Source: Dillenia suffruticosa (lineage: Eukaryota; Streptophyta; Magnoliopsida; Dilleniales; Dilleniaceae). Taken from it: a stretch of 64,000 nucleotides of DNA. Shown in pieces: positions 1 through 64,000 of the stretch. The notes under the pieces are model-generated. The model was not told where the DNA came from and did no database searches. It saw only the letters and a program-made list of their open reading frames with translations. The stretch spans positions 18,584,701-18,648,700 of the forward strand of contig JAVTVX010000016.1 in assembly GCA_033439265.1 (NCBI GenBank), written 5' to 3'. Position numbers and translations under genes: made by a program. Each line of letters opens with the position of its first letter. Position 1 is the stretch's first letter.

Positions 1-1206
1 AGAGATTGATCGTATTTTTTCAATTACTTTTGTCAATACAAATGAAACTGTATGGGAGACCGACACATAGTCATTCGAAAGAAATACAAGCAGTCCTCCT
101 ATTGAGTGTGGCAACTTACAAATTAAGAGTTATCCAAAACTCCAAAAATCTCAAAAGCTAGGACTCATCATGAAATTAAAAAGCCAATATTCATTCTAGG
201 ACAAGTTAAATATGTATAACTCAAAAAATATTAATTAAGTATTTCGTAAACATCCATCTAAATTCCCTAAAATTTATCATAATCCCCGTTGAATGTCCAT
301 TACACAAAGAATATGCCACAAAAAAGCATTACTAGGAATAGACCCGGGGAAAAAATACTAGTGAAGGAAAAAGAGTACAGTTTTCATGGCGTTTGACAGT
401 GTACTCGCAAACCCTGTTGGGTATATCAAATCAACATTAGTTTTAGAATTAGTAGAATGGAACAAGTCAAGTTCAGTTCTTTCTTGGAGATATCGAATAA
501 TACGTTTGATTGCATTCCGATGTCATCATGCAAAAGAAATTAAATCTTCTTAATGCATTCACAAAGAATGATATATTAGATCTTATACAATTAGTAAGGT
601 ACGTAAAAGAAATTCCTTAGGACCAATAAACTATTCAATTTTCTCCCGTGGTCTTAAAGTATCTTACTCAATGTCCAATGATCGGATTACCGTTCGGGTA
701 CTTAATAGATGTGTTTTATCGGTACAGAAATGTTTTAAAACTTTAGTCGTGTAATTTGATTAATGAATGAATATCTCATCTTCTAGACATTCAATTTGTA
801 AACAAAGATAATTTTTTTTTTTTTATTTCCAAAACCTCGATCCCAAATTTTCATTTTTAATATTCAATGGTTTTCAAAATCTCTACACGAGAGCCATTAA
901 AATTCAATGTTCCTTTGCAAATAATTAATGCGGGAAATTGCATTGTTTACCCCCTGATATCCATTATCATGATCACCGTTAGCTATCAAAACATTAAGTC
1001 ACATACACCATCTTTTAGAGAGGGAGAGGGAGACAGAGAGGGCAAGAGAGTAAGCTTGTTATTTAAGTCATATAATTTGTTATTAACTCACGTACATACA
1101 ATAAATGGAATGATAATGATGATAAATATTTGGAAAATTACCGGTACAAGGTAAAAACCTGCAACTTAAACAAAGTTTACCATCCACCAATTGGTTTGAC
1201 AACAAA

Positions 1207-1278
1207 TCCGTTGTCGTCCAGCGGTTAGGATGTCTGGCTTTCACCCAGGAGACCCGGGTTCGATTCCCGGCAACGGAA
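1207..1278 (+). tRNA. tRNA-Glu (anticodon UUC), monomer type A
   Basis: A complete 72-nt cloverleaf. Acceptor TCCGTTG pairs with CAACGGA, D stem GTCC with GGAT, anticodon stem TCTGG with CCAGG around loop CTTTCAC (anticodon TTC), and T stem CCGGG with CCCGG around TTCGATT. Discriminator is A. The B box GGTTCGATTCC is canonical. CAACAA lies just upstream, as in plant tRNA genes, but the TATATAAA seen about 40 bp upstream in types B and C is changed to TTAAACAAA here. The T-run that follows types B and C at about 65 nt is deleted; the first TTTT is at 1412. The body could be functional, but its flanking signals are weakened. The sequence is nuclear-type, not the plastid tRNA-Glu. Confidence 0.88.
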
Positions 1279-1368
1279 AGAGTAGAATCTTGATTGAAAC
1301 TCAAAATTGAAAATTGAATGAAATCTAGAGAGATTGATCGTATTTGAATACAAATGAAATCATATGGG

Positions 1369-1382
1369 AGACCGATATATAG
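1369..1382 (-). promoter_or_regulatory. Possible copia U3 TATA box inside each monomer (- strand)
   Basis: On the - strand the motif CCTATATATCGG stands in a conserved AT-rich block between the copia RNase H remnant and the antisense of the tRNA. That position would suit a 3' LTR promoter of the copia element from which the monomer derives. Equivalent motifs occur in nearly every monomer, for example near 2681 and 21340. No LTR ends were found, so this is tentative. Confidence 0.3.
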
Positions 1383-1579
1383 GCATTCGAAAGAAATACA
1401 AATAGTCCTCCTTTTAAGTGTGGCAACTTACAAATTAAGAGTTATCCAAAACTCCAAAAATCTCAACAGCTAGGACTTATCATGAAATTAAAAAGCCACT
1501 ATTCATTCTAAGACAAGTTAAATATTTATAACTTAAAAATATTTATTAAATATTTCATAAACAACCATCTAAATTCCCT

Positions 1580-2250
1580 AAAATTTTTAACAATCCCCGT
1601 TGAATGTCCATTACACAAAGAATATGCCACATAAAAGCATTACGAGGAATAGACCCAGGGAAAAAATACTAGCGAAGGAAAAAGAGTACCGTTTTCAAGG
1701 TGTTTGACAGTGTACTTGCAACCCCTATTGGGTATATCAAATCAACATTAGTTTTAGAAATAGTAGAATGGAACAAGTCAAGTTCAGTTATTTCTTGGAG
1801 ATATTGAATAACACGTTTGACCGCATTCCGATGTCATCATGTAGAAGAAAAATTAAATCTTCTTAATGCATTCACAAAGAATGATATATTAGATCTTATA
1901 CAATTAGCAAGGTACGTAAAAGAAATTCTTTAGGACTAATAAGCTATTCAATTTTCTCCCGTGGTCTTAAAGGATCTTACTCAATGTCCAATGATCGGAT
2001 TACCGTTCGGGTACTTCATAGATGTGTTCTATCCGTACAGAAATGTTTTAAAACTTTAGTATGGTAATTTGATTAATGAATGAATATCTAATCTTCTAGA
2101 TATTCAATTTGTAAACAAACGTAAAAATTTATTTTTCCAAAACCTCGATCCCAAATTTTCATTTTTAATATTCAATGGTTTTTAAAATCTCTAAACGAGA
2201 GCCATTGAGATTCAAAGATCCTTTGCAAATAATTAATGCGGCAAATTGCA
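1580..2250 (-). pseudogene. Copia RT C-terminus/RNase H remnant, monomer A
   Basis: Read on the - strand with frameshifts, this stretch matches the end of Ty1/copia RT and the start of RNase H. In order: a region like KTKFCLGLQIE (near 2110-2140), then RxxNAVKRVIQYLQEITELD (near 1765-1835), then a degenerate NVDLIYPIG block (about 1735). Stops and frameshifts are frequent. The same relic recurs in every type A monomer at +3946, +7893, +11840 and +15787. It lies downstream of the tRNA and in the opposite orientation. Confidence 0.7.
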
Positions 2251-2461
2251 TTGTTTATCCCTTGATATCCATTGTCATAATCATCGTTAGCCATCAAAAC
2301 ATTAAGTCACATACACCATCTTTTAGAGAGGGAGAGGGGGAGAGAGTAAGCTTGTTATTAACTTATATAATTTGTTATTAACTCACATGCATAGAATGAA
2401 TGGAATGATAATGATGATAAATATTTGGAAAATTACCGGTACAAGATAAAAACCTACAACT

Positions 2462-2501
2462 TATATAAAGTTTATCATCCACCAATTGGTTTGACAACAA
2501 A
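2462..2501 (+). promoter_or_regulatory. Plant-type external tRNA promoter (TATA and CAA) of the type B tRNA-Glu
   Basis: TATATAAA lies 40 to 33 bp upstream of the tRNA start, and CAACAA lies 7 to 2 bp upstream. Plant Pol III tRNA genes commonly show a TATA-like box and CAA motifs at about these distances. The same spacing is kept in type C (TATATAAA at 3786-3793) and in several edge monomers. In type A the TATA is lost. The motif and spacing are direct observations; activity is an inference. Confidence 0.55.
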
Positions 2502-2573
2502 TCCGTTGTCGTCCAGCGGTTAGGATATCTGGCTTTCACCCAGGAGACCCGGGTTCGATTCCCGGCAACGGAA
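2502..2573 (+). tRNA. tRNA-Glu (anticodon UUC), monomer type B, the most intact copy type
   Basis: All four stems pair fully. It differs from type A by one base at position 26 (GGATATCTGG). It has the upstream TATA and CAA, and a T7 run at 2638-2644, 65 nt past the 3' end. This is the only monomer type in which body, TATA box and T-run are all present, so it is the best candidate for an expressed gene. The trailer would be unusually long for a tRNA gene. Confidence 0.9.
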
Positions 2574-2879
2574 AGAGTAGAATCTTGATTGAAACTCAAA
2601 ATTGAAAATTGAATGAAATCTAGAGAGGTCGATCATATTTTTTTCTACTATTTTTGTGAATACGAATGAAATTATATGGGTGACCAATATATAGGCATTC
2701 GAATGAAATACAAATAGCCCTCCGATTAAGTGTGACAACTTACAAATTAAGAGTTACCCAAAACTCCAAAAATCTCAACAGCTAGGACTTATCATGAAAT
2801 TAAAAAGCCAATATTCATTCAAAGACAAGTTAAATATGTATAACTTAAAAACATTTATTAAATATTTCATAAACATCCA

Positions 2880-3560
2880 TCTATATTCCCAAAATTTTAT
2901 AACAATCCCCTTTGAAAGTCCATCATACAAAGAATATGCCACATAAAAGCATTAGTAGGAATAGACCCGGGGAAAAAATACCAGTGAAGGAAAAAGATTA
3001 GCATCTTCAGGGTGTTTGACAGTGTACTTGCAACCCCTATTGGGTATATCAAATCGACATTAGTTTTAGAATTAGTAGAATGGAACAAGTGAAGTTCAGT
3101 TATTTCTTGGAGATATCGAATAATACGTTTGACTGCATTCCGATGTCATCATGTAGATGAAAAATTAAATCTTCTTAATGCATTCGCAAAGAATGATATA
3201 TTAGATCTTATACAATTAGCAAGATACGTAAAAGAAATTCTTTAGGACCAACAAGCTATTCAATTTTCTCCCGTGGTCTTAAAGGATCTGTCTCAATGTC
3301 CAATGTTCGGATCACCTTTCGGGTACTTAATAGATGTGTTTTATCCGCACAGAAATGTTTTGAAATTTTAGTTGTGTAATTTGATTAATGAATGAATATC
3401 TCGTCTTCTAGATATTCAATTTGTAAACAAACGTAAAAATTTATTTTTCCAAAACCTCGATCCCAAATTTTCATTTTTAATATTGAATGGTTTTTAAAAT
3501 CTCTACATAAGAGCCATTAAGATTCAAAGATCCGTTGCAAATAATCAATATGGCAAATTG
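2880..3560 (-). pseudogene. Copia RT/RNase H remnant, monomer B
   Basis: Same domain order as monomer A. The RNase H part keeps a readable frame at 2897-3088 (FHSTNSKTNVDLIYPIGV). It recurs near 6826, 10773 and 14720. In the fifth unit the frame is shorter because of private changes. Confidence 0.7.
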
Positions 3561-3825
3561 CATTGTTTGCCCCTTGATATCCATTATCATGATCACCATT
3601 AGCCGTCAAAACATTAAGTCACATACACCATCGTTTTGAGAGGGAGGGGAATTGGGAGAGGGAGAGAGAGTAAGCTTGTTATTAAGTCATGTAATTTGTT
3701 ATTAACTCACATACATACAATGAATGGAATGATAATGATGATAAATATTTGAAAAATTACCGGTAAAAGATAAAAGCCTACAACTTATATAAAGTTTACC
3801 ATCCACCAATTGGTTTGACAACAAA

Positions 3826-3897
3826 TCCGTTGTCATCCGGTGGTTAGGATGTCTGGCTTTCACCAAGGAGACCCGGGTTCGATTCCCGGCAAAGCAA
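3826..3897 (+). tRNA. tRNA-Glu (UUC)-like, monomer type C, mispaired
   Basis: The 72-nt frame and TTC anticodon are kept. The acceptor 3' side is CAAAGCA (two mismatches) and the anticodon stem has one mismatch (CAAGG). TATATAAA at 3786 and T6 at 3962-3967 are present. It is probably a pseudogene with an intact promoter. Confidence 0.6.
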
Positions 3898-4199
3898 AGA
3901 GTAGAACCTTGATTGAAACTTAAAATTGAAAATTCAATGAAATCTAGAGAGATTGATCGTATTTTTTCAATTACTTTTGTCAATACAAATGAAACTGTAT
4001 GGGAGACCGACACATAGTCATTCGAAAGAAATACAAGCAGTCCTCCTATTGAGTGTGGCAACTTACAAATTAAGAGTTATCCAAAACTCCAAAAATCTCA
4101 AAAGCTAGGACTCATCATGAAATTAAAAAGCCAATATTCATTCTAGGACAAGTTAAATATGTATAACTCAAAAAATATTAATTAAGTATTTCGTAAACA

Positions 4200-4890
4200 T
4201 CCATCTAAATTCCCTAAAATTTATCATAATCCCCGTTGAATGTCCATTACACAAAGAATATGCCACAAAAAAGCATTACTAGGAATAGACCCGGGGAAAA
4301 AATACTAGTGAAGGAAAAAGAGTACAGTTTTCATGGCGTTTGACAGTGTACTCGCAAACCCTATTGGGTATATCAAATCAACATTAGTTTTAGAATTAGT
4401 AGAATGGAACAAGTCAAGTTCAGTTCTTTCTTGGAGATATCGAATAATACGTTTGATTGCATTCCGATGTCATCATGCAAAAGAAATTAAATCTTCTTAA
4501 TGCATTCACAAAGAATGATATATTAGATCTTATACAATTAGTAAGGTACGTAAAAGAAATTCCTTAGGACCAATAAACTATTCAATTTTCTCCCGTGGTC
4601 TTAAAGTATCTTACTCAATGTCCAATGATCGGATTACCGTTCGGGTACTTAATAGATGTGTTTTATCGGTACAGAAATGTTTTAAAACTTTAGTCGTGTA
4701 ATTTTATTAATGAATGAATATCTCATCTTCTAGACATTCAATTTGTAAACAAAGATAATTTTTTTTTTTTATTTCCAAAACCTCGATCCCAAATTTTCAT
4801 TTTTAATATTCAATGGTTTTCAAAATCTCTACACGAGAGCCATTAAAATTCAATGTTCCTTTGCAAATAATTAATGCGGGAAATTGCATT
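4200..4890 (-). pseudogene. Copia RT/RNase H remnant, monomer C
   Basis: Decayed copy of the same relic with a poly-T expansion near 4758. It recurs at intervals of one higher-order unit. Confidence 0.65.
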
Positions 4891-5152
4891 GTTTACCCCC
4901 TGATATCCATTATCATGATCACCGTTAGCTATCAAAACATTAAGTCACATACACCATCTTTTAGAGAGGGAGAGGGAGACAGAGAGGGCAAGAGAGTAAG
5001 CTTGTTATTTAAGTCATATAATTTGTTATTAACTCACGTACATACAATAAATGGAATGATAATGATGATAAATATTTGGAAAATTACCGGTACAAGGTAA
5101 AAACCTGCAACTTAAACAAAGTTTACCATCCACCAATTGGTTTGACAACAAA

Positions 5153-5224
5153 TCCGTTGTCGTCCAGCGGTTAGGATGTCTGGCTTTCACCCAGGAGACC
5201 CGGGTTCGATTCCCGGCAACGGAA
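5153..5224 (+). tRNA. tRNA-Glu (UUC), type A, repeat unit 2
   Basis: Identical to the copy at 1207, including the absent proximal T-run. Confidence 0.87.
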
Positions 5225-6447
5225 AGAGTAGAATCTTGATTGAAACTCAAAATTGAAAATTGAATGAAATCTAGAGAGATTGATCGTATTTGAATACAAA
5301 TGAAATCATATGGGAGACCGATATATAGGCATTCGAAAGAAATACAAATAGTCCTCCTTTTAAGTGTGGCAACTTACAAATTAAGAGTTATCCAAAACTC
5401 CAAAAATCTCAACAGCTAGGACTTATCATGAAATTAAAAAGCCACTATTCATTCTAAGACAAGTTAAATATTTATAACTTAAAAATATTTATTAAATATT
5501 TCATAAACAACCATCTAAATTCCCTAAAATTTTTAACAATCCCCGTTGAATGTCCATTACACAAAGAATATGCCACATAAAAGCATTACGAGGAATAGAC
5601 CCAGGGAAAAAATACTAGCGAAGGAAAAAGAGTACCGTTTTCAAGGTGTTTGACAGTGTACTTGCAACCCCTATTGGGTATATCAAATCAACATTAGTTT
5701 TAGAAATAGTAGAATGGAACAAGTCAAGTTCAGTTATTTCTTGGAGATATTGAATAACACGTTTGACCGCATTCCGATGTCATCATGTAGAAGAAAAATT
5801 AAATCTTCTTAATGCATTCACAAAGAATGATATATTAGATCTTATACAATTAGCAAGGTACGTAAAAGAAATTCTTTAGGACTAATAAGCTATTCAATTT
5901 TCTCCCGTGGTCTTAAAGGATCTTACTCAATGTCCAATGATCGGATTACCGTTCGGGTACTTCATAGATGTGTTCTATCCGTACAGAAATGTTTTAAAAC
6001 TTTAGTATGGTAATTTGATTAATGAATGAATATCTAATCTTCTAGATATTCAATTTGTAAACAAACGTAAAAATTTATTTTTCCAAAACCTCGATCCCAA
6101 ATTTTCATTTTTAATATTCAATGGTTTTTAAAATCTCTAAACGAGAGCCATTGAGATTCAAAGATCCTTTGCAAATAATTAATGCGGCAAATTGCATTGT
6201 TTATCCCTTGATATCCATTGTCATAATCATCGTTAGCCATCAAAACATTAAGTCACATACACCATCTTTTAGAGAGGGAGAGGGGGAGAGAGTAAGCTTG
6301 TTATTAACTTATATAATTTGTTATTAACTCACATGCATAGAATGAATGGAATGATAATGATGATAAATATTTGGAAAATTACCGGTACAAGATAAAAACC
6401 TACAACTTATATAAAGTTTATCATCCACCAATTGGTTTGACAACAAA

Positions 6448-6519
6448 TCCGTTGTCGTCCAGCGGTTAGGATATCTGGCTTTCACCCAGGAGACCCGGGT
6501 TCGATTCCCGGCAACGGAA
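6448..6519 (+). tRNA. tRNA-Glu (UUC), type B, repeat unit 2
   Basis: Identical to the copy at 2502; TATATAAA and T-run retained. Confidence 0.89.
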
Positions 6520-7771
6520 AGAGTAGAATCTTGATTGAAACTCAAAATTGAAAATTGAATGAAATCTAGAGAGGTCGATCATATTTTTTTCTACTATTTT
6601 TGTGAATACGAATGAAATTATATGGGTGACCAATATATAGGCATTCGAATGAAATACAAATAGCCCTCCGATTAAGTGTGACAACTTACAAATTAAGAGT
6701 TACCCAAAACTCCAAAAATCTCAACAGCTAGGACTTATCATGAAATTAAAAAGCCAATATTCATTCAAAGACAAGTTAAATATGTATAACTTAAAAACAT
6801 TTATTAAATATTTCATAAACATCCATCTATATTCCCAAAATTTTATAACAATCCCCTTTGAAAGTCCATCATACAAAGAATATGCCACATAAAAGCATTA
6901 GTAGGAATAGACCCGGGGAAAAAATACCAGTGAAGGAAAAAGATTAGCATCTTCAGGGTGTTTGACAGTGTACTTGCAACCCCTATTGGGTATATCAAAT
7001 CGACATTAGTTTTAGAATTAGTAGAATGGAACAAGTGAAGTTCAGTTATTTCTTGGAGATATCGAATAATACGTTTGACTGCATTCCGATGTCATCATGT
7101 AGATGAAAAATTAAATCTTCTTAATGCATTCGCAAAGAATGATATATTAGATCTTATACAATTAGCAAGATACGTAAAAGAAATTCTTTAGGACCAACAA
7201 GCTATTCAATTTTCTCCCGTGGTCTTAAAGGATCTGTCTCAATGTCCAATGTTCGGATCACCTTTCGGGTACTTAATAGATGTGTTTTATCCGCACAGAA
7301 ATGTTTTGAAATTTTAGTTGTGTAATTTGATTAATGAATGAATATCTCGTCTTCTAGATATTCAATTTGTAAACAAACGTAAAAATTTATTTTTCCAAAA
7401 CCTCGATCCCAAATTTTCATTTTTAATATTGAATGGTTTTTAAAATCTCTACATAAGAGCCATTAAGATTCAAAGATCCGTTGCAAATAATCAATATGGC
7501 AAATTGCATTGTTTGCCCCTTGATATCCATTATCATGATCACCATTAGCCGTCAAAACATTAAGTCACATACACCATCGTTTTGAGAGGGAGGGGAATTG
7601 GGAGAGGGAGAGAGAGTAAGCTTGTTATTAAGTCATGTAATTTGTTATTAACTCACATACATACAATGAATGGAATGATAATGATGATAAATATTTGAAA
7701 AATTACCGGTAAAAGATAAAAGCCTACAACTTATATAAAGTTTACCATCCACCAATTGGTTTGACAACAAA

Positions 7772-7843
7772 TCCGTTGTCATCCGGTGGTTAGGATGTCT
7801 GGCTTTCACCAAGGAGACCCGGGTTCGATTCCCGGCAAAGCAA
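7772..7843 (+). tRNA. tRNA-Glu-like, type C, repeat unit 2
   Basis: Same three stem mismatches as the copy at 3826. Confidence 0.6.
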
Positions 7844-9099
7844 AGAGTAGAACCTTGATTGAAACTTAAAATTGAAAATTCAATGAAATCTAGAGAGATT
7901 GATCGTATTTTTTCAATTACTTTTGTCAATACAAATGAAACTGTATGGGAGACCGACACATAGTCATTCGAAAGAAATACAAGCAGTCCTCCTATTGAGT
8001 GTGGCAACTTACAAATTAAGAGTTATCCAAAACTCCAAAAATCTCAAAAGCTAGGACTCATCATGAAATTAAAAAGCCAATATTCATTCTAGGACAAGTT
8101 AAATATGTATAACTCAAAAAATATTAATTAAGTATTTCGTAAACATCCATCTAAATTCCCTAAAATTTATCATAATCCCCGTTGAATGTCCATTACACAA
8201 AGAATATGCCACAAAAAAGCATTACTAGGAATAGACCCGGGGAAAAAATACTAGTGAAGGAAAAAGAGTACAGTTTTCATGGCGTTTGACAGTGTACTCG
8301 CAAACCCTATTGGGTATATCAAATCAACATTAGTTTTAGAATTAGTAGAATGGAACAAGTCAAGTTCAGTTCTTTCTTGGAGATATCGAATAATACGTTT
8401 GATTGCATTCCGATGTCATCATGCAAAAGAAATTAAATCTTCTTAATGCATTCACAAAGAATGATATATTAGATCTTATACAATTAGTAAGGTACGTAAA
8501 AGAAATTCCTTAGGACCAATAAACTATTCAATTTTCTCCCGTGGTCTTAAAGTATCTTACTCAATGTCCAATGATCGGATTACCGTTCGGGTACTTAATA
8601 GATGTGTTTTATCGGTACAGAAATGTTTTAAAACTTTAGTCGTGTAATTTGATTAATGAATGAATATCTCATCTTCTAGACATTCAATTTGTAAACAAAG
8701 ATAATTTTTTTTTTTTTATTTCCAAAACCTCGATCCCAAATTTTCATTTTTAATATTCAATGGTTTTCAAAATCTCTACACGAGAGCCATTAAAATTCAA
8801 TGTTCCTTTGCAAATAATTAATGCGGGAAATTGCATTGTTTACCCCCTGATATCCATTATCATGATCACCGTTAGCTATCAAAACATTAAGTCACATACA
8901 CCATCTTTTAGAGAGGGAGAGGGAGACAGAGAGGGCAAGAGAGTAAGCTTGTTATTTAAGTCATATAATTTGTTATTAACTCACGTACATACAATAAATG
9001 GAATGATAATGATGATAAATATTTGGAAAATTACCGGTACAAGGTAAAAACCTGCAACTTAAACAAAGTTTACCATCCACCAATTGGTTTGACAACAAA

Positions 9100-9171
9100 T
9101 CCGTTGTCGTCCAGCGGTTAGGATGTCTGGCTTTCACCCAGGAGACCCGGGTTCGATTCCCGGCAACGGAA
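9100..9171 (+). tRNA. tRNA-Glu (UUC), type A, repeat unit 3
   Basis: Identical to the copy at 1207. Confidence 0.87.
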
Positions 9172-10394
9172 AGAGTAGAATCTTGATTGAAACTCAAAAT
9201 TGAAAATTGAATGAAATCTAGAGAGATTGATCGTATTTGAATACAAATGAAATCATATGGGAGACCGATATATAGGCATTCGAAAGAAATACAAATAGTC
9301 CTCCTTTTAAGTGTGGCAACTTACAAATTAAGAGTTATCCAAAACTCCAAAAATCTCAACAGCTAGGACTTATCATGAAATTAAAAAGCCACTATTCATT
9401 CTAAGACAAGTTAAATATTTATAACTTAAAAATATTTATTAAATATTTCATAAACAACCATCTAAATTCCCTAAAATTTTTAACAATCCCCGTTGAATGT
9501 CCATTACACAAAGAATATGCCACATAAAAGCATTACGAGGAATAGACCCAGGGAAAAAATACTAGCGAAGGAAAAAGAGTACCGTTTTCAAGGTGTTTGA
9601 CAGTGTACTTGCAACCCCTATTGGGTATATCAAATCAACATTAGTTTTAGAAATAGTAGAATGGAACAAGTCAAGTTCAGTTATTTCTTGGAGATATTGA
9701 ATAACACGTTTGACCGCATTCCGATGTCATCATGTAGAAGAAAAATTAAATCTTCTTAATGCATTCACAAAGAATGATATATTAGATCTTATACAATTAG
9801 CAAGGTACGTAAAAGAAATTCTTTAGGACTAATAAGCTATTCAATTTTCTCCCGTGGTCTTAAAGGATCTTACTCAATGTCCAATGATCGGATTACCGTT
9901 CGGGTACTTCATAGATGTGTTCTATCCGTACAGAAATGTTTTAAAACTTTAGTATGGTAATTTGATTAATGAATGAATATCTAATCTTCTAGATATTCAA
10001 TTTGTAAACAAACGTAAAAATTTATTTTTCCAAAACCTCGATCCCAAATTTTCATTTTTAATATTCAATGGTTTTTAAAATCTCTAAACGAGAGCCATTG
10101 AGATTCAAAGATCCTTTGCAAATAATTAATGCGGCAAATTGCATTGTTTATCCCTTGATATCCATTGTCATAATCATCGTTAGCCATCAAAACATTAAGT
10201 CACATACACCATCTTTTAGAGAGGGAGAGGGGGAGAGAGTAAGCTTGTTATTAACTTATATAATTTGTTATTAACTCACATGCATAGAATGAATGGAATG
10301 ATAATGATGATAAATATTTGGAAAATTACCGGTACAAGATAAAAACCTACAACTTATATAAAGTTTATCATCCACCAATTGGTTTGACAACAAA

Positions 10395-10466
10395 TCCGTT
10401 GTCGTCCAGCGGTTAGGATATCTGGCTTTCACCCAGGAGACCCGGGTTCGATTCCCGGCAACGGAA
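10395..10466 (+). tRNA. tRNA-Glu (UUC), type B, repeat unit 3
   Basis: Identical to the copy at 2502. Confidence 0.89.
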
Positions 10467-11718
10467 AGAGTAGAATCTTGATTGAAACTCAAAATTGAAA
10501 ATTGAATGAAATCTAGAGAGGTCGATCATATTTTTTTCTACTATTTTTGTGAATACGAATGAAATTATATGGGTGACCAATATATAGGCATTCGAATGAA
10601 ATACAAATAGCCCTCCGATTAAGTGTGACAACTTACAAATTAAGAGTTACCCAAAACTCCAAAAATCTCAACAGCTAGGACTTATCATGAAATTAAAAAG
10701 CCAATATTCATTCAAAGACAAGTTAAATATGTATAACTTAAAAACATTTATTAAATATTTCATAAACATCCATCTATATTCCCAAAATTTTATAACAATC
10801 CCCTTTGAAAGTCCATCATACAAAGAATATGCCACATAAAAGCATTAGTAGGAATAGACCCGGGGAAAAAATACCAGTGAAGGAAAAAGATTAGCATCTT
10901 CAGGGTGTTTGACAGTGTACTTGCAACCCCTATTGGGTATATCAAATCGACATTAGTTTTAGAATTAGTAGAATGGAACAAGTGAAGTTCAGTTATTTCT
11001 TGGAGATATCGAATAATACGTTTGACTGCATTCCGATGTCATCATGTAGATGAAAAATTAAATCTTCTTAATGCATTCGCAAAGAATGATATATTAGATC
11101 TTATACAATTAGCAAGATACGTAAAAGAAATTCTTTAGGACCAACAAGCTATTCAATTTTCTCCCGTGGTCTTAAAGGATCTGTCTCAATGTCCAATGTT
11201 CGGATCACCTTTCGGGTACTTAATAGATGTGTTTTATCCGCACAGAAATGTTTTGAAATTTTAGTTGTGTAATTTGATTAATGAATGAATATCTCGTCTT
11301 CTAGATATTCAATTTGTAAACAAACGTAAAAATTTATTTTTCCAAAACCTCGATCCCAAATTTTCATTTTTAATATTGAATGGTTTTTAAAATCTCTACA
11401 TAAGAGCCATTAAGATTCAAAGATCCGTTGCAAATAATCAATATGGCAAATTGCATTGTTTGCCCCTTGATATCCATTATCATGATCACCATTAGCCGTC
11501 AAAACATTAAGTCACATACACCATCGTTTTGAGAGGGAGGGGAATTGGGAGAGGGAGAGAGAGTAAGCTTGTTATTAAGTCATGTAATTTGTTATTAACT
11601 CACATACATACAATGAATGGAATGATAATGATGATAAATATTTGAAAAATTACCGGTAAAAGATAAAAGCCTACAACTTATATAAAGTTTACCATCCACC
11701 AATTGGTTTGACAACAAA

Positions 11719-11790
11719 TCCGTTGTCATCCGGTGGTTAGGATGTCTGGCTTTCACCAAGGAGACCCGGGTTCGATTCCCGGCAAAGCAA
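11719..11790 (+). tRNA. tRNA-Glu-like, type C, repeat unit 3
   Basis: Same mismatches as the copy at 3826. Confidence 0.6.
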
Positions 11791-13046
11791 AGAGTAGAAC
11801 CTTGATTGAAACTTAAAATTGAAAATTCAATGAAATCTAGAGAGATTGATCGTATTTTTTCAATTACTTTTGTCAATACAAATGAAACTGTATGGGAGAC
11901 CGACACATAGTCATTCGAAAGAAATACAAGCAGTCCTCCTATTGAGTGTGGCAACTTACAAATTAAGAGTTATCCAAAACTCCAAAAATCTCAAAAGCTA
12001 GGACTCATCATGAAATTAAAAAGCCAATATTCATTCTAGGACAAGTTAAATATGTATAACTCAAAAAATATTAATTAAGTATTTCGTAAACATCCATCTA
12101 AATTCCCTAAAATTTATCATAATCCCCGTTGAATGTCCATTACACAAAGAATATGCCACAAAAAAGCATTACTAGGAATAGACCCGGGGAAAAAATACTA
12201 GTGAAGGAAAAAGAGTACAGTTTTCATGGCGTTTGACAGTGTACTCGCAAACCCTATTGGGTATATCAAATCAACATTAGTTTTAGAATTAGTAGAATGG
12301 AACAAGTCAAGTTCAGTTCTTTCTTGGAGATATCGAATAATACGTTTGATTGCATTCCGATGTCATCATGCAAAAGAAATTAAATCTTCTTAATGCATTC
12401 ACAAAGAATGATATATTAGATCTTATACAATTAGTAAGGTACGTAAAAGAAATTCCTTAGGACCAATAAACTATTCAATTTTCTCCCGTGGTCTTAAAGT
12501 ATCTTACTCAATGTCCAATGATCGGATTACCGTTCGGGTACTTAATAGATGTGTTTTATCGGTACAGAAATGTTTTAAAACTTTAGTCGTGTAATTTGAT
12601 TAATGAATGAATATCTCATCTTCTAGACATTCAATTTGTAAACAAAGATAATTTTTTTTTTTTTATTTCCAAAACCTCGATCCCAAATTTTCATTTTTAA
12701 TATTCAATGGTTTTCAAAATCTCTACACGAGAGCCATTAAAATTCAATGTTCCTTTGCAAATAATTAATGCGGGAAATTGCATTGTTTACCCCCTGATAT
12801 CCATTATCATGATCACCGTTAGCTATCAAAACATTAAGTCACATACACCATCTTTTAGAGAGGGAGAGGGAGACAGAGAGGGCAAGAGAGTAAGCTTGTT
12901 ATTTAAGTCATATAATTTGTTATTAACTCACGTACATACAATAAATGGAATGATAATGATGATAAATATTTGGAAAATTACCGGTACAAGGTAAAAACCT
13001 GCAACTTAAACAAAGTTTACCATCCACCAATTGGTTTGACAACAAA

Positions 13047-13118
13047 TCCGTTGTCGTCCAGCGGTTAGGATGTCTGGCTTTCACCCAGGAGACCCGGGTT
13101 CGATTCCCGGCAACGGAA
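13047..13118 (+). tRNA. tRNA-Glu (UUC), type A, repeat unit 4
   Basis: Identical to the copy at 1207. Confidence 0.87.
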
Positions 13119-14341
13119 AGAGTAGAATCTTGATTGAAACTCAAAATTGAAAATTGAATGAAATCTAGAGAGATTGATCGTATTTGAATACAAATGAAAT
13201 CATATGGGAGACCGATATATAGGCATTCGAAAGAAATACAAATAGTCCTCCTTTTAAGTGTGGCAACTTACAAATTAAGAGTTATCCAAAACTCCAAAAA
13301 TCTCAACAGCTAGGACTTATCATGAAATTAAAAAGCCACTATTCATTCTAAGACAAGTTAAATATTTATAACTTAAAAATATTTATTAAATATTTCATAA
13401 ACAACCATCTAAATTCCCTAAAATTTTTAACAATCCCCGTTGAATGTCCATTACACAAAGAATATGCCACATAAAAGCATTACGAGGAATAGACCCAGGG
13501 AAAAAATACTAGCGAAGGAAAAAGAGTACCGTTTTCAAGGTGTTTGACAGTGTACTTGCAACCCCTATTGGGTATATCAAATCAACATTAGTTTTAGAAA
13601 TAGTAGAATGGAACAAGTCAAGTTCAGTTATTTCTTGGAGATATTGAATAACACGTTTGACCGCATTCCGATGTCATCATGTAGAAGAAAAATTAAATCT
13701 TCTTAATGCATTCACAAAGAATGATATATTAGATCTTATACAATTAGCAAGGTACGTAAAAGAAATTCTTTAGGACTAATAAGCTATTCAATTTTCTCCC
13801 GTGGTCTTAAAGGATCTTACTCAATGTCCAATGATCGGATTACCGTTCGGGTACTTCATAGATGTGTTCTATCCGTACAGAAATGTTTTAAAACTTTAGT
13901 ATGGTAATTTGATTAATGAATGAATATCTAATCTTCTAGATATTCAATTTGTAAACAAACGTAAAAATTTATTTTTCCAAAACCTCGATCCCAAATTTTC
14001 ATTTTTAATATTCAATGGTTTTTAAAATCTCTAAACGAGAGCCATTGAGATTCAAAGATCCTTTGCAAATAATTAATGCGGCAAATTGCATTGTTTATCC
14101 CTTGATATCCATTGTCATAATCATCGTTAGCCATCAAAACATTAAGTCACATACACCATCTTTTAGAGAGGGAGAGGGGGAGAGAGTAAGCTTGTTATTA
14201 ACTTATATAATTTGTTATTAACTCACATGCATAGAATGAATGGAATGATAATGATGATAAATATTTGGAAAATTACCGGTACAAGATAAAAACCTACAAC
14301 TTATATAAAGTTTATCATCCACCAATTGGTTTGACAACAAA

Positions 14342-14413
14342 TCCGTTGTCGTCCAGCGGTTAGGATATCTGGCTTTCACCCAGGAGACCCGGGTTCGATT
14401 CCCGGCAACGGAA
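14342..14413 (+). tRNA. tRNA-Glu (UUC), type B, repeat unit 4
   Basis: Identical to the copy at 2502. Confidence 0.89.
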
Positions 14414-15665
14414 AGAGTAGAATCTTGATTGAAACTCAAAATTGAAAATTGAATGAAATCTAGAGAGGTCGATCATATTTTTTTCTACTATTTTTGTGAA
14501 TACGAATGAAATTATATGGGTGACCAATATATAGGCATTCGAATGAAATACAAATAGCCCTCCGATTAAGTGTGACAACTTACAAATTAAGAGTTACCCA
14601 AAACTCCAAAAATCTCAACAGCTAGGACTTATCATGAAATTAAAAAGCCAATATTCATTCAAAGACAAGTTAAATATGTATAACTTAAAAACATTTATTA
14701 AATATTTCATAAACATCCATCTATATTCCCAAAATTTTATAACAATCCCCTTTGAAAGTCCATCATACAAAGAATATGCCACATAAAAGCATTAGTAGGA
14801 ATAGACCCGGGGAAAAAATACCAGTGAAGGAAAAAGATTAGCATCTTCAGGGTGTTTGACAGTGTACTTGCAACCCCTATTGGGTATATCAAATCGACAT
14901 TAGTTTTAGAATTAGTAGAATGGAACAAGTGAAGTTCAGTTATTTCTTGGAGATATCGAATAATACGTTTGACTGCATTCCGATGTCATCATGTAGATGA
15001 AAAATTAAATCTTCTTAATGCATTCGCAAAGAATGATATATTAGATCTTATACAATTAGCAAGATACGTAAAAGAAATTCTTTAGGACCAACAAGCTATT
15101 CAATTTTCTCCCGTGGTCTTAAAGGATCTGTCTCAATGTCCAATGTTCGGATCACCTTTCGGGTACTTAATAGATGTGTTTTATCCGCACAGAAATGTTT
15201 TGAAATTTTAGTTGTGTAATTTGATTAATGAATGAATATCTCGTCTTCTAGATATTCAATTTGTAAACAAACGTAAAAATTTATTTTTCCAAAACCTCGA
15301 TCCCAAATTTTCATTTTTAATATTGAATGGTTTTTAAAATCTCTACATAAGAGCCATTAAGATTCAAAGATCCGTTGCAAATAATCAATATGGCAAATTG
15401 CATTGTTTGCCCCTTGATATCCATTATCATGATCACCATTAGCCGTCAAAACATTAAGTCACATACACCATCGTTTTGAGAGGGAGGGGAATTGGGAGAG
15501 GGAGAGAGAGTAAGCTTGTTATTAAGTCATGTAATTTGTTATTAACTCACATACATACAATGAATGGAATGATAATGATGATAAATATTTGAAAAATTAC
15601 CGGTAAAAGATAAAAGCCTACAACTTATATAAAGTTTACCATCCACCAATTGGTTTGACAACAAA

Positions 15666-15737
15666 TCCGTTGTCATCCGGTGGTTAGGATGTCTGGCTTT
15701 CACCAAGGAGACCCGGGTTCGATTCCCGGCAAAGCAA
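15666..15737 (+). tRNA. tRNA-Glu-like, type C, repeat unit 4
   Basis: Same mismatches as the copy at 3826; the last type C copy before the array edge. Confidence 0.6.
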
Positions 15738-16993
15738 AGAGTAGAACCTTGATTGAAACTTAAAATTGAAAATTCAATGAAATCTAGAGAGATTGATCGT
15801 ATTTTTTCAATTACTTTTGTCAATACAAATGAAACTGTATGGGAGACCGACACATAGTCATTCGAAAGAAATACAAGCAGTCCTCCTATTGAGTGTGGCA
15901 ACTTACAAATTAAGAGTTATCCAAAACTCCAAAAATCTCAAAAGCTAGGACTCATCATGAAATTAAAAAGCCAATATTCATTCTAGGACAAGTTAAATAT
16001 GTATAACTCAAAAAATATTAATTAAGTATTTCGTAAACATCCATCTAAATTCCCTAAAATTTATCATAATCCCCGTTGAATGTCCATTACACAAAGAATA
16101 TGCCACAAAAAAGCATTACTAGGAATAGACCCGGGGAAAAAATACTAGTGAAGGAAAAAGAGTACAGTTTTCATGGCGTTTGACAGTGTACTCGCAAACC
16201 CTATTGGGTATATCAAATCAACATTAGTTTTAGAATTAGTAGAATGGAACAAGTCAAGTTCAGTTCTTTCTTGGAGATATCGAATAATACGTTTGATTGC
16301 ATTCCGATGTCATCATGCAAAAGAAATTAAATCTTCTTAATGCATTCACAAAGAATGATATATTAGATCTTATACAATTAGTAAGGTACGTAAAAGAAAT
16401 TCCTTAGGACCAATAAACTATTCAATTTTCTCCCGTGGTCTTAAAGTATCTTACTCAATGTCCAATGATCGGATTACCGTTCGGGTACTTAATAGATGTG
16501 TTTTATCGGTACAGAAATGTTTTAAAACTTTAGTCGTGTAATTTGATTAATGAATGAATATCTCATCTTCTAGACATTCAATTTGTAAACAAAGATAATT
16601 TTTTTTTTTTTATTTCCAAAACCTCGATCCCAAATTTTCATTTTTAATATTCAATGGTTTTCAAAATCTCTACACGAGAGCCATTAAAATTCAATGTTCC
16701 TTTGCAAATAATTAATGCGGGAAATTGCATTGTTTACCCCCTGATATCCATTATCATGATCACCGTTAGCTATCAAAACATTAAGTCACATACACCATCT
16801 TTTAGAGAGGGAGAGGGAGACAGAGAGGGCAAGAGAGTAAGCTTGTTATTTAAGTCATATAATTTGTTATTAACTCACGTACATACAATAAATGGAATGA
16901 TAATGATGATAAATATTTGGAAAATTACCGGTACAAGGTAAAAACCTGCAACTTAAACAAAGTTTACCATCCACCAATTGGTTTGACAACAAA

Positions 16994-17065
16994 TCCGTTG
17001 TCGTCCAGCGGTTAGGATGTCTGGCTTTCACCCAGGAGACCCGGGTTCGATTCCCGGCAACGGAA
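16994..17065 (+). tRNA. tRNA-Glu (UUC), type A, repeat unit 5
   Basis: Identical to the copy at 1207. Confidence 0.87.
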
Positions 17066-18288
17066 AGAGTAGAATCTTGATTGAAACTCAAAATTGAAAA
17101 TTGAATGAAATCTAGAGAGATTGATCGTATTTGAATACAAATGAAATCATATGGGAGACCGATATATAGGCATTCGAAAGAAATACAAATAGTCCTCCTT
17201 TTAAGTGTGGCAACTTACAAATTAAGAGTTATCCAAAACTCCAAAAATCTCAACAGCTAGGACTTATCATGAAATTAAAAAGCCACTATTCATTCTAAGA
17301 CAAGTTAAATATTTATAACTTAAAAATATTTATTAAATATTTCATAAACAACCATCTAAATTCCCTAAAATTTTTAACAATCCCCGTTGAATGTCCATTA
17401 CACAAAGAATATGCCACATAAAAGCATTACGAGGAATAGACCCAGGGAAAAAATACTAGCGAAGGAAAAAGAGTACCGTTTTCAAGGTGTTTGACAGTGT
17501 ACTTGCAACCCCTATTGGGTATATCAAATCAACATTAGTTTTAGAAATAGTAGAATGGAACAAGTCAAGTTCAGTTATTTCTTGGAGATATTGAATAACA
17601 CGTTTGACCGCATTCCGATGTCATCATGTAGAAGAAAAATTAAATCTTCTTAATGCATTCACAAAGAATGATATATTAGATCTTATACAATTAGCAAGGT
17701 ACGTAAAAGAAATTCTTTAGGACTAATAAGCTATTCAATTTTCTCCCGTGGTCTTAAAGGATCTTACTCAATGTCCAATGATCGGATTACCGTTCGGGTA
17801 CTTCATAGATGTGTTCTATCCGTACAGAAATGTTTTAAAACTTTAGTATGGTAATTTGATTAATGAATGAATATCTAATCTTCTAGATATTCAATTTGTA
17901 AACAAACGTAAAAATTTATTTTTCCAAAACCTCGATCCCAAATTTTCATTTTTAATATTCAATGGTTTTTAAAATCTCTAAACGAGAGCCATTGAGATTC
18001 AAAGATCCTTTGCAAATAATTAATGCGGCAAATTGCATTGTTTATCCCTTGATATCCATTGTCATAATCATCGTTAGCCATCAAAACATTAAGTCACATA
18101 CACCATCTTTTAGAGAGGGAGAGGGGGAGAGAGTAAGCTTGTTATTAACTTATATAATTTGTTATTAACTCACATGCATAGAATGAATGGAATGATAATG
18201 ATGATAAATATTTGGAAAATTACCGGTACAAGATAAAAACCTACAACTTATATAAAGTTTATCATCCACCAATAGGTTTGACAACAAA

Positions 18289-18360
18289 TCCGTTGTCGTC
18301 CAGCGGTTAGGATATCTGGCTTTCACCCAGGAGACCCGGGTTCGATTCCCGGCAACGGAA
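18289..18360 (+). tRNA. tRNA-Glu (UUC), type B, repeat unit 5
   Basis: The body is identical to 2502. The upstream flank has a private change (aatAggttt, about 15 bp upstream) not seen in the other type B copies. Confidence 0.88.
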
Positions 18361-19612
18361 AGAGTAGAATCTTGATTGAAACTCAAAATTGAAAATTGAA
18401 TGAAATCTAGAGAGGTCGATCATATTTTTTTCTACTATTTTTGTGAATACGAATGAAATTATATGGGTGACCAATATATAGGCATTCGAATGAAATACAA
18501 ATAGCCCTCCGATTAAGTGTGACAACTTACAAATTAAGAGTTACCCAAAACTCCAAAAATCTCAACAGCTAGGACTTATCATGAAATTAAAAAGCCAATA
18601 TTCATTCAAAGACAAGTTAAATATGTATAACTTAAAAACATTTATTAAATATTTCATAAACATCCATCTATATTCCCAAAATTTTATAACAATCCCCTTT
18701 GAAAGTCCATCATACAAAGAATATGCCACATAAAAGCATTAGTAGGAATAGACCCGGGGAAAAAATACTAGTGAAGGAAAAAGATTAGCATCTTCAGGGT
18801 GTTTGACAGTGTACTTGCAACCCCTATTGGGTATATCAAATCGACATTAGTTTTAGAATTAGTAGAATGGAACAAGTGAAGTTCAGTTATTTCTTGGAGA
18901 TATCGAATAATACGTTTGACTGCATTCCGATGTCATCATGTAGATGAAAAATTAAATCTTCTTAATGCATTCGCAAAGAATGATATATTAGATCTTATAC
19001 AATTAGCAAGATACGTAAAAGAAATTCTTTAGGACCAATAAGCTATTCAATTTTCTCCCGTGGTCTTAAAGGATCTGTCTCAATGTCCAATGTTCGGATC
19101 ACCTTTCGGGTACTTAATAGACGTGTTTTATCCGCACAGAAATGTTTTGAAATTTTAGTTGTGTAATTTGATTAATGAATGAATATCTCGTCTTCTAGAT
19201 ATTCAATTTATAAACAAACGTAAAAATTTATTTTTCCAAAACCTCGATCCCAAATTTTCATTTTTAATATTGAATGGTTTTTAAAATCTCTACATGAGAG
19301 CCATTAAAATTCAAAGATCCTTTACAAATAATTAATGCGGGAAATTTCATTTTTTACCCCTTGACATCCCTTATCTTGATCACCGTTAGCTATCAAAATA
19401 TTAATTCACATACACCATCTTTTAGAGAGGGAGAGGGAGAGGGAGAGGGCAAGAGAGTAAACTTGTTATTTAGTCATATAATTTGTTATTAACTCATGTA
19501 CATGCATTGAATGGAATGATAATGATGATAAATATTTAGAAAATTACCGGTACAAGATAAAAACCTACAACTTATATAAAGTTTACCATCCACCAGTTGG
19601 TTTGACAACCAA

Positions 19613-19684
19613 TCCGTTGTCATCCAGCGGTTAGGATGTCTGGCTTTCACCCAGAAGACCCGGGTTCGATTCTTAGCAACGGAA
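19613..19684 (+). tRNA. tRNA-Glu (UUC)-like, first edge monomer
   Basis: Acceptor, D and anticodon stems pair (TCTGG/CCAGA). The 3' side of the T stem has decayed to CTTAG, leaving one mismatch and two G-T wobbles. TATATAAA is present upstream. Confidence 0.6.
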
Positions 19685-20943
19685 AGAGTAGAATCTTGAT
19701 TGAAACTCAAAATTGAAAATTGAATGAAATCTTGGGAGATTGATCATGTTTTTTCTATTATTTTTGTGAATACAATTGAAATTATATGAGAGACCAATAT
19801 ATAAGCATTCGAAAGAAATACAAATAGTCCTCCGATTAAGTGCGGCAACATACAAATTAAGAGTTATCCAAAACTCCAAAAATCTCAAGAGCTAGGATTT
19901 ATCATGTAATTAAAAAGCCAATATTCATTCTAAGACAAGTTAAATATGTATAACTTAAAAACATTTATTAAATATTTCATAAACATTCATCGAAATTTCC
20001 TAAAATTTATAACAATCCCCTTTGAATATCCCCTTTGAATGTCCATTACACAAAGAATATGCCACATAAAAACATTATTAGGAATAATCTCAGGAAAAAA
20101 TATTAGTGAAGGAAAAAGAGTACCGTTTTCAAGGTGTTTGACAGTGTACTGCAACCCCTATTGGGTATATCAAATCAACATTAGTTTTAGAATTAGTAGA
20201 ATGGAACAAGTCAAGTTCAGTTATTTTTTAGAGATATCGAATAATACGTTTGACTGCATTCCGATGTCATCATGTAGAAGAAAAATTAAATCTTCTTAAT
20301 GCGTTCACAAAGAATGATATATTAGATCTTATACAATTATCTAGCTTCGTAAAAGAAATTGTTTAGGATCAATAAGGTATTCAGTTTTCTCATGTGACCT
20401 TAAAGGATCTTTCTCAATGTCCAATGATCGGATTACCATTCGGGTACTCAATAGATGTGTTTTGTCCTTATAGAAATGTTTTAAAACTTTAGTTGTGTAA
20501 TTTGATTAAAGAATGAATATCTCATCTTCTAGATATTCAATTTGTAAACAAACGTAAAAATTTATTTTTCCAAAACCTCGATCCCAAATTTTCATTTTTA
20601 ATATTCAATGATTTTTAAAATCTCTACATGAGATTTGCAAATAATTAATACGGGAAATTGCATTGTTTACCCCTTGATATCCAATATCAAGATCACTGTT
20701 AGCCATCAAAACATTAAGTCACATACACCATCTTTTAGAGAGGAAGAGGGAGACGGAGTGGGAGACGGAGATGGAGACGGAGAGAGAGTAAGCTTGTTAT
20801 TAAGTCATATAATTTGTTATTAACTCACATACATATGATGAATGGAATGACAGTGATGATAAATATTTGGAAAATTATTGGTAGAAGATAAAAACCTGCA
20901 AGCTATATAAAGTTTACCATCCACCAATTGGTTTGACAACAAA

Positions 20944-21015
20944 TCCGTTGTCATCCAGCGGTTAGGATGTCTGGCTTTCACCCCAGAGACCCGGGTTCAA
21001 TTCCCGACAACGGAA
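20944..21015 (+). pseudogene. tRNA-Glu pseudogene
   Basis: 72 nt with a TTC anticodon. The anticodon-stem 3' side is CCCAG (two mismatches) and the T stem ends CCCGA (one mismatch). Confidence 0.6.
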
Positions 21016-21071
21016 AGATTAGAATCTTGACTGAAACTCAAAATTGAAAATTGAATGAAATCTAGAGAGAT

Positions 21072-21506
21072 TGATCATATTTTTTCTATTATTTTTGTGA
21101 AAACAAATGAAATTATATGGGAGACCAATATACAGGAATTCGAAAGAAATACAAATAGTCCTCCTATTAAGTGTGGCAACTTACAAATTAAGAGTTATCC
21201 AAAACTCCAAAAATCTCAAAAGCTAGGACTTATCATGAAATTAAAAAGCCAATATTCATTCTAAGACAAGTTAAATATGTATAACTTAAGATCATATTTT
21301 TTCTATTATTTTTGTGAATACAAATGAAATTATATGGGAGACCGATATATAGGCATTCGAAAGAAATACAAATAGTCCTCCTATTAAGTGTGGCAACTTA
21401 CAAATGATGAGTTATCCAAAACTCCAAAAATCTCAACAGCTTGGACTTATCATGAAATTAAAAAGTTAATATTCATTCTAAGACAAGTTAAATATGTATA
21501 AGTTAA
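21072..21506. repeat. 218-bp tandem duplication inside an edge monomer
   Basis: The block beginning atcatattttttctattatt occurs at 21072 and again at 21290, each running to the tatgtataa motif. The copies differ by several substitutions, so this is not a very recent event. Confidence 0.8.
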
Positions 21507-22399
21507 AAACATTTATTAAATATTTCAAAAACATCCATCTAAATTCCCTTAAATTTATAACCATCCCCGTTGAATGTCCATTACACAAAGAATATGCCAC
21601 ATAAAAGCATTACTAGGAATAAACCTAGGGAAAAAATACTGGTGAAGGAAAAAGAGTACCATTTTCAAGGTGTTTGATAGTGTACTTGCAACCCCTATTG
21701 GATATATTTACTATCAACATAAGTTTTAGAATTAGTAGAATGGAACAAGTCAAGATCGTTTATTCGTCGGAGAATGATATATTAGATCTTATACAATTAG
21801 CAAGGTACGTAAAAGAAATTCTTTAGGACCAATAAGCTATTCAATTTTCTCCCGTGATCTTAAAGGATCTTTCTCAATGTTCAGTGATCCGATTACCATT
21901 CGGGTACTTAATAGATGTGTCTTATCCATATAGAAATGTTTTAAAATTTTAGTTGTGTAATTTGATTAATGATTGAATATCTTATCTTCTATAAGTTCAA
22001 TTTGTAAACAAACCCAAAATTTTATTTTTCCAAAACCTGGATCTCAAATTTTCATTTTAAATATTCAATAGTTTTTAAAATCTTTACATGAGAGCCATTA
22101 AAATTCAAAGATTCTTTGCAAATAATTAATGCGGCAAATTGCATTGTTTAACCCTTGATATCCATTATCATGATCACCGTTAGCCATCAAAATATTAAGT
22201 TACATACACCATCTTTTTGAGAGAGAGGGAGAGGGAGAGAGAGTAAGCTTGTTATTAAGTTTTTTAATTTGTTATTAACTCACATACATACAAAGAATGG
22301 AATGATAATGATGATAAATATTTGGAAAATTATCAAAACAAGATAAAACCCTACAACTTATATAAAGTTTACCATCCACCAACTCGTTTTGACAACAAA

Positions 22400-22471
22400 T
22401 CCGTTGTCATCCAGCGTTTAGGATGTTTGGCTTTCATCCAGGAGACCCGGGTTCGATTCCCGGCAACAGAA
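22400..22471 (+). pseudogene. tRNA-Glu pseudogene
   Basis: The D loop has lost the GG pair (AGCGTTTA), and the acceptor 3' side CAACAGA has one mismatch. TTC anticodon is kept. Confidence 0.6.
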
Positions 22472-23341
22472 AGAATACAATTTTAATTGAAGCTCAAAAT
22501 AAAAAATTGAACGAAATGTCGAGAGATTCATCTTATGTTCTCTATTGTTTTTCTGTCTTCCAATGAAATTATGGGGGGAGACCTATATATCGGCACTTTT
22601 GAAATAAATATAAGGTCCTAAGTGTGGCAACTTAAAAATTAAGAGTTACCCTAAAACCCAAAAGTCTCAAAAGTTAAGAGTCGACAGGAAATAAAAAATC
22701 TAGTGGTCATTCTAACTCAAGTTAAATGCAATGTAGAGATATAAAGCTTGCTCTAATACATTCACAACGAACGATACATTAGGTCTTGTGCAATTAGTGA
22801 TGTACATAAGTGCTCTACTTGAATTAAGATATGGTACCTAAGGACTAAGAAGTTCTTTTTTCTGCCATGGTATGAAAAGATCATTGTCAATTGCAAGTTA
22901 TAGGATGACCATTGACGTACTCAATGGACGTGTTTTATCCAAATAGATTGTTTTAAAACGTTAATAGTATAAGTAGATTGATGAATGAATCTCTCATCTT
23001 CTAGATGTTCAATTTGTAAACAAAGGCAAAATTATGTTTTTCCAAAATCCTGGGTCTCAAATTCTCCTTTTAAATATTCAATGGCTTTGAAAATTTCTCC
23101 AACAAGATTCAAAGATCCTTTGTAAATAATGAGTACCATAAATTGCATGTACAAGTTTACACATTGATATCCATTTTCCCCATCGCCATTAACAAACAAA
23201 ACATTAAGTCAAATACGCCATCTTTTAGAGGTAGAGAGAGAGAGATACCGATAAGTTGTTATTAATTCACATACATATAAATAATGGGAATGATAACGAT
23301 GATAAATATTTGGGATAATAAAAAAACATGACAAAAACACA

Positions 23342-23346
23342 CCACT
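23342..23346. repeat. Target-site duplication, left (CCACT)
   Basis: Exact 5-bp match to 26843-26847, immediately outside TG. Confidence 0.85.
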
Positions 23347-23390
23347 TGTAACACCGACACTGCGGTGTCCGTAAAAGAGTACCATTTTCG

Positions 23391-23392
<2 letters not shown>

Positions 23393-23429
<37 letters not shown>
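23393..23429. repeat. (AT)n microsatellite in the solo LTR
   Basis: Uninterrupted AT dinucleotides over about 37 bp. Confidence 0.95.
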
Positions 23430-23432
<3 letters not shown>

Positions 23433-23782
23433 GAGATATTCCTCAGTTCATTATATAGAGAGAGATTTTATTTATTTAAATTTGATTTTTGATTTTGGGG
23501 TATTGAAATTAAATTTTTTATATATTTTAATTTACCGAATCGGCAAATCGAAATAAACTCCATTTTTGTGAAATTCGCATTTCTGACGAAATATGGGTGT
23601 GAAAATATATATACACAAATATATATATAATTATTAAAAAAAATGGAGACGCAGCGTTTTGGGGCAAAACGTTGCGTCCCCTCCCCCCCTCTCTCTCTCT
23701 CTCTCTCCTCGACTCTTCGTTTCTCTCCCCTACCGCGGCGCCGCTCCTCCTTCACCGAGAGCTCCGTTGCCAATGGGCCACC

Positions 23783-23903
23783 ACCTTCTTCTTTTTCTTC
23801 TTCTTCTTCTTCTTCTTCTTCTTCTTCTTCTTCTTCTTCTTTTTCTTCTTCTTCTTCTTCTTCTTCTTCTTCTTCTTCTTCTTCTTCTTCTTCTTCTTCT
23901 TTC
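23783..23903. repeat. (CTT)n trinucleotide array in the solo LTR
   Basis: About 120 bp of CTT with two CTTTTTC-type interruptions. All long reading frames across it are homopolymers (poly-Ser, Leu, Phe on +; poly-Glu, Lys, Arg on -), so none is treated as a gene. Confidence 0.95.
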
Positions 23904-23929
23904 CCTCTCAGTTTCTCTCTCACAGTTCT

Positions 23930-24560
23930 CTCCCTCTCGTGATTTCTCGTGATCGCTCTCCCTTCCCGATCGCATACCGCCGCGAGCTCCACCACCAGCG
24001 CGCCACCGCACGATCTTTCCCACGCACTGCATGCCACCGTGCGCGATTGTCGTTGCCTCCCGCAAGCGTGCACCTTTGCACACGATCGAGATACAGCGTG
24101 CCTCAGTCAGCGAGCGAGTGCGACCCAGTCCGCGAGCGAGTGTGACCCAGCCCGCGAGCGAGCGAGCCTCAGTCCACGAGTGCGACCCAGTCCATGAGCG
24201 CAAGCCAGGCCATGGGCGCGCCTACATACGGGCGCACACCTGCGCACAGGCGTGCACCAGCGCACTGGCGTGCACCAGCGCACGAATGCGGACCAGCCCG
24301 CAAGCCACTGTGGCCCCCGAGCCACTGCCGGCCTGTAGGCCCATCAGTCGCAGGCCCGCCAGCCCATAGGCCCATCAGCTCGCAGACCTTTCGGCCTGCT
24401 AGCCTATTGGCCCGCAGACCAGCGAGCTCACTAGCCAAAGCCCACTGAACCGCTGACCGCGAACCCACCAGCCCGTTGTAGACCGCGAGCCCGTGACAGC
24501 CCGTGAGCTCGTGACAGCCATGCAGATAGCATTTCAGATCTTGAAGTGATCGAGGAGACA
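23930..24560. other. CpG-rich, GC-rich block in the solo LTR
   Basis: GC-rich sequence with many CpG sites and loosely repeated words (GCGAGCGAG, GTGCACCAGCGCAC, AGCCCATAGGCCCA), in sharp contrast to the AT-rich surroundings. It is preceded by a CT-rich run at 23680-23720. Many overlapping frames are open only because stops are rare in GC-rich DNA. It may be leader-type sequence or captured host DNA. Confidence 0.6.
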
Positions 24561-26842
24561 TTCGGACAAAGGTCTGCGATCCAAGAAAAACCCTAGGTGA
24601 GGGATTTCGGACCCATTCGATTTGGTTATTAAATTTAGGATAAATTTAGGATAAGAAGTCTTGTTTATGCTAGAATGTAAACTAGATTCGCAATGAATAC
24701 ATTTTCGGACATTATATACGGTTCATTAGGTTAAATGTAGGAATTTATATGAAATGAGACTGTTCAGGATGATAAAATTAAATTAAGTTGATTTGAATAG
24801 TTTCCCTTGGAGTTTAAATTGACCTATGCATGAAAATAGTCAGAAATTGGGATTTGAGTACAAGGGTTGATGCAGCCTTTCTCATTATAAATTATTTTAC
24901 TTATAGGCAATTTAAATACGATTTCCGTATTATGAAAATAGATTCATATACCTTGAAAATGACATATGGCTTGAAACATTTTGGATGGGAATCGAAAAGT
25001 GAATGATTTTTCAAAAATTTTCCATCTTATAGGAAAATTATTTATTTTAAGGCTTATTTCCGACCTTGAGTGGTTTTAGGGTTGAATTTGACTTGGTTTA
25101 AAAGTACGTTAATTGTTTATAAATGAAATACAACTGATGACATTAGAGTGTATTCATAAATTGAAGAGTTAAGATTTGTATAAATTTAGGGAAAATGGAT
25201 AAACCCTATAATACTTGAAAATTTGATGTTAACTTGTGATGATCTGATTAGGTTGATCTTTTTGGAGACTCGAGGAGTTAGATTGGATTTGTTTTGAAAA
25301 TAAGGAGTGACCACCCTCCCTAGAACTGTGAATGGAACTTTGACATCTTCTATTGATTGACAAATCATATTTTACCGATTTTCAAACGACATGATTTCTA
25401 TACATGTGAAAACTAAATTTTTTGATTTTGATAGACATATTTTTATGACCATTGGAGTATCCCAACTATTGATTTTATTGATCTGCATTCATGAGTTTGA
25501 TAACCGGATACTGTGTCATTCTTTTTAACATATTGACATGTTTTAAATACATTTACTGTATTGACACGTAGTTTTAAATGGATTTACATGTATTATTTGG
25601 GCTATACTCTCGGGCGAAGTTATGTTACGATGTATGGGGCTATATGTCCGGCCGACATGATGATGTGATGCATGGGGCTACGTGCCCGGCCGACTTGGTG
25701 ATATGGTGATATGCTTCTTATAGCATTTCGTAGCTACGAAGGACATTTGGTAAAGGCACCCCTTGTGTCCGGATACGTTTCGGCCGGAGGTATCCGCCGG
25801 ATCGTCATGTGTATGGGTGTCCCAGGTTGACCTTCATCGGGAAGGACGTGAGTTTACTTCTGTCTAGCACTAGGCGGGACACCATACATGGCCGACTATA
25901 TATATGTATCATTATTATTATTTACAGGTTAGTTGGAGTAGTCTGTAGCCAACATTGGGGTAGGAGCCATTATTTGATATTTGCATAGTAAAAACCCCCT
26001 AATGCGCCCGTCTTTGGTCTAGGTAGACTATTGCCGGGGTTGTTTGTTCGGTCGGCTCTACATTTGTGACTTGATACATGGATGGATGCATATGTTATTT
26101 TCTAATGTGTGCCTTGAGATATGTTTTACTCTGAAACAGCACGTTATTTTCGCACACTCGATATTTTGTTTCATGCTTTGACACTTCAAATTCACCCTTG
26201 ATATTGATAGTATGATATCGATCCTCTCACTTGCTGAGTATCCTCCCATAGATACTCACCCTTCATTTTCTTTCCCATAGGATTAGTCGTGGACTGAGGA
26301 AGTATTTTTGTGATTTCATACTTGTGACGTGGACTTGATAGCACCGGGTTTGGGTATAGATGTTACCATATCTTCCGCTATGATTATCGGAGATTTTAGT
26401 TTGATAAATATTTATTTTTGGGATGACTGTATAATTTATATATATTTATTTGTGAAACTCTCATAGTATATTTGCATTGAGACGATTATATGTATTTGAA
26501 TGTCACTTGGGAAAATTATTGTATATTATGTAAAATTTTAGGTCCGCTCGGTGTGGCGGCTACTCATGCTCTAGTTGGGCATGACAGTAGAGGTCTGTGG
26601 CTAGGTCTGCTGGAAATTTTTATAGCCTTGCGTTGTTCTGGATATTGGCTGTGACATTGGTTGATTTTGGAGAGGTTGGGATTGCCATTTATTTATATTA
26701 CAGGATGAATGTTGATATACAGGTCAAATTGTACTTGGGAGACCTCCGAAATATAGAGAGGTTCTATCCGATTTTCTGTAAAAATGTAGCCGGCATTCAG
26801 GGCAACGGGCGGCTGTTCATGACCCTGGTTCGGGGTGTGACA

Positions 26843-26847
26843 CCACT
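26843..26847. repeat. Target-site duplication, right (CCACT)
   Basis: Exact 5-bp match to 23342-23346, immediately outside CA. Confidence 0.85.
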
Positions 26848-26888
26848 TGGATAAAGTTGATCATCTAGGAATTAGTTTCAATAACCAA

Positions 26889-26958
26889 TCCGTTGTCGTC
26901 CAGCGGTTAGATATCTGGCTTATACCAGTAGGCCCGGATTCGATTCCCGGCATCAAAA
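26889..26958 (+). pseudogene. tRNA-Glu-derived pseudogene, anticodon position now TAT
   Basis: A 70-nt relic. The 5' half still matches tRNA-Glu, one G of GGAT is deleted, the anticodon loop reads CTTATAC, and the acceptor 3' side (CATCAAA) no longer pairs. It lies 46 bp right of the solo LTR. Confidence 0.6.
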
Positions 26959-27289
26959 AGAGCAAAATCTTAATTGAAACTCAAAGTTGAAAACTAAATG
27001 AAATGTTGAGAGATTGATCTCATGTTTTTATTATTTTTGTTAGTACAAATGAAATTATATTGGAAACCAATATATAGGCATTTGAAAGAAATATAAATAG
27101 TCCTCATATTAAGTGTGGCAACTTACAAATTAAGAGTTATCCAAAACTCCAAAAATCTCAAAAGTTAGGACTTATCTTGAAATTCAAAAGCAAATATTTA
27201 TTCTAAGACAGGTTAAATATGTATAACTTAAAAACATATATTAAATATTTCATAAACATCCATACAAATTCCCTAAAATTTATAACAAT

Positions 27290-27960
27290 CCCCTTTGAAT
27301 GTCCATTATACAAAGAAAATGCCTCGTAAAAGCATTACTAAGAAAAAACCCAGGGAAAAAATACTAGTGAAGGAAAAAGAGTTCCTTTTTCATGGTGTTT
27401 GACAGTGTACTTGCAACCCCTCTTGGGTATATCTAATCAACATTAGTTTTAGAATTAGTAGAATGAAACAAGTCAAGATCATTTATTCGTTAGAGATATC
27501 AAATAATATGTTTGACTGCATTCCGATGTCATCATGTAGAAGAAAAATTAAATCTTCTTAATGTATTCACCGAGAATGATATATTAGATCTTATACAATT
27601 AGCAAGGTATGTAAAAGAAATTCATTAGGACCAATAAACTATTCAATTTTCTCCCGCGGTCTTAAACGATTTTCTCAATGTTCAGTGATCGGATTACGAT
27701 TCGGGTACTTAATAGATTTGTTTTTTCCTCATATTAATGTTTTAAAACTTTCGTTGTGTAATTTTATTAATGAATGAATATCTCATCTTCAACATGTTCA
27801 ATTTGTAAGCAAACCCAAAATTATATTTTTCCAAAACCTGGATCACAAATTTTCATTTTAAATATTTGATGGTTTTTAAAATCTTTATACGAAAGCCGTT
27901 AAGATTCAAAGATCCTTTGCAAATAATTAATGCGGGAAATTGCATTGTTTATCCCTTGAT
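27290..27960 (-). pseudogene. Copia RT/RNase H relic in an edge monomer
   Basis: The RNase H (near 27500-27545) and RT (near 27800-27930) similarities of monomer A are present, interrupted by stops. Confidence 0.55.
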
Positions 27961-28195
27961 ATCTATTATCATGATCACCGTTAGCCATCAAAACATTAAG
28001 TCACATACACCATCTTTTAGAGAGGGAGAGGGAGAGAGAGTATGCTTGTTATTAAGTCATATAATTTGTTATTAACTCACATACATACAATGAATGGAAT
28101 GATAATGATGATAAATATTTGGAAAATTACTAGTACAAGATAAAAACCTATAACTTATATAAAGTTTATCATCAACCAATTGGTTTGACAACAAA

Positions 28196-28267
28196 TCCTT
28201 TGTCGTCCAGCGGTTAGGATGTCTGGCTTTCACCCAGGAAACCCAGGTTCGATTTCTGGCAACGGAA
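28196..28267 (+). tRNA. tRNA-Glu (UUC)-like, edge monomer
   Basis: 72 nt, TTC anticodon. The T stem changed on both sides (CCAGG/TCTGG) and still pairs, with one G-T wobble. The acceptor TCCTTTG has one mismatch. It is the best preserved copy right of the solo LTR. Confidence 0.6.
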
Positions 28268-28385
28268 AGAGTAGAATTTTAATTGAACCTCAAAATAGAA
28301 AATTGAATGCAATGTAGGGTGATTGTTATAAGAGTAGAATTTTAATTGAAATTCACAATAAAAAATTGAATGCAATGTCGAGAGA
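28267..28385. repeat. Duplicated post-tRNA segment (about 60 bp, two copies)
   Basis: The string AGAGTAGAATTTTAATTGAA occurs at 28267 and again near 28329. It is followed each time by an AAAATTGAATGCAATGT-like stretch. Confidence 0.8.
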
Positions 28386-28569
28386 TTCATCTTATGTTCT
28401 CTGTTGTTTTTCTATGTACGAATGAAATTATGGGGGGAGACCTATATATCGGTACTTGAAATAAATATAAGGTCACCCTAAGTGTGGCAACTTAAAAATT
28501 AAGAGTTACCCTAAAACCTAAAAGTCAAAAGCTAAGAGTCGACAGGATATCAAAAATCTAGTGGTCATT

Positions 28570-29199
28570 CTAACTCAAGTTAAATGCAATATAGAGACCT
28601 AAAGCGAGCTCTAAAACATTCACAATGAATGATACATTAGGTCTTTTGCAATTATTGAGGTACATAAATCCTCTACTTGAATTAAGATATGGTACCTGAG
28701 GACTAAGAAGTTCTTTTTTCTCCCATGGTATGGAAGGATCATTGTCAATTGCAAGTAATAGGATGACTATTGACGTAATCAATGGATGTGTTTTATCCAA
28801 ATAGGAATGTTTTAAAACCTTAACAGTATAATTGGATTGATGAATGAATATTTCATCTTCTAGATACTCAATTTGTAAACAAAGGCAAAATTTTGTTTTT
28901 CCAAAATCTTGGGTCTCAAATTCTCCTTTGAAATATTCAATGGCTTTTAAAATCTCTCCAACAAGATTCAAAGATCCATTGCCAATAATGAGTACCGTAA
29001 ATTGCATGTACAAGTTTACACATTGATAGCCATTTTTCCCATCACCATTAACCATCAAAACTTTAAGGCAAATACGCCATCTTTCAGAGATAGAGAGAGA
29101 GAGAGATAGTGATAAGTTTGTTATTAAGTCACATACATACAAATAATGGGAATGATAACAGGAATGATAACGATGATAAATATTTGAGAAAAAAAACAA
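28570..29199 (-). pseudogene. Copia reverse transcriptase C-terminal fragment, best preserved frame of the repeat family
   Basis: A 209-codon open frame on the - strand. The first 45 residues are repeat-derived (the GA minisatellite gives poly-LS). From about residue 80 it follows the copia RT tail: KAIEYFKGEFETQDFGKTKF, then LQIEYLEDEIFIHQSNYTVK, VLKHSYLDKTHPL, a loop with PWEKKELLSPQVPYLNSSRG, and RPNVSFIVNVLELALG. These correspond to the thumb and connection segments after the YVDD motif, which is not present. It belongs to a short monomer variant in which RT runs directly into the LTR-like block without RNase H. The ATG has no functional meaning. This is a relic, not an expressed gene. 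Confidence 0.8.
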
Positions 29200-29263
29200 A
29201 AACTTGACAAAAACACACCACTAGGATAAAGTTTATCATCTAGGAAATAGTTTCGATAACTAA

Positions 29264-29333
29264 TCCATTGTCGTCCAGCGGTTAGATGTTTGGCTTTCAC
29301 CAGCAGGCCCAGATTCGATTCCCGGCAACAAAA
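29264..29333 (+). pseudogene. tRNA-Glu pseudogene, 70 nt
   Basis: The D-stem G deletion is shared with 26889. The TTC anticodon is kept, but the acceptor 3' side CAACAAA fails to pair. The shared deletion suggests both descend from one edge monomer. Confidence 0.6.
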
Positions 29334-29679
29334 AGAGCAAAATCTTAATTGCAACTCAAAATTGAAAAATGAATGAAATATAGAGAGATTGATCTTATTT
29401 TTTCTATTATTTTTGTTAATACAAATGAAATTATATGGGAGACCAAAATATAGGCATTCGAAAGAAATAGAAATAGTCCCCCTATTAAGTATGGCAACTT
29501 ACAAATTAAGAGTTATCAGAACTCCAAAAATCTCAAAAGCTAGGATTTATCCTAAAATTCAAAAGCCAATTTTCATTCTAAGACAAGTTAAATATGTATT
29601 ACTTAAAAAAATATATTAAATATTTCATAAACATCCATCCAAATTCCCTAAAATTTAAAACAATCTCCTTTGAATGTCC

Positions 29680-30310
29680 ATTACACAAAGAATATGTCTC
29701 GGAGAAGCATTACTAGGAATAGACCAAGGAAAAAATACTAGTGAAGGAAAAAGAGTACCTTTTTCAAGTGTTTGATAATGTACTTGCAACCCCTATTGGG
29801 TAATCCAATCAACATTAGTTTTAGAAATAGTAGAATGGAACAAGTCAAGATCATTTATTTGTTGAAGATATCGAATAATATGTTTGACTGCATTCCGATG
29901 TCATCATGTAGAAGAAAAATTAAATCTTCTTAATGCATTCACCAAGAACGATATATGAGATCTTATACAATTAGCAAGGTATGTAAAAGATATTCTTTAG
30001 GACCAATAAGCAATTCAATTTTCTCCTGTGGTCTTAAAGGATGTTCCTCAATGTCTAGTGATCAGATTATCATTTGGGTACTTAATAGATGTGTTTTATC
30101 CATACATAAATGTTTTAAAACTTTAGTTGTGTAATTTGATTAATGAATGAATATCCCATCTTTTAGAAGTTCAATTTGTAAACAAATGCAAAATTTTATT
30201 TTTGCAAAACCTGGATCTCAAATTTTCAATTTAAATATTCAATGGTTTTTAAAATCTCTACACGAGAGCCATTAAGATTCAAAGATCCTTTGCAAATAAT
30301 TAATGCTATA
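29680..30310 (-). pseudogene. Copia RT/RNase H relic in an edge monomer
   Basis: Long-type relic with RNase H similarity near 29870-29930 and RT near 30170-30240; several stops. Confidence 0.5.
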
Positions 30311-30571
30311 AATTGCATTGTTTACCCCTGGTTATCCATTATCGTGATCACCGTTAGCCATCAAAATATTAAGTCACATATACTATCTTTTAGAGAGAGG
30401 GAGAGGGAGAGAGAAAAAGCATGTTATTAAGTCATAAAATTTGTTATTAACTCACATACATACAAAGAATGGAATGATAATGATGATAAATATTTGGAAA
30501 ATTACCAAAACAAGATAAAACCCTACAACTTATATAAAGTTTACCATCCACCAACTTGTTTTGACAACAAA

Positions 30572-30634
30572 TCCCGTCCAGCGGTTAGGATGTTTGGCTT
30601 TCACCCAGGAGACCCGGGTTCAATTCTCGGCAAA
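30572..30634 (+). pseudogene. tRNA-Glu pseudogene, 5' deleted and 3' fused
   Basis: GTTGT is missing from the 5' acceptor/D junction. The 3' end runs straight into repeat sequence normally found about 170 bp downstream, so the 3' acceptor and the following flank are deleted. Confidence 0.6.
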
Positions 30635-30789
30635 TTGTTATCCAAAACTTCAAAAATCTCAAAAGTTAGGACTTATCCTGAAATTCAAAAACCAATATTC
30701 ATTCTAAGAAAAGTTAAATATGTATAACTTAAAAACATATATTAAATATTTCATTTACATACATCCAAATTCCCTAAAATTTATAACGA

Positions 30790-31440
30790 TCCCCTTTGAA
30801 TATCCATTACACAAAGCGTATGCCTTGTAAAATCATTAATAGGAATTGACCCAGGAAAAAAATACTAGCGAAGGAAAAAGAATACCTTTTTCAAGGTGTT
30901 TGACAGTGTACTTGCAACCCTTATCGGGTATATCCAATGAACATTAGTTTTAGAATTAGTAGAATGGAACAAGTCAAGATCATTTATTCGTTTGAGATAT
31001 CCAATTATATGTTTGACTGCATTCCAATGTCATCATGTTGAAGAAAAATTAAATCTTGTTAATGTGTTCACCGAGAATGATATATTAGAACTTATACAAT
31101 TAGCAAGGTACGTAAAAGAAATTCTTTAGGACCAATAAGCTATTCAATTTTCTCCCGTTGTCTTAAAGGATCTTTCTCAATGTCCAGTGATCGGATTACC
31201 ATTCGGGTACTTAACAGATGTGTTTTTCCTGACAGAAATATTTTAATACTTCAGTTGCGTAATTTGATTAATGAATGAATATCTCATCTTCTAGATGTTC
31301 AATTTGTAAACAAACGCAAAATTTTATTTTTCCAAAATCTGGATCTCAAATTTTCATTTTAAATATTCAATGGTTTTTAAAATCTCTACACGAGAGGCAT
31401 TAAGATTCAAAGATCCTTTGCAAATAATTAATGCTACAAA
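30790..31440 (-). pseudogene. Copia RT/RNase H relic in an edge monomer
   Basis: Same arrangement as 29680-30310; the RT part near 31300-31400 is the more readable. Confidence 0.5.
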
Positions 31441-31700
31441 TTGCATTGTTTACCCCCTTATATCCATTATCCCGATCACTGTTAGCCATGAAAACATTAA
31501 GTCACATACTCCATCTTTTAGAAAGAGAGGGGGAGGGAGAGAGAGTAAGCTTGTTATTTAGTCATAAATTTGTTATTAACTCACATACATACAAAGAATG
31601 GAATGATAATGATTTTAAATATTTGAAAAATTATCGGAACACGATAAAAACCTACAACTTATATAAAGTTTACCATCTATCAATTCATTTTGATAACAAA

Positions 31701-31772
31701 TCCATTGTTGTCCAGCAGTTAGGATGTCTGGCTTTCACCCAGGAGACTTGGGTTCTATTCCCGGCAGCAGAA
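31701..31772 (+). pseudogene. tRNA-Glu pseudogene
   Basis: TTC anticodon is kept. D-loop GG is broken (AGCAGTTA), the T stem is changed (TTGGG/CCCGG), the T loop reads TTCTATT and the acceptor is mispaired (TCCATTG/CAGCAGA). Confidence 0.6.
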
Positions 31773-32099
31773 AGAGTAGCATCTTAATTGAAACTCAAAA
31801 TTGAAAATTGAATGAAATGTAGAGAGATTGATTATATTTTTTCTATTATTTTTGTGAATACAAATGAAATTATATGTGAGACCAATATATAGGTATTCGA
31901 AAGAAATATAAATAGTCCTCCTAGTGTGGCAACTTAGAAATTAAAAGTTAACCAAAACTCCAAAAATCTCAAAAGGTAGGACTTATCTTAAAATTAAAAA
32001 GCCAATATTCATTCTAAGAAAAGTTAAATATGTATAACTTAAAAACATATATTTAATATTACAAAAACATCCATCCAAATTCCATAAAATTTATAATAT

Positions 32100-32540
32100 T
32101 CCCCTTTGAATGTCCATTACACAAAGAATATACCTCGCAAAAGCATTACTAGGAATAGACCTAGGGAAAAAATACTAGTGAAGGAAAAAGAGTACCTTTT
32201 TCAAGGTGTTTGACAATATCCAATGAACATTAGTTTTAAAATTAGTAGAATGGCACAAGTCAAGATCATTCATTCCTTGGAGATATCGAATAATATGTTT
32301 GACTACATTCCGTTCTCGTCATGTAGAAGAAAAATTAAATCTTCTTAATGCATTCATCGAGAATGATATATTAGATCTTATACAATTAGCGAGGTACGTA
32401 AAAGAAATTCTTTAGAACCAATAAGCTAGTCAATTTTCTCCCATTGCCTTAAAGGATCCTTCTCAATGTTCAGTGATCGAATTACCATTCGGATACTTAA
32501 TAGATGTGTTTTATCCATACAAAAATGTTTTAAAACTTTT
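32100..32540 (-). pseudogene. Copia RNase H relic cut by a recombination junction
   Basis: The monomer is normal up to aaaacttt at 32538. It then jumps to the segment that usually follows the tRNA (aattgaaactcaaaa), so RT end, minisatellite and one tRNA are missing. Confidence 0.6.
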
Positions 32541-32869
32541 AATTGAAACTCAAAAAAGAAAATTGAATGCAATGTAGAGAGATTGATTTTATTTTCTCTA
32601 TTGTTTTTGTGTATACAAATGAAATTATGGGGGAGATCTATATATAGACATTAGAAAGAAATATAAATAGTCCTCCCATTAAGTGTTGCAACTTACAAAT
32701 TAAAAATTATCCAAGACTCCAAAAATCTCAATAGCTATGAGTTATCATGAAATTCAAAAGCCAATATTTATTCTAAGACAAGTTAAATATGCATAACTTA
32801 AAACATATATTAAATATTTTATAAACATCCATCCAAATTTCCTAAAATTTATAACATTCCCCCTTAGAT

Positions 32870-33520
32870 ATCCATTACACAAAGAATATTTCTCATTAAA
32901 AAGTTACTAGGAATAACCCAGGGGAAAAATATTGGTGAAGGAAAAAGAGTGTCATTTTCAAAGTGTTTGACAGTGTACTTCCACCCCTATTAGGAATATC
33001 CAATCAACATTAGTTTTAGAATTAGTTGAATGGAACAAATCATAATCAGTTGTTCCTTGGAGATTTCGAATAATATGTTTGACTTCATTCCAATGTCATC
33101 ATGTTGAAGAAAAATTAAATCTTCCTCATGCATTCATAGAAAATGATATATTAGATCTTATACAATTAGCAAGATACGTAATAGAAATTCTTCAGGACCA
33201 AGAAGCAATTCATTTTTCTCCTTTGGTCTTAAAGGATCTTTGTCAATGTCAAGTGATCGGATTACCATTCGGGTACTTAATAGATGTGTTTTATGCATAG
33301 AGAAAAGTTTTAAAACTTTAGTTGTATAATTTGATTAATGAATGAATATTTCATCTTCTAGATGTTCAATTTGTAAACCAACACAAAATTTAATTTTTCC
33401 AAAATCTTGGATCTCAAAATTTTCTTTTAAATATTCAATGGTTTTTTAAAATCTCTTCACGAATGCTAATAAGATTTGAATATCCTTTGCAAATAATGAA
33501 TGCTACAAATTGCATAGTTT
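32870..33520 (-). pseudogene. Copia RT/RNase H relic in an edge monomer
   Basis: Long-type relic. The opposite strand has an accidental 73-codon frame at 33079-33300, which I do not regard as a gene. Confidence 0.5.
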
Positions 33521-33766
33521 ACTCCTTGATATCCATTATCCCCATCACTGTTAGGTATCAAAACATTAAATCACATGCACCATCATTTAGAGATAGAGAG
33601 AGGGACAGAGAAGTTTGTTATTAAGTCATATAATTTGTTATTAAGTCACATACATACAATGAATGGGCATGATAATGATGACAAATATTCGGGAAATTAC
33701 CGAAATAAGATAAAAGTGTACAACTTATATAAAGTTTACCATCTAGAAATCGGCTTTGACAACAAA

Positions 33767-33837
33767 TCCGTTGTGGTCTAGTGGTTAGGATGTTTGGCTT
33801 ACACCCAGGAGACATGGGTTTGATTCTTGCAATGGAA
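33767..33837 (+). pseudogene. tRNA-Glu-derived pseudogene, anticodon position now TAC
   Basis: A 71-nt relic. The anticodon loop is CTTACAC and the T arm has collapsed. It is the rightmost tRNA copy, next to the long copia remnant. Confidence 0.6.
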
Positions 33838-34012
33838 ACAGTAGAATTTTAATTGAAACTCAAAATAGAAAGTTGAATGCAATGTGGGGAGATTGACCTA
33901 AGAGTAGAATTTTAATTGAAATTCACAATAAAAAATTGAATGCAACATAGAGAGGTTGATCTAAGAGTAGGATTTCAATTGAAATTCAAAACAAAAAATT
34001 GAATGCAATGTC
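33838..34012. repeat. Triplicated post-tRNA segment (about 60-65 bp x3)
   Basis: Three successive diverged copies of a unit with AGTAGAATTTTAATTGAA, ...TTGAATGCAA and a GAGAGATTGAT-like end, starting near 33840, 33901 and 33966. Confidence 0.8.
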
Positions 34013-34216
34013 GAGAGATTCATCTTATTTTCTCTATTGTTTTTGTGTGTATAAATGAATTTATAGGGGGGACCTATATATAGGCACTTGAAAAAAAATA
34101 TAAATAGTCACCCTAAGTGTAGCAACTTAAGAGTTAAGAGTGACCCAAAAAACCAAATGTCTCAAAAGCTAATAATCAACAAGAAATCCAAAATCTAGTA
34201 GTCATTCTAACTCAAG

Positions 34217-34516
34217 TTAAATGTAATATAGAGAATTAAACCTTGCTAATACATTCACAGTGAATGATGTATTAGGTATTGTACCGTTAGTAAGATACAT
34301 AAGTACTCCACTTGAATTAAGATATATACGGTACTTGAGGACAAAAAAGTTCTTCATTTTTCTCCCATGGTATGAAAGGATATTTGTCAATTGTACAACT
34401 AGCAAGATACATAATTGCATCAATAGCCCTAAAATATGATACTTCACGACCAAAAAATTCTTTATTTTTCTCTTGTGGTATGAAAGTATCTTTGTCAATG
34501 TCAAGTGATCAGACAA
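34217..34516 (-). pseudogene. Copia RT C-terminal tail with internal duplication
   Basis: A 99-codon frame ending with YLNSSGVLMYLTNGTIPNTS and FTVNVLARF, typical of the last part of copia RT. A second frameshifted copy of the preceding stretch (YHILGLLMQL) lies just upstream in the frame, so about 110 bp were duplicated. Confidence 0.75.
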
Positions 34517-34659
34517 CCATTGGAGTACTTAATGGATGTGTTTTATCCAAATAGAAATATTTTAAATTATTAGTAGTATAATATGATTGATGAATGAATA
34601 TTTTATCTTCTAGACGTTCAATTTGTAAACCAAGGCAAAATTTTGTTTTTCCAATGGAT

Positions 34660-35620
34660 CACATGCTTTAGGCAATAAAAATCTTTTGGGGATTTTCATG
34701 TAAATATCATTTTCCAATGTCCAATACTACATCCATCATATGCACTTTGAGTTTTTCATGTACTATTAGGGTCATTTTAGTTTTCTTAGTAAAAACACAG
34801 ATATATTGGGCCATTTGTATAGTCTTCTTTAAGCAAACATTCACTTAAACAATTATGCCACATTCATCCAGATTGCTTTAAGCCATATAAAGATTTTTCA
34901 AACCAGATGGAGTAAATTATTAAAGAATTTGGATCATGTGCTTTAGGAAATTTTAACTTTTCGAGCATTTTCTGGTAAATTTCATTTTCCAATGTCACAA
35001 ATAGGTAAGTGGTAACTGCATCCATCAAATTCATTTGGAGTTTTTCATGTACTACTAGTGTTACAAGAAATCGTATTGGAATTGCATACTTAGTGTATCA
35101 TTATAATCAAGACCCGACCTTTGCGAAAACCCTTGTGCTACAATTCATGTTTTATATCGCACAATTTCATTTTTTTTCATTTCATTTTTGCATAAAAGTT
35201 CATTTATATCTTATGAGTTTTACACCTTCAGGTGTTTGGACTGCATGTCCAAAAGAAATTTGCATTTAACAAGTAAATTGAATTCATATTAGATCTCATT
35301 TTTCTATTTTGTCCAATCATTTTCCTGTCAACATTCCATGATCGATCTTGGTTCAAAATTCTCGATTTCTTTCATAATTTCAAGGGTTAGATTATATATG
35401 AAAATATTATATAAATTATTTCAACTCAATCCCAACATATCTTGTAGTGATGAAATTTATGGAAGTTTCATTTACATACTCCTCATGAGTTTGAAATTTA
35501 TATTCTTTAGGAGCTATATTTGCATTCTTTTAAGGAGTTTGAAACTTGTGTTATTCGAGAGCAATATCTGTCTCCATAGGAATCTGAATTTTTTCATTAG
35601 GAATCTCTTAGAATTTTTTT
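34660..35620 (-). pseudogene. Copia reverse transcriptase relic
   Basis: Recognisable on the - strand in order: INFITTRYVGIE (about 35450), HAVQTPEGVKLIRYK (about 35230), YAIPIRFLVTLVVHEKLQ (about 35060), LENEIYQKMLEKLKFPKAHD (about 34970), FEKSLYGLKQSG (about 34885). A second copy of the HEKL...LENDIY segment appears at 34680-34760, a duplication of roughly 250 bp. The YVDD box is not readable. The poly-T runs at 35617 and 35670 are later expansions. Confidence 0.75.
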
Positions 35621-35779
35621 TTTTTAATTGTTCAACTCATTTGTATGATCATAATAAATGGATCATCTTTTTTTTTTTGAGAATTTTTATCTTTCGTTAT
35701 AGTACTTGTGGATTGTCCTATTGGGACATTAAGTTTAATTGGCACATTTTCTATAGTAAAATGTGATTTCATAACTCTT

Positions 35780-36711
35780 TTAGAGGCAGTGAACACATCT
35801 ACTAATTGATTTGCAATCTTTTGTAAATGTATTATCTTTTGAACTTCTAGTTTATAGACTTTTGTATGAGGATCCAGAGATGCTAATGATCATATATTTT
35901 TTATGATTTCATTTTTCGATCAATCATTTTCTCCCCCTATTGTCAAAAAAATTTGTTTTATCAAAATGATAGTATGCAAATCTTGCAATAAAAATATCAC
36001 TAGTCAAAGGTTTCAAATATCTAATAAGAGAGGGTGAATCATACCCAATGTTTATTTCTATCCATCTTTAGGATCCATCTTAGTTCGGTGTCGTGTCACT
36101 ACAAGGACATAAATAGCACATCTGAAAATTCTCAAGTGGAAAATATTAGACTTATAATTAAAAGTAAATTATAGAGGGGAATATATATATGATAATTTAT
36201 TGATCCTATAAATATAGGTTCTGCTATATGCAAAAGAACATGTCCACAAGCATATATAAGAAGTTTTGTTCTCATTAATAATAGTCTCGCAATCAATTAC
36301 ATTGATTCGACTAAATCATTTTGTGTATAAACATGACCTACAAGATATTCAATACTGATGCCAATAGACATATAATAGTCATCAAAAGTATGAAACGAAT
36401 ATTCACCAGTATTATCTAATCAAATTGTTTTAATTGCATAACCTGGAAACTATTCTCTTAATTTAATGGTTTGAGCAATCAGTCTCGCAAATGCCAAGTT
36501 GTAAGTTGATAATAAATGAACATGTGAATCTTATAGATATGTCAATTAACATCATAAAATATTTAGAAGGTCCATATGATCGATGAATTGGTCTACATAC
36601 ATCACCATGAATTCTTTCCAGGAATTCAATTCCTACTTTAATTTGTGAAGATCTTGTAATAAATTTTACTTGAGAATAAGCAACATATGAAAATTCATTT
36701 GAGTTTAGCAC
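35780..36711 (-). pseudogene. Copia integrase relic (core and C-terminal part)
   Basis: It begins with KVGIEFLERIHGDVCRPIHR and YFMMLIDISIRFT, which place the first acidic residue (D in GDVC) and the D of LID. It continues with AIKTI, a stop, then LDNTGEYSFHTFDDYYMSIG holding the second acidic region, and HTQNDLVES where the catalytic Glu is expected. The C-terminal stretch reads YDSPSIIRYLEPLTSDIF and ends near IIHLQKIANQLVDVF. Several stops interrupt it. The frame at 36463-36711 is its longest open piece. Confidence 0.85.
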
Positions 36712-36719
36712 CTTTTGAT

Positions 36720-36890
36720 TTTTTTTAATGTTTGGTCATGTGAATTTGCAATTATTTTTCTCATCATTATTGACCTAGGATGTTTTAGTCAATTAAGCCA
36801 AGTGAGAAAATTTTTAGGATCAATAAATTTCTGGTTTACTAAGTGGTGTATTTCAATTGTACTAATTTTAGTGTAAAATAGAACAAAAGA
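36720..36890 (-). pseudogene. Copia GAG-pre-integrase relic
   Basis: INQKFIDPKNFLTWLN, one stop, then LKHPRSIMMRKII on the - strand. This corresponds to the zinc-binding segment before integrase, with the expected His of the H-x-x-x-H pattern only partly kept. Confidence 0.7.
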
Positions 36891-36899
36891 AATAGAAAG

Positions 36900-37330
36900 C
36901 AATTTTTCTACTATACATTTATTTCCAGAAATGATGGTTGTGATAATTTAGTCGACAAGTGTGCGCTAAGTTTGGAATTATTGTAGCAATGCCATAGGTA
37001 TATATTATTTAATAGTGGCTCCATTACCTCATTTATAGTGTAAGTATACATTGTGATAATAATGTTTATGAATATTAAACTCTAATGTCATATAATATAT
37101 ATAATATATATGTATTGTTTCATATGAAGGGAACATATGCAACATATTCAAAGAACAAATTGTAAGAAAAAACTAAATACTTTTCAAATTAACAAAGACT
37201 TCAGTACCTAATTTAGTCGTCGTGTAAGTATTGTGTAAGTATATCAACAGTTAATCTTTTTAATGCTATTAATTTCTTCTATTTACAAGATTTCTTTTCC
37301 TAGTTACGAATCCAAAATACCCCGGAGAGA
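36900..37330. other. AT-rich gap, nothing recognised
   Basis: Non-coding AT-rich DNA with a short AT-repeat near 37085-37115, between the copia relic and the CACTA coding relic. I did not find a CACTA left terminus here. Confidence 0.5.
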
Positions 37331-37945
37331 TTACATATAATTAAATGGATTGCTCATGGATCAGATCCATTGGTTAAAAATTATAGTGGGTATGTGATCA
37401 ATGGAGTAAAAGATCACGAGAAGTGCCTTCAAACTTAAAATTCAAGAGTTGTGGTAGCAGTGGATGACGTTAGTTATGCAATTGTGTGGGATAAAATGCC
37501 CATTGAAGGTAAAGTTAATTATTATGGAATATTACGACAAATCATTCAAGTAACCTATAAAGGAATGTATACATTTATGTTATTTTGGTGTGATTGAGCT
37601 GACCTACAATGAGGATGCAAGAAAGATAGATTTGGCTCAACACTTATGCATTTCTCCTATCTAAATCATACCTATGTTGATTTGTTGGATGATCCTTACG
37701 TGTTGGCATCCTAAGCAAAGAATGTATTTTATGTGGCTAATGAAAGGCATAAAGGATGGTTTATTGTAAAACATGTCAAAGTTAGAGATGAATTTGAGAT
37801 GGGTGATGAAGTTACGAATCAACATTTGAATTTAGAAAGTAATACCTTAGACAATCAGGTATGGATTCGGACTAATGTTGATGAAGATGGAGTAGATGTA
37901 TTAACAGAGATGAATGAGGATGATGGGGTTGATAGAGTAGGATGA
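37330..37945 (+). pseudogene. CACTA (En/Spm) TNP2-type transposase C-terminus (DUF4216 region)
   Basis: The + strand reads IKWIAHGSDPLVKNYSGYVI, VINGVKDHEKCLQT with a frameshift, VNYYGILRQIIQVTYKG, MYTFMLFWCD and a stop. After a gap it reads YVANERHKGWFIVKHVKVRD. This is the domain found after the transposase core in plant CACTA TNP2 proteins, where the Cys-Asp pair and the WFIVKHVK segment are typical. The 70-codon frame at 37733-37945 is its tail, ending in an acidic stretch. The transposase core is not in the window. It is a relic with at least two stops and one frameshift. Confidence 0.8.
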
Positions 37946-37949
37946 GATG

Positions 37950-39630
37950 CATATATGTACAAAATGTAATGAGATTTTGTTACATTATGCAATCATTGAT
38001 TTGTCTTCTCTATTTTTATTTTATTCGGTCTATTTTTATTCCGTGCATAATGACATGTAGTGATATGGCTATAATGCATGGCAATAAGTGGTAATAAGTG
38101 CATAATATGAAGTGATGTTGCTATAAAACAAGTGCTTCCGATGTCACAAAAATTAGATTTTGATAATAAAAATTTAAGTGAAAACTAGATTTGAAAATAC
38201 TCCAAAAATAATCTATAAATTAAGCTGCCAATATCAATGCCAATCCTAGATGGCTGAACTGCAAAAGCTCAATGGCTCAGTGGCTCAGTGGCTAATGTGT
38301 AAAGCACAAACAGTAATAGTCAACCGCTCGGATATAGGTAACAAGTCGTAAAATGTAGTAAGTGATTTTTTGAATAACCTATAGGCAGCATTGACTAAAC
38401 CTAATTAAGAATAAGTGTAATGAAAAAAGAGGCGGGTATTGGAAAAAGTGTATAATGACAAAAGTACAAAAACAATAGTTTTGAAAATTTATTTGTGAAA
38501 ATGATTGTCAAATGACATTAGCCCCTGTGTGATATAATATGTCGCACTATGATATCATTTAAGTTAAAAAAAACATGTGATGTTGAAATAACCCAAGCTG
38601 TTGGATTAATTGGTGATATGCCCAAATTTACCCCAACTATTGGATTAATGAAATGTGATTTATTCGACAACATGCAAAAAATTTAGGATTGCTTGTGGCA
38701 TTGGCATTGCTTTTGAGATATAAATGCACCATTTTTCAATAATTTAATAATATTAATCTTATATTACTATATAATACATTATTATATATTACTATATATT
38801 ATTAATATTACTATATGTGCAGTGGTTGGACCAATTTAGGTGGCATTGTACTTATTCTCATGTTGGATGGAATGAATGGATGATACTATACAATATAAAA
38901 TTATGATTATCAAGATTAATTTAAATAATGTAATGTTACATTGCGAGGATCATGCCTCCCTTTGTGATTATAAATAGTTAATGCTATCTCAAAATAATTT
39001 TGAGTGACTAATATGAAAGTGAGAACTGATGTTAGATAGCTTAATATGGGTTTTGAACTACAAACTCAGTTTCTGTCAATACAAGGTTCTTACCACGTCT
39101 GCCCACATAAGGTTCCATCATGTCGTGTGATAGAATCTTTCGGAACTCATCAGGATTCCGGCCTTGTGTGTGGGGCAAGAAACTCTCCTCTCAAGATCAT
39201 CGTCCTGCATGAGGATTCATCTCTAGCATTTTTCATGGTTGGAAGATAAGAGGAGTTGGGAAGGTGGTGTCAACCTATTTCAATTTCCTCTACTGTTTGT
39301 ACTTAGTTGATGATATAATTTAATTTAATGTAATTAATTAAACTCGCGCAACCAACCACGTGCTTGTGATCCACAAGGGCTTTGTGCAAAATATAGGCCA
39401 AACCTATTCACCCTTTACATTTTTTTCACATTCAAAGCACAATACAGCTATCGATTTTTACTGTAATGACCGGGACTATATATTAACTTAACATGGTATA
39501 CATTGATATATTTTAAAGCATGGTATGTATTGATATACTTTAAAGTAACAACTCTTAAAAATTGTATGAAATATAAAAGGCGGGCTGTGTGGGCGGGTTG
39601 GGCAAGCTCTGGGCCAGGCGCATGGAGCAA
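37950..39630. other. Unassigned AT-rich DNA within the CACTA nest
   Basis: No gene recognised. A 67-codon frame at 39046-39249 resembles nothing I know. Small repeats include a doubled ggctcagtggctcagtggct near 38273 and a repeated GTTGGATTAAT word near 38600 and 38640. Confidence 0.4.
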
Positions 39631-39639
39631 CGAGCTTCT

Positions 39640-39849
39640 GTTTTTTTTTTTTCAGCGAAAGATTTTTTTCGTCGCTAATCCGTCGCTGATATTAGTTGCG
39701 AAAACAAATCTGTCACTGATATTTACCGTGGTCGATTTTACCGACGGATTTAGTGACGAAAAAAATCCGTTACTGATACCCTTCAGCGACGGATTTCTTG
39801 CTTTCAACGATGGATTTTTCCATCGCTGGTGTCGTGTTTTCTGGTAGTG
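39640..39849. mobile_element. CACTA terminus with subterminal repeats (right end)
   Basis: The block ends TTTTCTGGTAGTG, the reverse complement of a CACTACCAGAAAA terminus. Inside it are at least six diverged GCGACGGATTT / AAATCCGTCGCTG words in both orientations, as in CACTA subterminal regions. The sequence just outside is TCA, a candidate 3-bp target duplication. I did not find the partner terminus. It is probably a smaller element nested between the two CACTA coding relics. Confidence 0.65.
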
Positions 39850-40515
39850 TCAAGTTTTCGCTAAAGCAAATTATAACATATATTCAGACCTACACGACAA
39901 ACAACTTTGCAAAATTTTATCAAAAGGTAATCATATTTTTATTTTAAGTTACTTTGGGTTCTATTGGGTTATACTGTGAATGGATATTTGAAAGATTTTA
40001 AAATTTTCCAACTATAAATATGTGACGAACTAAATGATAGATGAGTATTGAAACTGACCACGAAAAAGCACAACCATCCTAAAAATAAGTTTACTCTGAA
40101 AAACTCAAATCATCCCAAGATGTTACCATAAATTTAAAAATAAACAGATTATTTTAATTTGAGCTTTAATATTAACATGTTATCAAATAATTATTCATTT
40201 TTAATTTTTTATTTTGAGCCGTTGACAAGAAATGTAGAGGTTCAATACACTGTCAAGATGTTTGGGACTTAGAAAAAGAAAAGCGCATGATTGTTGAAAT
40301 AAACGAATTAAATTAACCAATAGGAATTGATAGTACGATTTTTACCAAATTTGATTTCTTGACTCTATAATCATAGTGCATTCGATTGCTCTAATAAATT
40401 ATAGGACTTGATGTGACATGCCAATAGAATATAAAGACGACATGTGAAAGATTGTACATGTATCTAGTTTTATTACTCAATGACTTAAGTTAATATATCT
40501 AATTTTATTTCTTAT
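39850..40515. other. Intervening AT-rich DNA, nothing recognised
   Basis: Non-coding, AT-rich, no repeat words found; it could be intron or linker of the CACTA element. Confidence 0.4.
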
Positions 40516-40519
40516 ATAT

Positions 40520-41520
40520 TTCTTTTATTTTAATTGTAGTCAAAGATTGCTTTCAAACTACTAAGAGATGACACTAAGAAATGGGTTATTAAAAATTTGT
40601 TTGACAGATAGAAGAGTTTTAAAAATACTCTGAAATCAAAATGGTTCGACGATTCACTTAGAATAGATAAAAATACCAAGAGAATGGAAGATGAACGGAT
40701 TGATCCAAATAAGTACAAGGAGTTTGTTACTTTATGGTTGAGTGATAAAGAAAACGTATAAGTTACCAATTTTTCTTACTAGTACTTTATAATACAATTC
40801 ATTTGTTATTCTAATACTTTTTTCTTTGTACTAGGAAATTTGTAAAAGAAATTTAAAATATCGCACAAAGTTGACTGGTTCACATTGTTTCAGAGCGAAA
40901 TCATTTGCCAAGTTCATACATGAGAAAGTATAAAGAATTTATATTTTATTTTATTTGCAATTAATTTTACCTACATAACACTTCAAAATGGTATATTTTT
41001 ATCATTATAGACGATATAATCAAGGATGAAATCTTATAGAAGTGAACTTTATATTACAAGTAGAATAAAGTCAAATGGTAGCTTAGTTTCTATAAAAGTA
41101 TCAAAAGTTGTGGTATAGATGATTATCTTTTATGTAATTCTAATTGATATGTTTATGAGACATTAATGTTTGATTCACTTTACTTTACACAGAAATTATA
41201 AAGAGTGAAATAGAGTCTATTGACAGTGAAGAAAGACAAGTAGAAAGTTTGAATTTGTCTTGGGAAAGTTATATCGTATCTAAAGTTAAAAGACCTGATT
41301 TGAGGGGAAGAATCAGATGTATGGGAAATGTTACAACTCCATAACGTGTGCATTCAGCTAAACCTAAGAATGAAGATATGATTGTTATGATGGAACAATT
41401 AATAAAACAAAATCACACTTTTACTAATTTGATGAGCAATGTTGTGTGCATATTGCTATGCATGCTAAAAGTGGATAGCAAGATGAATTGATGAATCTGG
41501 TTAATGATGCAAGGTTTATT
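40520..41520 (+). pseudogene. Transposase_24 (Ptta/En/Spm) relic, second CACTA gene
   Basis: On the + strand: KWVIKNLFDR, a stop, KSFKNTLKSKWFDDS, then DERIDPNKYKEFVTLWLSDK. After an intron-like AT-rich gap it reads YRTKLTGSHCFRAKSFAKFI. Further on (41200-41450) come SEERQVESLNLSWESYIVS and KPKNEDMIVMMEQLIKQN. This order matches the plant Transposase_24 family carried by CACTA elements. The interruptions at about 40760-40830 and 40930-41190 have GT/AG-like edges and could be introns, but stops inside exons mark it as a relic. Confidence 0.75.
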
Positions 41521-41924
41521 ACTGGTATTCAGGTACAGATGTCATTTCTTTGGTTTTTAACATAATCTTACTAATTTCATTTTTATTTTTGAATAATAAT
41601 TCAAATTATTTGTATTGTTGCTAGGAGTGCAAATAGAAGCCAACCATTATCATCATCACCATCTGACTCTATCCCAAAAGATAATATTTTTGTTTACAAC
41701 CATTATTTACAATGTCACCATATAATTATATTCATTTCAGTTTTTATGAATAGATTGATATGAAAAATTGTGCATAAAGTTGATGACCTACTTAGTTTTG
41801 ATATTGGAATGTGCCTTCAAATTATGATGGTAACATTTTTTGTGATCAAAGTGAACATTTTTTGTTTTGAGCATCCCAGAAGATATGTAGTTATGGGACA
41901 CCATCTTAAAAAACTATTGATATT

Positions 41925-43180
41925 ATGTAGTAATCGATAATAAAATGCAGTAAATTTTGCTAACTGAGGATAAAATACAATAATATTCCTAACATTTGCG
42001 ATAACCGATGATAAAATATAGTAATGGTAACTGACGATACAAGACAATAATTTATACTAGCACATGTGGTAACCTATGGTAACACATGTGGTAATCAACA
42101 AAAAAAGCCAATAATTTTTTCTAACAATTATGGTAATCGACAATAAAACATAATAATATTTCTTAATATTTATGGTAAGTGATGATAAAAGACAGTAACT
42201 TATACTAACACAGATGTAACTGACGATAAGTAACATTTCCTAATATTCATGGTAACCGACAAGCAGTAATATTTCCATAAATGCGATAACCGATAAAAGG
42301 CTATAATGTGGTAGCCGACAATAAAAGGCAAAAATAGTAATTTTTACTAACTCTTTTCAAACATATTTGATAACTGACGATAAAAAATAATAATATTAGC
42401 TAATGTATCATATGATAACCAATAATAAATGATAATATTCCTAATAATTGTGATCGTTGTGATAATCAATGATAAAAGACAATAACATGAGGTAACCGAT
42501 AATAAAAAATAGTAATATTTCCTAACATATCATGTGGTAACTGAAGATAACATTTTCTAATATGTGATAACCGACGATTAAATGTAGTAATATTTCCTAC
42601 CACATGTGGTAATCGAGGACAAAAAATAGTAACTTTTACCAACTCTTTTCAAATCGATGTGGTAACTGAGGATAAAAAAACAGTAACATTTCCTAACACA
42701 TGATAACTGATGATAAAAAGTAATAACATTTCCTAATATATGTGGTAACCAGAGATAAAAGACAGTAACTTTTATCAATACTTTTCAAACCGACAATAAA
42801 AAACAGTAATTTCTCCTAACACTTGTGTAACTGATGTTAAAAAATAGTAATTTTTTCTAACACTTGTGGCAACCGATGAGAAAAGACAATAAATTTTCAT
42901 AACATATGTGGCAATCCACGATAAAAGACAGTAACTTTTACTAATATTTTTCTAACAGTTATGGTAACCGATGATAAAAAATAATAACATTTCCTAACAT
43001 ATATGGTATCGGATGATAAAAAGCAATAACTTTTACCAAAATTTTTTAAACCGATGACAAAAGATAGTAACTTTTTTTAATATTTATGATAATCGACGAT
43101 AAAAGATAGTTATTTTTCCTAACACTTGTAGTAATGATAATAAAAGGTTGTAACTTTTACCAACGTTTTTTCTAACCGTC
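41925..43180. repeat. Degenerate subterminal tandem array, about 42-bp unit
   Basis: Roughly 1.25 kb made of repeated words GGTAACCGATGATAAAA, ACAGTAAC and TTTCCTAACA with irregular spacing of about 40-45 bp and heavy sequence drift. Its place between the Transposase_24 relic and a CACTA terminus suggests the transposase-binding subterminal region of the element. Confidence 0.75.
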
Positions 43181-43339
43181 AATATTGATGTAGGACATGC
43201 TCCAATGGTGACCAAAACCATCAACAAAAATCTATCCGAATTGGTATATAGCCAACTGAAACTCGATCCGTCGGAGAAAGTTATGTTGACGGTTTTAGTG
43301 AGTTTTGTAGAGGGATTTTGTCTGTCTAGATAGGATATT

Positions 43340-43353
43340 TGTTTTGTAGTGTT
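43340..43353. mobile_element. CACTA terminus (right end of the larger element)
   Basis: TTTGTTTTGTAGTG, the reverse complement of CACTACAAAACAAA. It lies about 170 bp past the subterminal array and follows GTTTTAGTGAGTTTTGTAGA-type words. Confidence 0.55.
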
Positions 43354-43680
43354 TTAAATGGAAAAATGATATATTGCAACGTCTTTTGTGATGTGAGAAA
43401 ATGATATTGTAAAATATTTGCAATGCCTTTTGTGACTATGTCTGGCGATGCAAAATATTTGCATGTCTTGCAACACCTACAGGGAAACAACGACGGAATT
43501 ATTAATGCCATCATCGTCGCTAAGGTTCTACATCAATTTGTGCAAGAATTAGCATTCACTATTATGATACCCATGTCATTGCAATTTTCCACATTATAAG
43601 CCGTGACATCTCTTATAATATCTCTTTTTTGTCATTGCTGGTTCCCCAATTGGCGTCGCACACGGTTCTATTTTGTAGTG
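43354..43680. mobile_element. Second CACTA-type terminus with its own subterminal words
   Basis: It ends TTTTGTAGTG at 43680. Upstream are repeated GCAACGTCTTTTGTGA / GCAATGCCTTTTGTGA words and CGTCGCTAAGG / GGCGTCGCACACGG words. They differ from the array at 41.9-43.2 kb, so this is another CACTA end or a nested element. Confidence 0.5.
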
Positions 43681-43895
43681 TAGATAATTCTTTAGAAACT
43701 TTCTACATATACAACTTCCTTTGTAGCAAGATTCATTACCATGTATCCAGCTTCCATGGTAAACTATACCACACAATTTAATTTCTTGCTCTTTTAAGGT
43801 ATTGCACCACCTCTAAACCCAAAAAGAGATTCTGAAGTGGATTTTCTGAGATCAAGACGTGCTTGCAAATTAGAATCAAAATAACCAATCAGTTG
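43681..43895 (-). pseudogene. Copia RNase H relic truncated by a CACTA terminus
   Basis: The - strand reads LIGYFDSNLQARLDLRKSTS, ESLFGFRGGAIP, a stop, KSKKLNCVV, a stop, and FTMEAGYMVMNLATKEVVYV. These match the copia RNase H motifs YSDADxAGDxDDRKSTSG and STxEAEY. The frame is cut at 43680, where a TTTTGTAGTG terminus begins, which indicates insertion of a CACTA element into a copia copy. It is a different copia lineage from that at 34.2-36.9 kb. Confidence 0.75.
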
Positions 43896-44074
43896 TAACT
43901 GTGGTATGATAAGATATAATCTATGACATGGTTTATTTCAAAATGACTTGTGAATTTTTAAAGGACAGGTCTGATTAGGATGAAATCCTTGGAAAAAAAG
44001 TCAAATTTTGTGAAAATAAATCAACAGACTGCTAGATTTTCCTTCATCTTCACTTAATGACTTTGAATATTTCT

Positions 44075-44170
44075 TGTAAAAGAAATGTAAGAATCTTGTA
44101 GGCAAGATTAAAAAGTCAAGTTGTAGTTTGAAGGAAGCATGTAGACAGTGGAATGTCAATTTGGAGGACA
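44075..44170 (+). pseudogene. Copia RT fragment (LYGLKQA region)
   Basis: GKIKKSSCSLKEACRQWNVN on the + strand corresponds to the copia motif KLKKSLYGLKQAPRQW. It is in inverted orientation to the RNase H relic at 43.68-43.9 kb, so the copia remains here are rearranged. Confidence 0.5.
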
Positions 44171-44479
44171 ACTGTGTACATTAAGCCTGTGGGAGCTGAT
44201 AGAATAAACCAACCATGTTTATGGAAATATGATACCCCTTATTTCATGTCCGTGTCTATGCACAAGCACCCAGAAAGTGAATTTTAAAATTTTTTAACGC
44301 ATGGAAATGCCATCGCTATTTGTCATTAGTATTTTTCTCAGGACATTTAATTGAGTTTGAGATAAATTTGGTATTAAATAAAATCCTAATATATAATTTT
44401 TTGGATAAATTATTGTCATTTGGTAATCATGTTAAATCTAACTAAATTTGATTCGAGTCGAATTGGATTCTGAAAAAGC

Positions 44480-44640
44480 AAATCTCTCCCACCGCCTTTA
44501 TTTATTTTGTTTTTAACACAAGACTCGAACTATATATCCCTTATACAATGACTTTTTTTTTTTATTGTATAAAACTTTAAACTTGGAATTATCAGGTTGG
44601 GAAGGGGTTGTACCACTAGGCTATCCCCTAGGGACCTTGT
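44480..44640 (-). repeat. tRNA-derived SINE-like fragment
   Basis: The - strand carries an A-box-like TAGCCTAGTGGT and, about 90 bp on, a B-box-like GTTCGAGTCT, with an A-run between. The box spacing is longer than usual. Weak. Confidence 0.3.
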
Positions 44641-45735
44641 ACAATGACTATGAACAAAAAAATTGTTTACATCTTGAGAATCATGCCTCTATCCTTAAAA
44701 AATTCTAGCTTTTCAACAAAACGTTGAAAAAATAAACCAAAAACAAAATGTTGACAATTATGGTGCTAATACTTTATAATTATTATTACCTAATGCATGG
44801 TTGTAATATTACAATTGTTTGCCGAATGTGGGAGAATTTTGCCTGTGGTCCAATCGACTCGAACTTGATTTACTTGCATCATGATTATCGGATATCAACG
44901 TTTTATCAAAAAAAGAATTGTTTTTCAAATGTATTCCACAATTATGGAGAGGGGGTAGGAGCCACAACATGATAGGAGAAAAAGAAAAATAGGGTCCCTC
45001 AGTTATGCCAAGTATCAATTTAAACATCTCATTTTTTCACCCTAACATCAATGTGACATTTTTCATCTACAACATGTGGCGCTCGATGACATGAGGCACA
45101 TTTTATTTATGGGTATTAATGTTCTTCCTAAGTCCTTATATTTGAGCTTGACTGCAAGCTTGAACTTTGAAAGAGACATTCTTACTTATAGGATTGCATA
45201 GAAACAAAGCTATACTATCAAATGGCATCAATACCCTTCTTGTATTTTACCTTTCTAAATAATTTTTTTTGAATATTTTTAAATTAAATATATATATATA
45301 TAAACAATATTGTCAATTTGATTTTATTACCAAATGTTTGTCTTGTCCATATTACAGAATAATAATATAAATAATTATTATATACCAAATTAGATAAATT
45401 AAATAACAATTCTTTATATAAATCAGATATAAAACAATATTATATACCAGGATTTGATAATTAGAATAAAAATTGTTTGATAATTAAATATATACGAGCG
45501 TATTAAGGGCAAGATAGTCGATGAAAATTTCTTTTATGAACAATTAATGAAAATCAAATAATTGATTTTCAGTATAAAAACAAATACTTAATTTGGTAAT
45601 AAATATACCCATATGGAGAAAATCTTCTCAGTATTCGTAAGGGGCAGGGTTAAGATTATGGTAGTGTTCGATGCATCCTTGGGTTGTTGAGTTTAATATT
45701 AGATATTCTCGTTGGCTCCTCGCACATTTTAAATC
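44640..45735. other. AT-rich intergenic DNA, nothing recognised
   Basis: Short antiparallel frames at 44748-45027 show no family resemblance. Confidence 0.4.
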
Positions 45736-45738
45736 ACA

Positions 45739-45744
45739 TATGTA

Positions 45745-45777
<33 letters not shown>

Positions 45778-45790
45778 GCATATATATATT
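45739..45790. repeat. (GT)n(AT)n compound microsatellite
   Basis: GTGTGTGT followed by ATATATAT. It explains the poly-IY/poly-TH frames on both strands. Confidence 0.95.
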
Positions 45791-45834
45791 TTTACCAACC
45801 CACAAAGGATATTTAATTGCCTAAAGGTTGTCAA

Positions 45835-46010
45835 TGGAGAACTCAAGCTTTGTTTGCCGACTTTTTTTTTATTCTTTAAAAATTTAATTATTGGTATCTG
45901 AAAATCTGATTAATTCAGTTATGAAACACAATTTAATACCTGTTTATGTATTCCTAAGACTCAAACTCTAAAAAAGTTTGGCATCTTATCACTAAGCACA
46001 GTATTAACAA
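45835..46010 (-). repeat. tRNA-derived SINE-like fragment
   Basis: The - strand has GTGCTTAGTGATAAG (A-box-like) and AGTTTGAGTCTTA (B-box-like). A related ATTxGTATCTGAAAATCTGATTAATT-type stretch recurs near 47755, supporting a dispersed repeat. Confidence 0.35.
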
Positions 46011-46709
46011 TTTTTTATATATATTAAGTGCATTACAACTTCTTTCTGAATATTAATATATATACATATATATTTTTGTTTTTCTATATAATTATTAAGT
46101 AAATCATATTTAAAATTATTTTATTAAAAAACAATTAGATATACAACTGTCAGTTTATGTATACTAATATTTTAAATATGATATTTTAATTAAAAATTAT
46201 AAAAAAGATATGACAGAAATATGTGCATTAATTTAACTTCTCCTTTTTTTTTCTCTTTTAGCCCTAAAAATTTATTTGTCGAATATAGGTGATTTAGCGT
46301 GAGTGATTTCAAAGATTTTATTGGTTTTGTCCACATAAAGAGTTATTTTTTATTATAATAAAATATTAAATTAAATAAAAATAAAAATAATTAAAATTCT
46401 TATTATAATTTTAAAAAATGCAGAGTTCTTGTATGCTGATATATTTTAGGGACCATCTTTTTTTTTTTCATTTTCTTTTTAGAGAGAGAAAAAGAGAGAG
46501 TCGAGATAGTCAAATTGTTACAATCACTTATCCTCACGTCATAATTCACGTGGAAATTCCATGACAGCTCAATATGGGGCCGGAGATTGACCGGACTTGA
46601 TCGTGCAAAGTGGTTCCCTTGATTTGATTCAACGAAAACAATGGAATTCTTTAACCAATATCTCGAATTCGTATTTTAAAAATAAAAATACAGATACCAT
46701 TGACAAAGT

Positions 46710-46744
<35 letters not shown>

Positions 46745-47450
46745 AATGTACAAGGACTTGGATAACCTAATCACATGGTGTAAGCACCAAGTCCGCCATG
46801 CTACCGAAAGTAGAACAGTTTCACTCGAGCCTTGGTTTTCCTAAATTATAAAGGATTTATATAATTAAAACTACATAATAAAAGCAATTTTTATTTGATA
46901 ATTAAATAAATCATAATTATTAGGCGTAAACCCTTGTATTTATTTATTTTTTTAAATTGCTAAATTATTTGGATTAATTCTTTTAATGGCTTGATCATCA
47001 ATTAATTGATTTAACTTTTCATATAGAGATTGAGAGATAATATATTAAAATAAATCGTGTCAATATAATTTATCATTAATTAATTATCGTATGAGAAAGA
47101 TGTGATATGTGACTAATACAACCGTGTACGGAATTCTTGGTTCTTAATGTGGTATTTCTTAAAACAGATAGACTATTGAGTAGGTGATAAGTGTTAATAT
47201 TATTTGAGAGAAAAATATTATATAATTTAGGAAAATTCCAATTGGCTATATAATTAGCTAGTCTTGATAAATTGGGTTATAATTCAAATTGCTAGCAAAA
47301 TCGGATGCTCAAGTATTTTAATTATGATAGTTTTTTCCCTTATTTATTTGGCTTAATTTTGAAGTGATCTTAATTACTTAGTTTAATTAGTTCTACAAAA
47401 TTGTTTTCAAACTAAGCAGAGTGATTAGTTTACAAATTAGTGTTTGGACA
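46010..47450. other. AT-rich intergenic DNA with an (AT)n tract at 46716-46741
   Basis: No coding or element similarity seen. Confidence 0.4.
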
Positions 47451-47454
47451 GACT

Positions 47455-47530
47455 AATGTATTGTGGGTGTAGTGGTCGGACACTAAATTCTTTTAATTAA
47501 ATTCTTGAATTTGAGTCCCGATAATTAAAA
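47455..47530 (+). repeat. tRNA-derived SINE-like fragment
   Basis: GGGTGTAGTGGTCGG (A-box-like) and TTTGAGTCCCG (B-box-like), about 35 bp apart. Confidence 0.35.
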
Positions 47531-48079
47531 AACAGACGCAGAAGGAGCCAACTTTTTAAATATGCCTCATAGTGCTTGGATCGAATTAATTATATAAAAT
47601 TAGTTCTCATGAAACAAATCTGCATTGTTTATTATATTGCTTGTTTGATTGGTATGCTTTTGAATTTTCGTACCAGAGGTTAATAATGACCGTAAGTAGT
47701 TTTATATATAAATCAAGTAATTTGATTTCAGATCTTTTTTTTTTTTTTTACTTAACTATCGGTATTCAGAAATCAGATTAATTCGATTCAATTAGATATG
47801 GAGTTCAATTTAAGGATTGGCTTTCCGGAAGCTTTGTTTTTTTTACTTTCAAAAGTTAAATTTGAGATTTTAATTAAAAAATTTTAATATTTTGTTACTA
47901 AATGTGCGTATTGTTAATTTTAAGATCAATTTGTTTAATAAAAGAACTCAATCTTGAGCTCATGCTGACCTTGTTATAAGTCAGGCTTAAATAAGTTTTT
48001 GGAGTTTTGTATGAGCTACTCTTATTAGTGCTTTACCAACTTATGTTTCTTGAAATAAATAGGAAAAGATAAGTGAGAA

Positions 48080-48204
48080 AAATTCATGTTAATCTAAAAA
48101 ACATAATTTATGCCGATGAAGTATAACTACCCCCCTCTTCTTTGTAAATGTCTTAAGTTCAAACCTCCTTATATAGCAAAAAAAAAAAAAAAAAAAAAAA
48201 AAAA
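48080..48204 (+). repeat. SINE-like fragment with poly(A) tail
   Basis: A B-box-like AAGTTCAAACCTCC is followed by a 26-bp A run ending at 48204. Confidence 0.35.
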
Positions 48205-48424
48205 CAAACATAATCTATGGTTCGATATATTTATCCAAATAATTTAATTGGTAAGTCATTATTTAATTGTCATTATTTTATTTTTAATTGATAAAGCTTT
48301 ACCAACTTAAGTATTATTATATTTTTAATTACATTTATTACCAAAAAAAATATTTTAATGACTTTAAATTATTTTCATTAAATTATTCTTTTCAAATAAT
48401 TTAACTATCATTGATTGGACACCA

Positions 48425-48505
48425 ATCTCTAAGGGGACATCGTAGTGGTCATAACTCTCTTTTCCAATATCTTGATCCAGAGTTCAAATATTGTATAATT
48501 GGGAA
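48425..48505 (+). repeat. SINE-like fragment
   Basis: GGGGACATCGTAGTGGTCA (A-box-like) and CCAGAGTTCAAATA (degenerate B box), then a GGGAAAAAAA tail. Confidence 0.3.
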
Positions 48506-48509
48506 AAAA

Positions 48510-49660
48510 AATGGACACCCATATTTATCCAAATCAACCTAACTTAACTAATGGCCCATCTTGGTTGTAGGCCTAAGCCCATGATTGGCTTGGTGCGTCC
48601 ATGGTCTTGCTGAGCTCAATTACTTGCCCAGAATGGAAATTGGAATCAATAGGCAACTCAGATTTTGATGGGCTTGGCTACACAAAGCTGTGGGAAAGGA
48701 ATTTGGGTGTCTTATTGTCTTCCAAAATGACTCCCACTTGCTTTGAATTTCTAATTTTCTGAGGCAAAAATTATATAAGCCCAAGCCAAGTCAAACTTTT
48801 TTTTTGTTGGTTTTGTAATGTTAAACTTCGTCAATCATCACATTTTGGAAATCGTTTTCATAATAAAGGTCTACTTAAACTTCAAAGGACATAATTTTCC
48901 TTTTGAAATATCATGGACGAAGGCCACACTGGAGCCCATCTACTAGCCCATTCAAGTTTATTTATTTATTTATTTTTGGGTACAAAGGAAGGTGCGAAAC
49001 TTGTGACCTTTACAATAGGAGGGAGATCGCTATATCAAAAAAAAATAGGAGGAAGATCGTGTCAATTGAGTTATAGTTTATCGGTGCCATTCAAGTTTCT
49101 TGGAGCTTGGTTTTCTTGAACAAGTCAACTTTGAGTTCAACTTTAAGCTTATTAGTTTAAATAATAATAATAATAACCAACAACAACAACGACCACCACT
49201 ATATCGTTCCATATAGCATGATCCACGACTTATAAAAATAAAGAAAAGAAAAAAAAAATCAAAAAAGAAAATCTAACCCAGGCTCTTAAAAAGCTGGATC
49301 GGGTTGGATTAGGTCGGGCTTAACCCACCCAACACAAGTTGGGAATATTTAATTTGGACTAATAATTTAGACCCTTATAACAAGGGCAGCATAGTAAGGG
49401 TATCGACTGAACCAGAAGTTGAAGACAAAAGATCCTTGCTCCTTGAAATAGGACCACCAATGTGTGTACATTATGCAAGCAATGAATTCAGGGTTTTGTT
49501 TATTTAATTAATTAATAGAAAAAATATGAACTTTGGTTATTGCTCCAATGCCTTCACATCACAATGAATTGAATTTGGTATGGTTGAAAAATCAAAACAA
49601 GTTGTTTACCAAACAAAGAAAGCTACCCTTTAGCTTCCCACGTGACCATTTAATTAAGAG
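48510..49660. other. Intergenic DNA, nothing recognised
   Basis: No gene found. A 68-codon frame at 48913-49119 has no family resemblance. Confidence 0.4.
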
Positions 49661-49663
49661 CAT

Positions 49664-49807
<144 letters not shown>

Positions 49808-49809
49808 CA

Positions 49810-50670
49810 ACAATTAAAGGACACCCTAAGGAATAATGCCAAAGGTACAATAGCGGTGCCCATATCTTTATTTTTTGTGGGGTCCAAGTCACAGAAGGAA
49901 CAAATTCGTGTCCTTTTCTTTTCTTTTCCTTTCAGTGAGAGGGCATTAAGGTCTTACAATCACTCCTTTTATTTCTTGACAATTTTAGAAAGAGAAGGGA
50001 ATTTGATGAGGGGGTGCTTTACATAACCCTTTTTTTTTTTTTTTTTTTTTTTTGCATAGTTTGTGCAACCCAGCTCTTTACAAAAGAGAAAAAAAAAATT
50101 CTAAAAATGGTAAAGTTTTTTCAATTATACTTGGCCAGATAACCAAGTTATAGCTCAATTATGGATCAAGTTAAGGTGGAATCATCTGCATCTAGCCCTT
50201 CATTTTTTTTAATTATTTTTTTCCTCTTATTTTGGTCCCCATTTTTTGTAAGGGTGCCCTACAGATTAGAATAACTTTAAAATGACTCTAACCATTAAAA
50301 AAAATTTAAAATAAAAAGAAAATACACTCGGTCTCAAATGATTGAACGATCTGAAGCAATATACTTATGATATTTACTTAACATTCATAAAATGTATATA
50401 ATGAATTATGATTTCAATACATCTCTTTATACCGCGTTTAAGAGTCAATAGTCATGGCTAAGAGATGCTTGATAATTCATTTAATACTTAAAAGGTAGGT
50501 TTAATACTGAAATCTGAAGATTTAGTAGAAAGTAAGTTTCTGAACACCAATTGTAAAAACTTAACCAAAAATGAAAAATAAATTAAACAATAGTAGAGGA
50601 AAATTTGATTAGGGAGACATGCCCAAAAGTGGGAGAGCATTTCAAAAGCCATCAACCTCTGAGACAGTTC
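49810..50670. other. Intergenic DNA left of the copia insertion, poly-T at 50031-50053
   Basis: AT-rich, with no coding region recognised. Together with 57703-58040 it is the pre-insertion locus of the copia element. Confidence 0.4.
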
Positions 50671-50675
50671 TTGGC

Positions 50676-51155
50676 TGTTGGAATATGCCCATTATGGGCA
50701 TTTGGGTAATTAAGGAATGGGGTAACTCCCATCCTTAATCACCAATTAACCAACCATCATTTGGTAACTCCCAAAACTTAACCCTAATGGAAATTATTCT
50801 CTTGATTCAATTGAGAAAGGATTATTTCCTTCCTTGTGAGTGGAGAGCATCTATGGGCAACCATGATGGAGGCTAGGGTTTTACACAACAGATTCTCTAG
50901 AGAGAGAAAATAGAGAGAGGGATGGAGATTTTCGCGTAGAAAAATCTCCCATCGTTAGACAATTCACCGGACACGAGGCTTGAGGCGTCGTGGATTTGAG
51001 GTGGTGGTTCGATTGCGTGATCACCATTCGACTGTGCGATCCGTTCGAGGGACATCGCGACACGGTGGATTTTGGAGACCGCCCAATAGAGGTATTTATC
51101 CCGAAAATTCCGATCTATTTAATTCTCGCTTCCGCATGCGTGATTAAATCCAACA
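50676..51155 (+). repeat. 5' LTR of the copia element
   Basis: Starts TGTTGGAATATGCCC and ends TTAAATCCAACA. It contains a palindrome-like GCCCATTATGGGC at 50687-50699 and an AG-rich stretch at 50896-50930. Confidence 0.97.
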
Positions 51156-51156
51156 T

Positions 51157-51168
51157 TGGTATCAGAGC
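51157..51168 (+). promoter_or_regulatory. Primer-binding site, initiator tRNA-Met
   Basis: TGGTATCAGAGC, the usual plant PBS complementary to the 3' end of initiator tRNA-Met, one base after the LTR end. Confidence 0.95.
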
Positions 51169-51689
51169 GGTCGTTGGATTTAATTTAATAATTTTCGGAA
51201 TTATTTTTGGGGTTTTTAAAATTTTGGGATCCGGATCACGGATGAGTTTCGTGAATCCGAGAATACTACAAGAATACCCATGGCCCAGGGATTACAAATA
51301 TATTTTTTATTTAATTTTCCGAGCATGTTTGGGCCATGAAATGTCCGGTCAAAGTTTGCGACCGTACGGACATAAAAAACCCTAGATCTATGGCTTTAGA
51401 GGGCGGATCGATGCATGAAAATAATATAAATGAGTTCCTTGCATCTAGATCTATGGTTTTATATATTTTATTGTGTGATTTGGGTGCCCGAAACTGGGAT
51501 TTCCGAATGGCCGCCGAGGGCCGCGACTGGGGTGGTTGAATCCCACCATTTTTTGGGCTTGAATCCTCCTAAAATCGAGTGTAGGATGTTTGGAGGATGT
51601 CCACAAATTTTTTCCAGTCGAAAAATGCAAGAAACAACAGTCGGAATCGAGTTTTCCAGAAAACGGGTCGAAAAACCCGTTACAGGACC

Positions 51690-52175
51690 CGTCGGGCGAA
51701 GAAGACCCGACCCAGACCCGCGGGCGCGTGACACACACACGCCAGAAGGCGTGTCTGACTGGCGCGTGTAGTACACGCGCCACACAGGCGCGTGAACAGG
51801 CAGGGGGTCAGCGGTCGGGTCGGACCCTGACCCGGACCGACCCGCAACCGACCCCGACCGGGTCGGACCAGACCGTTGACCGGGTCGGACCGAACCCGTT
51901 GACCGGGTCAGTCGGGTCAACCCTGACCCGTTGACCGACCCGATCTTACCCCGGCTCAAGGAGGCTCAGCACGTGAGGGCGCGTGAGCCGCGCGCCGCGA
52001 CTGGGCGCGCGTGAGCCGAGCCGGCCCTGGCGCGTGGCAGCGCGTCTGAGCCGCGCCGCGCGTCTGGCGCGTGAGCCAGACTGCTGCCAGCGCGTGAAGG
52101 CGCGTGGCAGCGCGTGGAGGCTCACCGCCGGCACGTGGAGGCGTGCGGCGGCGCGTGTGGGCCCCGGGTGGCGCG
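51690..52175 (+). other. GC-rich repeat leader of the copia element
   Basis: About 480 bp of strongly GC-rich DNA in two parts: reiterated CCCGACC / GGTCGGACC words (51700-51945), then reiterated GGCGCGTGAGCC / GCGCGTG words (51965-52175). CpG density is high. Long frames on both strands follow from stop depletion and are not genes. The length sits between PBS and gag. Confidence 0.75.
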
Positions 52176-52759
52176 TGAAGTCACTCAAAATTGAATTTTT
52201 TCAATTTTTGGGGGGTCCTATATCCATAAATATGACTTTTTGTAGGTTTTTTGTGTGCCGAATCACAATCCAAATGGTAAGATGCGATTCCGAGTTGTGG
52301 TGTATGGTGTCCGTTGACTCATACGCTCGCTTTGAGATCGTACTCAAGTCATTTTGGTCTTGATGATTCGTAGGGCATACAAAAATGTGATAATAAGCAT
52401 CTCCAAGTCACAAATATTTTTCTTAATGCGTTGAGAACTGTCGTATTAAATTTTTGCAAGGAGAGTAAACTGAATGATGTGATCTGCACGATTTTATCAG
52501 TAGATTCGGTTTATTCTCGATAGACAAAAATCTAACGGGAATCTGAGGCAAGAGATGATGGGCCCCAGGGTGGGTACCGCGCCTCAGAATATACGAGATA
52601 AAGAGATCTATCGTGTATGGGACAAAAGATTTGCCAAGTTAGGGCAACGCTTAACAGTGGCATACACGATAACTTAATCTCGTTTTTCGAGTCATATTTT
52701 ATGAACATGTCGGTTCGACTCGTCCCATAAGAGCATAGTGTTGCTCTCTTCGGCTCCTA

Positions 52760-53205
52760 TGTGAGGATGCAGAAGAAAATGGTTAATCATACAATGAAAC
52801 AAATGTCGAGTATGATCACCGAGTTAATATATACGGACGAGTAAATTTCGGATGGAATTTAGGTTCTGGATGTGATCCAGTTTTTACCTGATTCATGGGA
52901 AACCGTGAAATCCTATCTCACATTTGACGAAAGTATTCGTACTTTCGTTGACGTGAGTACATATTGTGAGCTCGATAAGGAGCACCTAGAGGCGAGTAGG
53001 CCACACTCGAGTCATGCTTATTCAGAGGAGTCAAGTAAGGACTTCCCCGGCGCTAAGCATTCGAACGAGACTCGAGATCTAGGTAATAAAAATCATCCGA
53101 GAAAACCGACAATGAGGTATAAGAACGCAAGAAGAAGGAATTTGATTAGACCAAAGAAATTGCTACGCTTGAAGTAGATTTGGTCATTTCGCTCGTGAGT
53201 GCGAC
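52760..53205 (+). pseudogene. Copia gag relic with broken zinc knuckle
   Basis: Read with interruptions: MVNHTMKQMSSMITELI, stops at 52841-52865, then VIQFLPDSWETVKSYLTFDE and STYCELDKEHLEASR, typical of UBN2-type copia gag. The zinc knuckle follows at 53161-53202: Cys, two residues, then TGA where the second Cys belongs, four residues, His, four residues, Cys. A one-base change from TGC or TGT to TGA would explain it. The open piece 52872-53177 covers the middle of gag. Confidence 0.8.
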
Positions 53206-53279
53206 GAGCAGAAATTAATATCCTTTTTCTTTACGTGGTTTGAGATTTGTCTCATTCACTATAATACTCGCTGATTTCT

Positions 53280-53345
53280 CTCCTTTGAAATCAGGAGCAA
53301 CCGACCACGTAACTCGAGACAGGAGTGCGTAGATATAGTTCCGTC
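53280..53345 (+). pseudogene. Copia protease relic, catalytic Asp replaced
   Basis: LKSGATDHVTRDRSA followed by a stop. Copia proteases have D-S/T-G-A here; the catalytic Asp codon is AAA (Lys) at 53288-53290. Confidence 0.75.
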
Positions 53346-53599
53346 AGGTAAATCCTTAAGCTTAGAGGATTTACGTTAAGGACAGAGCATTTGTCGTTGT
53401 CAGAGGGAACGACACTTGCTATGACGTCCTCAATATTGTAGGCATTCGACGGATCTACAATTTTGTACCTTATCTAAAATTGACTACGATATGCGTGAAA
53501 TCATTCCCTTGTTTTTAATACGATAATTTTCTGAATTATTCTGGTTTTAATCCATGATGAAATGTATGCACTGGGTGCTACTCCTTCTAATGGTTTCTT

Positions 53600-54066
53600 G
53601 TCGTTAATAGACTTAGACACATGGGGTAAGAGATGATGAATCGGTTAGTAGCGAGAGGTTTGTTGGACCCGCTGACCAAATTCGAGTTACCCGTATGTGA
53701 ATTTTGCCTAGTCAGCAAAATGACGAGAAAACCATTTGGCGATGCAATGAGAGCTGGGACTCCATTGCGGTTAACTTTTGTGCCTTCCTTCTTTTTATTG
53801 TGGTCTTATGAGCATGAGAGTCAGAAATGGAGTTGTGTAGATAATTATAGACGCTTTCATGCGTTTCGGTTCATCTATCTGATCTTGCATAAGTCTGAGG
53901 CATTAGACTGCTTCAGGAGGTTCATAAGCGAGATTGAAAATCAGTTAGATTTGAGAGTACAGACTCTCAGAACCGAGCAAAAACGTAAATATTCGTCTAA
54001 ACTACACATGAGACTCTGTTTCGATAAGAGTATTACGAGACTACTGACTAGTAGTCAGTTCCCCAT
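53600..54066 (+). pseudogene. Copia GAG-pre-integrase and integrase relic
   Basis: The open frame from 53633 reads MNRLVARGLLDPLTKFELPV, CEFCLVSKMTRKPFGDA, then a divergent stretch where the first catalytic Asp should be, and YLILHKSEALDCFRRFISEI and ENQLDLRVQTLRTEQKRKY. The CxxC of the zinc-binding domain is kept. The second catalytic Asp (TLRTD in relatives) is Glu-Gln, and no downstream Glu can be placed. It covers about the first two thirds of integrase. Confidence 0.8.
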
Positions 54067-54295
54067 TTGAGCTTTGGACAGGGAGGTAGCCTGACCTTAG
54101 CTACTTGAGGTTATGGGGTTGTGCCACGATTTCTCGTATTAACACGGTGAGTTAGACCCGCGAGAAAATATGTGTTCCTAGGTGAACACGAACGGCACTA
54201 TAATCGAGATTGAGTCTCGTAATACTATATTTCTTGAGAATGATTTCCTTAAGAGAGGTGAAATCAATTTGGACCCTACCCTTTATGCGATGGAT

Positions 54296-54374
54296 GAGCC
54301 TAGTGGCTCGAGGAGCCTAGTGGCTCGAGGAGCCTAGTGGCTCGAGGAGCCTAGTGGCTCGAGGAGCCCAGCGG
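54296..54374 (+). repeat. 17-bp tandem repeat inside pol, 4.6 copies
   Basis: Four exact copies of GAGCCTAGTGGCTCGAG from 54296 to 54363, plus a partial fifth with changes. The unit is not a multiple of three, so it shifts frame between integrase and RT. Confidence 0.95.
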
Positions 54375-54529
54375 CGGGATACAAGAATCCACTACGGATC
54401 TTGATCTCAGTGGGAGCGATCCATCAAGAGGTAAAGATTTTTTCTCTCCTCCTAAGAGTGTCGAGAATGCGTATTTAAACGTTGTTTTCTCGATTGAGGG
54501 TGAAACTCTCATTGCGATTCTAGAGGATG

Positions 54530-55205
54530 ATGAAAAAATCTAAAACGGTTCAAGAGATTCTCGAGAGTTTTGCAAAAGATGCAAAATACCGTTTATTGAA
54601 TGCCATAAATAAAGAGAAGGAATTGATGAGAATCAACGGGGTCTGGGATCTAGTTGATTAGCCTAAGGGCGGAAGGACTATTGGGAACAAGTAGGTTCTC
54701 AAAGTCAAGATAAAGGTTAACGGATTGATGAAGAGATAAAGAACCCGTCTAGTAACCAAGGGTTACACTTGGACTGAGGGGTGGACTATCGAGGAGTCAT
54801 AGTCCAATTTATCTCAATCCGTTTATCTTTCAGCGATTGTCACGAACATAGATCAAGAGTCACATCACAAGGACGTAAAGACCGCTTTCGTAGTGGAAGT
54901 CTAGATGAGGCGATCTATATGGAGCATCCCTTTGGGTTCGTTCTAGTAGATCAGGTGGATAAGGTCTATTGATTTTAGAAATCAAAATACGACCTTAAGC
55001 CATCATCTAAACAGCGGCGCTTGAGATTTCACGAGAAGGTGATATCTTATGGTTTTGTAATGATCGAGTAGGATTATTGCATATATATGATACGTCCCGA
55101 TGACTCCTTTATGAGCATGTTCTCATATGTAGGTGACATACTGTTGGCTGGGAACAACAGAGAGTATCTAATGACCATTGTAACATGGTTATGAGTTTTT
55201 AGTTC
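54530..55205 (+). pseudogene. Copia reverse transcriptase relic, YVDD changed to YVGD
   Basis: In order: LLNAINKEKELMRINGVWDL, VD, stop, PKGGRTIGNK, stop (Trp in relatives), VLKVKIKVNG, RTRLVTKGYTWTEG, a frameshift, EAIYMEHPFGFVLVDQVDKV, a stop-rich LKPSSKQRRLRFHEKVI, then FSYVGDILLAGN. The catalytic box is YVGD (55127-55138): the first Asp of the pair is Gly. At least six in-frame stops were seen. Confidence 0.85.
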
Positions 55206-55734
55206 ATTCTCAGATTATGGATCCATAGGGATCGCTTGAGAATGGTGTTTGACTCTTTAACAAGAGTTTTACATCAGGTAGATTCTTAAGCATTTCGAGA
55301 AGAGCGATGACAACCTAAAAGATACTCTAATTGCTAAAGATAAAAAGACTTGAATCTTGACACATGCCCTAGAATTTATAAAGAAATAAGGGAGATAAGC
55401 AGAATCTCTTATTCCAGTGCAAAATACATTTCTAGTGTATGCGATGAGGTATATACGTGTGATATACAATTTGATGTATGCGATGAGGCATACATGACCA
55501 GATGTTTATTTTATGGTCGATCTGGTGAGTAGGTATTAATAGAATCCTAGAAGGGATCACTATAGAGTAGTGAAAAAGGATTCTGAAATATTTCATTTGA
55601 ACTGCGGACCTCTCCATGTGTTACGGAAGAGGTGATTTGCGTTTTGTGGTTGAGATTCAGATACTGACTGGGAGTAGTGATCTGAATAAACACAAAATGT
55701 TTTATCTTCTTAGAGCAGTAAGAAGAGAACATGT

Positions 55735-56060
55735 ATATCTCTATTTACAATAGAGACTGAGCTAGTAGTATGCTCAATTGCAGTTCATGAGAATAGTTGG
55801 TTTCAGAAATTTTCTGAGAGACTTAGAGGTTGTAACAGATAGTGGGAGGTCAGTGATGATTATTGTGATAATCAGACCGACACTGTCAACAAATGAGACC
55901 CTAAGTATAATAGTAAAGCCAAACACATTGATACCGAAAACCACTTTATGAGAGATATTACCGAGAAGGGTATTGTGACATCTAAGTACACCTTGACATA
56001 CAGCATGAGAGCTGATCTCTTCAGAAAACCCGTTGTGAGAGATTCCTTTGTGAGATAAGG
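55735..56060 (+). pseudogene. Copia RNase H relic
   Basis: It reads ETELVVCSIAVHENSWFQKF, then DDYCDNQTDTVNK with a stop, KYNSKAKHIDTENHFMRDIT and SMRADLFRKPVV. This matches the copia RNase H C-terminal pattern (EAEY, YCDNxxA, KHIDxRxHFVRD, ADxFTKPL). An earlier stretch at 55205-55735 is heavily decayed. Confidence 0.8.
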
Positions 56061-57212
56061 AATCATTGGGTTTAGTGTACTTTAACATTTCTCCTTATAT
56101 ACTGTTTTAGATGCTTATTTTAATATATGACATGTATGCATTATTGAGTCACATATTTATTTCATGCATCATTTGTTGTCATATATTATGATCTTGTGAT
56201 AAAAGATGTGTCAGGCAGGCGTGGTTGACTCTCTCATACGAGTGACCACCTCCGACTCTGAGTGAGCGGAGATGAGACGGATTCTAGTTGTAAGAGACTT
56301 TGAGAGTAGCCCTACTAGAACATAAGTCGCCCTGATATGTGTTCAGGATGAGGTCATATGCGATATGACCGGCATGGAAATACCCACATCCATGTTGCCT
56401 GTAAGTAGCCAGGTTTGAGATCTCAGATATCACCTGCGATTTGTGATATTGTCTCTGAGTTGCTCTCTCTGAGATCTCTGGGTAAAGTCTTATGTGTAGA
56501 CTGAGTCCCGTACCTGTACAGTGTTAGAGAAATCTGACTTATGTCCTTTGAGAGATGGGAGAATAACACTGTGGCACGTGTTTCATACCACGTGTGATGA
56601 GACGACCATGGGATAGTGGGAGCTATTATTTGAGACGATAGTTTGATCTTGATCCCCGTTCCCACTGTGTGAGACCTGAGATCCATTGGGTGGGATCTCT
56701 TATGCCCTTATTACTTTCGGCTGTCTCTAGAAGTTTTGATTCAGTGTTGCTACTTTAGTCTGTTTACCTATGGCCCGGAAGATAAATTGAGGTCTAAGGG
56801 GCAGGTCTAGGAAAGCAGCTGAATTGAGACCGATAGATTCGAGTTTGGGAAAAGGAAGGCCAATAGACATTACATCATTGTCATGTATTCATAGGTCGAC
56901 CTATTGTGTTAATCCATGTTGAGATTCAAACATAATAATGAATACATAGTCGAGTAAATTGATTGGGGATCACTTTCGATGAGGAAAGTGGCTCGATGGA
57001 TGTAAATACATTGAGTCTGGGGTATAGCGAGTTATTTTTATACTAACAGTGACTCCTCGATCATCCTAACAGGTGTATCGAGAAGTCTTTGCTTGCAGGT
57101 GTACTCGCCGGTCGCACGACGCCCAATCCAGTATGAAAGTCCAGTAGGGTGATGTGATAGATCGCATGAGTTACGATCTTGTGATTGACGGAAATGAAAT
57201 GCCTTCATGTGC
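56060..57212 (+). other. Non-coding 3' tail of the copia element
   Basis: About 1.15 kb between RNase H and the polypurine tract, with no frame I recognise. Words such as GAGATCTC and TGAGAC recur (56410-56480, 56680-56700). It is longer than the short spacer usual in copia elements. Confidence 0.6.
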
Positions 57213-57222
57213 AAGTGGGAGA
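57213..57222 (+). promoter_or_regulatory. Polypurine tract
   Basis: AAGTGGGAGA directly before the 3' LTR. Confidence 0.9.
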
Positions 57223-57702
57223 TATTGGAATATGCCCATTATGGGCATTTGGGTAATTAAGGAATGGGGTAACTCCCATCCTTAATCACCAATTAACCAA
57301 CCATCATTTGGTAACTCCCAAAACTTAACCCTAATGGAAATTATTCTCTTGATTCAATTGAGAAAGGATTATTTCCTTCCTTGTGAGTGGAGAGCATCCA
57401 TGGGCAACCATGATGGAGGCTAGGGTTTTGCACAACAGATTCTCTAGAGAGAGAAAATAGAGAGAGGGATGGAGATTTTCACGTAGGAAAATCTCCCATC
57501 GTCAGACAATTCACCGAACACGAGGCTTGAGGCGTCGTGGATTTGAGGTGATGGTTCGATTGCGTGATCACCATTCGACTGTGCGATCCGTTCGAGGGAC
57601 ATCGCGACACGGTGGATTTTGGAAACCGCCCAATAGAGATATTTATCCCGAAAATTCTGATCTATTTAATTCTCGCTTCCGCATGCGTGATTAAATCCAA
57701 CA
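57223..57702 (+). repeat. 3' LTR of the copia element
   Basis: 480 bp, ends TCCAACA. It begins TATTGG, where the 5' LTR begins TGTTGG. Confidence 0.97.
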
Positions 57703-58585
57703 TTGGCTTTATCCAAAGGATCAATTTTAGATTGAGGTAGGAACAACCAAAAGCACCGAGGATGCTTTTTTTTTTTTTTTGGGTACAATGGACCAAACAA
57801 TGTCACCACACAAGCAAGCATTACATCTGTTGCAAACTGCTTCACTATCATTTTGGGGCAAGGTGACAAGGAGGAACTTCCCACACGGATGGGAGCTCTC
57901 CATTTTACTTAATGCCGTCAAAAAGTAACACCTGAGAGAAAGTTGGAGGACAGATGTTTTTGAGCATCGTTTGAATGGGAAAATAGTTATTAAATACGCC
58001 CCGTACATTGGTCCATATATCTTAAATTTATAATTCAATCCATTGAACCGTTGGATTTATTAGTTCAACTATCGATATTTTTTATTATTTTAAAATATAA
58101 ATATATATAATCATATTTTTTAAATATAAAATATTAATAACAATATTTATAAAAGGTAATATAACAATATAATAAAAAATAAGAATTCATAAATAGGGTG
58201 ATCTATTGTCTCCCATATTCTTTGTCAACTCTCTCTTTTCTAGAAAAATAAGGGGGTAGTATCATTATCAATCAGAGATATTGTTTAAATGATATAATTT
58301 TTTTTCCTTTATGAGTTTTTGGAAATTGGAATACATTAGTGTTATTGGAAATGTGATATTTTTTTTAATTTTTTAAATATGACAAAAGCTAACACCAAGA
58401 TAAAGAAAAATTATAATAATTATGTATGAGTTTTGTAAAAATTCGCAGATCACACGAGTTGAGGATTGACCTATAGGTTTATATGGGTTGATTGTATAAA
58501 TGATTCAATTTATGAATAGAATATGTGGGTTGAGGGTTTGACTGGCCGGACCGATGGATTGTTTCGGATAAGAAACTATGTCATG
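57703..58585. other. Intergenic DNA right of the copia insertion
   Basis: AT-rich from 58080. Two overlapping - strand frames (57666-58038) show no family I recognise; a poly-K run there comes from a T-run at 57766. Confidence 0.4.
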
Positions 58586-58589
58586 CTTG

Positions 58590-58825
58590 ATTGATATCGG
58601 GACCAAAGACAATCTTGTTTCTGGTCGAGAGCTTTTACCACAAGAGAATTATTCAGTGGCTCATTGGTACGGAGCTCAATGATGCAGAAATGATGTACAC
58701 CACTTAGGAGCAACAGTTGCTCGTGGTAACACATTGAGTTTAAGTGCAGAAACACTATTTTCCGGGGTCAAAGTTTTGTCTCGAGGAAATATAATGCGAC
58801 AGTTAATCATTTTCTAACTCAACTG
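58590..58825 (+). pseudogene. Ty3/gypsy RT-RNase H fragment
   Basis: ELNDAEMMYTT, a stop, EQQLLVVTH on the + strand, followed out of frame by ATVNHFLTQL. These resemble the gypsy RNase H segment KLNxAExNYxTxEKELLAVV and the later VATxxFLTQKKL stretch. It stops exactly where the next copia LTR begins, so the copia element probably inserted into it. Confidence 0.5.
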
Positions 58826-59365
58826 TGTTAGAATTTTAAATTCAAAGTAAAGAATAAATTAAATTTAATATCAAAATTTATAAGAAAATCTAATTAAATG
58901 AGAAAAATATAACTAAAGGGGAGTAAATGTTGCTCAAAATGAAAACTTTTTGACTTAGAAATACATATGATCGAAATGTTGTGGTTCATGCAAATCTTGA
59001 TCACATTCTCATGTTTTTCTATTATGGTTTGATTTAAATCCTTTCTTAATATGTCTAGTATTAATTTTTTGTGATAATTAAGTGGTTTGAATGCTGTGTG
59101 ATGGTATACAACTATAAAAACCCTTTTCAGAACAGATGATCCTTAATTTCAAAATTCATGACTTTATATCATCTACTGAGTGAATTTGAGAGTTTAAAAG
59201 AGTTTCTACACGTTCAAAGATCATTTTGATACTTTTACGGTCATCAGCTGTACAAGAAAAAGAGCATGGACATATGTAATCCAAATCCCCCTTTTACTTC
59301 CACTTTATTTTGACTCATTTTGACATTAGAAGTATGCATACGATCACTATTTATTCTCACATTTG
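58826..59365 (+). repeat. 5' LTR (partial) of the old copia element
   Basis: Starts TGTTAGAATTTT and aligns, with many substitutions and small indels, to 63471 onward: shared words include ATAAGAAAATC, AATTAAGTGGTTTGAATG and GAAGAGCATGG-like runs. Similarity stops near 59365, so the LTR 3' end is missing or replaced. Confidence 0.8.
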
Positions 59366-60490
59366 ATATTAAAGCCAATTTTACCTTTATCTACAATTTT
59401 TTGACAAAAAAAATTCAATTTTTAAACTCTTAATTTTCAAAAATTGGCCCAAAATAATAAGTTTTTGTGGCTTTAAAATTAGATATGAATTAGGTATGAG
59501 AATCCACACAATTCTTCCTAATTTAAAATAGAGTATTTTTGAGTTTGACAACGACTTTATGATAACACGACCCATCAGATCCAGGTCAAAATCATCTGGG
59601 TCTATCCGAATGAAAAAGATCCGAAATTGTGAAATAGCGTTGGGTCTACTTAAAAGTCATAAACATGGACTGCATATAAAATGGTCCAATTTTGTTAATA
59701 AATAAGGGAACCAAGTTGTGAATGAACTCGAGAGCTACCACCTATCTAATTGTCCGTTCTTTGGTTCTGACTTGCATGGTGACCCATAAAGTATGCTAGT
59801 GCACATTTATAGCCTAGTAATCTGCAGCATTCAAAAAAAAAAAAAAATACACATATATATTTGTTGCAATCTAGTCCCTGCAGCATTTTAAAACCCGTTA
59901 AATTTTAAAATATTATAAATTGGCCCTTTGGATTAAAAAAAAAAGAATTTATGCATAATTTTATGTGAATTTTTATTGCATAATTTTTTTTCTAATTTTG
60001 TACATAAATGCAAGTACAAAATTGGGAGAACACCTTTTTTAAAATACATGAAAATTTTTGTAATAAATTTTGTATATAAAAACAAATACAAAATTGACAA
60101 AATGCATAATGAGATAATTATGCTTTTAAAATTAAATTTCATGTATTTTATGTGGTACAAGCATATAGTAAAATATTTTAGTGATCAATATAATTTTTAA
60201 TTAATTAGGGTACAGCTATAACAACTATAATTAACATAAAAATTATATATATTAGGATATAAATGATCACATTAGGAAATTATATCTGGCAATGGTAGTT
60301 ATCTTTGTGTAATAGATCTCATCCCATAGAAATTTTTATTGTATGAAAATAATAAAATTAACGATGGGATTGTCAAATATAATCGGTGACTTGAGATAGA
60401 AGGTACGAAAATATCACTTGTATGTTATAAGTCTTGTATTAAGATTTCTCATATCATATGATGGAGTGATCTTAGTTGTACCATCCACAT
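59366..60490. other. AT-rich segment in place of leader and gag
   Basis: No copia similarity. Two dyad-like blocks (ttttgtacataaatgcaagt at 59997, and ttttgtatataaaaacaaat at 60068, each followed by acaaaattg) suggest a small duplicated palindromic unit. This may be a later insertion. Confidence 0.4.
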
Positions 60491-61068
60491 TATGAATGTA
60501 TTGCATGGTTTGCAAAACTTAGGAAAACCAATGAATCATAGACAACTCATCTATTTGAGCAATAAGATGAGTTCACGGGTAAAGGCCATTGGAGATTACG
60601 AGTTTATATTGGCAAGTAGATATGTCTTGAAGTTAGAGAAAGTTTTTGATATACCTAAATTTGTTAGGAAATTAATTTTTATTTCGAAACTTATACAATA
60701 AGGATATTCTTTTCAACTTGATAATAAAATGACAATATTTTTGCATATAAATATTATTGGTTTTGGACCATTATTAGATAGATTTTATAATATTTATTTG
60801 CAAAACAATGTTTGTTTAAATATAACACATATAGAAACTAAAAGATGTGTCATTAAGGAAAACTTTCTATGTTGTGGCATAGGCAATTGGGATATATTTC
60901 CGCTGAAAATGTTGGTAAAAAATGGAGTACTTGATACACTAAACTTTATCGACTTTGAAACTTGTGTGGACTGTATTAAGATTAAGCAAACCAATAAGTC
61001 TCAAAAGGTTGTCAAGAGGAATTCAAATTTACTTGAGATTATACATGTATTTATACTAAAGGTATAGA
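60490..61068 (+). pseudogene. Copia protease end and GAG-pre-integrase relic
   Basis: LIYLSNKMSSRVKAIGDYEF and VFDIPKFVRKLIFISKL, a stop, GYSFQLDNKMT. In the next frame: LDTLNFIDFETCVDCIKIKQ, TNKSQKVVKRNSNLLEIIH. The CxxC of the zinc-binding domain is kept (CVDC). The protease active site is not seen. A frameshift near 60700 separates the two pieces. Confidence 0.75.
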
Positions 61069-61074
61069 GTTATA

Positions 61075-61620
61075 TGGTCTAAATTATTCATTTATAGATG
61101 AATACTCACGATATATGTATCTTTACATGTGTTGATCTGACAATGAAGCATTAAGTGCTTTTAAGGTTTTCAAAGCAGAGGTAAAGAAACAATGCAACAA
61201 ATAAATAAAAATTGTGAGATCAGATAGAGGTAGAGAATACTTTGAAAGGTATATGAAGGATGGACCTCTATTTTTAAAGTTTCTTCAAGAGAATGAAATT
61301 GTTACCTAATACATCATATCTGATTCATTTGACTAGAATAGGGTAGCCGAAAGAAGGAATAAGATCTTGCTTAATATAGTTAGAAGCATGATGACTAATT
61401 CCAAAATGCCTACGTTCATGTGGATCGAGACCCTTAAAATGGCAATGTACATATTAAACAGGATTCTAACCAAAACTATTACAAAAAATTTTCAGCATTT
61501 AGTTCTCGAAAAGGGTCCATCAAGTATCCCATCCAGCTCAAATACCAAGTTGATTGTTATTCAAAATGTTCCTCAAGAATCTATGGACATTAATTAGGAT
61601 ATAAATGATAATGAAGCAAT
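61075..61620 (+). pseudogene. Copia integrase relic
   Basis: FIDEYSRYMYLYM, a stop, then SDNEALSAFKVFKAEVKKQC, a stop, IKIVRSDRGREYFERYM (holding the second catalytic Asp, SDRG), LQENEIVT, a stop, and RVAERRNKILLNIVRSMM (Glu of VAERRN). Then IETLKMAMYILNRILTKT. At least three stops. Confidence 0.8.
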
Positions 61621-61789
61621 TCCACAAAATGCTGATCTAGATTAAGTTGGGCAGCCTTCTCCTACGAAGAATGTTGAACTAACATTAAGAAGATCTAATT
61701 GACTTAAAAGATCAACTGTACCTAGTGACTACATAGATACGTCTAACTTTAATATCAAAGCCATAGATAACCTAGATACATTTTCACAA

Positions 61790-62870
61790 GCCATGAACTC
61801 TAAGTATTCGAGTTTTATGGCTAAATGCCATGAAAGATAAGATGGATTTCATGAGGAGCAATGAAATTTGAGACCTTATAGAGTTGCCTAATGGAGCTAA
61901 ATCCATTGGTTGTAAGTGCGTCTTCAAGACAAAGACTGGCTCATTGGATGACATAGAGAGATACAAGATCAAAATTGTTGTTAAGGGTTCACTCAAAGAG
62001 AAGAAATTGACTACCTGAAAATATTTCCTCTAGTTTCTAAGATAGATTCCTTCTGTATTATTCTGACATTTGTTGCATATTTAGACTTAGGTTACAATAA
62101 ATGGATGAGAAAATGACATTCCTTAATGGTGAACTAAAGGAAGATGTTTATATGCGACAACCTGAAAGATTCTTCTTTAGTGGTAGTAGCATTTGGCATG
62201 TAAACTTAAGAAATATATATAGATTGAAACAAACCTCCTGACAATAATATTCGAAATTCCACAATATCATTACTTAATTCAGTTTTGAAGAAAATATTAT
62301 TGATAAAGATATATCTATTTTAAGGTTAGTAGGACTAACTTTTGTTTTCTTGTCCTATATGTGGATGACATATTACTTACTACTAATAATAAATAGATGC
62401 TATACGAGGTGAAACAATTCTTATGTAAGAACTTTGAAATGAAATATTTAAATGATGTATCTTTTGTTATTGATATAAAAATATATCGAGATAGATCCTA
62501 TAAAATTCTAAAACCATCTCAAGAAACATATATCAAGAAAGTTCTTAAAAAATACAGAATGGAGAATTGTTCACCGAGTATAGCTCCAATTTTCAAAGAG
62601 AATAGGTTTAGCAAAGACCATTACCCCAAGACAGATTTGGAAAGAGAACAGATGGCTAGCATCTTATATACTTTCATGGCTGGAAACTTTATGTATGCAC
62701 AAGTTTGTATATGGTCTGATAATTCATGCAGTTGGGATGTTAGAGAGATATCAAAACAACCCAAATTTGGAACACTAAAAAGCTATAAAGAAGGTGTTGA
62801 GATATCCACAAGACACCAAAAACTACATGCTTACATACAAAAGAATCGAGGTACTCAGATTCAAACTTAG
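61790..62870 (+). pseudogene. Copia reverse transcriptase relic
   Basis: NFM(R)SNEI-like start near 61845, ELPNGAKSIGCKCVFKTKTG (61890), then a decayed palm. The catalytic box region near 62350 reads as a frameshifted YVDDILL. From 62397 the frame is open: YEVKQFLCKNFEMKYLND, VIDIKIYRDRSYKILKPSQE, YIKKVLKKYRMENCSPSIAP, DLEREQMASILYTFMAGNFM, YAQVCIWSDN. This is the RT tail with YAQVC typical of one plant copia group. Confidence 0.8.
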
Positions 62871-62879
62871 CTAGCTGCG

Positions 62880-63335
62880 TTAACTCTCAGACATCAATGT
62901 CAGCTTATATCTTTATGATGGACAGTGAAGCTATATCATGGAAAAGTGTTAAGCAGACATTGACTGTGATCTCCACAATGAAAATTGAGTTCGTTGCGTG
63001 TTTTGAGATGATGTCACGAGTGGTGTGGCTAATAAGTTTCATATTTGGGTTTAGGATTTTGGCATTTGTACCTAAACTATTATGTATATATTGTGATTAT
63101 TCGGTTACTATAATTTGGCTAAAAATAATAAGAGTAATAATCAAAATAAGCATATCGACATAAAGTATTTAGTCATTAGGAAACATGTATTGAAAAATAA
63201 GACTGTAATTCAATATATTAGTATTGATTATATGTTGGTTGATGTCTTGACTAAATGCACACCTCCAAGTAAATTGAAGGAACATATTATAAATATAGGC
63301 TTAAGAGCCTATTTGAATGAAACTCTAATTTGAAT
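62880..63335 (+). pseudogene. Copia RNase H relic
   Basis: SAYIFMMDSEAISWKSVKQT, LTVISTMKIEFVACFEMM, then, with a frameshift near 63110, MAKNNKSNNQNKHIDIKYLV and DYMLVDVLTKCTPPSKLKEH. Motifs of copia RNase H (AISWxSxKQ, STMEAEF, KHIDIKY, DxLTK) are plain. The catalytic Glu of EAEF is Lys-Ile-Glu-Phe, partly changed. Confidence 0.8.
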
Positions 63336-63458
63336 TTTTTTTGTTAAAGTTATGCGCATATTTGGTTTTGAGATAAATTCATAAAGTTGGATGATGAATA
63401 AATATAGGATTTATTCATAAATTAAATGTCATCATAAGTTTCAAGTTATTTGTTAGGT

Positions 63459-63470
63459 CAAGTGGGAGAA
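63459..63470 (+). promoter_or_regulatory. Polypurine tract of the old copia element
   Basis: CAAGTGGGAGAA immediately before the 3' LTR (TATTATAATTTT). Confidence 0.8.
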
Positions 63471-64000
63471 TATTATAATTTTTGAATTCAAAACCAAAAT
63501 TCATAAGAAAATCCAATTAAATGGGAAAAATATATCTGAAGTGAAGTAAATGTGGCTCAAAATAAAAACTTCTGAATTGGGAATGCATGTGGCTGAAATT
63601 TTGGTGGTCCATGCAAGCCTTGACAACATTTTCATGTTTTTTCATTATGAATTGATTTAAGTTCTTTCCTAATGTGGCTAGCATTAATTTTTTATGACAA
63701 TTAAGTGGTTTGAATGTTGTATGATAGTCCACAGTTATAAAAACATCTTCCTGGTGGTCCACAATTCATGGCTCTATACCATCTATTGAGTGAATTTAAA
63801 AATTTAGAAGAATTTTTGTGTATCCAAGAATCATTTTGATGATTTTACAATTGTCAAAGGTGAAGAAGAGCATGGTCAGAGGTAACTCAAATTCTTTTTT
63901 TGTTTTCTCTATATTTTGGCTCATTTTTTACATTAGAAGCTTGCATTATGATCGCATGCATTCTAACAAACTGAAGTTTTCAAAGAACTTGCTATGGCAA
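63471..64000 (+). repeat. 3' LTR of the old copia element, truncated by the window end
   Basis: Aligns to 58826-59365. Like the 57223 LTR it starts TATT where the 5' partner starts TGTT. The LTR end and target duplication lie outside the window. Confidence 0.8.

Follow-up and report, generated by a model that had tools for sequence, protein, structure and literature searches.

The window analysed here, a stretch of 64,000 bp from Dillenia suffruticosa (contig JAVTVX010000016.1), begins with a young layer of tandem units, each composed of one monomer of type a (1295 bp), b (1324 bp) and c (1327/8 bp), continues with an older layer of diverged monomers and then runs into a copia reverse transcriptase (RT) sequence. 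In monomer b, taken as reference for the finer features, a tRNA-Glu gene on the plus strand is followed by a putative copia LTR and by an RT/RNase H relic, both on the minus strand (Table 1).

Table 1. Features of the tRNA-Glu/copia array and of the adjoining copia sequence (positions within the window)
Feature	Position	Strand	Evidence and remarks
Young layer	1..19288	.	4.89 copies of the a-b-c trimer; cut by the left edge of the window
tRNA-Glu(TTC), monomer a, intact	1207..1278; also 5153, 9100, 13047, 16994	+	ARAGORN; Rfam 64.7 bits
tRNA-Glu(TTC), monomer b, intact	2502..2573; also 6448, 10395, 14342, 18289	+	ARAGORN; Rfam 64.9 bits
Putative copia 3' LTR, monomer b	2574..2904	-	Inferred; its far end directly adjoins the 3' end of the tRNA
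Relic of copia RNase H and C-terminal RT, monomer b	2905..3565 (limits approximate)	-	tblastn, P0001 3480-3187 (E 6e-21), P0012 3235-3056
tRNA 5' flank between monomers b and c	3566..3825	+	Copia boundary approximate; TATATAAA 40 bp before the tRNA, CAA directly before it
Degenerate tRNA-Glu, monomer c	3826..3897; also 7772, 11719, 15666	+	Rfam 38.3 bits; no ARAGORN call
Old layer	19289..34654	.	Diverged, truncated and rearranged monomers; D-type at 22400, 28196 and 33767; monomer map, self-BLAST, tree
Older higher-order layer	22400..30566	.	Two D+A dimers, about 89% identical, an insertion interrupting one of them
Rightmost monomer, D_33767	33767..34654	-	Plus strand: degenerate tRNA; minus strand: LTR-like part and RT end of copia; runs into the resident copia
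Resident copia RT, same relic continued	34655..35300	-	Pfam RVT_2; protein search; tblastn

Comparison of the young layer with itself at a distance of one period yields an identity of 99.935% (15,344 columns with 8 mismatches and 2 gap bases). The monomers inside one unit are 89-91% identical to each other, as against 99.94% for the multimers, which is the hallmark of a higher-order repeat, and the length and identity of the repeat rule out chance repetition of the trimer. The three units 5153-9099, 9100-13046 and 13047-16993 do not differ at all among themselves, and unit 1207-5152 deviates from them at 2 positions. The b monomer starting at 18289 keeps the sequence of the unit until about position 19,288, with 4 differences in its first 1000 bp and 40 in the next 324 bp, and this breakpoint accounts for the count of 4.89 units. 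An earlier note made from the sequence alone had described a 3,946-3,947 bp trimer unit, repeated about 4.9 times and ending near 19,290, and both the one-period identity and the breakpoint bear this out. Its extent for the array, 1..19290, is right for the trimer layer but too short for the array as a whole, as the monomer map places diverged monomers as far as 34,654.

In all 14 copies between 1 and 19,290 the tRNA-Glu, which we take to be nuclear and not plastid, is 72 nt long. The full-length tRNA-Glu(UUC) that the note had assigned to every monomer thus holds with respect to length, but only 10 of these copies, all in a or b monomers, are intact, the four c-type copies being degenerate: compared with a they are changed at 6 of 72 sites, some of which lie in the acceptor and anticodon stems. 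In the entire window, a BLASTN search with the copy from monomer a as query found 23 tRNA-derived stretches, of which 21 score above the Rfam cut-off (33-53 bits for those at the right edge); ARAGORN made 16 calls, one typed as Val and one without a type. A fold-energy test of tRNA quality was abandoned in favour of the Rfam scores, as the z values of nine copies (-2.81 to +0.05) did not separate good from bad ones.

A minus-strand Ty1/copia RT/RNase H relic was detected by tblastn in all 14 distinct monomers (best E per monomer 1.4e-13 to 7.5e-41), as the note had anticipated, using as queries the best 120 of the 340 proteins matched by the read-through of the resident RT. Pfam profiles taken by themselves give a weaker result: among six array frames scanned with Pfam the only RVT_2 match, in D_28196 (profile positions 152-242; 17.3 bits), lies below the curated cut-off, and two a/b/c-type read-throughs gave no Pfam match. 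None of the 446 candidates from a protein search with the D_28196 frame reached E<=0.001. A PDB search with the RT/RNase H frames of the monomers returned just two leucine-rich-repeat entries (best E 0.0047), which were taken to be unrelated.

From its sequence, the stretch abutting the tRNA 3' end is interpreted as a copia 3' LTR. In monomer b it has TGTTATAAAATT at its start, behind a purine-rich tract, and contains CTATATAT according to a pattern scan; in the interval aligned across nine monomers the best-kept LTR-like copy, x_32539, reads AAGGGGGAA/TGTTATAAA. The polypurine tract and LTR signs were assigned from what we presume to be typical of such elements, and the copia motifs were read by eye. 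The nine-monomer alignment did not locate the last nucleotides of the LTR, and no second LTR was found in 34,655-64,000. A terminal TTATAACA present in a single D copy was rejected as a candidate LTR end because the neighbouring copies have a different sequence there. With one LTR-like stretch and broken frames in place of two LTRs and an open gag-pol, the monomer is not a complete Ty1/copia element. Where the copia match extends furthest, the distance from its end to the tRNA that follows is 267 bp in c and 257 bp in D_28196, which suggests a single origin.

In the old layer, the A-type monomers at the right edge are 82-93% identical to a, b and c, and the D-type monomers about 75% beyond their first approximately 130 bp. 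All diverged monomers up to 34,654 are individually distinct; therefore, the array as such is real. A D and an A monomer form a dimer that recurs in self-BLAST (26840-28262 versus 29215-30633, 89.2%; 22471-23346 versus 28330-29222, 89.1%), and this dimer layer is older than the a-b-c layer. The last monomer, D_33767, lacks the RNase H part, as do the other D copies, and has undergone a rearrangement at 34,654; it is therefore not a pristine founder, and its own RT-end piece has no RVT_2 match in Pfam.

Beyond this point the resident RT matches RVT_2 above the cut-off at profile positions 74-153 (E 3e-8, 33.9 bits) and below it at 27-62 (E 4e-5), and its read-through retrieved 396 candidates in a protein search, 340 of them at E<=0.001. 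The tblastn matches are unbroken from 34.2 to 35.3 kb, the last bins with more than 20 matches lying at 35.2 kb. Judged by its sequence and position, 34655..35300 is the probable founding site of the array. An integrase upstream of the RT was seen by eye only and is not claimed, as Pfam gave no support and none of the 8 candidates of a protein search was accepted. By bit score, the closest to the copia protein P0001 among the 14 monomers are x_32539 (129), D_28196 (115) and D_33767 (100), which all belong to the right-hand part of the array, with 50-84 bits for the remainder; this closeness is not a smooth gradient, the truncated x_26889, x_30567 and x_31701 scoring lowest.

Position along the array is also reflected in the phylogeny of the monomers. 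Trees were computed with 17 rows in one case (two per trimer monomer) and 14 in the others (one each), leaving out further near-identical units. For the 11 A-type monomers, tree depth correlates with position at rho -0.80 (55 of 20,000 shuffles as extreme) when the D clade serves as outgroup, a root that is assumed, two of the D copies sitting within the old layer and not at its edge. The correlation is negative in 98.6% of 1000 bootstrap trees and weaker when the young layer is removed (rho -0.68, p 0.06, 8 monomers).

Taken together, the locus is best described as a local tandem tRNA-gene array in which a copia relic was duplicated along with a neighbouring nuclear tRNA-Glu gene and amplified by unequal exchange, a reading to which we assign a probability of roughly 80%. 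A Ty1/copia element, now a relic, would have come to sit in antisense orientation immediately downstream of a tRNA-Glu(UUC) gene, and the segment then duplicated in tandem would have extended from about 260 bp upstream of this gene into the copia RT, as far as its middle. Further unequal exchange would then have generated diverging monomers, subsequently the D+A dimer and most recently the a-b-c trimer, present 4.9 times in the assembly, while old copies and the uncut copia would have been retained at the right edge. We infer both unequal exchange as the process and the direction of growth. The origin from a retroelement beside a tRNA gene, already proposed in the note, is well supported because the likely founding copia is still attached, tree depth tracks position, and two higher-order layers differ in age.

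The number of identical units might still be a product of the assembly, in which case the assembler would have multiplied one or two genuine trimers on top of an older array that is itself genuine. The absence of any difference among three interior units of 3,947 bp each would be in line with this; however, the other units have differences of their own, namely single bases at 416, 18,274 and 18,769, more beyond the last of these, and, within 4705-4758, one base plus a change in the length of a T run, which makes such an artefact unlikely. Centromeric satellites have a higher-order organisation in which the older copies lie near the edge, and as both traits are found here the window might be one edge of a genuine, perhaps centromeric, satellite family with many loci. 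Yet the array was seen at one locus, and a kilobase-sized monomer that contains a tRNA gene is more in keeping with a local tDNA cluster; a satellite of this kind appears quite improbable. The note's term satellite, which usually implies long, high-copy arrays at several loci, thus goes beyond the single locus seen.

Two other alternatives concern the junction of tRNA and retroelement. A tRNA-like head joined to retroelement sequence could indicate a tRNA-derived SINE or another dispersed element that by chance lies in tandem, but the 72-nt tRNA is embedded in common flanks, with a related 5' flank in all 13 copies printed and an A- or T-tail after the tRNA in none of these 13, and the monomers join head to tail; we regard this as extremely improbable. 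It is also conceivable, if very unlikely, that the exact 3' end of a Pol III-transcribed tRNA gene was the site at which copia inserted or at which copia cDNA was captured, and that the fragility or transcription of the tRNA gene itself then drove the layered tandem growth, such that a tRNA-targeted insertion would have seeded a plant satellite. On the plus strand, tRNA and antisense LTR do follow each other in the order in which a primer tRNA is joined to minus-strand cDNA. The gene-like 5' flank of the tRNA, the lack of a CCA between tRNA and LTR and an LTR end without CA argue against this.

With respect to function, transcription of the tRNA genes that are intact, those of a and b, is possible, b having a T7 run 65 nt downstream as well as a TATA-like box, and the array might have been selected as a dose array supplying tRNA-Glu(UUC), comparable to the tissue-activated Arabidopsis SYY cluster. 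In favour of such a role, 10 of the 14 young-layer copies are intact, the comparison of a with b shows differences at 1 of 72 tRNA sites versus 91 of 1223 elsewhere (Fisher's test, 0.029), and a and b differ from D_28196 at 5 and 6 of 72 tRNA sites versus about 25-27% elsewhere (1.1e-4 and 1.5e-4). However, the 50-58 bp after the D_28196 tRNA likewise diverge less from a and b (by about 12-14%) than the remainder of that monomer does, and the low tRNA divergence in these comparisons is therefore partly due to a recombination boundary. In six of the nine monomer pairs tested (28 pairs computed) divergence of the tRNA is not significantly lower than that of the remaining sequence, and selection on the tRNA was not established by this comparison. 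Moreover, a degenerate copy makes up one third of the trimer and was amplified along with it, and monomer a has neither a TATA-like box nor a T4 run within 90 bp. A dose array is considered unlikely; more likely than not, the tRNA genes are redundant passengers, largely silenced like those of the Arabidopsis clusters. Plant tDNA clusters of this type carry DNA methylation and are repressed in most tissues, a trait on which the substitution pattern bears only indirectly: in seven monomers, with shared descent ignored, C-to-T type changes per site per sequence amount to 0.112 in CG, 0.062 in CHG and 0.045 in CHH contexts.

Tandem repeats usually lose the traces of their origin, but about 35 kb of this window still contain, next to one another, an old dimer layer, a young trimer layer and the probable founding site, so that one can follow directly how a higher-order array developed from a single tRNA-retroelement junction. 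The array further suggests that tRNA gene counts can change via passengers of a repeat. In a literature survey consisting mostly of titles and the beginnings of abstracts, with most subscription papers outside its scope, no report of a tandem array of tRNA-Glu and copia was recognised.

As far as the accessible parts of the publications cited go, several known systems share individual traits with the array. Having 10 intact tRNA-Glu(TTC) genes in 1..19,290, it corresponds to the tandem plant tDNA clusters of the SYY/Pro/Cys type, with at least three head-to-tail genes of the same isoacceptor, and it has a homogeneous core (99.94%) and, on the right side, a diverged, pseudogene-rich edge. Its density of one tDNA per approximately 1.3 kb is below the at least three tDNAs per kb by which clusters are defined in PMC11700998, which suggests that surveys with this requirement would miss kilobase-spaced arrays. 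The Arabidopsis thaliana tRNA Ser-Tyr-Tyr (SYY) cluster (PMC12308677) likewise consists of tandem tDNA units with a tandem-duplicated core and flanks richer in variants and pseudogenes, but it comprises other tRNAs, and the accessible text names no retrotransposon within the unit. In the tRNA-Cys cluster on A. thaliana chromosome 5 (PMC10701932), where units are 84-94% alike and copy number varies by whole units, the tDNA unit also overlaps transposable elements and a pseudogene lies at one edge; there, however, units measure 0.4 kb, the elements are Helitrons and not copia, and the text as accessible describes no higher-order layer. The sobo repeat of Solanum bulbocastanum, for which the accessible part of a review (PMC9659126) mentions no tRNA gene, is similarly an LTR retroelement sequence turned tandem repeat. 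Finally, the human 1q23.3 tRNA variable number tandem repeat (PMC4041453) has a kilobase-scale tDNA unit with a small ERVK fragment in each, units being 98% alike and the flanks consisting of ERV LTRs, but its unit is 7.3 kb long, GC-rich and CTCF-bound, with several tRNA genes, and occurs 9-43 times per allele. Since the SYY cluster, the tRNA-Cys/Helitron cluster and the human repeat with its ERVK fragment are already in print, the note's description of such a repeat as unfamiliar was overstated, and the Dillenia array is a clear but not unprecedented example of the origin of repeated DNA.

The left part of the tandem array, in the left third of the window, is a higher-order repeat of the monomers a (1295 bp), b (1324 bp) and c (1327-1328 bp), which within one unit are 89-91% identical to each other. 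Since comparison at one period gives 99.935% identity (15,344 alignment columns) and the b monomer at 18289 breaks off from the unit pattern near 19,288 (its first 1000 bp hold 4 differences, its last 324 bp 40), the period, copy number and end point of the earlier note are borne out; among the three interior units there are no differences. Its further claim, a full-length tRNA-Glu gene in every monomer of this layer, stands for length, as all 14 copies have 72 nt, but not for the intactness of c: the a and b copies (10 of the 14) reach 64.7 and 64.9 bits with Rfam, the four c copies only 38.3 bits and no ARAGORN call. The tRNA of b is preceded by TATATAAA at 40 bp and by CAA just 5', and followed at 65 nt by a T7 run. 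In a, the TATA-like box has been lost, and no T4 run occurs within 90 bp. Judging by the plastid gene, we presume that the array tRNA-Glu is nuclear and not plastid. BLASTN with an a copy finds 23 tRNA-derived stretches in the whole array to 34,654.

Features of the array and of the remaining window (positions within the window)
Feature	Position	Description
Young layer	1 to ~19,288	unit a+b+c of 3,946-3,947 bp, 4.89 copies
Old layer	beyond young layer to 34,654	diverged monomers (monomer map)
Tandem duplication	21073-21506	217 bp, 94% alike, within an old-layer monomer
D-type monomers (3)	22400, 28196, 33767	
Insertion	23,347-26,842	3.5 kb, after one D copy, inside old layer
Tandem repeat	33840-34020	63 bp, 2.9 copies, immediately 3' of rightmost tRNA copy, in LTR-like part; two copies in D_28196, one in D_22400
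Rearrangement	34,654	edge of D_33767
Degenerate minisatellite	42089-43145	42 bp; blocks 42089-42190 and 42658-43145
Probable young copia-type LTR element, plus strand	50678-57706	a pair of direct repeats of 482 bp (98% identity) at a distance of 6.5 kb; between them weak gag-pre-integrase match (below cut-off) and RT matches
Further broken copia RT/RNase H relic, plus strand	61818-63163	RVT_2 just above Pfam cut-off in one frame; tblastn matches

The second monomer type, D, is about 75% similar to the A-type monomers (those of the a/b/c kind) past the first ~130 bp. The D+A dimer, whose two occurrences are about 89% alike, is an older higher-order layer than the trimer. The insertion in the old layer has TGTAACACC...GGTGTGACA ends (TG...CA), and a 5-bp direct repeat (CCACT) at either side, and it contains a CTT microsatellite and GC-rich minisatellites; it looks like a solo LTR or another LTR-type insertion.

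The copia relic that had been noted on the minus strand of every monomer is confirmed by protein matches in all 14 distinct monomers (tblastn, also run over the whole window, with 120 copia proteins, the best 120 of 340 matches to the read-through of the resident RT; those with an organism in their name are from flowering plants). Pfam by itself would have overlooked most of the array copia, with one match, below the cut-off, in six array frames and none in two a/b/c-type read-throughs.

Where the match extends furthest, the copia in the array ends 267 bp (c) or 257 bp (D_28196) upstream of the next tRNA; in the rightmost monomer, D_33767, there is no such limit, and the RT runs on to about 35.3 kb (tblastn). 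RVT_2 matches follow in profile order: in the right flank 27-62 (below cut-off) and 74-153 (above cut-off), then in D_28196 152-242 (below cut-off). The most economical interpretation places the tandem duplication within the resident copia relic. It calls for caution: D_33767 lacks the RNase H part, as do the other D copies, there is a rearrangement at 34,654, and the RT-end read-through of D_33767 gives no RVT_2 match with Pfam; an integrase presumed by eye to the right of the resident RT was confirmed neither by Pfam nor by protein search of the read-through.

The copia frames are separated from the tRNA by ~330 bp. In x_32539, the best-kept copy, this stretch starts with AAGGGGGAA/TGTTATAAA, which from general copia knowledge we take to be polypurine tract and LTR start, and carries CTATATATAG. 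The stretch abuts the tRNA 3' end directly, without the expected CA, and would represent a copia 3' LTR shortened by some nucleotides; a search for a partner LTR in 34,655-64,000 found none.

In a midpoint-rooted ML tree of the monomers, the D copies, including D_33767, make up one side; on the A side x_32539, next to the anchor at the right end of the array, splits off first, and a, b and c lie deepest together with their right-hand neighbours. Rooting on the D clade gives a negative correlation between the node depth of 11 A-type monomers and their position (rho = -0.80; 55 of 20,000 shuffles as extreme; rho negative in 98.6% of 1000 bootstrap trees), and without the young layer rho is -0.68 (p = 0.06, 8 monomers). 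Bit scores to P0001, one of the 120 proteins, are highest among the 14 monomers in x_32539 (129, 64% identity), D_28196 (115) and D_33767 (100), and a, b and c have 74-84; closeness to copia is not a smooth gradient, however, because the truncated right-hand x_26889, x_30567 and x_31701 score lowest (50-54). Two D copies sit within the old layer. Growth of the array from one side is likely, and graded no higher because its left edge falls outside the window.

The view that selection for tRNA dose maintains the array is a minority one. Divergence of tRNA and rest was computed for 28 pairs and tested in nine: the tRNA is less diverged in a-b (Fisher's test, p = 0.029) and in a-D and b-D (1e-4), and not significantly so in the other six; in D, the first 50-58 bp 3' of the tRNA are likewise closer than the remaining sequence. 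Amplification took in degenerate c copies alongside intact ones. C-to-T type changes are 2.5 times as common at CG sites as at CHH sites, uncorrected for shared descent, an excess compatible with methylation. The reading favoured from sequence is that the tRNA genes would be redundant, largely silent passengers.

Among known relatives, the SYY cluster has a core grown by tandem duplication and variable flanks with many pseudogenes (PMC12308677), the tRNA-Cys cluster overlaps with Helitrons (PMC10701932), and the human 1q23.3 tRNA repeat has LTRs on its flanks and an ERVK fragment per unit (PMC4041453); retroelement-derived satellites are reviewed in PMC9659126. The Dillenia array unites features of these relatives and, in addition, shows two higher-order layers and what is probably its founding site.
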